Below, piece by piece: positions 1 through 40,860 of a stretch of 40,860 nt of DNA (the first letter of the stretch is position 1; the number at the start of each line of letters is the position of its first letter). The stretch is taken from positions 1 through 40,860 of IMG/VR virus record IMGVR_UViG_3300013094_000113; one strand, written 5' to 3'. The translations under genes were made by a program, and so were the position numbers. The notes beneath the pieces were generated by a model. That model was not told where the DNA came from, did no database searches, and saw nothing but the letters and a program-made list of their open reading frames with translations. Origin of the DNA: a virus.

Positions 1-765
1 ACTGAGTTTATTAATAAGACTGAGAAAATGAAGTTTATGGTACATCCAAGGAACTTCGCTATTAATCAGCGCGCGCTCGGTATCGGTGCTCTCGGTTGGC
101 ATACATACCTTCAGTCTAAAATGGTTGGGTTTGAAACAATGGAAGCAAAGCTACTTAATACTCAAATATGGAGTTTTGTTCGTAAGAAAGCAGACGCTGC
201 TACCGCTCAAATGGCTGTTGAATACGGAGAACCACCTTTACTTAAAGGTTATGGTCGTCGTAATGTAACTACACTAGCTGTTGCACCTACTACTTCTAGT
301 TCGTTTATTCTCGGACAAGCTTCACCTTCAGTTGAACCTCTTAACTCTAACTACTTTGTAAAAGACTTAGCTAAAGGTAAGTTTACATATAAGAATCCTT
401 ATCTTGAAGCTTTACTTGAAACTAAGAAAAAAAATACAGAAGGTGTTTGGAAGTCTATTCTTGTAAAAGGTGGTTCAGTACAGCACCTCGAGTTCCTTAC
501 GCCTGAAGAAAAAGGTGTATTCAAGACCTTTGGTGAAATCAGTCAAAAAGAAATAGTAATTCAAGCTGCTGCGCGTCAGAAGTATATTGATCAAGGTCAA
601 TCATTAAACTTAATGATTCCACCTAGTACTAAACCTAAAGACGTTAACGAACTAATTGTATTTGCTTGGGAGAACGGTATCAAGAGTCTTTATTATCAAC
701 GTTCTGCTAACCCAGCTCAAGAACTAGCTCGTTCAATATTAACCTGTTCAACTTGTGAGTCGTAA
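1..765 (+). CDS. nrdA: Ribonucleoside-diphosphate reductase, large (alpha) subunit, C-terminal part
   Basis: The gene enters from the left edge already in frame, so only about the last 254 residues are visible. They belong to the class I reductase catalytic subunit, which reduces ribonucleotides to deoxyribonucleotides for phage DNA synthesis. Seen: the barrel segment APTTSSSFILGQ followed by SPSVEPLNSNYF, the Tyr dyad in SLYYQRS that relays the radical in class I enzymes, and a C-terminal tail ending CSTCES, whose cysteine pair fits the redox-active tail that re-reduces the active site. Its stop overlaps the start of the next gene by one base (TAATG), so the two are probably co-translated. 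The finger-loop cysteines and the allosteric domain lie outside the window. Identification is confident. Confidence 0.95.
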   Translation, partial: TEFINKTEKMKFMVHPRNFAINQRALGIGALGWHTYLQSKMVGFETMEAKLLNTQIWSFVRKKADAATAQMAVEYGEPPLLKGYGRRNVTTLAVAPTTSSSFILGQASPSVEPLNSNYFVKDLAKGKFTYKNPYLEALLETKKKNTEGVWKSILVKGGSVQHLEFLTPEEKGVFKTFGEISQKEIVIQAAARQKYIDQGQSLNLMIPPSTKPKDVNELIVFAWENGIKSLYYQRSANPAQELARSILTCSTCES

Positions 766-956
766 TGGGACTTGAGTTAGACAACACCCACTGCAATTGC
801 AATAATATATCCTATAAAGAGATTATACATCTTGTTGATAAGCACGAAGATATAAAAACAATCGAAGATTTACAGCGATATTGTAATTGCGCAGACAGGT
901 GCGAGTCTTGCAAACCTGACATACAAAAAATTATTGAATTTTTTAGGTCAGTGTAA
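765..956 (+). CDS. Bfd-like [2Fe-2S] protein next to nrdA
   Basis: A 63-residue protein with the spacing of bacterioferritin-associated ferredoxin: Cys10-x-Cys12, then 33 residues, then Cys46-x2-Cys49 (CxC...CxxC), in a helical protein of nearly the same length as E. coli Bfd. Two extra cysteines (40, 42) lie just before the second pair. The start overlaps the nrdA stop by one base. Bfd-like domains bind a 2Fe-2S cluster and pass electrons. Beside nrdA the simplest inference is electron supply to ribonucleotide reductase, either to reduce the tail disulphide or to maintain the beta-subunit cofactor as YfaE does in E. coli. That role is inference; the fold assignment rests on cysteine pattern and size. 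A strong terminator follows. Confidence 0.65.
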   Translation: MGLELDNTHCNCNNISYKEIIHLVDKHEDIKTIEDLQRYCNCADRCESCKPDIQKIIEFFRSV

Positions 957-978
957 AAATTATATTGGCAAGGTATGC

Positions 979-1007
979 GGGGAGAGAGAAATCTCTCCCC
1001 TTTTTTT
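979..1007 (+). terminator. Rho-independent terminator after the nrdA operon
   Basis: A perfect 9-bp stem GGGGAGAGA/TCTCTCCCC (979-987 with 992-1000) closes a GAAA tetraloop and is followed at once by seven Ts. It ends the nrdA and Bfd-like transcript and insulates the lipoprotein gene starting at 1022. Confidence 0.95.
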
Positions 1008-1009
1008 GT

Positions 1010-1017
1010 GTAAGTAA
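1010..1017 (+). promoter_or_regulatory. Late-promoter-like motif GTAAGTAA
   Basis: The octamer sits 4 nt before the ATG at 1022, directly downstream of the terminator. It matches the recurrent (G/C/A)TAA(A/G)TA(A/T) motif of this window, which resembles the T4 late promoter. Confidence 0.55.
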
Positions 1018-1021
1018 TTGT

Positions 1022-1978
1022 ATGAAAAAGTTTGCAATATTATCTCTTTTATTTTTAACTAGCTGTACCCTTGGATTAAAAACACCGGATGCTTTTAGTA
1101 ATAGTCCAACTACAGACATAGGTAAGAAAGCTGTAGTAGTAGTCAAAGCTGAAGACACTCAAAAGCAAGTTGATCAAATGGCTGAAGCTAATAAGAAGGT
1201 TGAAGCAGCACGCCAAGAAATGGAAATGAAATATAATGCAGCAAGAGAACAACTACAAAAGTCTTATGATGACTTAAAGAAAAAAGATGACGAAAACTTT
1301 GCAAAGATAGGAGAACTAAACTATGGTATCTATATGGTAACTCAGGAAAAGAAGAAACAAGATATGAATACCCTTGTTGCGCATTTACATGCTAAAGAAA
1401 TAATGAACCGTACAGATAAATTAACACCAGAGCAAAAAGCTGTTATTACAGCTGAAATTAATAAAGAAAAAGCTTTAACTATTGATCAACTTTATACCAA
1501 GTATAACGGCGCTGTAGAATTAGCTATTGTACAGAAACAAGCTTTAGATAATGCTCAAACAGTTATTGATCAACAGGAAAAAGAAAAAGCAGCTTTAAGA
1601 GAGGCAGAAAAGTTAACACTTAATAAACTACAAGCCGAAAGAAATGCTGAAATTGAGCAAATTAAAAAACAAGCAGCAGATCAATTAGCTCTAGCTAAAG
1701 CAGCTCAAAAAGCAGAGCTTATAGCTCTAATGGTTAAAGCTTTAATTGGAGTTGGTATATTATTCTTAGTGCTTGCTATATTGCTAAAGAACATTACAAT
1801 GGGACTTGGAGCTATTGCTTCATTAGGCTTAGCATATGTAGCTGCTACTGTAGAGATATGGGTAGTAGGAGCTTCTTTAGGTGGTATAATATTAATAGCT
1901 GTACTTATTGAAGTACTTAAACAGAATTCTAAGAAGAAGAAGGCAGCGGCGGTGGCTCCGGCTTCTCCAGTTCAATAA
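1022..1978 (+). CDS. Lipoprotein with coiled coil and C-terminal membrane segments (spanin-like topology)
   Basis: 318 residues from the ATG at 1022. That start is preferred because the open frame upstream crosses the terminator, and from 1022 the protein begins with a lipoprotein signal, MKKFAILSLLFLTSC, with lipobox LTSC (Cys15). Residues about 40-230 are Lys/Glu/Gln/Ala-rich and predicted coiled coil. Three hydrophobic segments follow at roughly 232-254, 257-276 and 279-299, then a short Lys/Ala tail. An N-terminal lipid plus a C-terminal membrane anchor joined by a long periplasmic helix is the layout of a unimolecular spanin, which disrupts the outer membrane at lysis. Known u-spanins are shorter and have a single C-terminal segment, so this is a hypothesis; an envelope or tail-associated protein is possible. 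Its 3' end overlaps the convergent gene by 50 nt. Confidence 0.75.
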   Translation: MKKFAILSLLFLTSCTLGLKTPDAFSNSPTTDIGKKAVVVVKAEDTQKQVDQMAEANKKVEAARQEMEMKYNAAREQLQKSYDDLKKKDDENFAKIGELNYGIYMVTQEKKKQDMNTLVAHLHAKEIMNRTDKLTPEQKAVITAEINKEKALTIDQLYTKYNGAVELAIVQKQALDNAQTVIDQQEKEKAALREAEKLTLNKLQAERNAEIEQIKKQAADQLALAKAAQKAELIALMVKALIGVGILFLVLAILLKNITMGLGAIASLGLAYVAATVEIWVVGASLGGIILIAVLIEVLKQNSKKKKAAAVAPASPVQ

Positions 1979-2519
1979 TATCATTAGTTACGTTTACTGC
2001 TTTTTCTTTAGCTTTACCTGTAAGTTGAGCTATTATCTCTTCTCTTGTGGCTACTAATATATTTGTCTGACCTGCAGGTAAGTTAAGATACCCGTCATTT
2101 TTAAGTTTTTGTATTTCTTTCTTGCCTTCTATTTCTATTTTTTTAAGCTCTTTATTAGCTTCTGCTTTTTTATACTGTATGTTTATTTTATTAACTGTTT
2201 CAATAGCACCTGTACTAGCAGCAATTAAGCTCGCTAATCCAGACATCATCTCAGGATCCCCAACCGCAACAGTTAACTTTTGTAATTCTAATATACTCTT
2301 AACACTATTTTCAACCAATTCAGCAGAATGCTTCAAAACAAAATCCTGCATTTCTTCAGGAGTCTTTGGAGGAACAATTGGTTGAGCTACTATAGGAGTA
2401 CTAATCTTAACCTCTTCATTTTCTGTTTCAGGAGCACTTAAACCAGCAACGAAAGTATCTATTTGATTTATAATCTTTTGATTATCATTAGAACTATTAT
2501 CAGGTAATGGAGGATTCAC
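1929..2519 (-). CDS. Putative terminase small subunit (T4 gp16-like)
   Basis: 196 residues from a GTG at 2519. The acidic, Pro-rich N-terminus is followed by helices and a stretch that resembles T4 gp16 in order and spacing: a DPEMM...LIAASTGAIETVNK helix (gp16 has SPRHMEVFATLM...TTTNREIL), a Lys/Glu coiled-coil linker, then LPAGQTNILVATREEIIAQL (gp16 has VPTGQMNIQNATVF...ELMDEI). The gp16 family recognises DNA and stimulates the large terminase during headful packaging. The similarity is from memory, so confidence is moderate. An ATAAGTAT motif lies 5 nt before the GTG and supports this start. The gene stands alone on the minus strand and its tail overlaps the lipoprotein gene by 50 nt; no large terminase is in view. 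Confidence 0.6.
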   Translation of the reverse strand: MNPPLPDNSSNDNQKIINQIDTFVAGLSAPETENEEVKISTPIVAQPIVPPKTPEEMQDFVLKHSAELVENSVKSILELQKLTVAVGDPEMMSGLASLIAASTGAIETVNKINIQYKKAEANKELKKIEIEGKKEIQKLKNDGYLNLPAGQTNILVATREEIIAQLTGKAKEKAVNVTNDIIELEKPEPPPLPSSS

Positions 2520-2524
2520 TAAAA

Positions 2525-2532
2525 ATACTTAT
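2525..2532 (-). promoter_or_regulatory. Late-promoter-like motif ATAAGTAT (minus strand)
   Basis: On the minus strand ATAAGTAT is followed by 5 nt and then the GTG at 2519. The motif and its spacing support both late expression and the GTG start. Confidence 0.55.
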
Positions 2533-2576
2533 GCAAGCAGTTGAGTTATCAATAGCATACTATATACTCATTTATT

Positions 2577-3131
2577 ATGTTTCCAGTCACTATTAAATTT
2601 GTAAAAACAGCTGATAATGCTGTATTACCATCATTTAACCATTCAGATCCTTACACAGGTGATTCAGGCTTAGATCTTACTTGTACAGATACTGTAGTAG
2701 TACCTGCTAAAGGATGGGCTGTAGCGCCAGTAGGTCTTAAACTTGCTTATATTACGCCTGGTTATTGGATTCGAGTTGAAGGGCGTTCTGGAGTGGGTTT
2801 TAAAAAGAGTATCTTTCCTCACTTCGGTATTATCGACAACCCATATAGAGGTGATATGGGTATTAAACTATATAATTTTAGTGATACAACTCAAACGTTT
2901 ATTGCCGGAGATAAAGTAGCTCAGCTTATTGTTTATCCTTTAATTCAAGCTGATATTGAATGGGCAGATCAAGTAACTGAAACAAAACGAGGTGACAAAG
3001 GATTTGGCTCCTCTGATAAACCAACCGATGCTGCATCAGTATATAATAAAAAGATGGGTGATATTAAACCAACTGAAATTGAAATAGTAGCAGATCCAGA
3101 TGGCGGGTTTTCGGTCAAAAATAAAAAGTAA
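2577..3131 (+). CDS. dut: dUTP diphosphatase (dUTPase)
   Basis: 184 residues with all five motifs of the trimeric dUTPase family: motif 1 DSGLDL (29-34), motif 2 GRSGVGFK (69-76, a variant of the usual GRSSLA), motif 3 GIIDNPYRGD (84-93) with the uracil-binding segment and catalytic Asp, motif 4 GDKVAQLIV (111-119), and motif 5 RGDKGFGSS (138-147) on the flexible P-loop-like arm. The enzyme hydrolyses dUTP to dUMP and pyrophosphate, keeping uracil out of phage DNA and feeding dTMP synthesis. About 35 residues beyond motif 5 form a tail not needed for the fold. It is separated by only 2 nt from the clamp-loader gene, so the two form a DNA-metabolism operon. No late motif lies upstream, consistent with early expression. 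Confidence 0.95.
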   Translation: MFPVTIKFVKTADNAVLPSFNHSDPYTGDSGLDLTCTDTVVVPAKGWAVAPVGLKLAYITPGYWIRVEGRSGVGFKKSIFPHFGIIDNPYRGDMGIKLYNFSDTTQTFIAGDKVAQLIVYPLIQADIEWADQVTETKRGDKGFGSSDKPTDAASVYNKKMGDIKPTEIEIVADPDGGFSVKNKK

Positions 3132-3133
3132 TA

Positions 3134-4078
3134 ATGACAATTAACGAGCAGTTAATGAACGTTTGGGTAGAAAAATACCGGCCAAGTAAATTAGCCGATA
3201 TGGTTCTATCTGAACCTTTGCGTGCATTTGTAGAAGAATGTAAGCGTAAAGGTGAGATACCTAATATGTTACTAGTAGGTAATGCCGGTACCGGTAAGAC
3301 TACATTAGCTAAAGTGATTATAAATGAAATATTAGATGCACAATATCTCTACATTAACGCAAGTGAAAAGAACGGAATCGACGAAGTCCGTACCTCTATT
3401 CTTACATTTGCTCAAACTAAGAGTATTGACGGAAAGATTAAGATTATATTTTTGGACGAGTTTGATAACTTTACTGACGCTGGTCAAAGAGCGTTGCGTA
3501 ATGTTATGGAAGAGTATGCTGGTAATACTCGTTTTATCCTTACTGGCAACTATCTACATCGTATTATCCAACCAATTCAGTCTCGATGCCAAGTTTTCAC
3601 TGATTTTACTCCTCCTATTGGAGAATATGCTAAACGAATAAAGTACATATTAGGTCAAGAAAACATTAATGTAGGTAAAGATCAAGTCGAACGTATTAAA
3701 GAAGTAATTCGTTATTATTACCCGGATTTACGAAGAATTATTAACTTTATACAAAAGAATATAGTTAATAATACACTTAACCTACAAGATACTATTAATA
3801 ACGAAGGATTCGCTGAAGACATCCTTAATAGAATTAAAGATAAAGAAGATTTAATGTCTATACGTAAATTCGTTATAGAATCGGAACAATCATTTGGAAA
3901 CGATTATCCTAAACTGTTAAAAGACTTATTTAATGCAGTATATAAGAGTACTGAAAAAGACGAAAATAAAAAAAGACTTGCATTGCTGCAAGTCTCTGAA
4001 TTTTTGTACCGTTCTGCTTTAGTAATGGATCAGGAAATAAACTTTTTTAGCTGTTTGATTTCTTTGAGCCAGTTATAA
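3134..4078 (+). CDS. DNA polymerase clamp loader ATPase (T4 gp44-like)
   Basis: 314 residues, close to T4 gp44 in size. An AAA+ ATPase of the RFC-small/gp44 type that opens and loads the sliding clamp on DNA. Seen: N-terminal WVEKYRPSKLADMV, Walker A GNAGTGKTT (49-57), Walker B IIFLDEFD (104-111), sensor 1 TGNY (137-140), the SRC motif (150-152) carrying the arginine finger, and the lid-domain segment YYYPDLRRIINFIQ that mirrors KNFPDFRKTIGELD in gp44. Translation could instead start at the ATG at 3155 (MNVWVEKY). In T4 the clamp (gp45) is also needed for late transcription, which suits the late-promoter motifs in this window. The last 32 nt overlap the convergent gene ending at 4047. Confidence 0.95.
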   Translation: MTINEQLMNVWVEKYRPSKLADMVLSEPLRAFVEECKRKGEIPNMLLVGNAGTGKTTLAKVIINEILDAQYLYINASEKNGIDEVRTSILTFAQTKSIDGKIKIIFLDEFDNFTDAGQRALRNVMEEYAGNTRFILTGNYLHRIIQPIQSRCQVFTDFTPPIGEYAKRIKYILGQENINVGKDQVERIKEVIRYYYPDLRRIINFIQKNIVNNTLNLQDTINNEGFAEDILNRIKDKEDLMSIRKFVIESEQSFGNDYPKLLKDLFNAVYKSTEKDENKKRLALLQVSEFLYRSALVMDQEINFFSCLISLSQL

Positions 4079-5087
4079 GCATTTTTTCTGCTTCTGTCAT
4101 TTCACATTCGCAGAGCTCTTTACCGCATTTAGGGCAGATCTTTTCTTCAACTTCTTCACATTCGCAAGGAGCTTTACCACATGTAGGGCAAACATCTTTT
4201 TCTTTCTTTTCCCACATTGTTTCTTCTCTTGCTTCAGGTTCAGCTGTATATTCTTGTAAGCATTCTGCTTTTACTGTTACACCGTCTTCTTCGTAGCATT
4301 CATCTACTGGACCTTGTTTACCATGATCCCAGCATTCATCTTTAATCATATGTCTTTCATATGTAGCGACATTGTCGTATTTACCTTCTTCTTCCATACC
4401 AGTGTCACCGTCTCCCATCATACCTACATCTTCACTGAGAATAGAAACATAAAGATCAGCTAATAACTGCTTAGATTCTTTTAAAGTTTTTGGTTTTAAT
4501 TTATTCTTTGGAAGTGGCTTATAATTTGTAGATGGCTTTGAGTCGTCATAACTATTAGCACCTACAGAATTCTTTTTATTTTTTTCTGCTAATTTATAAT
4601 CGCCTTTTTCAACCCAATTTTGTTTATGTCCTAATTCATTTTGATCTTCAGTTTCAGGTTCTTCATTTGCAACCCATTTACCTGGTTTTTGATAATCACC
4701 TTTTTTACGCTTATTCTTAGAAGATACTGGTGATAAATTTACACCAGTGTCGATTACTTTAATTAAAGTAATAGGTAATGTCATTAAGTTACCAAAGTTA
4801 CCAGGGCTAAGTTCTTGATAGACATCTGCATGAGTAGCAGGTAGGTTTTGATAACCAAAAGAACCGTATTGAGAATCTGGAGTGTGTAGTCTACCAACAC
4901 GTAAGTTTAGTTTAGACTTACCCGCGTCGTCTAGAATAGCTTGTATGTTGCTTCCTAGTTTCTTATAGTCTTCATGAGACTTATAATCAGGAATTAACTC
5001 TACTAGATCCCCATCTAAAAATCCGTTACCTTGTTTGTAACGATTGATTATGGTTTCGTAGAGAGGGATAAATTTACTATTCTTCAT
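4047..5087 (-). CDS. Unidentified acidic protein with two C-terminal zinc-ribbon-like knuckles
   Basis: 346 residues, function not recognised. The first 120 residues look globular. The middle (about 125-200) is charged and low-complexity, rich in Lys, Glu and Asn. The C-terminus holds a Cys-rich acidic tail with a duplicated unit: CPTCGKAPCECEE and, 8 residues later, CPKCGKELCECE, each offering CxxC plus CxC ligands for zinc. The duplication is visible in the DNA as well. The gene is transcribed divergently from the gp25-like gene, with a 52-nt gap that contains an inverted TAAGTAAT pair, and convergently with the clamp loader (32-nt overlap). A structural or assembly role would suit the late motif and location, but nothing in the sequence proves it. 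Confidence 0.8.
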   Translation of the reverse strand: MKNSKFIPLYETIINRYKQGNGFLDGDLVELIPDYKSHEDYKKLGSNIQAILDDAGKSKLNLRVGRLHTPDSQYGSFGYQNLPATHADVYQELSPGNFGNLMTLPITLIKVIDTGVNLSPVSSKNKRKKGDYQKPGKWVANEEPETEDQNELGHKQNWVEKGDYKLAEKNKKNSVGANSYDDSKPSTNYKPLPKNKLKPKTLKESKQLLADLYVSILSEDVGMMGDGDTGMEEEGKYDNVATYERHMIKDECWDHGKQGPVDECYEEDGVTVKAECLQEYTAEPEAREETMWEKKEKDVCPTCGKAPCECEEVEEKICPKCGKELCECEMTEAEKMLITGSKKSNS

Positions 5088-5099
5088 AAAAGGTATATT

Positions 5100-5135
5100 A
5101 TTACTTATGTTTTTATACTTTGCTTTCTAAGTAAT
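5100..5135. promoter_or_regulatory. Inverted late-promoter pair in a divergent intergenic region
   Basis: ATTACTTA (5100-5107) and TAAGTAAT (5128-5135) form a perfect 8-bp inverted repeat with a 20-nt spacer between two divergent genes. Read outward, each arm contains a TAAGTAA late-type motif. The rightward copy CTAAGTAA (5127-5134) lies 5 nt before the ATG at 5140; the leftward copy lies about 13 nt before the ATG at 5087. Confidence 0.5.
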
Positions 5136-5139
5136 TTAT

Positions 5140-5586
5140 ATGCCAAGTATTAATTTTACAGGTCTAGCCAAAGTTGTTACAAACAATGGGTATACCTATT
5201 CGGACTTGCATTTAGATTTAGACAATCCGATACAAAGAGATTTAAAGTTAGATCATGATACAGCTGCAATAGCTAATTCTATTACTAACCTATTTAATAC
5301 AATACCTGGACAAGACTTATTAAATCCCACTTATGGTTTAAATTTACTTCAATACGTCTTTTTACCAGCTAATGATGTTACAGCTAATTTAATAGCACAA
5401 GCAATTTCCCGTAATCTTTCAGTTTACGAACCTAGAGTGACTATAAAGGGTATGGATATAAATGTTAATAGTAGTGAACAAACAATTACTATAACATTAA
5501 GTATCTTGATAAACTCTTTGAATAAACAAATCACAATACCAGGTACCTTAAATAGTACTGGTTATACCTTACTTTCGATACAATGA
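5140..5586 (+). CDS. Baseplate wedge protein, GPW/gp25 family
   Basis: 148 residues, the usual size for the T4 gp25 / P2 gpW family that sits at the sheath-baseplate junction and nucleates sheath assembly. Seen: the N-terminal strand with PIQRDLKLDHDTAAIANSI, the family core IPGQDLLNPTYGLNLLQYVF (equivalent to the GER..RP.FG region of gp25), then the helix DVTANLIAQAISRNLSVYEPRVTIKGMDI and a two-strand C-terminus. The last bases overlap the start of the gp6-like gene (ATGA), as expected for two parts of the same wedge. It opens the 21-kb rightward tail block and has a late-type motif 5 nt upstream. Confidence 0.85.
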   Translation: MPSINFTGLAKVVTNNGYTYSDLHLDLDNPIQRDLKLDHDTAAIANSITNLFNTIPGQDLLNPTYGLNLLQYVFLPANDVTANLIAQAISRNLSVYEPRVTIKGMDINVNSSEQTITITLSILINSLNKQITIPGTLNSTGYTLLSIQ

Positions 5587-7409
5587 ACACAGCAACAGAC
5601 AATTCCCAATTAAACATTGCAAGTAATGAATATGTTGCTTTTGATGCCTCGTCTTTAAAAACGTTTATTAACAATCGTTTAACACAGAGCGGTGTTTTTA
5701 CTGATCAAAATTATGAAGGTTCGAATATCACTGCAGTTAACAATATAATTGCATACTCTTTTCATACATTACTTTACTATTTAAATCAAACTTCAACAGA
5801 ATCATTGTTTAGTGAAGCACAGCTTTACGAAAACATGAATAGAGTAGTAAAGTTATTAAACTACGCACCAGTTGGAGCTCAGACATCTACTTTATCATTT
5901 ACAGTATCAGCTGATAATACATTAGGTATTGGAACATATACAGTTCCGCGTTATACGTTTATTAGAGCTGGGGGTGCAACATTTTCATTTAATCAGGACG
6001 TTACTTTTACAAAAACATTAACAAGTGTACAATATATAACTGATATTAGCAATCAGTACCTATTATATCAAGGTTCGTATGTTGAGTATCCATTATATAC
6101 AGCTAGAGGAGAAGCAAATGAAGTTGTATTCTTAGTGCCAGGTAATACAGTTATTATTGATCACTTTAATATAGATGTATATGTAAAGAACTACTTTACA
6201 GGTAAATGGACACAATGGACAGCTACTGAATCTTTATATCTTGAAGATGCAACATCTCAAGCATATGAAATAAGACTTAATCAAAATAAAAACTATGAAA
6301 TTAAGTTCGGTGATAATATTAATGGCGCACAATTAAATGCTAACGATATAGTTGCTATCTATTATCTTCAATCGTTAGGTACATCCGGTCAAGTAGGGGC
6401 TGGAGTATTACAAGGCCAGTCAGCGGCATTATACACCACTTCTCAATTCACGTCTATATCTAACGATGTTATAAGTTCAAACTTAAACTTATTAACAGAT
6501 GTTAACATAATTAGTTTAGATTTTGCCAATAGTAACATTTCTACTTCATTTACAGATGTAGAAGCAGTTAGTAGTATACGTAATAATGCTCCAGCTTCTT
6601 TTAAATCTCAATATAGAGTAGTTACTTCTTCAGATTATAAATCGTTTATTACTTCTACATTTGCTAATATTGTAAACGACGTAGCGGTATTAAACAATAA
6701 CGATTATGTTAATGGTCACTTACAATATCTTTATAATATAGGTTTAACTAACCCGGGTTCTGATTATAGAGTATTATACAATCAAATGGCGTTTGCTGAT
6801 GCTTGTAATTTTAACAACGTATATGTTTATGTTCTACCTAAAGCTACTAAGATCATAACAAATAATTACATAAATTATTTAACGCCAGCTCAAAAACAGT
6901 TAATTATAACTTCATTACAGTCAAGACAAACTCTTACCTCTCAAGTTATAGTTATGGATCCAGTTTATAAAGCTGTAACTGTTGGTATAAGTGAAACTAA
7001 TGTAACAGTAAATGATATAGCTAATTCTAAATTAATAATTACTTTAGATCGTAATAACAAGACTCCTGCTTCAGTTATATTAAACAGTATACAATCTATA
7101 TTTGAGTCCTACTTTAATCCTTCTACTATTACATTAGGTTTTACTGTTAATACTTCAGATATTAACGGAGACATATTAGGTATTGGTGGTATTACAAGTA
7201 TTACTACAACAAATGGTACTGATACAGTTAACGGTATTTCATTTATAGTATATAACACTTCTTATCCAAACAACGACGTAACATCTACAACAAAAACATT
7301 CACGGTAGAAAGTTTTCAAACAGTTTATCTTGACAATATAACCGATATAATGTCCAGAGTAGTTATTCAAACACAAACTTCTCAAGATACTGCAATATTG
7401 AGCTTCTAA
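5583..7409 (+). CDS. Baseplate wedge protein, gp6 / baseplate J-like
   Basis: 608 residues, close to T4 gp6 (660). The N-terminus has the typical layout: a helix for a short chain-joining segment (FDASSLKTFINNRLTQSGVF), a sentence rich in SN/Y residues, then QLYENMNRVVKLLNYAPVGAQTSTLSFTV, where family members have ENxxxAxxLxGYxP. The middle is beta-rich (about 100-260), followed by the helix-containing gp6 core SFKSQYRVVTSSDYKSFITSTF and a C-terminal domain with DPVYKAVTVGISETNVTV. gp6 dimers form the ring that drives baseplate opening. The gene overlaps the gp25-like gene by 4 nt and is followed after 1 nt by the next structural gene. Confidence 0.85.
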   Translation: MNTATDNSQLNIASNEYVAFDASSLKTFINNRLTQSGVFTDQNYEGSNITAVNNIIAYSFHTLLYYLNQTSTESLFSEAQLYENMNRVVKLLNYAPVGAQTSTLSFTVSADNTLGIGTYTVPRYTFIRAGGATFSFNQDVTFTKTLTSVQYITDISNQYLLYQGSYVEYPLYTARGEANEVVFLVPGNTVIIDHFNIDVYVKNYFTGKWTQWTATESLYLEDATSQAYEIRLNQNKNYEIKFGDNINGAQLNANDIVAIYYLQSLGTSGQVGAGVLQGQSAALYTTSQFTSISNDVISSNLNLLTDVNIISLDFANSNISTSFTDVEAVSSIRNNAPASFKSQYRVVTSSDYKSFITSTFANIVNDVAVLNNNDYVNGHLQYLYNIGLTNPGSDYRVLYNQMAFADACNFNNVYVYVLPKATKIITNNYINYLTPAQKQLIITSLQSRQTLTSQVIVMDPVYKAVTVGISETNVTVNDIANSKLIITLDRNNKTPASVILNSIQSIFESYFNPSTITLGFTVNTSDINGDILGIGGITSITTTNGTDTVNGISFIVYNTSYPNNDVTSTTKTFTVESFQTVYLDNITDIMSRVVIQTQTSQDTAILSF

Positions 7410-7410
7410 T

Positions 7411-9810
7411 ATGTCAAATATTCCGTTAAGTGCTTTTTATGGTATTTCGTTATCAAACGGGGCTACAACAGCTTCGGGGTATAACCCTTATACTATTACT
7501 AAGCCTGTATCAGGGTATAGTTTAGCTACTCCTTTTACATGCTCTTTAATATTTGATAATCAGTATACCCAAGCAGCTGTAACAACAAATTACAATATTA
7601 TATGGTGGTTCGGGGATGGTACATATAGCAATTCTTTTTCTCCTACTCACACATACAACTGGCCTGGTATATATGAAATTAAAATAGGTATTTTTAACAA
7701 TACCCCAGGAGCTAGTGCTACTCAAACATTCTCATTAACTGCTACAGTATCTAATTATATACAAGATAATTTACAATGGGATTATACAGTATATAATAAT
7801 AATCAAAATAACTACGTTAACGGAAATAATTATGACTGGTTAACATTAATGAGAGATTTATCTACAGGACAGCCTAGTACAGGGGCTTGTTTTTTCGGGT
7901 ACCAATCATGTAAGTCTGGTAGCTTTTTATCAGGACCATTACCGTTAACCGTTAATTACTATACAAGTGTACTTTCAAATAGTAGTTTAAATTTTAAGTT
8001 TTATTCTCAAAACTCTCTATCTCAACCATGGACTCAAGCTTTAGATAGTCAGTTAGCTAATTTAAGACCAAGGTGGAGGTTTACTACAGCTCCAACTGCG
8101 CCTTTAACAGATGGCGACATTATACCTGAAACAGGTTATACTCCTATTAGCAGTACTCCAATTTATATAGATTCTCGTGGTAACTCAGCTCTTTCTTCTA
8201 CAGGAACATTAGTAGGTCTTTCCGGTTCATTTTCTTTCTATTATATTGACGACATGCCGTCAATGGCTGTTAATAGCTCCACTGTATCAGCAAACCCAGT
8301 AACAATATGGACTACATTAGATACGTCTAATCTACCTAACCCTCAAGATTTTGAATATACTAGTGTACCTTCTTATTCAAATTCAGTAGTTACTTTATCT
8401 TCATTTTATTACGTTCAAAAACTACTACCCGATCACATTAATGTATCTATAAACGGTAAATTGCCTTTTTATAGTGTTTTTTGGCCTCATGTTGAAAGTA
8501 GGTTTGTAACCACCATAAATGCAGCATCTGCCGGTGGTACTGCAGAGTTTACATCTAATGCAGCTCTTTTAAACTACCCGTTATATAGTCCTGGTAATAC
8601 ATTTTTACTTTCTTTTTCTGCTCAATCTAACAACACTACATATAACCCTGCGACAGCTACTTTTAATTCAAGCACTAAACCGCAAGGATACACTTTAGTA
8701 TATCAAATTTCTTCTTTAGATTTAAACGGTCACCCAACTGGTGGAGCGTATATAGGTACATTTACACCTCTTATTACTGCAAGTACAGGTCTGTTGTATT
8801 CAAGAATATCAGGGGTGTTTTATTATACTTCTGATTTAACACCAAACATTACAACTGGTTATAACCCGCTCACTATTTCAACTGCAGCTTCAAGTTATAC
8901 AAACTATACCACCTCTACTCTAAGCGGTACAAGTGTAGCTTTTACAGTTCCTGATTTTAATTCAACTTATTTTGCGCGTAAGTTCGGTGCTAACTTTGAT
9001 TTTGGTGCTCAAATAAAAGCGTTTGCATTACAACCTACTATAGCTCAAAACAATGTATTGTTTGATAATTTCTTTCCTGCAGTAGCAGGTATTAGTGCAA
9101 CTAATGAAGACACATACGGTGGTGTAGTGTTTGAAAAAATAAATAATTTTGTGGCTAATATTGCTGACCCTACAGTCAGTAATTTAAACATGTTTTATTC
9201 TTTAGCTCAATCAGTAGGTATCGATTTAGATAATTATAATTACGATATACCACCTACATTAAAACGTATAGTAGATACGTATTCAACCCAGCAAAGTTAT
9301 GTATGGGGTGCAAATTCAACATTTGCTCGTAATTTCTCGCTAAGTGGAGGTTTATTAAACTTTACTAACCCTGTTATTGAATATAATATCTTAACTACAA
9401 TGGTAAGCGCTGGGCAGCAAATAATAGTTAACGACAAATTAAACTCTCCACAATCTTACGAATTGTTGCAGGTGTCGCCTATAACTTCTTATAGTAGCGT
9501 TACCGCTCGTAACTTACAGGGACTGTTACCTACTAGTGCATATCCAGCTTCATCTTATCCCTTAACATATTATCCATTAAGTGCATTTTATGGTTGGGGG
9601 TTAAAAACCCCAGTCAACACTTACTATAGATTCTTTCAGTATAACCCTTATGTAGATAACTCTCAAAAAGAAGGTTTAATAAACTGGAATGACCCTATCA
9701 CAACCCTTTCTCGTAGTGCTTCATCTCATTCAGATTGGGTAAAAGATGAAGGCATATTAGAAACAATTTTTAATTATTATATACATAAAGGCTTAGGTTT
9801 AATAAAATAA
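7411..9810 (+). CDS. Baseplate/tail structural protein with a PKD domain
   Basis: 799 residues, dominated by Ser, Thr, Asn and Tyr as in a beta-rich virion protein. A PKD/Ig-like domain is visible near residues 35-110, with the family motif WWFGDGTYSNSFSPTHTYNWPGIYEIKI. The middle shows no recognisable domain. The C-terminal quarter is more helical (NFVANIADPTVSNLNMFYSLAQSVGIDLDNYNYDIPPTLKR...) and ends in a conserved-looking WVKDEGILETIFNYYIHKGL. Position right after gp6 matches T4 gp7, the wedge initiator, but I see no clear gp7 motif, so the equivalence rests on synteny. PKD domains often bind carbohydrate or act as spacers in surface proteins. Confidence 0.8.
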   Translation: MSNIPLSAFYGISLSNGATTASGYNPYTITKPVSGYSLATPFTCSLIFDNQYTQAAVTTNYNIIWWFGDGTYSNSFSPTHTYNWPGIYEIKIGIFNNTPGASATQTFSLTATVSNYIQDNLQWDYTVYNNNQNNYVNGNNYDWLTLMRDLSTGQPSTGACFFGYQSCKSGSFLSGPLPLTVNYYTSVLSNSSLNFKFYSQNSLSQPWTQALDSQLANLRPRWRFTTAPTAPLTDGDIIPETGYTPISSTPIYIDSRGNSALSSTGTLVGLSGSFSFYYIDDMPSMAVNSSTVSANPVTIWTTLDTSNLPNPQDFEYTSVPSYSNSVVTLSSFYYVQKLLPDHINVSINGKLPFYSVFWPHVESRFVTTINAASAGGTAEFTSNAALLNYPLYSPGNTFLLSFSAQSNNTTYNPATATFNSSTKPQGYTLVYQISSLDLNGHPTGGAYIGTFTPLITASTGLLYSRISGVFYYTSDLTPNITTGYNPLTISTAASSYTNYTTSTLSGTSVAFTVPDFNSTYFARKFGANFDFGAQIKAFALQPTIAQNNVLFDNFFPAVAGISATNEDTYGGVVFEKINNFVANIADPTVSNLNMFYSLAQSVGIDLDNYNYDIPPTLKRIVDTYSTQQSYVWGANSTFARNFSLSGGLLNFTNPVIEYNILTTMVSAGQQIIVNDKLNSPQSYELLQVSPITSYSSVTARNLQGLLPTSAYPASSYPLTYYPLSAFYGWGLKTPVNTYYRFFQYNPYVDNSQKEGLINWNDPITTLSRSASSHSDWVKDEGILETIFNYYIHKGLGLIK

Positions 9811-9811
9811 T

Positions 9812-10804
9812 ATGGCAACATTTAATACAATTAATAGTTTAGCCCAGCCTGTAACAATTACTACAGGTACTGATACTACCCAGCCTTATAACTTTCAAGA
9901 CTGGAAAGCTCGTAATACTAATATACCAATCGGTAATGCTTTTGAAGTATATAGTTTATATGTAAAGAACTGGTACATAAACAGAGATACAAATAATGTT
10001 GCGGCTATTAATTACGTAGCTCAATACTATCAAACGTTTTTACAATCATTAGGGGTAACAGCTCGTACTGCAGCAGAAGCTGAATTATTTAATAATGTTG
10101 TTATAACAGATCAATTTAGTTTACAATCTACTATTGTTGGTTATGCTCGTAAACTTAAAGATGTAGCTGTTTATTTAGCTAATAAACGTAATAGCATAGT
10201 TTATAGTAAACTAAAAAGCAATCTTAATGGTACAGCTGTTTCTTTAGAAAGAATGTTTTATTCTTATATTTTAACTGCATTTACTAGAAAAATAACTCCA
10301 GACGGTATAATAACTAATAGTTTTGTTATAACTAACCCGGATATTTTAAATTCTTTACCGTATTTATCTACAATTGCAGGTGGTTTTAATATAGAAATAC
10401 AAGAAGTATATGATACAAGTAATTACTTTGATAGAGACCCATCTGTATCGATAAGTACTTATACTACTGTTGCTTCTGGAACTCCAGCAGCGCTTTATGA
10501 AGCTGGTGAATATAGTATTCCTGAAGATTACTTAATAGCCAGTGTAATAGGAACAGTAGCTACTACAAATATATCTTCAATGGCTACAACACCAACATAT
10601 TTTACGTTTACTGGAGACGGTTCTACTACTACATTTACTATTAGTAATATTATTTCTGCTCTAGCAAGTAACTATCAAGTAACAATTGATGGTATTGTAC
10701 AAACACCTGATACGAGTTATTCTATCAGTACTCAAAATCAAACCATAACATTTACTGAAGTACCACCTACTGGTAGTATTATAGTAATCGTACTACGCTA
10801 TTAA
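9812..10804 (+). CDS. Tail structural protein with a C-terminal GDGSTTTF beta domain
   Basis: 330 residues. The first 200 are mainly helical (YSLYVKNWYINRDTNNVAAINYVAQYYQTFLQSL, then a GYARKLKDVAVYLANKR segment) and look like a packing domain that attaches to the baseplate. The last 70 residues form a beta domain that recurs in phage tail-fibre and adhesin proteins: FTFTGDGSTTTFTI, then YQVTIDGIVQTPDTSY, then FTEVPPTGSIIVIVLRY. By position it is where gp8 sits in T4, but the sequence does not show a gp8 motif. The next gene starts 3 nt after its stop and encodes the collagen-like fibre, so this protein may be the adaptor between the baseplate and that fibre. Confidence 0.8.
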   Translation: MATFNTINSLAQPVTITTGTDTTQPYNFQDWKARNTNIPIGNAFEVYSLYVKNWYINRDTNNVAAINYVAQYYQTFLQSLGVTARTAAEAELFNNVVITDQFSLQSTIVGYARKLKDVAVYLANKRNSIVYSKLKSNLNGTAVSLERMFYSYILTAFTRKITPDGIITNSFVITNPDILNSLPYLSTIAGGFNIEIQEVYDTSNYFDRDPSVSISTYTTVASGTPAALYEAGEYSIPEDYLIASVIGTVATTNISSMATTPTYFTFTGDGSTTTFTISNIISALASNYQVTIDGIVQTPDTSYSISTQNQTITFTEVPPTGSIIVIVLRY

Positions 10805-10807
10805 AAT

Positions 10808-12805
10808 ATGTCTATTATAAGAGTAAACGCTAATATGTTGACAGGGGTATCCGGTAGTGGGTATTCCGGTTATAGTGGTATATCAGGGTTAAACGGCTCA
10901 GCTTCGAGTTCAGGTTTTTCTGGTATTAGTGGTTATTCTGGTTATAGTGGTTCCGGTATATCAGGATGGTCCGGTTGGTCTGGAGCTTCTGGTTATTCTG
11001 GTATTAGTGGTTATTCAGGTATATCAGGAGCTGCAGCAGCTTCTGGTTTTAGTGGTTGGTCGGGTATTTCAGGTTGGTCTGGATGGTCTGGTATAAGTGG
11101 TTGGTCAGGTTGGTCAGGTATATCGGGTTGGTCCGGTATTAGTGGCTGGTCGGGCTTTAGTGGGTATTCAGGCATTTCTGGTTTTAGTGGTATAAGTGGT
11201 TACTCAGGTATATCAGGTTGGTCAGGTTACAGTGGTATTTCTGGTTGGTCTGGTTACTCTGGTATAAGCGGTTACCCCGGTATTTCAGGCTATAGTGGTT
11301 ATTCTGGTATTTCAGGTTACAGTGGTATTTCTGGTTACTCAAGTCATTCAGGATACTCCGGTATATCTGGGTATAGTGGTATTAGTGGTTATTCCGGTAT
11401 AAGCGGTTACTCAGGTATTTCAGGTTATTCAGGATACTCCGGTATATCTGGTTACAGTGGTATTAGTGGCTACTCCGGTTATAGTGGTATATCTGGGTAT
11501 AGTGGTATTAGTGGTTATTCCAGTTACTCTGGTATCTCAGGCTATAGTGGTATAAGTGGTTATAGTGGTTCAGGTATATCAGGTTATTCAGGGTACAGCG
11601 GTATTAGCGGCTATAGTGGATACAGCGGTACAAGTGGTTACTCAGGTACTCCTGCAGTTGGTTTAACATTATACCCGACATCTTCTGCTTCAGAATTTAG
11701 TGTTTATTATGGTTTGTTTAGTATTACCCCAGTTTCTGGACCATCTACTGTTTATCCTTATAGTTTAAGTGCTAACGAACAACTAGGTACGTTAGGTCAA
11801 GTTGTCACACCAATCGGTAGTCCAGATGAATATTTTATTAATCAAGGTACTTGGGTATTTAACTGTTATTATGCCCTTTCTGGTACTAATGTTAATGCTA
11901 CGTCAGCTGTAACATTAACTCATGCTATATACGACAGAACCTACCCTGGTGGTACAGAAACAATGCTGTTCTCTGCCACAGGCTCAGCATTAACTCCAAC
12001 ACCTTTTGGTACTCCTTTATTACAGGCTGTTTCGTATAATATTTCTTCCCCAATTGCTTTAGGCAGTACTACCGATAGATTAGTATATAGAGTGTTTGCG
12101 AGTACTGGTAGTAGTGCTCCTGCTACTGTTGGTTTTTATTTTCTAGGTACTCAAAATTACAGTAATATTATAACTGGTATATATCAAGGGGCGGTAGGTA
12201 CATCAGGTTACTCTGGTTATAGTGGTTATTCTGGGTATTCCGGTCTCAACGGTGCTTATGCGGCTTCTGGTATCTCTGGCTATTCTGGTACATCTGGTTA
12301 CTCTGGTAATAGTACATCAGGTTATTCTGGTACATCTGGTTATAGTGGTATAAGCGGGTACAGTGGTTATTCAGGTATTTCCGGTTACAGTGGTATCTCA
12401 GGTTATAGCGGATATATAGGTATATCAGGTTATAGCGGTATTTCAGGTTATTCTGGTATAAGTGGGTATTCTGGTATAAGTGGCTATAGTGGTATATCTG
12501 GTTGGTCCGGTTATAGTGGTATCTCAGGCTATAGCGGTATTAGCGGTTGGTCAGGTTATTCTGGTATAAATGGTACTATTGGTTCTAATGGTGCATCTGG
12601 TTATTCTGGTATTTCAGGTTGGTCAGGTATATCTGGTTGGTCTGGTTGGTCAGGCATAAGCGGTTGGTCAGGTTGGTCTGGTATATCAGGTTGGTCTGGA
12701 GCTAACGGATCAGCTGGAGCATCTGGTACATCTGGATTTTCTGGTTTTAGTGGTTCTAGTGCTATAGCCCCAAAATTTGTTGTATTATATTCTTTGTGTG
12801 GATGA
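10808..12805 (+). CDS. Collagen-like tail fibre protein (Gly-X-Ser repeats)
   Basis: 665 residues in four parts. Residues about 13-282 and 464-650 are uninterrupted Gly-X-Ser triplets, mostly the hexapeptide GYSGIS with GWS and GFS variants. Residues about 283-463 form a globular beta-rich domain, and the last 15 (SSAIAPKFVVLYSLCG) cap the chain. The period of three with Gly in every first position is that of a collagen triple helix, common in phage fibres. Unusually, proline and charged residues are almost absent and X is aromatic or Ile, so stability cannot come from imino acids; a polyglycine-II-like or other fold is possible. Neighbours are tail proteins and the spacing is 3 nt from the previous gene, so a trimeric fibre or whisker is likely. 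Confidence 0.85.
   Translation: MSIIRVNANMLTGVSGSGYSGYSGISGLNGSASSSGFSGISGYSGYSGSGISGWSGWSGASGYSGISGYSGISGAAAASGFSGWSGISGWSGWSGISGWSGWSGISGWSGISGWSGFSGYSGISGFSGISGYSGISGWSGYSGISGWSGYSGISGYPGISGYSGYSGISGYSGISGYSSHSGYSGISGYSGISGYSGISGYSGISGYSGYSGISGYSGISGYSGYSGISGYSGISGYSSYSGISGYSGISGYSGSGISGYSGYSGISGYSGYSGTSGYSGTPAVGLTLYPTSSASEFSVYYGLFSITPVSGPSTVYPYSLSANEQLGTLGQVVTPIGSPDEYFINQGTWVFNCYYALSGTNVNATSAVTLTHAIYDRTYPGGTETMLFSATGSALTPTPFGTPLLQAVSYNISSPIALGSTTDRLVYRVFASTGSSAPATVGFYFLGTQNYSNIITGIYQGAVGTSGYSGYSGYSGYSGLNGAYAASGISGYSGTSGYSGNSTSGYSGTSGYSGISGYSGYSGISGYSGISGYSGYIGISGYSGISGYSGISGYSGISGYSGISGWSGYSGISGYSGISGWSGYSGINGTIGSNGASGYSGISGWSGISGWSGWSGISGWSGWSGISGWSGANGSAGASGTSGFSGFSGSSAIAPKFVVLYSLCG
10841..11655 (+). 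repeat. Tandem 9/18-bp coding repeats, first collagen-like block
   Basis: About 270 codons of GGN-NNN-AGY/TCN triplets. Codons for the same residue vary (ggt/ggc/gga, tca/tct/agt), so the repeat is much better conserved in protein than in DNA. Confidence 0.9.
12198..12760 (+). repeat. Tandem 9/18-bp coding repeats, second collagen-like block
   Basis: About 185 codons of the same Gly-X-Ser pattern, resuming after the globular insert. It is broken by short non-canonical pieces such as GLNGAYAASG and GTIGSNGASG. Confidence 0.9.
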
Positions 12806-12810
12806 TAATA

Positions 12811-12837
12811 CATTAATGATAAGTAATAACATTAATG
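12811..12837 (+). repeat. Repeated palindrome CATTAATG spanning the start of the 12835 gene
   Basis: CATTAATG (itself palindromic) occurs at 12811-12818 and 12830-12837, the second copy containing the ATG start codon. The 11-nt spacer carries ATAAGTAA, a late-type motif, 8 nt before the start. It could fold as an 8-bp hairpin or act as an operator at DNA level. Confidence 0.45.
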
Positions 12838-14343
12838 GCTACCAGCAATACAGTTGTAGATAGTTTTACCACACAGGATCAAATAAATTCCTATTTAAAT
12901 ACTTTATCTCAGAAGTATTTAGCTAATAATCAATATATTGTATCTGGTACCAATACTGGTTTTGTTACAGCTGGTGTTACAGCTTTTGCTCCTTATGCTA
13001 ATTTATCAAATAGATATTACCCTACTGTAGCTACATTACCTAATCAAAGTAATTTAATGTTAGCAGCAGAACTTGGTGGTTATTTTTTACCAGGTAATTT
13101 AGGTGCTTCTATTTATTTAACTAAAAATATAACTTATTCTTTAAATACCAGTCAAATACCAAATGGTATTGCTTATAATGTTATAGACCCAACTCGTTTC
13201 AATAAAGGTCGTGGTTTAACTCAAAACGATCAGAGCAATATTGTAACACATTATATTGATAATAACTGGATGAAAGCAATTAATGTTTCAGATCAGTTTG
13301 ACGGTAATATAATTAATACAGATACGTATCAAAAGTTTATACCATATCAGTCTGCTTACGAAACAACTAAAACAGATAGTAACGGTGTTGTAAATGCTCG
13401 TTACGATTTTGAATTTTGGACCGGTCCAGAAAAGCAAACTTGGAATGAAACAAACTCAAGTAATACGCTTGATAGAGAAAACTATTTTAATTTACAAAAT
13501 AGTATTAATAATTTAGTTTATACTGCTGGTAAAGAGTTATACTCTTGGAATACTGACATATTTGGTACCCAATACGCTTTTTATAAACCTATAATAACCC
13601 CGCCATCTTTTTATAACTCTTTATATGCAAGTGGTACGTTATGGGTAAAAACACCGGATGGTACTATAAACCAAGCTCCTTCTGCACTTAATACCGTTTT
13701 TAATGCATATCAAAACAATAGCGCAATATATAGACAACTCAGCAGCAACAATATATTAAATTTTGAAGTATTTTATAATACATTAATTATACAATTATCA
13801 GGTTACGTTTTATATGAAGGTATAACTTTAGATTATAATACATACACTATATCAAACACTACGAAAACGTATTTAGCATTAAATTACGGGCTAACTTTAA
13901 GTAATGCTCTTTTAACAAATTTCTTTACAAATCAAATAGGTACCCCTGGTGTATCAGCTCAAACATATTATGGTGGTAATTGGTACGATACAAGTAATAA
14001 TACTATTACTATTTGTACGTTATTGTCATCTACTTTATCAGGTTCAGCAAACTCTATAGTAAGCACTTCTGGTTTATCGAGTTTAATAGTGCCAGTGCTG
14101 TATAGTATTAATTTAAATGACCCTAACAGTAGAACTAGAATATTCCCAACAAATAGTACTAACCCATATAATTTCTTAGAATACATATATCCAATTAATA
14201 ACTCTGCATCAAATGAGGTATCTTTTATGGAGGATCCGGTATTTTCTTATAATAAAGATACTAATTTGTATATAATTAACTTTTTAGCGTATAATTATCA
14301 TAGTCAACAGACTAATTTAATATCATATAAAATCTCCTCTTAA
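12835..14343 (+). CDS. Unidentified tail/baseplate structural protein
   Basis: 502 residues, rich in Asn, Thr, Tyr and Ser, with no signal peptide or membrane segment. No domain is recognised. Composition and the long beta-prone stretches ([34 protein letters not shown]) are like its neighbours. The stop TAA overlaps the next start by one base (TAATG), so the two are made together. The position between the collagen-like fibre and the Thr/Pro-rich adhesin suggests a connector or a fibre-attachment protein; this is inference from context only. Confidence 0.75.
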
Positions 14344-16094
14344 TGTCCCTTTCTGCATACAGTTTTCCTTCTATAGATAACGGCTCCACAATAGCTACAC
14401 CGGTTACATTAAACGGGTATGCACCTTATACTATTGTATTTCAGCCAAGCGCTATTAATTTTGGAAACAATGTAATTAACAACATTACATATGTATTGTC
14501 AGGTAACAATTATCAGTACTATTATAATACTACTAGAAACTTTACATATACAACTCTTAGTAATGCAGTTACAGGTAATATAGACAGTAGAAGTAATTTT
14601 GCTTACACGTTTTATAACATCTTATCCGGTCAAAGTGTAACATATGCGTTAATTTCAGCTGTATTATTTCCAAGTCTTCAAACAGTTTCTTATACTTTAA
14701 GAATTGAAACAGACACTCCATGGTTAGCTAATAACCCGCTTTTAGGTTCAAACGCACCAGCACAGTTTGGTGAAGTGCATTTAATTAAGAGTAGATCTTG
14801 GGGTACTAGTAACGAACAGCTTATTGTTGCGGAAGGTCTTAATAATACAACTGGCCAAATACTATTATTTAACACATCAGACGTTACTTCAGCTTCTCCG
14901 ATTCAGCCTAAAGCTCCTAACCCAACATCTACACCTACCCCAACAGTTACACCGAGTGTTACACCTACTCCAACCTTTACACCTACAACTACTCCAACTC
15001 GTACAGTAACACCTACACCGACTTATACTCCTACATATACGCCTACTTACACGCCGACAGCTACTCCTACATACACCCCGACTTACACTCCAACAGTAAC
15101 GCCTACCTACACGTTAACACCTACACCAACGTTAACACCTACTCCGACCTATACGCCTACATATACACCTACTTATACTCCAACATCTACACCAACATAT
15201 ACACCTACTTACACCCCTACCCACACTCCAACAGCTACTCTAACACCTACCCCGACATATACGCCTACGCCGTCTAAAACTGCAACTACTACCACCACAA
15301 CAACAACTACTACAACAACTACTACAACCACTCCTGCTCCAACATATACAGTTCAGCTTATAAACGGTACTGGTGGTAGTAGTACAACTCTCAATGGTTC
15401 TAGTGCTTCTGTACAGTACCTACCTGCAGGTACATATAGCTTAGTAGCTGTAGCTGCTACCGATTACACATTTGCAAACTGGGCTTTAATTTCTGGTAGT
15501 GCTTATATAGCTAACACTACAAATCCAAACACTACCATTACAATTAGTCAGAATGTGTACGTTGGTTCAACATTTAGCTACACTCCACCTACAACAACCA
15601 CTACTACCACCACAACAACAACACCTCCACCTACCACAACAACAACTACTACAACAACCACAACAACTACCACAACGACCACGACTACCACAACTACTCC
15701 AGCTCCAGTACCTCCTGCTGCTCCTTCAACGAGTATCTCTTACGTATACAACGGTTATCCAAACGGTTATGCGTTCTTTGGAGTGCAGATTTCTTCTACA
15801 GCTTATACAGGTACAAACTGGCCATCTAGTCAACAAGGTCTGTCTAACGAACAAATGTTCTATAGTTACTATGGTACACCTGGTACATACAATAGCTTCT
15901 TCAGTAAGGACTTCTTGCCAGGTTATACATTTAGCGACACAACATATTGCGGTGTATTGTGCGGATTATATAACAATGCTAATGTCAACTTTGCTGCTCA
16001 AGCTACAGATTGGAACGGTTCAACCACAATAACATATGATGGTTGGTATGTAACTAATAGTAGTACATATGTACCTGGATCTTGTGGTTGCTAA
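14343..16094 (+). CDS. Thr/Pro-rich tail adhesin with an InlB-like module
   Basis: 583 residues with modules in order: a beta-rich N-terminal domain (about 1-190); a TPTYTPT-type Thr-Pro repeat (about 195-311); a poly-Thr run (about 315-331); a compact domain (about 332-417) resembling the divergent InlB B-repeat ([11 protein letters not shown]...[11 protein letters not shown]...[13 protein letters not shown]); a second poly-Thr/Pro linker (about 417-453); and a C-terminal domain ending SCGC. The Thr-Pro stretches are mucin-like and expected to be extended and easily O-glycosylated. Such modular proteins usually present a receptor-binding head on a stiff stalk. The poly-Thr/InlB-like/poly-Thr cassette recurs in the protein starting at 22141. 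A glycosyltransferase gene lies 1.8 kb downstream. Confidence 0.8.
14928..15275 (+). repeat. Thr-Pro coding repeat (mucin-like)
   Basis: Degenerate 6- and 12-bp repeats encoding TPTYTP and TPTATP units. Synonymous Thr and Pro codons are mixed, which limits slippage. Confidence 0.85.
15287..15336 (+). repeat. Poly-threonine (ACN) repeat 1
   Basis: A run of ACN codons giving poly-Thr, followed by PAP and the InlB-like domain. Confidence 0.85.
15590..15702 (+). repeat. Poly-threonine (ACN) repeat 2
   Basis: Two ACN runs separated by a few Pro codons after the InlB-like domain, again ending in a PAP motif. All four Thr codons are used. Confidence 0.85.
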
Positions 16095-16107
16095 AATTAA
16101 ATAAACA

Positions 16108-16115
16108 ATAAATAA
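16108..16115 (+). promoter_or_regulatory. Late-promoter-like motif ATAAATAA
   Basis: Lies 4 nt before the ATG at 16120 in a 25-nt intergenic gap. Confidence 0.5.
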
Positions 16116-16119
16116 AGAT

Positions 16120-16770
16120 ATGGGCCATTTCGCAAAAATAGAAAACAGCACAGTAGTACATGTTATTTCTGGTATACCTGTAGATAACTATAGTGATGAT
16201 GAAGGACAAGCATATATTAACAATACACTTGGGTTAACAGGTACATGGTTACACACAGAACCAATGGCTCAATTTGGTTCTTTATACACATATACAAACA
16301 TTTATAGCGCTGCAGTTGCTGGTAATGATAATGGTTTAATAGGTCCAATGTTAGATGATACTGAAGCTAATAGAATTTTAAGTGCTGGTGTAGTTCTACG
16401 AACAATAACCACTCGTGTTGCTGATGTATCAGGTTATCGTTTAAATCACGCCAAACCAGGTATGACGTATCATGTAGATTTAGATGCTTTTATAGTACCT
16501 AAACCTTCCAATTTCCCTTCTTTTGTGTTTAACCCAAATACAGGTTCATATCAACCCCCTGTACAACAACCAGCAGCAGACGGACATATGAGAATTTGGG
16601 ATGAAGCTAACGTAAACTGGACGTACATTATGCCTGTATCTACGTTACACACTTATTGGTTATCTGCTGCTCCAGATCCTTCTACTGGTAAAATACCTTC
16701 AGGTACACAAGTTACAGTGAATTTACATAACCTAAAAGGCTGGTACCATTCATTGTCTTCTACGCTTTAA
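16120..16770 (+). CDS. Unidentified phage protein (MGHFAKI-type)
   Basis: 216 residues. The opening MGHFAKIENSTVVHVISG resembles a family of hypothetical proteins in marine T4-like phages that begin with HFAKI and a short beta hairpin; I know of no proven function. The middle has a region with YRLNHAKPGMTYHVDLDAFIVPKP and the C-terminus a domain with MRIWDEANVNWTYIMP. No signal peptide or membrane segment is seen. The gene is preceded by a late-type motif and followed by the radical SAM gene. A tail or fibre-accessory role is suggested only by location. Confidence 0.75.
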   Translation: MGHFAKIENSTVVHVISGIPVDNYSDDEGQAYINNTLGLTGTWLHTEPMAQFGSLYTYTNIYSAAVAGNDNGLIGPMLDDTEANRILSAGVVLRTITTRVADVSGYRLNHAKPGMTYHVDLDAFIVPKPSNFPSFVFNPNTGSYQPPVQQPAADGHMRIWDEANVNWTYIMPVSTLHTYWLSAAPDPSTGKIPSGTQVTVNLHNLKGWYHSLSSTL

Positions 16771-16810
16771 GTTGTTGATATAATTGGATTACACTGTAAA
16801 TTATAGAGTA

Positions 16811-17866
16811 ATGTCTTTAACAAGTACTCTAAATAAACTAACTACGCAAAAAATTAAAATGGCTCAAATTGATCCATTTAGTTATTGCAATGCTGGGTGT
16901 TGGTACTGTCCTGTTAGATACACTCCTAATCCTGCACCGGCAAAGAAACAAATGCCTATAGAGTTATTTGAAAAAATAATTGCTAATTTAATTGAAGAAA
17001 AAAATAGAGCAGATGGTCTAGTTGATTCAGCTTTTGATTTTATCTATACTGCACATTACAATGAAGTATTACTTTACAAATACTTCGAACAGATGATAGC
17101 GGTATTAAAGAAGTATAACGTAAAAACGTTTGTACTGTCTAACGGTATACCACTTACACCAGATAAAACAGATATAATTAAAGCCAACACCGATACTATA
17201 TTAGGTATTTGTCTTAACACTCCTGCATTTGAAAGAGATATCTGGAGTAAAAGATCTGGCATGAACGCTAATCTTTTTGATAAGTTAATTTCTAATATTA
17301 AATATGCAGAAGAAAACTTAACAGAATTCACAAGAGATGGTAGAAAACAGTTCTCTATACAGATTAACGGTGTAAATGATGTTAGTTTTTTAGACAGAGG
17401 TGGACATTTACAAAAAGGCGCAAATTTTCCACAAGATATAGATTTAAACCCTGACACAGGAGAATTAATAAAGCAGTATGAAATTAGCAAACAACTTTTT
17501 CCTACACTTAATATATACCCAGTAAATTCATTGGTAGATAGAGCAGGTTTACTAGGAGAATTAGGAGTAATATCTAATAAAGACGGTATACAGAAATGGA
17601 ACAAAAAAACAGATGAAACCGTAGTAGTAGGATGCAACCACGGTTGGGAAATAGGCGGAAGACCATTTGGGTGGTTACATGTAAATGCAATAGGAGATAC
17701 GTTTTTATGCTGTAATGATTATAATTTTGATTACACTTTTGGTAATCTTAGTACAAACACATTAAGAGATATTTGGGTAACTGAAAATCACGCTCAAATT
17801 ATAGAAAAATCATATAAAGAAGCATGTACTAATTGTGCATCAGCAAAATGGGGTAAAAATGAGTAA
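16811..17866 (+). CDS. Radical SAM enzyme with SPASM domain
   Basis: 351 residues from the ATG at 16811; an in-frame TTG at 16784 is a weaker alternative. The radical SAM cluster motif CxxxCxxC is present as CNAGCWYC (Cys26, 30, 33), which binds the 4Fe-4S that cleaves S-adenosylmethionine. The C-terminal part shows a SPASM-type arrangement: VVGCNHGW, then WLHVNAIGDTFLCCNDYNFDYTFGNL, LRDIW and finally CTNC, giving ligands for auxiliary clusters. SPASM enzymes often modify peptides or sugars. The gene overlaps a glycosyltransferase gene by 8 nt and lies inside the tail block, so a modification of tail protein or of a sugar used on it is plausible; the substrate cannot be read from the sequence. 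Confidence 0.9.
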   Translation: MSLTSTLNKLTTQKIKMAQIDPFSYCNAGCWYCPVRYTPNPAPAKKQMPIELFEKIIANLIEEKNRADGLVDSAFDFIYTAHYNEVLLYKYFEQMIAVLKKYNVKTFVLSNGIPLTPDKTDIIKANTDTILGICLNTPAFERDIWSKRSGMNANLFDKLISNIKYAEENLTEFTRDGRKQFSIQINGVNDVSFLDRGGHLQKGANFPQDIDLNPDTGELIKQYEISKQLFPTLNIYPVNSLVDRAGLLGELGVISNKDGIQKWNKKTDETVVVGCNHGWEIGGRPFGWLHVNAIGDTFLCCNDYNFDYTFGNLSTNTLRDIWVTENHAQIIEKSYKEACTNCASAKWGKNE

Positions 17867-18719
17867 TAAAAAACTTACTATAGGTATAGCTACATACGAT
17901 GATTATGATGGGGTGTTCTTCACTATACAAGCTATTCGTATGTATCACAAAGAAGTATTAGATGATATAGAGTTTGTTATAATTGATAACAACCCAAATA
18001 ACGAGCATGGTAAAACAACAAAAAACTTTGTAGCTTCTATTACTCAACCTGCTACTTATGTGCCGTTTACAGAGTATGAAAGTCCGTTTGTAAAAGGAAA
18101 AGTATTTGAACATGCAAAAACTCCTTATGTATTAGTTATGGATGGACATATACTACTTGAACAAGGTAGTATTAAGAAACTTATAGATATATATGATAAA
18201 GGAGAAGATGGTGGTAACTTTTTACAAGGCCCGTTACTATATGATGATTTAAGACATATATCTACTCATTTTGATTTAATTTGGAGGGGTCAAATGTGGG
18301 GGGTTTGGGAAACAGATGGTCGAGGCTTAAAACCTGAAAATCCACCTTTTGAAATACCCGCAATGGGGATGGGGTTGTTTTCGTGTAGAAAAGATAGTTG
18401 GTTAGGTTTTAATCCTAATTTTAGAGGTTTTGGTGGAGAAGAAGGGTATATACACGAAAAATACCGTCAAGCTGGTAAAAAAACACTATGTTTACCGTTT
18501 TTAAGGTGGAATCATCGTTTTGGAAGACCTGCAGGGATAAAATATCCACTTACATTAGAAAATAAAGTACGTAATTATTTTATAGGGTTTATAGAGCTTA
18601 ACATGAGTGTACAACCTATATATGACCATTTTAAAGAGTTTACAACTATGGAAAATCTTATAAGGTTGTATAATGATGCAAAACAGACATTTCTACAAGC
18701 TAATATTACTATCCCATAG
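17859..18719 (+). CDS. Glycosyltransferase, family 2-like (GT-A)
   Basis: 286 residues from the ATG at 17859. Nucleotide-sugar binding fold: LTIGIATYDDYDGVFFTIQAI, the IIDNNP segment (41-46), and the metal-binding motif in VMDGHILLE as Asp-Gly-His (95-97), the DxH form. The acceptor end shows FRGFGGEEGYIHEKYRQAGK, matching the GxGxEDxDLxxR region of this family, then FLRWNHRFGRP. It transfers a sugar from an activated donor. The start overlaps the radical SAM gene by 8 nt, so the two are translationally coupled and probably act in one pathway. Placement among adhesin genes with long Thr-rich stretches suggests glycosylation of virion proteins, but a host-surface target is possible too. Confidence 0.88.
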   Translation: MSNKKLTIGIATYDDYDGVFFTIQAIRMYHKEVLDDIEFVIIDNNPNNEHGKTTKNFVASITQPATYVPFTEYESPFVKGKVFEHAKTPYVLVMDGHILLEQGSIKKLIDIYDKGEDGGNFLQGPLLYDDLRHISTHFDLIWRGQMWGVWETDGRGLKPENPPFEIPAMGMGLFSCRKDSWLGFNPNFRGFGGEEGYIHEKYRQAGKKTLCLPFLRWNHRFGRPAGIKYPLTLENKVRNYFIGFIELNMSVQPIYDHFKEFTTMENLIRLYNDAKQTFLQANITIP

Positions 18720-18726
18720 TAAATAT
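18719..18726 (+). promoter_or_regulatory. Late-promoter-like motif GTAAATAT
   Basis: Lies 5 nt before the ATG at 18732; its first base is the last base of the glycosyltransferase stop codon. Confidence 0.55.
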
Positions 18727-18731
18727 TAAAT

Positions 18732-21700
18732 ATGTTTCTTAGCGCTGGACCAGTTGCAATAAATTACGGATATGATAACAATCTATCCCTTAATAACAAC
18801 ACGGTTTATACCTTTGATAATCTTGACTTTACTACATCTGCTTTATTAGTTAGTACTATAGATATTGCTGTAAACAATGATCAATTACTGTTACTAACAA
18901 ATAATATCAGACTTTCAGAAGCAATTGTTAATGAAATACCATATCAACAACCTTCAAGTTATGTTTGTAATTCTTTAATCACTAATAATAGTGGTTCATA
19001 CCTTTATACTACTAACTCTACAGCAACTACAGGTTCAACATTATCGTTTACAACAAACTTATTAAGTGCTACGGTATTTACACTTTCATTTCAACCAGGT
19101 AATCTTGTACAAATTTATTATTCTTTACAAGACAATTACGGCAACACTGTTAATCTTTATTTAACTACTAATACGTCAACATCTGCTGTTTCTGCTGGTC
19201 CTATTTTTGGGTTAACAACCAGTACATATACGTACTATTATCTTTTAAGTGGACAAAGTTTTTCATTAATTTCAAATACACCTGGACTAACAGGGGTGTT
19301 TGTTAGTAATAACGGCACGTCTTTAAGCTTTAACAACACAACACCTTCTTCGTATAATCAAATCACAATACCTACAAGCTGTATTTATAATTTTACTAGG
19401 TTTGCAGATAATACCAACTTAATACAAACACCAGGTAAATCTGATCTTGTTCAGTATGTAAAAACAAATAATAGTTTATCTGTTAATAAATTTTCAGGGC
19501 CAGTAGCGTTTAATTATTTAGTGGCGTCTCCTTATAAGGCATTATCTGCTGGTACAGTAGAGGGTATTAATTTAGATGCTAATATATTTCCGTTAAAAAA
19601 TTATTATAGTCCTACTCACACTCAAACAGCTGTATTAACCGAACAACTTCGTTCTTATACGAACATATTTACCGGTTTAAATCAAGAAGATGGGTACGAT
19701 AAAATATATCTAACTTATAATTCCGGTTACGCTAATACTACATTTACCAAAGATAGCGATACATATTTCCACTACCCTTTTGGTGCTAATACATTACCAT
19801 TAAGCTCTTCTGAACTAGTTAGCTACGGTGCATTTTCTAATACAGTACCAAGTCGTTCGGACAGAGTATTTAAAAAGTTAGGTAGTTATCAAAATTATAG
19901 TAGTTGGGGTAATAGTTCAGGTACTTTCTACCCTATTGCTGGAGGTACAGGTTCTGCAATACAAAACGGTACATATTTTTGCTCTTGGTTATCAGCAGGT
20001 GCAACACCTAGTATTACACCAGTATGGGTTGATAGGTTTTACGATTCTAAATACATTAATACCATTGGTATTAACGGTAATAGTATTAATTCATTATCTG
20101 GTATACTAACGTATAGTACTAATAACTACCCTAACTTAATTTGGGACTATCCTTCCCAGCTTACATTTGAACCAGGGGTATTATATTATTACCACCGTAT
20201 AGGAGACAGTAACAATACAGAAATTGTTTCGTCTATACCTAACTTAACATATCAGTTTAATAATTGGGCACCAGTTTTAATTAATAACGTAACTGGGTTA
20301 TCTGCAGGTCAAATAAGTTCATTTACTACAAGTAACTCGGGTGTTAGTGATCAAATTAACACTCCTTACTATATTTTAAGTGGTACGTACGGGGTTATTA
20401 ATACTAACCAAAGTGATTTTGTAAATAACATAGGAAACACATTAGCGTTTTATCTTTATCAAGATAATTGGAGTAATATAGTAGGTGATCAATTAGTTGG
20501 TAATTATTTTGACGGTGGTATTGGGTTATTTAACAATAACCCGATCCTTACACCTTACTTTACTGTAACGTCAATGCCTAGTGCTACGACTTCGTTTAAT
20601 ACAAAGTTAAACGTTATAGATTACGAAACATACACTACTTTAGCAAGTTCTACATCAGACCCTCTTAGTGGTAATGTATTTTCCATAAGAGGTACATATG
20701 ATGGTAGCTATTATATAATTGATAATTTTAGCAGTAACAAATTCTTAAGCGTTTACGACCCAGACGATTTAATTACAAGTAAAGTGCCATTAACAGCTAC
20801 CGATTCTAATATAGGTACCCAAATTATACTTGATGCTGTTTTACATTTAAATACTACTACTAATACTCAGTATATTATTCTTAAAACAAGACCGACGAGT
20901 ACGACCTGTTGGTATCATAAATTTACTACTTTAGGAACATTAGTACAAGTAGTATCATCTTCTTCTTATAATAACTTCGCGATAGATTTATCTGGTAACC
21001 CTGTTTACTATAATAGCCCATGGGTTAGTGCTAGTACTTTATCCGGTACTGGTAGCTGTATTGACAGTACAGGTACATTAGTCTTTGCTATATCTGGTAA
21101 CAACTTATTATTGAACGGTAGCCCGATACTTGCAGTCAATTTACCTGAAGATGTAAATTGTGATCAAAATGATAATATATGGATAACATATAATAATAAC
21201 TCATTAGCAAAAATCTCTAATACAGGTAAAGTGTTATGGACTAAGCAAATTAATACTGGAGATGCTGTATTAACAAATAATATAAGAACAATAGACTTTA
21301 TTGCAGAAAATACCGCTTCTGGAGTTATATATTACGGGTTATTGTTAGATGGTAAATCTCAGTACATATATAAAATTGACATGAACGGGGTAGTTGTAGC
21401 TAAAACATTTGTATCTGGTTTAATACCAAACGGAGATTGTACAGGTTTTGATTATCAAAGAAAATATATTAAACCGAACTTAAGTACGCCTGGTATACAA
21501 GTAAAACTGATTTCTAACGATTCAACATTATCAACACCTGTACCAGTTTACACTACATTAAACTATAGTGTATCTGCTTTAGCACCAGGTTGGCATCACT
21601 TTACAATTACATACGATCAAACTAATGTATTAACACTTTATGTTGATGGTATATCTGTGGTACGGTCTAATACCAATACACCAACAGGTCAATTCTTGTA

Positions 21701-22130
21701 TAGAATTTTAAATTATAAGAATAACCCGCAAATTTTATTAGGTACAAGTAATTTTAAAACAGGTACTTTAAATCAATGGATTGAACTGCCTGGTACCTAC
21801 ATATATAACGGTAGTATTGCTGATTTTAGATTCTATAATATAACCCTCACACCTTCGGATATCAAATCCTTAGCAAAGAGTGGTTTATACAATCAATTTA
21901 CCGATTTAAATTGGAATATACCTGTAGGTACAAGAGCTTATGTAGAAGAAATAGAAAGACTGTTCCTACATAGACTACCCGGTTCAAAATCCCAGTATTA
22001 TGATATTAAAATTAAGAATTCTGGTATAGCTGATCCTAACGTACAGGCTATTGTTGAAAATAACTTAAAAAACGCAGCAAGTCAAATAACACCAGCTTAC
22101 GCACAATTGCGAAACATAATTTGGGAGTAA
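18732..22130 (+). CDS. Giant beta-rich tail protein with a LamG-like domain
   Basis: 1132 residues, rich in Asn, Thr, Ser and Tyr. Most of the chain is predicted beta. Around residues 650-910 there are repeated short segments with propeller-like character (GTYDGSYYIIDNFSSNKFLSVYD, NIWITYNNNSLAKISNTGKVLWT, LLDGKSQYIYKIDMNGVVV). A concanavalin/LamG-like domain is visible near 940-1055: LAPGWHHFTITYDQTNVLTLYVDGI, then GSIADFRFYNITLTPSDIKSL. Such domains bind glycans. The last 70 residues (VEEIERLFLHRLPGSKSQYYDIKI...) look like a conserved attachment end. It is likely a receptor-binding or side-tail protein. No proteolytic or lytic motif is seen. Confidence 0.85.
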   Translation: MFLSAGPVAINYGYDNNLSLNNNTVYTFDNLDFTTSALLVSTIDIAVNNDQLLLLTNNIRLSEAIVNEIPYQQPSSYVCNSLITNNSGSYLYTTNSTATTGSTLSFTTNLLSATVFTLSFQPGNLVQIYYSLQDNYGNTVNLYLTTNTSTSAVSAGPIFGLTTSTYTYYYLLSGQSFSLISNTPGLTGVFVSNNGTSLSFNNTTPSSYNQITIPTSCIYNFTRFADNTNLIQTPGKSDLVQYVKTNNSLSVNKFSGPVAFNYLVASPYKALSAGTVEGINLDANIFPLKNYYSPTHTQTAVLTEQLRSYTNIFTGLNQEDGYDKIYLTYNSGYANTTFTKDSDTYFHYPFGANTLPLSSSELVSYGAFSNTVPSRSDRVFKKLGSYQNYSSWGNSSGTFYPIAGGTGSAIQNGTYFCSWLSAGATPSITPVWVDRFYDSKYINTIGINGNSINSLSGILTYSTNNYPNLIWDYPSQLTFEPGVLYYYHRIGDSNNTEIVSSIPNLTYQFNNWAPVLINNVTGLSAGQISSFTTSNSGVSDQINTPYYILSGTYGVINTNQSDFVNNIGNTLAFYLYQDNWSNIVGDQLVGNYFDGGIGLFNNNPILTPYFTVTSMPSATTSFNTKLNVIDYETYTTLASSTSDPLSGNVFSIRGTYDGSYYIIDNFSSNKFLSVYDPDDLITSKVPLTATDSNIGTQIILDAVLHLNTTTNTQYIILKTRPTSTTCWYHKFTTLGTLVQVVSSSSYNNFAIDLSGNPVYYNSPWVSASTLSGTGSCIDSTGTLVFAISGNNLLLNGSPILAVNLPEDVNCDQNDNIWITYNNNSLAKISNTGKVLWTKQINTGDAVLTNNIRTIDFIAENTASGVIYYGLLLDGKSQYIYKIDMNGVVVAKTFVSGLIPNGDCTGFDYQRKYIKPNLSTPGIQVKLISNDSTLSTPVPVYTTLNYSVSALAPGWHHFTITYDQTNVLTLYVDGISVVRSNTNTPTGQFLYRILNYKNNPQILLGTSNFKTGTLNQWIELPGTYIYNGSIADFRFYNITLTPSDIKSLAKSGLYNQFTDLNWNIPVGTRAYVEEIERLFLHRLPGSKSQYYDIKIKNSGIADPNVQAIVENNLKNAASQITPAYAQLRNIIWE

Positions 22131-22134
22131 ATAA
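22127..22134 (+). promoter_or_regulatory. Late-promoter-like motif GTAAATAA
   Basis: Lies 6 nt before the GTG at 22141; the motif contains the stop codon of the previous gene and supports the GTG start. Confidence 0.55.
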
Positions 22135-22140
22135 TACACA

Positions 22141-25100
22141 GTGGCATCCTATTCACAATATAAAGAATCTCTAGCATATCACAATCCTACAAGTGGAGAT
22201 TGGGTTTATCTTACCAATATATGGACCCAATTTACAAATGAAATTGCTTCTGCTGGTTTAACATCTCAGACAACTTCAGATGCTAATAATGTAGAAACTT
22301 ATTTAGTTAATTCTGCTAATAGTGGTTCTTCTACAGCATATTCTCACGGTACTGCCAATGGTTATGTAAACGCCTATAACGTAACAGCAGATCAAGGTGT
22401 GCCACCAGCACCTTGGTACGGGGAAGGATATACACAAACTTGGGATATAAGCGCACAAATAAATGCAAATGATCCTGATATAGTCTCTGTAGTATTTCAG
22501 CCTGGTACTGTACCAAGTTTAATTACTGTTGGTGATACATATCAACCACAAGCAAACGGTTATTCTAGTCAAGGTATATTAAACGCTGTTAATATACAAA
22601 AGAACGGTACTGAATATGCAGACGTAGGTGGTTTGCCTAGCGGTACAGTATCTTATACTAATACTGGTAATCCTTCATCTGAATCTTCAGTAGGTACGGT
22701 TACATGGTCAGCAAATGCAATAGACGTAAACGGTTTATTAGCCTCTACATCTGCTACTACAAATGTGGTTGGGGTGCCTTATGGTGTTATAAATTCTTTA
22801 ACAAGTAACATAGTACCAGGTGGTACTGTTTACTGTTATGGTACCGCTAACTATCAAGATCAAAACAATAACGCTCAGCCGTTTAATGATGTTGGTGTAG
22901 TGATTTTAAAGGATGGTAATCCTTATACCACCGTTGGCCCGAATAAGCATACATTTGCACCTAATGGATGGGATTTTGCTCTTACTGTTAGCGATGTAGG
23001 TAATTATACAGTATTAGTATACGCTACAAACAGTGCTAATAAATCAGTACAAGTAGCAAGTGGCGGGTTTAGTGTAACAGCTCCTACCACTACAACCACC
23101 ACTACCACTACAACCACCACTACAACCACCACTACCACTCCTGCGCCTACTGTAACAGTAACTGCACAGGTTAGTCCAAATTACGGTGGTACAGTTTCAA
23201 TTAACGGTAGCGGTTATTCATCTTCGGTTACTGTTACAGTAACTCAAGGTAGTACAGTTAGTTTAGCATTCAACGCTAACGGTGGATTTTACTTTGGTGG
23301 GTGGGAATCAAATTCGTTTATACCTGGTGGTTCAGGACCAACGTTAGTTACATTACCTATAACCAGTAGTACGACATTTACAGCAGATGCAGTAGCTGTA
23401 ACAACGTCAACAACGACAACGACTACTACTACAACAACCACTACCACCACAACAACAACGACGCCACCTCCTCCGTCGCCGACGCCTACTGGTACTCCTA
23501 CCCCAACCCCTACTCCTAGTCAGTTTGCGCCACCTACTCCTACCCCTACTAGTTCCCCTACTCCTACTTTAACACCTACTCCGACGTATACACCGACAGT
23601 TACACCATCGACGTCAATACCTCCAACTCCTACTCCTTCACCTTCAACCGGAGTATTAGCGGTTTATACCCCTTGGACAGTAGCAACAACAAACTCTCCG
23701 GTTTGGCTACAAACGGTTTATCCGATAAGTAAAGGATTTACAAAATATGGTATCAATTGGGGTGACGGTAACGGACAGATAAGTTATTTTGCTGGTGCAA
23801 ATACTAACAACTTCTTACTTTACAATTACACTACCCCTGCATCTGGGCAATCATATTATACGGCTTACATACAAGGTCTAGCCGGTGCTGGTGGTTTACC
23901 TCGTACATTATCTAACAGATTCTACATTAAATCTGCTTTACCCACTTACAATTTAGCAAATTATTACGATCCTGTCAATACAACACCTGTATTACCATAC
24001 GATCTTAATAATGTATTGGTAGGTTCTAATGAATGGGCAGTTAGTGATGTAATAAACGCTTCGTTTACGAAATTATACGAAAACTTTAATTACCTACAAA
24101 TAATTTCTTCAGTACTTGAATTAAACAATTCAATACCTCTAATTGAATGGTGCGGTCAATGGGATGCGGTCAGTACATCTGAACCTGCTTCATCATATGC
24201 TTGGAAAACACAAATTCCTGGTATTAACATTAACAATTCATTTAATTTATATAGCAGTGGTAGTGCTCAAGGTATAGCTAGCGGTATAATTAAAGATATC
24301 AAATCATACAGGTTTAGTACGACCACTGCACCTGATTATTATCTATACGTAGCGTTTACTTCTAACGGTACCACCCCAGATCACATACAAGTACGTACAA
24401 ACGATTACTACAACACGTTATTATTAAGCGCTACAAGCTTAGGTACTAATATACCTAACTTTAATAGTATTAGTGCAATAGATGTTATTGGACAGCAGTT
24501 ATATCTATTAGATACCAATACAGTTTACCGTTTAGGTTTGAATCCAAGTCAAAATGGGTTTGCAATTTATAATAAGGTAGGCGGTATTTCAGGTACTCGT
24601 TTACAAGAAAATGCGTTTAATTATCCTACTCAAGTAAGAACAGATAGTAATTACGTTTATGTAGCAGATAGTTACAACAGTTGTGTTAAGGTTTATAATG
24701 CTGCGCTTTCTTGGATCAACACATTATATGTAAATGCATTAAGTGCATACAGTATTAATAACATTGAGATCAATAGAAACAGTAATAGTATCTATTTGTT
24801 AGGCGAAACATTTGCTCCTGTAGCTCCAGTATTAACAAACGTTAGCACATTAACAACTAATGGTTTAAATACAGTTTATAGTATTTCATGGGTACATGAC
24901 GGTTTAAGATTAAACATACCTTCAACAAGTAATTCTTTATCCGCTTTCAGTCTTTATGGTTTATTATCAGGTGGACAGAGTTACGTTCAACTAACATCAG
25001 CAGTTACACTTTCTTCCACTCCTTCTTTACCATATTACAATCAAGTACAGACAGTAACGTATGTAGCTGCTTCTGGAGCAGTTTACTCTAACTTTGCAGT

Positions 25101-25947
25101 ACAAGCTTTGGGTGTAAACGGTTACAATTCACCTTTATCACACTCAATACCTACACCAACAGGGTATTACTTTACTACACCTTATCAAGTATTTGAATTA
25201 GATAGGTTTGCAGGTACGTTATTAAACACGTTCCCGTTACCAAACAATTTTGAATATGTTACACCAAGTAACAATATAAAGTCTAATGATAATATTGTTG
25301 CAATGGTTAGCGATCCAACAGGTGTATTCTTGTACTTTGTAACAAGCAATTATGTATACAAGTATTTAACTAATGGTAAAGCATTAAATCGCTTAACATT
25401 CCCAAGTTCTTACAGCTTAGGGCAATATGAATCTTTTAGAGCTGCATTTATTGATGATAGGTTAAACTTTATTTTAGCTACAGATAAGAGAGTGTTTAAG
25501 TTTGTTGATATACCTAACACTCTATCACTTTACAATACACTTACCGTCAACACATTGTTTAATCCGCTATCTTCAATATTAATAGATAGTAATGAACTTA
25601 TACAAGACTGGGTTTACAATAAGAGCATTTTACGTTTACAACAAAATCATCAAATACTTTATACTTCTATAAACAACAAGTATAATATTGCTTTGGATTC
25701 TTCAGGTAACTTAATTAACCAAACAAACGGTACATCCAGCTTTACTACAGGGCCTTTAAGTTCAACAGATATTAATAGTAGTATTGCTCTTACACATGAC
25801 TATTTTATACACAGTAATGAGCTTGTTACATCCAGTGTAGTTAATAGAGCTTTAACAGACCTGTATAATGTACAACAAAAGATACTTAACCTGGTAACCC
25901 CAAGAATATCCAGACAATTACCTACAAATACTAATAATAGTATTTAA
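22141..25947 (+). CDS. Giant multidomain tail adhesin with Ig-like, InlB-like and propeller-like regions
   Basis: 1268 residues from a GTG start. Modules: an N-terminal helical part (1-60); beta-rich Ig-like region (about 150-312, ending NYTVLVYATNSANKSVQVASGGFSV); poly-Thr (314-332); InlB-like domain (about 333-420, VTAQVSPNYGGTVSING...FYFGGWESN); poly-Thr (421-441); a Pro/Thr linker (442-500); then a beta domain and an NHL-like propeller region (YPTQVRTDSNYVYVADSYNSCVKVYN, about 825-855). A fibronectin-like segment near 900-1000 (VSTLTTNGLNTVYSISWVHDG) and a C-terminal helix (SVVNRALTDLYNVQQKIL) close the chain. It probably exposes several binding heads on the virion. The InlB-like cassette is shared with the protein at 14343. 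The stop overlaps the convergent small gene by 4 nt. Confidence 0.85.
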   Translation: MASYSQYKESLAYHNPTSGDWVYLTNIWTQFTNEIASAGLTSQTTSDANNVETYLVNSANSGSSTAYSHGTANGYVNAYNVTADQGVPPAPWYGEGYTQTWDISAQINANDPDIVSVVFQPGTVPSLITVGDTYQPQANGYSSQGILNAVNIQKNGTEYADVGGLPSGTVSYTNTGNPSSESSVGTVTWSANAIDVNGLLASTSATTNVVGVPYGVINSLTSNIVPGGTVYCYGTANYQDQNNNAQPFNDVGVVILKDGNPYTTVGPNKHTFAPNGWDFALTVSDVGNYTVLVYATNSANKSVQVASGGFSVTAPTTTTTTTTTTTTTTTTTTPAPTVTVTAQVSPNYGGTVSINGSGYSSSVTVTVTQGSTVSLAFNANGGFYFGGWESNSFIPGGSGPTLVTLPITSSTTFTADAVAVTTSTTTTTTTTTTTTTTTTTTPPPPSPTPTGTPTPTPTPSQFAPPTPTPTSSPTPTLTPTPTYTPTVTPSTSIPPTPTPSPSTGVLAVYTPWTVATTNSPVWLQTVYPISKGFTKYGINWGDGNGQISYFAGANTNNFLLYNYTTPASGQSYYTAYIQGLAGAGGLPRTLSNRFYIKSALPTYNLANYYDPVNTTPVLPYDLNNVLVGSNEWAVSDVINASFTKLYENFNYLQIISSVLELNNSIPLIEWCGQWDAVSTSEPASSYAWKTQIPGININNSFNLYSSGSAQGIASGIIKDIKSYRFSTTTAPDYYLYVAFTSNGTTPDHIQVRTNDYYNTLLLSATSLGTNIPNFNSISAIDVIGQQLYLLDTNTVYRLGLNPSQNGFAIYNKVGGISGTRLQENAFNYPTQVRTDSNYVYVADSYNSCVKVYNAALSWINTLYVNALSAYSINNIEINRNSNSIYLLGETFAPVAPVLTNVSTLTTNGLNTVYSISWVHDGLRLNIPSTSNSLSAFSLYGLLSGGQSYVQLTSAVTLSSTPSLPYYNQVQTVTYVAASGAVYSNFAVQALGVNGYNSPLSHSIPTPTGYYFTTPYQVFELDRFAGTLLNTFPLPNNFEYVTPSNNIKSNDNIVAMVSDPTGVFLYFVTSNYVYKYLTNGKALNRLTFPSSYSLGQYESFRAAFIDDRLNFILATDKRVFKFVDIPNTLSLYNTLTVNTLFNPLSSILIDSNELIQDWVYNKSILRLQQNHQILYTSINNKYNIALDSSGNLINQTNGTSSFTTGPLSSTDINSSIALTHDYFIHSNELVTSSVVNRALTDLYNVQQKILNLVTPRISRQLPTNTNNSI
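23083..23137 (+). repeat. Poly-threonine (ACN) repeat, first linker of the 22141 protein
   Basis: ACC/ACT/ACA codons encode about 18 threonines, followed by PAP and the InlB-like module. Confidence 0.85.
23401..23464 (+). repeat. Poly-threonine (ACN) repeat, second linker of the 22141 protein
   Basis: About 20 Thr codons closing the InlB-like module and leading into a Pro/Thr linker. Confidence 0.85.
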
Positions 25948-26162
25948 GGATTAAAGCCTTTTAAAAAGTCAAATAAAACTGCTTTGGTATTATAGTCTAA
26001 AACCCGCAATACCATTTGATTTTCAGCTAAATTACATTTAAATAGAGCTGTTTTATGAGCCTCGTAAACATCTTTACCGTTTACGCTGGTCTCTTTTAAA
26101 ACTACTTGTTCAGTAGTATTCTCATCATACAATCCAATTACTGCGACATATTGTTTACTCAT
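25944..26162 (-). CDS. Small hypothetical protein
   Basis: 72 residues, beginning MSKQYVAVIGLYDENTTEQ and ending VLFDFLKGFNP. It has the look of a small alpha/beta or beta-sheet protein; no motif is recognised. It is convergent with the large adhesin gene and overlaps its end by 4 nt. No clear ribosome binding site or late-type motif is seen upstream of the ATG at 26162, so expression is uncertain. Confidence 0.6.
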   Translation of the reverse strand: MSKQYVAVIGLYDENTTEQVVLKETSVNGKDVYEAHKTALFKCNLAENQMVLRVLDYNTKAVLFDFLKGFNP

Positions 26163-26257
26163 TACGAATTGGCAATAATTGGATTGTTCATCTGATGTTT
26201 ATTATTACAAATATTTATGCTTTTTTTAACTAAAGCAAGTGGAATTTTTATTTTTTT

Positions 26258-26277
26258 ATACTAGAATTAACTAGTAT
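26258..26277 (+). promoter_or_regulatory. Dyad with a TATACT -10-like box upstream of the 26283 gene
   Basis: ATACTAG (26258-26264) and CTAGTAT (26271-26277) form a perfect 7-bp inverted repeat ending 5 nt before the ATG. The left arm overlaps TATACT (26257-26262), a good sigma70 -10 hexamer in a very T-rich region; no good -35 is seen. The dyad could be an operator. Confidence 0.4.
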
Positions 26278-26282
26278 CTAAC

Positions 26283-26504
26283 ATGAATATCAAAATGAAA
26301 AATGTTGTTGTATGTGACATTAATACACGTACACTTGGCAATAGTAGCGTACGTAGCCGTATGAAGGAAGTACGTCGTAAGATTAACTTAAACAAGTACA
26401 AGGTGCTTGGTTTTGTTAACCGTACAAGTCAAGTAGTTCTTGAGCCACTGCACGCAAGTGCACGTGACACTAAGGGCCGCTTCGCTAAGAATCGCCAATC
26501 CTAA
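26283..26504 (+). CDS. Small basic protein, probably highly expressed
   Basis: 73 residues, strongly basic (MNIKMKNVVVCDINTRTL... ending HASARDTKGRFAKNRQS). Function not recognised; it could bind nucleic acid. Its codon use stands out: third positions are often C or G (aacttaaacaagtacaaggt, gacactaagggccgc) in a neighbourhood where they are nearly all A or T, a sign of heavy expression or of different origin. It stands alone between a dyad-marked promoter region and a strong terminator, so it is a monocistronic unit. No late-type motif is found upstream, unlike most single genes here. Confidence 0.75.
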   Translation: MNIKMKNVVVCDINTRTLGNSSVRSRMKEVRRKINLNKYKVLGFVNRTSQVVLEPLHASARDTKGRFAKNRQS

Positions 26505-26510
26505 CCCACC

Positions 26511-26546
26511 AAGACCCTACGTACTCATATACGTAGGGTCTTTTTT
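26511..26546 (+). terminator. Strong rho-independent terminator
   Basis: A perfect 13-bp stem (26511-26523 with 26530-26542) closes the loop CTCATA, and the Ts run on to 26546. It ends the 26283 unit, 4 nt before the next start codon. Confidence 0.95.
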
Positions 26547-26549
26547 GTT

Positions 26550-26810
26550 ATGAATAAGTCTTTTCTTTCAATTGCTTTTAACTTACGATATGGCAGTCCT
26601 CAGATAGAGTGTGTTTATTCTTTGCTTGATCTTTTCGATAAACCTGATACATTAATAGAAGTATCATTTTTAAAAACATTCATACATTTACCACAAGATT
26701 TTAGAGAATATCTTTCAAATTTACCTAAAGAAACCATAAATATTCTTTTTGAAAAACGCAAATTACCTACAAATGTAAAACACGAGGATTGGGATTTAAT
26801 TGACTTTTGA
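26550..26810 (+). CDS. Small hypothetical protein
   Basis: 86 residues, no recognised motif, no signal or membrane segment. Contains an amphipathic stretch FREYLSNLPKETINILFEKRKLP and an acidic end DWDLIDF. It starts immediately after the terminator and is followed after 3 nt by the next gene, so the two form an operon. A Shine-Dalgarno sequence is not evident. Confidence 0.6.
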   Translation: MNKSFLSIAFNLRYGSPQIECVYSLLDLFDKPDTLIEVSFLKTFIHLPQDFREYLSNLPKETINILFEKRKLPTNVKHEDWDLIDF

Positions 26811-26813
26811 AAT

Positions 26814-27068
26814 ATGCAAATAACTATTATTGGTAATGTTAGTGAGTTTACCGCAACTGAACAAAAAGCTCTTTATACAGATGGAGCTGATATATACAGA
26901 GGTATGTATTATGTAACTGCAGATATTGAACATTTTACTGTACAAGGTAGAAATGTTACGCCTAATTTACCTGCATTACGTAGTCTAACAAGTTCAGCTA
27001 ATATTAATTGGATAGTAACTACGTTTCGTGGTAAAAAAATAGCGTTTGGTTCGGTTACTGCTAATTAA
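26814..27068 (+). CDS. Small hypothetical protein
   Basis: 84 residues, beta-prone (MQITIIGNVSEFTATEQ...INWIVTTFRGKKIAFGSV). Function not recognised. It is 3 nt after the previous gene and 6 nt before the oxygenase gene, so the three are probably co-transcribed. Confidence 0.6.
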   Translation: MQITIIGNVSEFTATEQKALYTDGADIYRGMYYVTADIEHFTVQGRNVTPNLPALRSLTSSANINWIVTTFRGKKIAFGSVTAN

Positions 27069-27074
27069 AAGTAA

Positions 27075-27689
27075 ATGATAGAAAAACCTATACGTCTGTT
27101 TGGCGCAAAACTTTTTAAGTACGAAACAGATATAGATAATACTTCTATAAAAGATTTCTGTTTTAAGCTAAAACAAAAAGACCCTGGACGTACAGTAAGC
27201 AATTATGGAGGATGGCAAAGCAATTTCGTTTCACCACGTACTCCTGAATTAGAGCAACTAACAAACTTTATACAAGGTATTTATCCAGATATATTTAACG
27301 AGCATTTACTTAGTAAAAATGCTAGATTGACAATTGATAGTTACTGGGTTAATATAAATTACAAGCATAATTTTAATTATTCTCATAGTCACCATGGGTT
27401 TATTTCAGGAGTCTACTATGTTGATGTACCTGAAAACAGTGGTAAAATTGTATTTGAATCTTCAGAGACTGACAATTTTTTTGATAATTTACCTTCTGAT
27501 ACGTGGACTGGTTTAACGCCATACACTTCTACTATTTGGAGGGTAACTCCTTTTAATGGCATGCTTTTATTATTTCCAAGTTGGTTAAAACATAGAGTAG
27601 AACCTAATGAATCTGAAGAAAGTAGAACTTCAATAGCATTTAATATTCATTTAAAAAATATTAAAAATTCTGTTGCACTGTCTCAGTAA
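27075..27689 (+). CDS. 2-oxoglutarate/Fe(II)-dependent oxygenase-like protein
   Basis: 204 residues of the double-stranded beta-helix type, in the group of putative 2OG oxygenases common in cyanophages and other marine T4-like phages. Seen: YWVNINYKHNFNYSHSHHG, with metal-ligand candidates His104 and His106, then SGVYYVDVPENSGKIVFES; the second histidine in LLLFPSWLKHRVEPN (His173); and Arg184 in SRTSIAFN for binding 2-oxoglutarate. The HxD/E first motif is replaced by HSH, so activity is less certain than for the pair at 31701-32916. Phage members are thought to hydroxylate proteins or nucleotides, but substrates are unknown. Confidence 0.8.
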   Translation: MIEKPIRLFGAKLFKYETDIDNTSIKDFCFKLKQKDPGRTVSNYGGWQSNFVSPRTPELEQLTNFIQGIYPDIFNEHLLSKNARLTIDSYWVNINYKHNFNYSHSHHGFISGVYYVDVPENSGKIVFESSETDNFFDNLPSDTWTGLTPYTSTIWRVTPFNGMLLLFPSWLKHRVEPNESEESRTSIAFNIHLKNIKNSVALSQ

Positions 27690-27706
27690 TAATCACATTA
27701 TTACTG
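27684..27706 (+). repeat. Inverted repeat ending one base before the 27708 start codon
   Basis: CAGTAATAA (27684-27692) and TTATTACTG (27698-27706) are perfect 9-bp arms with a 5-nt loop. The left arm contains the stop codon of the oxygenase gene. With no T-run after it, it is more likely regulatory than a terminator. Confidence 0.5.
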
Positions 27707-27707
27707 T

Positions 27708-28001
27708 ATGAAACGTAAAACATCAAAAAAAGCTGAAACATCTTCTTGGAAAGACTTACAATGTGGTATATGGGAACGTTGGAACTACCGTTATTGTTAT
27801 CTTGTAATACGTCAACTAGATAATGGTAAATTTAAACCAATGATAGGTGCAATGGGCGATTTAAGTATGCCCGGTGCAGATTTACCTTCAGAAGGTTATC
27901 ACCAACTTAATACTCTTGAAGAGGCAAAAGAATTTCTACACAAATATGTTAATTATGTACGGGACGTATGGGATAAACAAGTAATAGCAAGTAAATTATA
28001 A
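27708..28001 (+). CDS. Small hypothetical protein
   Basis: 97 residues with a basic start (MKRKTSKKAETSSWKD), an aromatic core (WERWNYRYCYLVIRQL), and a helical end (LEEAKEFLHKYVNYVRDVW). Function not recognised; the size and layout are like small phage proteins that bind host factors. The start codon follows directly after a 9-bp inverted repeat. Confidence 0.65.
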   Translation: MKRKTSKKAETSSWKDLQCGIWERWNYRYCYLVIRQLDNGKFKPMIGAMGDLSMPGADLPSEGYHQLNTLEEAKEFLHKYVNYVRDVWDKQVIASKL

Positions 28002-28015
28002 TAAAAATTACAATT

Positions 28016-28369
28016 ATGACAACACATCAAATACTTTACGCAACATTAATATGGGCTACTATTATTGTAACTCTCTACATATATATAAGCTGGAAGCATG
28101 TTAAAGATTGTTATGCTATGTGGTTTAAGAAAGAGTATTGGACTGACTACAATACTATTGAATTTGTATCTTGGGCTGCTAAAGCCATTATTATTATTCC
28201 AGGTTTAATTTTTGGAATTAATATCTGGCAATTTTATTATTTAACTCTTGTTACGAGTGGTACATTAATTTGGGCAAGTCGTAAAAAGTCTTTGCCTACA
28301 TTGGTTGGTTTTAATACAATGTGGTTATGGTTAAGTACAATGGTACTAGCACAACATTTAATACACTAA
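28016..28369 (+). CDS. Small integral membrane protein
   Basis: 117 residues with several strongly hydrophobic segments: about 5-25 (ILYATLIWATIIVTLYIYISW), 57-73 (AIIIIPGLIFGINIWQF), 74-88 (YYLTLVTSGTLIWAS) and 96-115 (VGFNTMWLWLSTMVLAQ), so three or four membrane passes. Function not recognised. Holin, superinfection-exclusion or other inner-membrane roles are possible; there is no lysis gene next to it to favour holin. Confidence 0.7.
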   Translation: MTTHQILYATLIWATIIVTLYIYISWKHVKDCYAMWFKKEYWTDYNTIEFVSWAAKAIIIIPGLIFGINIWQFYYLTLVTSGTLIWASRKKSLPTLVGFNTMWLWLSTMVLAQHLIH

Positions 28370-28384
28370 ACTAAAATAAAATCT

Positions 28385-28819
28385 ATGCAAACGTTCTTGC
28401 CGTATTCTGATTTTAAAGAATCAGCTAAGTCTCTTGATATGAAAAGACTCGGTAAACAAAGAGTAGAAGTACTACAGTTACTTAACTCTCTTAATAAACC
28501 AGATTATAAAGGATGGAAAAACCACCCAGCACGAGAAATGTGGCGTGGGTATGAACAAGCTTTAGTTAGCTACGGTTTAACGATTTGTTTAGAGTGGAAG
28601 GCTCGTGGTTATAAAGACACTTGTTATGAAAAAATTAGCAACTTTGCAGATACAACTAAACCATTGTCGTATCCTAAATGGATAGGAGATAACGAGTTAC
28701 ATCTTAGTCATAAATCAAACTTAATACGCAAACAGCCAGACCATTATAAAGCTTTATGGCCTGATGTACCAGATAATATAGAGTACAAATGGCCAGTACC
28801 TTTAAAAAATAAAGCTTGA
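28385..28819 (+). CDS. Pyrimidine-dimer DNA glycosylase family protein
   Basis: 144 residues. The start MQTFLPYSDFKESAKSLDMKRLGKQRVEVLQLL matches the bacterial MSMEG_6728-like group, which falls in the pyrimidine-dimer glycosylase (DenV-type) family; the pattern NHPAREMWRGYEQALVSYGLTICLEWKARGYKDT and HLSHKSNLIRKQPDHYKALWP matches too. T4 DenV excises UV-induced cyclobutane dimers through its N-terminal amine. Here the residue after Met is Gln rather than the Thr of DenV, so repair activity is likely but not certain. A role in UV repair fits a sunlit-water phage. It is the last gene before a non-coding gap. Confidence 0.75.
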   Translation: MQTFLPYSDFKESAKSLDMKRLGKQRVEVLQLLNSLNKPDYKGWKNHPAREMWRGYEQALVSYGLTICLEWKARGYKDTCYEKISNFADTTKPLSYPKWIGDNELHLSHKSNLIRKQPDHYKALWPDVPDNIEYKWPVPLKNKA

Positions 28820-28823
28820 TAAA

Positions 28824-28831
28824 ATAAATAT
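28824..28831 (+). promoter_or_regulatory. Late-promoter-like motif ATAAATAT before a non-coding gap
   Basis: ATAAATAT lies within the small palindrome AAAATAAATATTTT (28821-28834). No long gene follows for 225 nt, so it may drive an RNA or the 29058 gene with a long leader. Confidence 0.4.
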
Positions 28832-28836
28832 TTTAG

Positions 28837-29057
28837 CTATTATAGTTAATGTTCTTTACAATAATTTTAGATCAACACGTACCTGCGATTGATCTATTAC
28901 ATCAGTACTGATACATGCAACATAGTAACTCATGTTGTATGAAGATTCTCTAAAACCTGATCCCTACGCGTTATAACCTAATAAAGCGGTGTTACTAGTA
29001 AAGTATGGGGCTGTAGAATTTCATAAAGGTTGTATTTTAATTTAAAACATAATATAT
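28837..29057 (+). ncRNA. Structured intergenic segment, candidate RNA or long leader
   Basis: No long reading frame. Three hairpins lie in a row: TAGATCAA/TTGATCTA (28868-28875 with 28889-28896, 8 bp), the perfect palindrome ATCAGTACTGAT (28901-28912), and CATGCAACAT/ATGTTGTATG (28914-28923 with 28932-28941, 10 bp with one G-U). A late-type motif sits just upstream. A 20-codon frame (28849-28911, MFFTIILDQHVPAIDLLHQY) spans the first hairpins. It could be a stand-alone RNA or a leader of the gene at 29058. No tRNA or known riboswitch pattern fits. Confidence 0.35.
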
Positions 29058-29288
29058 ATGCAAACAATCGCTTCAATACGAGAATACATAAACGAATATG
29101 TAAGAACTCTACCTATTGATAAAGTAGGTAATATTCTCTTAAAAGAACATTTTGGTATACCGTACGAACATTGTACAGTAAATCATGTGTTAATGACAGA
29201 AACAGAAGTACGGGATTATATCAAGTCTTTTTTTGAAAATCTCGATACAACTGCTATAATTGAATTATACAATAAAATTAAGGTTTAA
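29058..29288 (+). CDS. Small helical hypothetical protein
   Basis: 76 residues, mainly helical (IASIREYINEYVRTLPIDKVGNILLKEHFG...VRDYIKSFFENLDTTAIIELYNKI). Function not recognised. The next gene begins 1 nt after its stop, so they are coupled. Upstream is a 238-nt structured gap that may serve as its leader. Confidence 0.65.
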   Translation: MQTIASIREYINEYVRTLPIDKVGNILLKEHFGIPYEHCTVNHVLMTETEVRDYIKSFFENLDTTAIIELYNKIKV

Positions 29289-29289
29289 T

Positions 29290-29511
29290 ATGGATAGTAA
29301 GATTCAAAAACTTATTGAACTAGGTATTTTTACAGATCCTAATACAGTACGTAGAGAAACAGAACGTAACCGTTTTGGTGTTATGGTATGGGATCATAAA
29401 ACAGGAGGGTCTTGTCAAGTACTTTCTGGAGAAAGTTTTAGTAATGCTAAACAATATATGGCACAGCCTGGACATCGTTCAGGTATACGTAAATATGGTT
29501 TTAAAGGTTAA
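29290..29511 (+). CDS. Small hypothetical protein
   Basis: 73 residues from the ATG at 29290; an upstream in-frame TTG at 29260 would overlap the previous gene and is less likely. Sequence MDSKIQKLIELGIFTDPNTVRRETERNRFGVMVWDHKTGGSCQVLSGESF is charged and soluble. No motif is recognised. It is followed after 2 nt by the outer-membrane beta-barrel gene, so it may be co-expressed with it. Confidence 0.65.
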   Translation: MDSKIQKLIELGIFTDPNTVRRETERNRFGVMVWDHKTGGSCQVLSGESFSNAKQYMAQPGHRSGIRKYGFKG

Positions 29512-29513
29512 AC

Positions 29514-30575
29514 ATGAAAAAACTATATACTTTATTACTACTAAACACACTTTTAGTTAAGTATGTTTTTGCGCAAGGATGTGTTGTAGCGCATGGTGCT
29601 GGTATGCCTGGCTGTACACTTGAAAACAGTAATCAATACTTATACGAATCCTCTATTTCGTATCGCTGGTTTGAATCTAATAGAGATTATGTTGGTACAA
29701 ATTATAACCCTCAACGTAACGTTATTGGAGATCAAATAATTAATCACTCTCACTTTGCTGATATTGGTTTAGTATATAATGGTATTACAAATACAAGTAT
29801 CGAATTCACCATACCGTATGTGTATCATACCCGCTCTCAAGCAGTAAAAAACTCAAACGGAGTCGTTATTAACCGTTATACAAACACCTCATCTGGTATT
29901 GCTGATATAATTATTGCAGTTAAACGTTCATTGCTTACATCTAACACTAAAGGTAATATTCAATTAGGTTTTGGAGTTTCTTTACCTACTGGTAAAGATA
30001 ATACACAAGGTACTTTTGAATCGTATAATAGTACAACTAAAACTATTGTATACAGCACCCACGCTAACGATCAATCTGTTCAAACAGGTAGCGGGGGTTA
30101 TGGTATAATAGTAAGCTTCTACGGGTATCGTAAATTAGGTTTTTTTACTGGCTATGTAGATGGTACATACACATTAACCCCTCAAAGTATCAATGGTGTA
30201 CAAACTGCTCGTTCTAATATATATGAGCAAGTAATGTCAATACCAGACTCGTATCAAAGTAGAGTAGGAATTGAATATACTACTCGTAATTTTACATTTA
30301 GTTTAGGAGAACGTATCGAAGGGGTGCCGGTGTATGATTTAATTGGTTATAGTAGTGGTTTTAGACGCCCTGGGTATTCATTAGATTTAGATCCAGGCAT
30401 TAGATATAATAATAAACACTGGTCTACAAGTCTATATATACCAATTACACAAAGAGCTAATCGTCTACAAAGTCGTGCTGATAAATTAACTACTGCTACG
30501 ACAGGTAAATACACTCAAGGAGATGCTTTTTTTGCACCATATGAAGTTATTGGAAGTGTGAGCTACAAGTTTTAA
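29514..30575 (+). CDS. Outer-membrane beta-barrel protein
   Basis: 353 residues with an export signal MKKLYTLLLLNTLLVKYVFA (cleavage predicted after Ala20), then a chain of alternating hydrophobic/polar strands (SSISYRWFESN, FADIGLVYNG, SIEFTIPYVYHTR, IQLGFGVSLPTGK, YGIIVSFYGYRKLGFFTGYVDGTYTL, FTFSLGERIEGVPVYDL). It ends in SVSYKF, with the terminal Phe needed by the BAM assembly machinery. The GVSLPTGKD segment resembles the phenol-degradation-pathway transporter family of barrels. Phage-encoded barrels can alter receptors or block superinfection, as the lambdoid Lc porin does. The signal peptide has a Lys at position 16, which is unusual. A tRNA-like RNA starts at the base after the stop codon. 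Confidence 0.85.
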   Translation: MKKLYTLLLLNTLLVKYVFAQGCVVAHGAGMPGCTLENSNQYLYESSISYRWFESNRDYVGTNYNPQRNVIGDQIINHSHFADIGLVYNGITNTSIEFTIPYVYHTRSQAVKNSNGVVINRYTNTSSGIADIIIAVKRSLLTSNTKGNIQLGFGVSLPTGKDNTQGTFESYNSTTKTIVYSTHANDQSVQTGSGGYGIIVSFYGYRKLGFFTGYVDGTYTLTPQSINGVQTARSNIYEQVMSIPDSYQSRVGIEYTTRNFTFSLGERIEGVPVYDLIGYSSGFRRPGYSLDLDPGIRYNNKHWSTSLYIPITQRANRLQSRADKLTTATTGKYTQGDAFFAPYEVIGSVSYKF

Positions 30576-30677
30576 GGGGTAGTGGCGGAAACAATTAGTC
30601 GCGAGGGAGTGAAATCTCTTGTACCAGCGGATGCGCGCAATCTTAAGGACATGCAGGTGAAATACCTGCCTACCCCA
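30576..30677 (+). ncRNA. tRNA-like RNA, possibly a degenerate tRNA-Leu
   Basis: A 102-nt element begins at the base after the barrel stop codon. GGGGTAG (30576-30582) pairs perfectly with CTACCCC (30670-30676), and directly before the latter GCAGG-TGAAATA-CCTGC gives a 5-bp stem with a 7-nt loop, exactly the acceptor/T-arm stacking of a tRNA. T8-G9, a GCG/CGC D stem (30585-30587 with 30600-30602) and a hairpin with a Leu-like AGGGA stem (30604-30619) follow. The elbow residues are missing in both loops: no GG in the D loop and TGA instead of TTC in the T loop. The anticodon hairpin has a 6- or 8-nt loop and the variable region is about 32 nt. No CCA is encoded (ACC follows). It is unlikely to be a normal tRNA; it may be a processing signal, a decoy or a relic. 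Confidence 0.5.
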
Positions 30678-30804
30678 CCTTTTTATTTTTACGCAATTCT
30701 TTCATTTTGCGTTGCTCTTCAAGTATCTTGTTAAGTCTTTGTACTTGATCTTCATGAGGCTTTTTTTCTTTTGGCTTGCCAAATATTATTTCACTAGACT
30801 TCAT
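30670..30804 (-). CDS. Short Lys/Glu-rich protein (44 residues)
   Basis: Reads MKSSEIIFGKPKEKKPHEDQ then VQRLNKILEEQRKMKELRKN and KKVG. The helical, charged composition looks like a real small protein. CTAAATAA lies on the minus strand (30811-30818) 6 nt before the ATG, the usual late-type spacing of this window, which is independent support. Function is not recognised. The gene runs leftward and its stop codon falls in the 3' acceptor strand of the tRNA-like element, so the two transcripts are antisense over about 8 bases. Confidence 0.5.
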   Translation of the reverse strand: MKSSEIIFGKPKEKKPHEDQVQRLNKILEEQRKMKELRKNKKVG

Positions 30805-30810
30805 ATATTG

Positions 30811-30818
30811 TTATTTAG
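30811..30818 (-). promoter_or_regulatory. Late-promoter-like motif CTAAATAA (minus strand)
   Basis: Lies 6 nt before the ATG at 30804 on the minus strand and supports the short gene there. Confidence 0.5.
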
Positions 30819-30864
30819 TTAGTGGAACTTTGTTTACTTCATTATAAGGTATTATTGTTAAAGT

Positions 30865-30939
30865 TAAAGCGTATCCGGGTGTTTATGGAATCTATAGGGT
30901 GTTTGAGGTGTTACCGGGTACGCTTTATAAATCCCTATA
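30865..30939 (+). promoter_or_regulatory. H-type pseudoknot upstream of the metallopeptidase gene
   Basis: Stem 1 pairs 30865-30878 with 30914-30927 (14 bp, one U-G). The 35-nt loop contains TATAGGG (30893-30899), which is perfectly complementary to CCCTATA (30933-30939) downstream of stem 1, giving a 7-bp stem 2 after a 5-nt linker. It ends 21 nt before the ATG at 30961. It does not match a riboswitch I can name. Confidence 0.5.
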
Positions 30940-30946
30940 TAAAGTA

Positions 30947-30954
30947 CTAAATAT
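30947..30954 (+). promoter_or_regulatory. Late-promoter-like motif CTAAATAT
   Basis: Lies 6 nt before the ATG at 30961. If used, the late transcript would start downstream of the pseudoknot and lack it. Confidence 0.5.
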
Positions 30955-30960
30955 ATATAG

Positions 30961-31386
30961 ATGGATAATTTCAATACAACTTTAAAGCTTATTACAGAGA
31001 ATCTTAATGAATCTAAAACTGTAAGAGTAGACAAAAATCTCAATAAGATTGTAAAACATTTCTTAAAGTTTGTGCATAGTAAACTTGAGTATGACAATAT
31101 GCCTGAAATTGTTCTTGATAAAGATAGAAAGAAAGTAAACAAAATAAGAGCAATGGGTTACTACATGCCACAAGAACATAAAATTTGGATTTATGTTGGT
31201 AATAGAAATACTGCAGATATTTTACGTACATTAGCTCACGAACTAGTACATGCTAAACAGAAAGAAACCAAAGGTGAAGAAGGTTTAGATGGTACTACAG
31301 GCTCAATGGATGAAAATGAAGCTAATGCTGTTGCTGGTATTATAATGAGACAATACGGTAAATTGGCTCCGGAAATTTATAACTAA
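30961..31386 (+). CDS. Zinc metallopeptidase-like protein (HExxH)
   Basis: 141 residues. The zinc-binding motif HELVH (93-97) sits in LRTLAHELVHAKQ, and Glu120 in MDENEANAVAG is the likely third ligand, so it is a small gluzincin/SprT-like fold (helix, short sheet, HExxH helix). The strands before it (PEIVLDKD, GYYMPQEHKIWIYVG) fit the family. Similar short proteins occur in marine T4-like phages; substrate unknown. Prohead or host-protein processing is possible. The stop overlaps the next start (TAATG). A pseudoknot and a late-type motif lie upstream, so regulation may be complex. Confidence 0.8.
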   Translation: MDNFNTTLKLITENLNESKTVRVDKNLNKIVKHFLKFVHSKLEYDNMPEIVLDKDRKKVNKIRAMGYYMPQEHKIWIYVGNRNTADILRTLAHELVHAKQKETKGEEGLDGTTGSMDENEANAVAGIIMRQYGKLAPEIYN

Positions 31387-31676
31387 TGAAACTATTTAAC
31401 GAAACATTAAATCAGCTTTACGAAATACATTGCTGGAAAGGTTACCGTAAAGTAGGAACAAAACTTAAAAACGGTAAAAGGGTAAACGATTGCAGACCCA
31501 TCAAGAAAGAAGGTATAGATGATGCAAGACACCCTGGCAGGCTAAAACGTTTAGTTACAAAACGATTCGGTAAGGGTAAAATTACTTGTTCCAAAGCTCG
31601 TACAATGGCAAGTTCTAAAAATACCTTAACCAAAAAGCAAGCTAATAGGTTTCTGAATTACCACGGTTGCAGATAA
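31386..31676 (+). CDS. Small basic hypothetical protein
   Basis: 96 residues, strongly basic. It contains CWKGYRKVGTKLKNGKRVND-C, a pattern found in several hypothetical phage proteins and resembling GKCVYKKNTGKKVGCTKG at the start of the protein at 32948, with Cys pairs that may bind metal. The second half (KRLVTKRFGKGKITCSKARTMASS...) is also basic. It is coupled to the metallopeptidase gene by a one-base overlap. It may bind DNA or the capsid; the function is unknown. Confidence 0.7.
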   Translation: MKLFNETLNQLYEIHCWKGYRKVGTKLKNGKRVNDCRPIKKEGIDDARHPGRLKRLVTKRFGKGKITCSKARTMASSKNTLTKKQANRFLNYHGCR

Positions 31677-31678
31677 AA

Positions 31679-31700
31679 ATATTACTGTAAATAGTAATAT
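31679..31700 (+). promoter_or_regulatory. Dyad around a late-promoter-like motif, adjacent to a start codon
   Basis: ATATTACT (31679-31686) and AGTAATAT (31693-31700) are perfect 8-bp arms, the second touching the ATG at 31701. GTAAATAG (31687-31694), 6 nt before the ATG, spans the loop. Confidence 0.5.
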
Positions 31701-32309
31701 ATGCTACAAAGCCCGTTAGATGATTTTATTAGAATATATCCTAATATACTTAGTAAAGAGGTGTGTACTGATATTATCAACTTTTTTGATTCAGTAGCTG
31801 ATAAAGAAGAATACTCAAAACACGTTGTTTCTGGTAGTGCACAGTTTAGTAATATATCTTTGAGAAAAGACAAAAGTATTTTTTTAAATCAAGATATTTT
31901 TCAAAAAAAAGAATTATGTGTTTTTATATTTGAAAAAATAGGAGAATGCTTAAAAGAATATACAAAAGAATTCGTTACTTTACAAAAAGAACAACTTAGT
32001 GGTAGGTATATGATAAAGGTGCAACGTTCTCAACCTGGAGATGGTTTTAATGTTTGGCATCACGAAAATGGCACTTCTCCAGACCCTGATACAGTTAGAA
32101 GAGAATTAGCTTGGATGTTATATTTAAATGACATGCCTGAAGGAGAAGCTGAAACTGAATTTTTATATCAACGTAAAAGAATTAACCCTGTTGGTGGATC
32201 CCTAGTACTATGGCCAGCTGGCTTTACACACACCCATAGAGGCAACACAGTTTTTACCAAAACAAAATATATCCTCACTGGTTGGGTATATAAAGAACAA
32301 ATAAGATAA
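31701..32309 (+). CDS. 2-oxoglutarate/Fe(II)-dependent oxygenase
   Basis: 202 residues of the prolyl-hydroxylase-like cupin type frequent in cyanophages. Seen: MIKVQRSQPGDGFNVWHHEN with likely metal ligands His120 and Glu122 (HxE), the strand ELAWMLYLNDMPEGEAETEF, then LVLWPAGFTHTHRGNTVF with the second histidine (177 or 179) and Arg180 near the cosubstrate site. It oxidises an unknown substrate, using 2-oxoglutarate and oxygen. The adjacent gene at 32314 encodes a paralogue with the same ELAWMLYLND, AETEF and WPAGFTH.HRGNTVF segments, so the pair arose by tandem duplication. A start-proximal dyad lies upstream. Confidence 0.88.
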   Translation: MLQSPLDDFIRIYPNILSKEVCTDIINFFDSVADKEEYSKHVVSGSAQFSNISLRKDKSIFLNQDIFQKKELCVFIFEKIGECLKEYTKEFVTLQKEQLSGRYMIKVQRSQPGDGFNVWHHENGTSPDPDTVRRELAWMLYLNDMPEGEAETEFLYQRKRINPVGGSLVLWPAGFTHTHRGNTVFTKTKYILTGWVYKEQIR

Positions 32310-32313
32310 TAAT

Positions 32314-32916
32314 ATGTATAACGAAAGTTTTATTAGAACTTATTCAAATGCTGCAAGTAAAGAACTTTGTAAAAAGTCAATTGACACTTTTGAAAAAATT
32401 ATTGAAAAATCAGAACTATATAAAGATTTTGTAGTTAATAAGCGAGCTTCTAATAGAAATGATATATCTATAAATCTATTAAACCCAGCTTTCAATGAAA
32501 ATATTCTACGTCAGGAATTATTAGAAATAATTAACAATTGTTTTTTACAATATCAAACTGATCCTGGACTTACGAACTATAGCGGGTTTGTTTATGAAAA
32601 CGTACATTGTAAAATACAACGCACATTACCTTCTGGTGGGTTTCATGCATTTCATTGCGAAACCAAAGTGTCTAATGAACAGTCAGCATCTTATAGAGAA
32701 TTAGCTTGGATGCTTTATTTAAATGATATGCCAAACGGTGAAGCTGAAACCGAATTTTATTATCAACGTACAAGATTAAAGCCAGTAGAAGGTACAGTAG
32801 TTATATGGCCAGCAGGCTTTACACATTTACATAGAGGTAATACAGTATTCACACAACCAAAATATATTGCAACTGGTTGGATATATTGTAAGCCAATTAA
32901 TATGGCCTCTCCTTAA
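32314..32916 (+). CDS. 2-oxoglutarate/Fe(II)-dependent oxygenase, tandem paralogue
   Basis: 200 residues. It shares the core of its upstream neighbour: KIQRTLPSGGFHAFHCET with ligands His114 and Glu116 (HxE), RELAWMLYLNDMPNGEAETEFYYQ, and WPAGFTHLHRGNTVF with His171/173. The N-terminal 100 residues have diverged more, suggesting that the two act on different substrates or form a heterodimer. The gap is 4 nt, so they are co-transcribed. No sign of decay is seen: both metal motifs are intact. Confidence 0.88.
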   Translation: MYNESFIRTYSNAASKELCKKSIDTFEKIIEKSELYKDFVVNKRASNRNDISINLLNPAFNENILRQELLEIINNCFLQYQTDPGLTNYSGFVYENVHCKIQRTLPSGGFHAFHCETKVSNEQSASYRELAWMLYLNDMPNGEAETEFYYQRTRLKPVEGTVVIWPAGFTHLHRGNTVFTQPKYIATGWIYCKPINMASP

Positions 32917-32935
32917 TTAGCTTCCTCTTCTTTGC

Positions 32936-32943
32936 CTAAGTAA
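32936..32943 (+). promoter_or_regulatory. Late-promoter-like motif CTAAGTAA
   Basis: Lies 4 nt before the ATG at 32948. Confidence 0.5.
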
Positions 32944-32947
32944 TAGT

Positions 32948-33862
32948 ATGCCCTGGAAAGTACGTGGAAAATGTGTTTATAAAAAGAATACCGGTAAAAA
33001 GGTAGGATGTACTAAAGGTTCAGTTAAAAAGTACCTTGCTGCGTTACATATTAATGCTCATGAAAGTAAAACATTCAATGAACATTGTAGTGCTATTATG
33101 AATGAAAATTTACCATTTATGGGGTATGCTCCTAATACACCTGATATGAATGGAGATCAAACAGGTGTTGGTGAAGGAGAATATGCAGATAATACAGGAG
33201 ACGAAATATCTTTGTTTAGCGATGAAGCAGATAAAGATCAAATAATACAAGATACTATTTCTAATTTAGAAGAGTTAAAGACAAGCCATGACTGGAACAC
33301 TCCAGTTAATGCTGATATACTTCAAGGTATGGTAGATGACTTAAAGAGTGTTGGTATTGAACCTACAGATATAGAAGCGTCTATTAAAGAACCAAACAAA
33401 CAAAAACAGTATTTAATTACAGGTCCAAGTTCGTGGAAAGGCGGTAACGGAGCGTTAAATGATTTGAAGGCTATACTAGCTGGTCATGAACCGGAACCAA
33501 TAGATGAAGAAGAAAGCTTACCTGCTTCTAGTTTACCGATGGGTAGTAGTTCAGCTGACACTGCAGCAAGTACAGGAGATAATATAAACGAAAGCTTTTA
33601 CGAAATAGGTCAAGTTTGTTTTGATAACCCGTATAATGACGGACAAATGAAATATTTTCCAGGTACAGAAGGTCAACCTATTGAAGGTAAATCTTCAAAA
33701 GACGCTTTAAACAAATTTATACGTAGATTAGCTGTTACACATAAAATCCCTACTGACCCTAGAATTCTATATACAAATGCTTTAAAGCACGACGTACATA
33801 TAACCAAAGTAGATGCAGCTTCTAAACCACAACCTACATATTGGTGGCAAGATAAGGATTGA
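32948..33862 (+). CDS. Unidentified phage protein with a basic Cys-rich start
   Basis: 304 residues. The start, PWKVRGKCVYKKNTGKKVGC then TKGSVKKYLAALHINAHESK, is a short basic head known from hypothetical T4-like marine phage proteins. Residues about 45-210 are acidic, with helical stretches (QIIQDTISNLEELKTSHDWNTP) and a Ser/Ala-rich linker. The C-terminus (YEIGQVCFDNPYNDGQMKYFPG...FIRRLAVTHKIPTDPRILY) looks globular. No enzymatic motif is recognised. The late-type motif upstream suggests a virion or assembly protein. Confidence 0.75.
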   Translation: MPWKVRGKCVYKKNTGKKVGCTKGSVKKYLAALHINAHESKTFNEHCSAIMNENLPFMGYAPNTPDMNGDQTGVGEGEYADNTGDEISLFSDEADKDQIIQDTISNLEELKTSHDWNTPVNADILQGMVDDLKSVGIEPTDIEASIKEPNKQKQYLITGPSSWKGGNGALNDLKAILAGHEPEPIDEEESLPASSLPMGSSSADTAASTGDNINESFYEIGQVCFDNPYNDGQMKYFPGTEGQPIEGKSSKDALNKFIRRLAVTHKIPTDPRILYTNALKHDVHITKVDAASKPQPTYWWQDKD

Positions 33863-33871
33863 TATTACACA

Positions 33872-33894
33872 ACAGTATTATAAAATAATATTGT
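33872..33894 (+). repeat. 10-bp hairpin overlapping the GTG start at 33893
   Basis: ACAGTATTAT (33872-33881) pairs with ATAATATTGT (33885-33894) with one G-U and an AAA loop. The right arm includes the first two bases of the GTG start codon. Confidence 0.5.
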
Positions 33895-34579
33895 GAATGT
33901 AGCTATTATAATGCCTTATTATAACGAGAAAGATCTTCTCGTTAAATCAGTTGACGGAATTAACAAACAAACTTATAGAGATTGGCATCTTTTTATTGTA
34001 GATGATGGTTCTAAAGAAGAAAATAAAGCAGAACATTTTGTAAAGCTAGACCCGAGTAAGTTTACTATAATTTATAAAGAAAATGACGGGGTTAGCTCTG
34101 CTCGTAATACAGCTATTGATCTTATTAAAAACGATCAAAACTATAGATATGTAGCTTATTGTGATAGTGATGATATTTGGGATGAAACATATCTTGAACG
34201 ACAGATAGATGCTATATTTGGATTAGACATGGTATATTCCAGTGTAAGACATCGGTTTGTAAATGGTAATGTAGCTGTGCCTTATGGTATATCAGATCCA
34301 CGAATATATCCCGGTTTACTTGAGTTACTTAAAGGTAACTTCATATTCATATCAGGCGTAGTACATAGACGGGATTGCTTAAGTGTAGGGTACTTTGATG
34401 AAGAGCTTAATAGTATAGAGGATTGGGATTTCTGGGCAAGAATAGCAGAAGCTGGCTATAGCATAACAAAGAACCCAAAAGCTTGTTTTAGTTATACTGT
34501 GAAGCAAGATGGTAATGGCTCAAAAAGTAATAAAGAAGTATACGACAAATTCTATCAAAAACATAGTAAGTATATGTAA
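33893..34579 (+). CDS. Glycosyltransferase, family 2 (GT-A)
   Basis: 228 residues from a GTG start. Classic GT2 motifs: MNVAIIMPYYNEKDLL at the start, IVDDGS (35-40), the nucleotide-binding NDGVSSARNTAI (64-75), the metal-binding DSDD (91-94) and the acceptor/catalytic EDWDFW (176-181). It transfers a sugar from a nucleotide donor, probably in the cytoplasm. Its partner is unknown: the lipid or protein acceptor could be the host envelope or virion glycoproteins. It is the second GT in the window and differs from the one at 17859 (DSDD rather than DGH). The GTG sits in a hairpin, so initiation may be controlled. It abuts the next gene directly. Confidence 0.9.
   Translation: MNVAIIMPYYNEKDLLVKSVDGINKQTYRDWHLFIVDDGSKEENKAEHFVKLDPSKFTIIYKENDGVSSARNTAIDLIKNDQNYRYVAYCDSDDIWDETYLERQIDAIFGLDMVYSSVRHRFVNGNVAVPYGISDPRIYPGLLELLKGNFIFISGVVHRRDCLSVGYFDEELNSIEDWDFWARIAEAGYSITKNPKACFSYTVKQDGNGSKSNKEVYDKFYQKHSKYM
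34566..34573 (+). promoter_or_regulatory. Late-promoter-like motif GTAAGTAT
   Basis: Lies 6 nt before the ATG at 34580, inside the end of the glycosyltransferase gene. Confidence 0.45.
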
Positions 34580-34960
34580 ATGCGTAATGTTTATAAAGTT
34601 CTAGCTGAAAAATATGAATCTCTTTATGAAGTAAGAGAAATACGTCAAATACCTTTTTCAGATGATGAACTAAGTCTTTTAACTAAGCAGTACAAGTTTA
34701 AACAAGAAAAAGATAAAGAACCGTTTTTAACAAGAATAGCAGCACCAGGACAAACAGAAGAAGCTGTTAAATATAGTGACGGTACAGTAGTGCATATGAT
34801 TACTGATGGAAGGGGTACTATTAAGAAAGAATATAAAGATTATCAAGAATTTGTACAGGGGCTACCTCAACTTTATACTCCTAACTATACATTAGCACAA
34901 AAACAAACCCCGTACGGAGTAGATACACCATACGGGGTGACTTCAGGTGGTCAACAATAA
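34580..34960 (+). CDS. Hypothetical protein
   Basis: 126 residues. The first 100 are soluble and charged (YKVLAEKYESLYEVREIRQIPFSDDELSLLTKQYKF...); the end is Gln/Pro/Gly-rich with the small repeat TPYGVDTPYGVT. Function not recognised. The ATG follows the previous stop without a gap. It ends 6 nt before the convergent glycine-zipper gene. Confidence 0.65.
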   Translation: MRNVYKVLAEKYESLYEVREIRQIPFSDDELSLLTKQYKFKQEKDKEPFLTRIAAPGQTEEAVKYSDGTVVHMITDGRGTIKKEYKDYQEFVQGLPQLYTPNYTLAQKQTPYGVDTPYGVTSGGQQ

Positions 34961-34966
34961 GTTGAA

Positions 34967-35458
34967 TTAACGATGCCAGTGATGGCGGTACATATCTTCA
35001 CGGAATGCATATCCGTAACGATGTTGGTACCAGCCTAAGAATACTCTATATTCATAATAGGTTGTTACCCATTGTACACCGTTCCATTCTTGTACATAAA
35101 CATATTGAGGGTGACCCCAACGATCTAATGGACCCCAAACATACTGTACTGTGACAGGAACTGGAGGGGGGGGTGGAGCCTGTACAACTACTACTGGAGC
35201 AGGAGCAGGGGAGGGTGGTGGGGGAGCTTGAACTACGATCCCTTTAGGTTGATCATTAGCATGATCAGCTGCGTTACCAATCATTCCACCAATTAAAGCG
35301 CCAGCAACAGCGCCCCCGACAACGTTGTGGTGATATTGATTGCCAATTACACCGCCAACAACAGCTCCGGCTGCAACACCTTCTGCTGTGTGTTCTTGAG
35401 CTCGAGCTGGAATAGCTAAAGCTAATGCAATTAAGGTTAATAAAAGTTTGTTTTTCAT
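34967..35458 (-). CDS. Exported glycine-zipper protein
   Basis: 163 residues with a clear Sec signal (MKNKLLLTLIALALAIPARA|Q, cleavage after Ala20), then two glycine-zipper helices (GVAAGAVVGGVIGNQY and VVGGAVAGALIGGMIGNAAD) of the kind that inserts in or spans membranes. A Pro-rich linker (QAPPPPSPAPAP) leads to a C-terminal Tyr/Trp-rich domain (YVWGPLDRWGHPQYVY...WYQHRYGYAFREDMYRHHW). It is probably located in the periplasm or outer membrane. Similar host proteins are surface or stress proteins; a phage copy may alter the envelope. It is the last of three leftward genes for exported proteins, after a terminator. A perfect TATAAATA lies 12 nt upstream. Confidence 0.8.
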   Translation of the reverse strand: MKNKLLLTLIALALAIPARAQEHTAEGVAAGAVVGGVIGNQYHHNVVGGAVAGALIGGMIGNAADHANDQPKGIVVQAPPPPSPAPAPVVVVQAPPPPPVPVTVQYVWGPLDRWGHPQYVYVQEWNGVQWVTTYYEYRVFLGWYQHRYGYAFREDMYRHHWHR

Positions 35459-35470
35459 ATTATACTATAA

Positions 35471-35478
35471 TATTTATA
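35471..35478 (-). promoter_or_regulatory. Perfect T4-type late promoter TATAAATA (minus strand)
   Basis: TATAAATA on the minus strand, 12 nt before the ATG at 35458. It sits just downstream of a terminator, so it restarts transcription for the glycine-zipper gene. Confidence 0.6.
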
Positions 35479-35487
35479 TTGTAAAAT

Positions 35488-35518
35488 AAAAAAAGCTCCA
35501 CGTAAGTAGAGCTTTTTT
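35488..35518 (-). terminator. Bidirectional-looking terminator, leftward use
   Basis: An A-run plus GCTC (35488-35498) pairs with GAGC plus a T-run (35509-35518). On the minus strand it ends the two upstream leftward genes just before the glycine-zipper promoter. Confidence 0.75.
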
Positions 35519-35526
35519 AATACTAT

Positions 35527-35793
35527 TTATTTTGTAGTAGGAGGAGCATCCTGATGCGCTTTACCGGCTTTCTCTTTATGTTTCTTATGTTTAGCAACCT
35601 TTGGCTTTGCATTACGTTTATTACAATTACATTGAACAGCTTTTTGCATAGCAGCTAAACGGTGTTGCATCATTGCCGGGGTTGGTCTAGCAGCGATTGG
35701 ACGAGAAGTCAATCCTTGGTGATGACCTAACGCATAGGCTAATATAAGAGCAGCTGCTGCACCTGCTATTTTTAAGTACTTATTATAGTCCAT
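35527..35793 (-). CDS. Small membrane-anchored basic protein
   Basis: 88 residues: a short start, a hydrophobic helix (YLKIAGAAAALILAYALGHHQG, about 6-27), then a basic, Lys/His/Pro-rich tail with VQCNCNKR (a CxC pair). It is probably anchored in the inner membrane with the tail outside or as a signal-anchor. Function not recognised. It lies between the K10-containing protein and a terminator, in the three-gene leftward cluster of exported proteins. Confidence 0.65.
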   Translation of the reverse strand: MDYNKYLKIAGAAAALILAYALGHHQGLTSRPIAARPTPAMMQHRLAAMQKAVQCNCNKRNAKPKVAKHKKHKEKAGKAHQDAPPTTK

Positions 35794-35798
35794 ATGTA

Positions 35799-36041
35799 TT
35801 ATTTTGTTGAGGGTTGTTGATTGTTAGCAGGTGGTTGTTGATCATCTGCTTTTTTCTTCTTCTTTTTCTTCTTCTTTTTTGGTGCATCAGGTTGAGCTGT
35901 GCCATCCGAAGGGGCTGCTGGGGCGGCCGTTACAGTTGTAGCAGGAGCTGGAGCTGGTTGAGCTGCTTGCGCAAACCCAACATTTACTACTTCGAGCGCT
36001 ATAGCTGCTGCAAGTACTAATACTAGTTGTTTGTACTGCAT
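35799..36041 (-). CDS. Exported Ala/Pro-rich protein with a poly-lysine run
   Basis: 80 residues: a likely signal peptide (MQYKQLVLVLAAAIALEVVNVGFAQA, cleavage near residue 26), an Ala/Pro/Thr-rich linker, then ten lysines in a row and a Gln/Asn/Pro-rich tail. Disordered, strongly basic and exported, it could bind peptidoglycan-associated polymers, LPS or extruded DNA. No known family is recognised. GTAAGTAT lies 6 nt before the ATG on the minus strand. Confidence 0.65.
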   Translation of the reverse strand: MQYKQLVLVLAAAIALEVVNVGFAQAAQPAPAPATTVTAAPAAPSDGTAQPDAPKKKKKKKKKKADDQQPPANNQQPSTK

Positions 36042-36047
36042 ACCTTA

Positions 36048-36055
36048 ATACTTAC
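36048..36055 (-). promoter_or_regulatory. Late-promoter-like motif GTAAGTAT (minus strand)
   Basis: Lies 6 nt before the ATG at 36041 on the minus strand. A rightward copy for the 36100 gene lies about 40 bp away. Confidence 0.5.
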
Positions 36056-36087
36056 TATTATTTTTTACAACGTCATTAAATATTCAG

Positions 36088-36095
36088 GTAAATAT
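36088..36095 (+). promoter_or_regulatory. Late-promoter-like motif GTAAATAT
   Basis: Lies 4 nt before the ATG at 36100. Confidence 0.5.
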
Positions 36096-36099
36096 TAAT

Positions 36100-36282
36100 A
36101 TGATATTCATAAGAAGAGCAACAGATAAGAACAGAGCGTATACTGTTATAATGCTTAAAGGGGAAGAACCTAAATGGATACCTACAACAGACTATGAACA
36201 CAACCGTATTTTAGAAATCTACAAACAAGACAAACGATATGAAGGTATTCTTAATGATTTTACAGATTTTGACTTGAAATAA
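36100..36282 (+). CDS. Small hypothetical protein
   Basis: 60 residues, MIFIRRATDKNRAYTVIMLK followed by GEEPKWIPTTDYEHNRILEI and an acidic end. Function not recognised. It is the first of a rightward run of small genes, divergent from the exported-protein cluster, and has a late-type motif 4 nt upstream. Confidence 0.55.
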   Translation: MIFIRRATDKNRAYTVIMLKGEEPKWIPTTDYEHNRILEIYKQDKRYEGILNDFTDFDLK

Positions 36283-36310
36283 TTAAAATGTAATATAACA
36301 TATTAATATT

Positions 36311-36613
36311 ATGGCAACCGAAAAGAAACCAAGTAACCTGCACCCAGAATTTCTAAAGATGTACGGATCTCCAGTATATCGTAAGAAAGTTAAATTTGTT
36401 GTAGAATCTATTAAAAATGTTAGAGGTATTTCTAGTGGTAAGCTACCTGGTAAACCTAAACCTTTATCTAAAAACGCTACTGCTAAAGAAAAAGAAGCTT
36501 TTTCTAAGAAGAGTGTATTTATTGCTGATCGTACGACAGCACATTATTTTGCACAAACCATTGATGCTGGTGCAGATAGACGTAGTAGAGTTACTAAACC
36601 AGAGCAAAAATAA
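36311..36613 (+). CDS. Small basic hypothetical protein
   Basis: 100 residues, basic (MATEKKPSNLHPEFLKMYGS, GKLPGKPKPLSKNATAKEKE) and probably partly disordered, with a more ordered end (SVFIADRTTAHYFAQTIDAG). No motif is recognised. The short palindrome TAATAT-AAC-ATATTA (36291-36305) lies just before the ATG. Confidence 0.65.
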   Translation: MATEKKPSNLHPEFLKMYGSPVYRKKVKFVVESIKNVRGISSGKLPGKPKPLSKNATAKEKEAFSKKSVFIADRTTAHYFAQTIDAGADRRSRVTKPEQK

Positions 36614-36650
36614 ACTTGCACTTTAGTTAATAAGGTACCATACTGTATCT

Positions 36651-37196
36651 ATGAACATTGATACTAACCTTATTGCTGTATCTAAATGCGGCAAATACGT
36701 TTACCCAATTGATAGTATTACCGGTGCAAAAACGTTTGCACCTATTGAATATTTTAAACAAACAGTTACCACCAAATACAGTGGTAACATAGAAAAGTTT
36801 GTTAAAGAATATATTACAAGAGAAACTAAAAAGTATTTAGCTGCAGGATACACCCCTGAACAGATTAAAGACCTTGCTTCGAAGTGTAAGAACAACAAGT
36901 TACCTAAGATTAATGTTAAACTTAAGAAGCATCCTAATATGCCTAAAAAAGAAAGGCGTAAGAGGTTAACAGCTCATGCAGAGTCTACTACAACTGTTAT
37001 TAATGAAGCAGGAGTTGAAGAAAAGGTAAGAACATATCCATGGACTGGTAATCCGGATTACTTTAGAAGTGAGAAAGTGCATACTGATTTAGCTGAAGTA
37101 AGTAAAGAAGCCTGCCTTCGGCCTAATATCTATTTAGATGACGATTGTAATGGCTGTCCCCACTACGAAATATGCCAATGTCCATTAAAACAATAA
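36651..37196 (+). CDS. Hypothetical protein with a C-terminal Cys cluster
   Basis: 181 residues. A beta-rich start (LIAVSKCGKYVYPIDSITGA) leads to a basic middle (KNNKLPKINVKLKKHPNMPK, KERRKR) and ends with a cluster CNGCPHYEICQC (C-x2-C...C-x-C) plus an earlier Cys in EACLRPN, enough ligands for one zinc or an Fe-S cluster. It may bind nucleic acid. Upstream there is no late motif; instead TTGCAC about 24 nt before CATACT gives a weak sigma70-like arrangement, so it may be an early gene. The next gene begins 25 nt before its end. Confidence 0.7.
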   Translation: MNIDTNLIAVSKCGKYVYPIDSITGAKTFAPIEYFKQTVTTKYSGNIEKFVKEYITRETKKYLAAGYTPEQIKDLASKCKNNKLPKINVKLKKHPNMPKKERRKRLTAHAESTTTVINEAGVEEKVRTYPWTGNPDYFRSEKVHTDLAEVSKEACLRPNIYLDDDCNGCPHYEICQCPLKQ

Positions 37197-37708
37197 CCCC
37201 ATCTCGTAAGAACATCTTTGTAGATTTAGATGAAACTTTAATTCATACTTTATTACCATTTGAACATATCGACGGTAAAGATTATAAACCAGAATACCCG
37301 GTAGTAAAAATTAAAGTAGGTAAAGATGTATACGAAACGTGTTTACGACCAGGAGCAAACACTCTTTTATTAAAACTAAGAGAAGCAGGTCACGTATACA
37401 TGCTTACACGGGCTGCTAAAGACTATGCTAAAGCAATGAGTAAAGAGTTCGGGTTTGCTTTTACTGAAGACAGAATATTTGATAGGGAATATGTAAAGAA
37501 TTGGAAGTATAAAAATGTAGATATTCCTAATGGAAAAAATTATCTTATTGATGATTTAAACACATATAATAACTATGAAAAGATAGCATTTATTAAGAAA
37601 TTTGGACCAGCTGAATATATACAAGTAATGCCTTTCTACGCGGTTAAAGGTCATGAATTTACTCCAGATATTATAAACAGTATAATTGAAACTATTAACG
37701 GAGAATAA
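37172..37708 (+). CDS. FCP1/NIF-like HAD phosphatase
   Basis: 178 residues. The HAD nucleophile motif DxDxT is present as VDLDETLIHT (Asp18, Asp20), the signature of the NLI-interacting-factor/FCP1 group. Then come CLRPGANTLLLKLREAGHVYMLTRA with the second HAD motif Thr and NYLIDDLNTY with the acidic motif IV. Homologues dephosphorylate phosphoserine on proteins or small phosphate esters; phage versions are poorly studied. Two start codons are possible (37172 or 37178), both overlapping the previous gene. An active site is intact; the substrate is unknown. Confidence 0.85.
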   Translation: MPMSIKTITPSRKNIFVDLDETLIHTLLPFEHIDGKDYKPEYPVVKIKVGKDVYETCLRPGANTLLLKLREAGHVYMLTRAAKDYAKAMSKEFGFAFTEDRIFDREYVKNWKYKNVDIPNGKNYLIDDLNTYNNYEKIAFIKKFGPAEYIQVMPFYAVKGHEFTPDIINSIIETINGE

Positions 37709-37759
37709 AGGATTTATTATTGGATTTACTTAATATAGTTGAATATAGTTAAACTTAAA

Positions 37760-37767
37760 GTAAATAA
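37760..37767 (+). promoter_or_regulatory. Late-promoter-like motif GTAAATAA
   Basis: Lies 5 nt before the ATG at 37773. The small tandem repeat AATATAGTTG-AATATAGTTA lies just upstream. Confidence 0.55.
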
Positions 37768-37772
37768 TTGCA

Positions 37773-38042
37773 ATGAAACCTAATACGGATTTAGTAAAAA
37801 TTCTTACTGATAAAAAGTGTAAAGTAGCTTATAAAAACATTGAACAAGGAAAAGCATTCTACTTAATGGTAGATTACGGTGCACTTACTAAACCTAAGCC
37901 AGGATCAGGTCTAGAAGTTTGGGGCCGTACAGCGGAAATATTTGATAAAGTTAATGCTACGGTACATAGATTCTATCCAAAAGCAGAACTTACCTCTCAA
38001 AATGGTAACTATTCTGCAGTGTTTAGAATACAATATTATTAA
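37773..38042 (+). CDS. Small hypothetical protein
   Basis: 89 residues, alpha/beta looking (LVKILTDKKCKVAYKNIEQG, KAFYLMVDYGALT, AEIFDKVNATVHRFYPKAEL, YSAVFRIQYY). No motif is recognised. It is a single gene with a late-type motif directly upstream. Confidence 0.65.
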   Translation: MKPNTDLVKILTDKKCKVAYKNIEQGKAFYLMVDYGALTKPKPGSGLEVWGRTAEIFDKVNATVHRFYPKAELTSQNGNYSAVFRIQYY

Positions 38043-38052
38043 AAAAATAGGG

Positions 38053-38075
38053 ATACAATTAGTAAATAATTGTAT
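38053..38075 (+). promoter_or_regulatory. Dyad around a late-promoter-like motif, adjacent to a start codon
   Basis: ATACAATTA (38053-38061) and TAATTGTAT (38067-38075) are perfect 9-bp arms; the right arm ends at the base before the ATG at 38076. GTAAATAA (38062-38069), 6 nt before the ATG, spans the loop. Confidence 0.55.
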
Positions 38076-38366
38076 ATGGCTTGCACACAATACACACTTT
38101 ACGCTAACGGTTCTGGGGTACTTTCTGCTTCATTTCGTATCTGTGGAGATAACACTCCAACTACTATCTATGTAACTGGTTTAACTGCAAACCAAGCATA
38201 TCCAACTAAGTACTCAATTGTTAACGGTACTCTTAGTACAGCTTATGGTAGCGTAACTGCAACAGGTGTAACGTCCCAAGGATATGCATATGATTATGTT
38301 CTTGCGCCTTGGGCAGGTTATTCGCTTCAATCTTCAGTCAGTGCTTTATCTGCTCACGGAGTCTAA
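38076..38366 (+). CDS. Small beta-rich, possibly structural protein
   Basis: 96 residues from the ATG at 38076 (an in-frame TTG 6 nt upstream lies inside the dyad). Rich in Thr, Ser, Gly, Ala and Tyr (MACTQYTLYANGSGVLSASF, GLTANQAYPTKYSIVNGTLS), like the tail proteins and unlike the charged small proteins around it. It may be a virion decoration or tail-tip protein. No signal peptide. Confidence 0.65.
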   Translation: MACTQYTLYANGSGVLSASFRICGDNTPTTIYVTGLTANQAYPTKYSIVNGTLSTAYGSVTATGVTSQGYAYDYVLAPWAGYSLQSSVSALSAHGV

Positions 38367-38388
38367 GTTGATTGGTATTTAATAGGGG

Positions 38389-38396
38389 ATAAATAG
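38389..38396 (+). promoter_or_regulatory. Late-promoter-like motif ATAAATAG
   Basis: Lies 5 nt before the ATG at 38402; one base upstream it reads GATAAATA, close to TATAAATA. Confidence 0.5.
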
Positions 38397-38401
38397 TTTA
38401 T

Positions 38402-38749
38402 ATGTATTCTATACGTAAACCTGTTCCACCACCACAGACTTTAAAGTTACCTTTTTATAATAAACCTAAAACTCCGTTAGCAACTCCTGCACCGCAAATG
38501 CCTAGCGTGTTTGAAATGGTAACAAATTTAGCAGGTTCCGCTAAAGATATAGCTTCTAACGCTATACAAACAGGCAATGTAATAGCAGGTAAAGATAAAA
38601 TAGAATATAGATTAGGTTTTTGTAATGGTTGTGAATTTTATCTGGACAGTAACGGGGATGGTAAAAAGGATAGGTGCTCTAAATGTGGTTGCTATATGGA
38701 AATCAAAACAAAATTTATAGCTACTAAATGCCCTGTAGGTAAATGGTAA
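38402..38749 (+). CDS. Zinc-ribbon-like phage protein
   Basis: 115 residues. The Pro-rich start (RKPVPPPQTLKLPFYNKPKT) leads to a C-terminal metal site: CNGCEFYLDSNGDGKKDRCSKCGCYMEIK...CPVGKW. The Cys pairs (CxxC and CxxCxC) fit a zinc ribbon, and DSNGDGKKD between them resembles a dockerin/EF-type calcium loop. The CxKCGC...CPxGKW ending is shared by small proteins of T4-like marine phages; function unknown. Confidence 0.75.
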   Translation: MYSIRKPVPPPQTLKLPFYNKPKTPLATPAPQMPSVFEMVTNLAGSAKDIASNAIQTGNVIAGKDKIEYRLGFCNGCEFYLDSNGDGKKDRCSKCGCYMEIKTKFIATKCPVGKW

Positions 38750-38753
38750 GTAT
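38746..38753 (+). promoter_or_regulatory. Late-promoter-like motif GTAAGTAT
   Basis: Lies 4 nt before the ATG at 38758 and overlaps the stop codon of the previous gene. Confidence 0.5.
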
Positions 38754-38757
38754 ATAA

Positions 38758-39186
38758 ATGGACGCACATTCACACAATTTATTAGAGTCTTATTATGATG
38801 ATGGTGGTGGTAACTTTCATTATAATAGCTTACAATCTGGAGACAGCTTTTTTACAGTTTCATTTAACCGTACAGTAAGTTCTTCAGGTATTAATATAAC
38901 TATAAACTCAATTACTAATGTAGGTGGTGGAGCAGTAACTGATACTGATACAGCGTTTTTAACTAACGAAGTTAATGGTTTTCAAAATGTACCTTTAAAC
39001 GGTTATGAATGTCAAACTTTAGGCTGGACATACTTAGGTCATACAAGTACTAATGCAGATAATATTAATGCTGCTATAGCTGCTGCTACAGCTTCAGGTT
39101 ATAGTTTCAGTTCATTATTTTATCACACAGGTTATTTTGTGCACGGATGTGCTGATACTAAACAGTTTTACGATCAAAATACGTAA
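38758..39186 (+). CDS. Hypothetical, probably beta-rich protein
   Basis: 142 residues (MDAHSHNLLESYYDDGGGNF, FTVSFNRTVSSSGINITINS, then NADNINAAIAAATASGYSFS). Two cysteines (ECQTLGW, HGCADTK). The Thr/Ser/Gly/Asn-rich composition is like the tail proteins, so a virion role is possible; no domain is recognised. It is convergent with the cyclase gene, with a gap of one base. Confidence 0.65.
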   Translation: MDAHSHNLLESYYDDGGGNFHYNSLQSGDSFFTVSFNRTVSSSGINITINSITNVGGGAVTDTDTAFLTNEVNGFQNVPLNGYECQTLGWTYLGHTSTNADNINAAIAAATASGYSFSSLFYHTGYFVHGCADTKQFYDQNT

Positions 39187-39187
39187 A

Positions 39188-40860
39188 CTATTTACTAGTA
39201 GCTCTATAAACTCCGTCCCAATCAACTGGTAAGTTAGCATTTTTAAGTTCGTTAATTCTTACTATCATATTTTCATAGTAATGTGCTAACTCAGGGTTAT
39301 ATGATATTAATGAAGTAGCTAATTGTATAGCATTGTCCCATCTTTGCATTCTATAATCAGATAAGAACCCGTCATGTATTCTACCTACATGAGGTTTTTC
39401 CATAGTAATAAAATTATTTTGTACTACAGTATAAATCTTTACACCTTCTTTTTTACCTTTAACAGCAATACAATCTAGTTCAAAGCACTTGTATTTGTCT
39501 TTTACGTATTCGTAAGTCCTAGGTCCAATTACAATTTTAACACCGTAAGGTTTTGATTGTCCTTCTAACCTCGAGGCCAGATTAACTCCATCGCCCAAGC
39601 AAGTGTAATCGAAACGCTGAGTACTGCCCATATTACCAACAACAACAGTATCTGTGTTGATTCCAAGACCCATTCCAAACGCTGGTACCCCTTCTTGAGC
39701 AATTTCTTTATTAAACTCATCTAAATTATTTAACATTATCATTGCTGTTTTCAATGCATTTAAAGCATGCTCTTTATCGTCTAATGGTGCATTCCAAAAA
39801 GCCATTTGAGCGTCTCCAATATACTTGTCTAATGTACCGTTATTATCTAATATAGCTTTAGTCATAGCAGTCATGTACCGGTTCATTATTTTTGTTAAAC
39901 CTTGTACATCTTTACCGTAGTGTTCTGATATAGTAGTAAAACCTCTAACATCAGTAAACATAATAGACAACTCTCTACTATCCCCTCCTAACTTTAATAG
40001 ATCTGGATTCTCTTGTAATTTCTCAACCATTGCAGGTGATAGGTAAGTACCAAATTGTTTCTTTATTTGCTGCTTTAACTTAAACTCCATTACAAATCTA
40101 AAGAACAAAGCACCTACCCAAGGTAATAATACCGCTAAAGTAGGCCAAGTATAATCCGTAAGATATCCGTAATTAACAAATAAACGAAATCCAATAAAAT
40201 AAGGTACACATAAGAATAGTGTAACTAATACACCATTTAGGATATACCCCAAATAACAAGCAGCAACAATAAGAATAATAGCAAGTATAATACCGCCTGT
40301 AAGCTCATATAGATCGAATGTTGAGGGTCTTTGTAGTCTATTATTACTTATAAGCATTTCAAGTGTTTGCGCTGATACTTCATAACCTTGTGATATTCCT
40401 ATAGGTGTAGCTACTGTATTATTAATACCTTCTGCAGTAGGTGCAATGAATACTACTTTACCTTTTAACTTAGACCAGTCTTTATCTACCATTGATACAC
40501 TATCAAACGAGTACTTAAAGTTAATCCACACTCTACCATTGGCATCAGTATTAATAGGTGGTATGCCTTTTACTCTAACAGCCTGTATACCAGCTTCATT
40601 TACTTTAGCTTGAAAGGATTCCTCTCCACCAAACACTCTTAGTACCTCTACGGGTAATGCTGGATACGTTTCTTTGTTAACCTGCACTGCTAATGGTAAA
40701 CGTCTTGTTACACCATCTACTTCTGGTGCAGTTAATAGCATACCAACACCTGCTGCACTTTGACCAAACTGTTTTAATGGTCCAATAGCTGCAGGATAAC
40801 TATATAACCAATCGTTAATACCTGTACCTATTGTAGCTATACCACGCGGTACTGGTTGAC
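39188..40860 (-). CDS. CHASE2-domain adenylate cyclase (class III), 5' end outside the window
   Basis: At least 556 residues; the frame stays open to the right edge, so the N-terminus is missing. Numbering from the internal Met at 40741: a CHASE2-type sensor (QFGQSAAGVG just upstream, then EVDGVTRRLPLAVQ and YPALPVEVLR); about three membrane helices (148-168, 171-190, 198-217); and a class III cyclase domain from about 255. The catalytic set is intact: metal-binding Asp264 (FTDVRGFT) and Asp310 (KYIGDAQMAFW), adenine-selecting Lys306 and Thr380 (DYTCLGDGVN), transition-state Asn387 and Arg391 (NLASR). It should make cAMP in the cytoplasm under control of a periplasmic sensor. Codon use matches its neighbours. 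A phage origin is inferred from the gene context; a host gene at a junction cannot be excluded. Confidence 0.9.
   Translation of the reverse strand, partial: QPVPRGIATIGTGINDWLYSYPAAIGPLKQFGQSAAGVGMLLTAPEVDGVTRRLPLAVQVNKETYPALPVEVLRVFGGEESFQAKVNEAGIQAVRVKGIPPINTDANGRVWINFKYSFDSVSMVDKDWSKLKGKVVFIAPTAEGINNTVATPIGISQGYEVSAQTLEMLISNNRLQRPSTFDLYELTGGIILAIILIVAACYLGYILNGVLVTLFLCVPYFIGFRLFVNYGYLTDYTWPTLAVLLPWVGALFFRFVMEFKLKQQIKKQFGTYLSPAMVEKLQENPDLLKLGGDSRELSIMFTDVRGFTTISEHYGKDVQGLTKIMNRYMTAMTKAILDNNGTLDKYIGDAQMAFWNAPLDDKEHALNALKTAMIMLNNLDEFNKEIAQEGVPAFGMGLGINTDTVVVGNMGSTQRFDYTCLGDGVNLASRLEGQSKPYGVKIVIGPRTYEYVKDKYKCFELDCIAVKGKKEGVKIYTVVQNNFITMEKPHVGRIHDGFLSDYRMQRWDNAIQLATSLISYNPELAHYYENMIVRINELKNANLPVDWDGVYRATSK

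Follow-up and report, generated by a model that had tools for sequence, protein, structure and literature searches.

A CHASE2-type adenylate cyclase gene of a T4-like phage and its predicted role at the end of a phage curli module

Results

A cyclase gene at the end of a viral contig

The stretch of viral DNA analysed here (40,860 bases; the window) ends in a gene whose product is predicted, from its domains and active-site residues, to be a membrane-bound CHASE2 class III cyclase that makes cAMP from ATP. We put the probability at about one in two that this is the last gene of a T4-like phage curli module, that a periplasmic state reported by a FecR-domain protein gates the cyclase and that the cAMP is read by a phage or a host receptor. 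Coordinates of the gene, its domains and related features are collected in Table 1.

Table 1. Positions of the cyclase gene, its parts and associated phage genes (positions without a locus name refer to the window)
Feature	Location	Strand	Remarks
CHASE2 class III adenylate cyclase gene (predicted)	39188..40858	-	556 codons present; 5' end cut by contig end
Stop codon of cyclase gene	39188-39190	-	
CHASE2 domain, residues 34-194	40277..40759	-	Pfam match, profile 102-253 of 257
Predicted transmembrane region linking CHASE2 to the cyclase domain, roughly residues 189-260	40079..40294	-	placed by alignment to L004 hydropathy
Class III cyclase catalytic domain, residues 296-478	39425..39973	-	holds D303, K345, D349, T419, N426, R430, K467
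C-terminal extension, residues 479-556	39191..39424	-	common to most phage copies; missing from HTVC008M (L083:11614-13449)
Convergent neighbour ORF, 142 aa	38758..39186	+	no Pfam match; L003 homologue in corresponding place, 5616-6044 (-)
Phage cNMP-binding gene	L004:5325-5966	-	PF00027, hydrophobic C-terminal tail
Phage cNMP-binding gene	L006:3480-4142	-	PF00027, hydrophobic C-terminal tail
Phage cNMP-binding gene	L030:5603-6259	-	cNMP-binding domain and hydrophobic C-terminal tail
Further members of phage cNMP-binding family	L087-L105		
Proteins of about 94 aa upstream of csgF	L039:5821-6105, L070:5836-6120, L082:6895-7173, L083:6542-6823	+	

A previous sequence-only reading had described this ORF as a membrane CHASE2/class III adenylate cyclase. 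The ORF is real, and its matches to CHASE2 (PF05226, E 3e-20) and Guanylate_cyc (PF00211, E 1e-19) both lie above the cut-off, as they do in full-length relatives; the earlier reading gave no strand, and the gene lies on the minus strand with its 5' end open at the contig end. The CHASE2 match starts at profile position 102, and thus the N-terminal part of the domain is missing. The whole of the visible protein (residues 1-556) aligns with positions 134-681 of the 681 in phrog_35576 (E 2e-179), a family annotated in PHROG as 'unknown function'. Because this alignment starts at position 134 and the nearest full-length relative, that of L003, has 685 aa, about 129 N-terminal residues lie off the contig. 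Hydrophobic segments are found on both sides of CHASE2 in full-length relatives (one of which, L004, served as the hydropathy reference for the membrane region of the window protein) and, with the Pfam domains, they support the membrane placement.

The catalytic residues named in the earlier reading are all present: the metal-binding aspartates D303 and D349, the purine pair K345/T419 and the transition-state pair N426/R430, to which K467, the conserved lysine of AVKG, can be added. Among 64 phage homologues both aspartates, the lysine and the arginine are invariant, and the threonine and asparagine are kept in 62 and 63 copies, respectively. Among solved structures the closest are class III adenylate cyclase domains from bacteria, including CyaB. 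Given that dN/dS is 0.07-0.15 between the window gene and relatives of 92-79% identity, the gene is not a chance reading frame and has been selected for function.

Individual relatives have features of their own. The cyclase of Methylophilales phage Melnitz (L082:11602-13653) has Asp at the position of the purine threonine, and Ser replaces the transition-state asparagine. On a 297-kb viral contig an 801-bp ORF with matches to DUF723 and T5orf172 (GIY-YIG-like) interrupts the gene (L194:5431-8298) behind roughly residue 584, and the last 100 cyclase residues resume beyond it; an Rfam search at the split found no intron. In L005, an 82% relative, the cyclase gene is divergent from one for a subtilase-family protease (Peptidase_S8; 184-1560, minus strand) whose N-terminus is leader-like.

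The cyclase is a phage gene

The window is the whole of an IMG/VR virus record, classed as linear and probably a fragment, and it holds T4-like genes for a clamp loader (phrog_168), baseplate wedge proteins, ribonucleotide reductase and dUTPase. Relatives of the cyclase are encoded on at least 599 viral contigs, and the gene is found inside phage contigs of 109-147 kb. The L002 and L003 cyclases are 92% identical to that of the window, those of L004 and L006 79%, and in L003 the cyclase is adjoined by homologues of the window's neighbouring genes. The neighbouring ORF is convergent with the cyclase gene and one base away, the spacing first noted. In a FastTree phylogeny of 66 phage and 80 bacterial cyclases all phage copies, that of the window included, group in a single clade (support 0.992) separate from the bacterial ones; the bacterial set is the best 80 matches and the root is arbitrary, so the tree shows separation and not the donor. 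The position of the cyclase at the contig end, on the strand opposite to most of its neighbours, might be taken to indicate host chromosomal DNA or an assembly chimera, a reading whose chance we regard as negligible in the face of the virus record, the viral homologues, their separate clade, the long phage contigs and the shared neighbourhood in L003. Host contamination at the contig edge is accordingly ruled out, and the cyclase of the window is a real phage gene. The suggestion that it is phage-borne has thus been borne out, and an outcome in which no other phage contig carried a homologue is excluded.

Two matches (H7 and H8) to a cyclase of Acinetobacter 'phage MD-2021a' were set aside, as that contig has bacterial genes (mfd and an isc/hsc cluster). 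An exact-sequence scan for contigs extending the window rightward found no overlap, and a tRNA scan of the window found none.

Other genes of the window deserve mention. The tail gene region encodes a 665-aa protein made up mostly of SGYSG/SGWSG repeats (10808-12805, plus strand), and in two large proteins (14343-16094 and 22141-25947, both plus) other domains are separated by long runs of poly-Thr and TPTPT. A 353-aa protein (29514-30575, plus) has a signal-peptide-like start and the look of an outer-membrane barrel. Two related 200-aa proteins are encoded in tandem at 31701-32916 (plus), the second matching 2OG-Fe(II) oxygenase (phrog_61). At 34967-36041, where the surrounding genes are on the plus strand and G+C is higher (about 43%), there are three successive short minus-strand genes with leader-like N-termini; their products are glycine/alanine-rich and Lys-rich, with a poly-Lys tail.

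Relatives place the cyclase at the end of a curli module

The window contig ends before any csgF, csgG, curlin or fecR gene would appear, and the cyclase alone is visible. Among viral loci retrieved with the window's cyclase, together with the named phages, csgF, csgG and fecR lie upstream of the cyclase on the same strand in 50 of the 50 that have at least 4 kb of upstream sequence (E-values of the locus searches apply to the candidate stretches only). The fecR and cyclase genes overlap by 4 bp in 54 loci. Melnitz and Pelagibacter phage HTVC008M share the order csgF, csgG, curlin repeat, fecR, second curlin-type gene and cyclase, with the cyclase last. Closer to the window, the module is complete in L004 and L006, where fecR and cyclase stand 0.4 and 2.2 kb apart, respectively; the L003 contig starts inside fecR, of which it retains the final 50 codons, and its cyclase follows 1.9 kb downstream. 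From the module in L004, L006 and all 50 loci and the fecR end in L003, we infer that the window's cyclase belongs to a phage curli module, though the window stops short of it, and that the whole module would be present in this genome. The tight coupling of fecR to the cyclase may have been lost in the window's close kin, where other genes (0.4-2.2 kb) separate the two.

Three further features of these regions were observed. A GIY-YIG gene lies between fecR and the cyclase in L003 (1559-2065, plus strand) and overlaps the cyclase start. In the large curli phages L194-L197, tRNA genes are densely clustered in the interval that separates the cyclase from the cNMP-binding gene. Proteins of about 94 aa (Table 1) with one hydrophobic segment, no Pfam match and a holin-like look are encoded immediately upstream of csgF in many curli phages, including Melnitz and HTVC008M.

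The sequence-only reading knew of no characterised phage example of such a cyclase, but phage examples are on record. The gene is annotated in HTVC008M (AGE60353.1) and Melnitz (QZI94833.1), whose products are 41% identical to that of the window, and a curli-FecR-adenylate cyclase module was reported in 2022 in pelagiphage curli operons (PMC9599517); a curli cluster has also been reported in pelagimyophages (PMC7029224). The text of PMC9599517 mentions neither CHASE nor CRP. Our literature search found no biochemical study of these phage cyclases, the papers that combine phage, adenylate cyclase and CHASE2 not being about phages, and no earlier description of a phage cNMP-binding protein with csgG. 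The cyclase and the curli module are therefore already on record; what is added here is the reading of FecR and CHASE2 as a pair, and the cNMP-binding protein of the window's clade.

FecR and CHASE2 cyclases are paired in bacteria

There is precedent in bacteria for a FecR-domain gene beside a CHASE2 cyclase. The 80 nearest bacterial CHASE2 cyclases (30-40% identity) are mostly from Alphaproteobacteria. A FecR-domain ORF occurs in the retrieved flanks of 32 of them, within 500 bp in 21, and is absent from the retrieved flank of the other 48; csgF and csgG were found in the flanks of none of the 80. In 16 of these bacterial genomes there are 68 FecR domains in about 96 Mb, a density that predicts about 0.8 for the 1.19 Mb of flank, and FecR beside the cyclases is thus about 40-fold above expectation in a sample that leans to Bradyrhizobium and in which the 16 genomes are not random. 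An independent study of Campylobacterota found CHASE2 cyclases clustered with a phosphodiesterase, a TPR protein and an outer-membrane protein that carries a FecR domain (PMC9239204).

The phage FecR protein has a hydrophobic leader or membrane helix at residues 2-22 and the FecR-fold domain directly after it, the cytoplasmic anti-sigma domain before the membrane helix being absent. A structure search matched FecR-fold periplasmic domains, with a likeness to that of PupR; a FecR profile run against PDB sequences gave no match. FecR and the CHASE2 cyclase are a pre-existing bacterial pair, which phages probably took over as a receptor pair. Because the pairing already exists in bacteria, the phage FecR protein is better read as the periplasmic partner of the cyclase than as an iron regulator.

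A cNMP-binding protein in the window's wider clade

A PF00027 search of 13 phage records gave matches only in L004 and L006, the closest long relatives of the window; the gene is missing from the other 11, Melnitz and HTVC008M included, and was not seen in the window's 40.9 kb. It is divergent from csgF, 211-224 bp off, and lies 4-6 kb from the cyclase in L004 and L006. In all it was found on 19 viral contigs and adjoins csgF in six genomes; in the contigs of L101, L102 and L105 it and a CHASE2 cyclase are about 15 kb apart, several other contigs break off before the csgF/cyclase region, and L089 and L095 have no curli module within 8-10 kb on either side of it.

The phosphate-binding cassette is intact (GEGALVSGAPRNAT), with G85, E86 and R95 invariant in 14 sequences, and dN/dS is 0.08-0.17. 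The cNMP-binding domain is modelled with high confidence (pLDDT about 90), and its structural matches, domains of the PKG, CRP and MloK1 types, confirm the binding-domain fold. The C-terminal tail is hydrophobic and helical, with a low-confidence model and one clear hydrophobic segment only. In an alignment search of 142 alphaproteobacterial genomes all matches fell within residues 7-158, leaving the tail unmatched, and the family has no match in PHROG. PF00027 is the sole domain found and no helix-turn-helix was detected; a CRP model covers residues 30-145 only, far below the cut-off. We considered and rejected the reading of the L004 and L006 matches as a phage CRP, the protein having a hydrophobic helical C-terminus in place of a helix-turn-helix. 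It is predicted to be a membrane-linked cyclic-nucleotide receptor.

Discussion

The likeliest scenario is that the cyclase serves a module made up of csgF, csgG, a curlin-repeat protein, a FecR-domain protein and the CHASE2 adenylate cyclase. The cyclase would sit in the inner membrane of the infected cell, where its periplasmic CHASE2 domain would restrain the cytoplasmic class III domain. Such restraint is supported by a functional precedent in a related protein, CyaD1 of S. meliloti, which makes cAMP constitutively when it lacks CHASE2 (PMC5498481). The gene pairing suggests that the FecR-domain protein reports a periplasmic state, most likely whether the phage curli pore or fibre is being loaded or assembled, and so releases the cyclase, which on the strength of its active-site residues would then convert ATP to cAMP. 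In the window's wider clade, gene neighbourhood points to the phage cNMP-binding protein with its membrane-seeking tail as the probable reader of the cAMP; in phages that lack this gene a host receptor would read it. Nucleotide product, signal, FecR role and output are all inferred here. An extension of this model, which we hold only tentatively and on the doubtful side, is that the window's phage group has its own second-messenger circuit, consisting of FecR partner, CHASE2 cyclase and cNMP-binding membrane effector and tied to phage curli secretion.

The cyclase might instead act on the host directly, its cAMP switching CRP-type regulons (metabolism, envelope) for the phage's benefit while its position beside the curli genes reflects shared timing only. 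Host catabolite control by the cyclase is possible, and most cyclase phages are without a cNMP-binding gene of their own, so that output there needs host parts. We nevertheless consider direct host action unlikely as the main account, since the constant company of fecR and csgG in all 50 loci and the bacterial FecR pairing speak for a specific partner, and in some relatives a dedicated cNMP-binding gene adjoins csgF. A role in lysis timing, in which the cyclase would report on the envelope and the nucleotide gate a membrane protein acting with the CsgG pore, draws on the lysis role proposed for CsgG of Melnitz (PMC9004378). The small hydrophobic proteins upstream of csgF fit this idea, as does the placing of the cNMP-binding tail protein in the neighbouring divergent position in the window's clade; it is made improbable by the small proteins having no holin family match and by the low confidence of the tail model with its single clear hydrophobic segment.

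We see very little prospect for a Pycsar-like defence or superinfection exclusion, in which a cyclic nucleotide made upon arrival of a competing phage would lead the cNMP-binding membrane protein to kill or block the cell. In its favor are matches of PADLOC PycC models to the cyclase domain (E 4e-26) and of the cNMP domain to the binding portion of PycTIR models, together with the hydrophobic tail of the putative effector. The PycC matches, however, extend no further than the generic class III domain, the Lys/Thr purine pair is conserved, the effector is missing from most carriers and CHASE2 senses the periplasm. The Pycsar-type link offered in the sequence-only reading is likewise not upheld by a purine-type active site, a receptor architecture built on CHASE2 and the absence of a TIR domain. 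We continue to favor the FecR-gated cyclase of a phage curli module.

Many aquatic viruses carry phage curli operons. Once FecR and the cyclase are viewed as a receptor pair, what were 'auxiliary genes near curli' become a signalling circuit open to testing, of which the predicted cyclic-nucleotide receptor beside csgF in some phages would be the second part. If the complete phage circuit exists, a phage could monitor the envelope of the cell it infects and answer through cAMP without host parts. This is a concrete motive for following cAMP through infection of the cultured pairs HTVC008M/HTCC1062 and Melnitz/H5P1, and raises the wider question of whether phages have second-messenger switches of their own.

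The closest known system is the pelagiphage T8SS (curli) module, with which the window's relatives share the operon order and the window itself the same cyclase family over its full length (phrog_35576). They differ in that the window shows the cyclase alone, that fecR and cyclase are separated in its close kin and that these kin have a cNMP-binding gene beside csgF that we did not find in the description in PMC9599517. Bacterial CHASE2 cyclases of the S. meliloti CyaD1 type have the same arrangement of CHASE2, membrane helices and class III cyclase with an adjoining FecR-domain gene, whereas their loci are without csgF and csgG and, at 30-40% identity, they fall in a separate clade. Pycsar (PycC with PycTIR or PycTM) is alike in its class III cyclase and, for some relatives, in a cNMP-binding protein with a hydrophobic segment; unlike Pycsar, the phage cyclase has CHASE2 architecture, a conserved purine pair and a curli-operon setting, with no TIR and an effector that is not cyclase-adjacent. 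The phage FecR protein, finally, shares a FecR-fold domain with the FecI-FecR-FecA iron-citrate system and differs from it in leading from its leader or membrane helix straight into that domain, without the cytoplasmic anti-sigma part.
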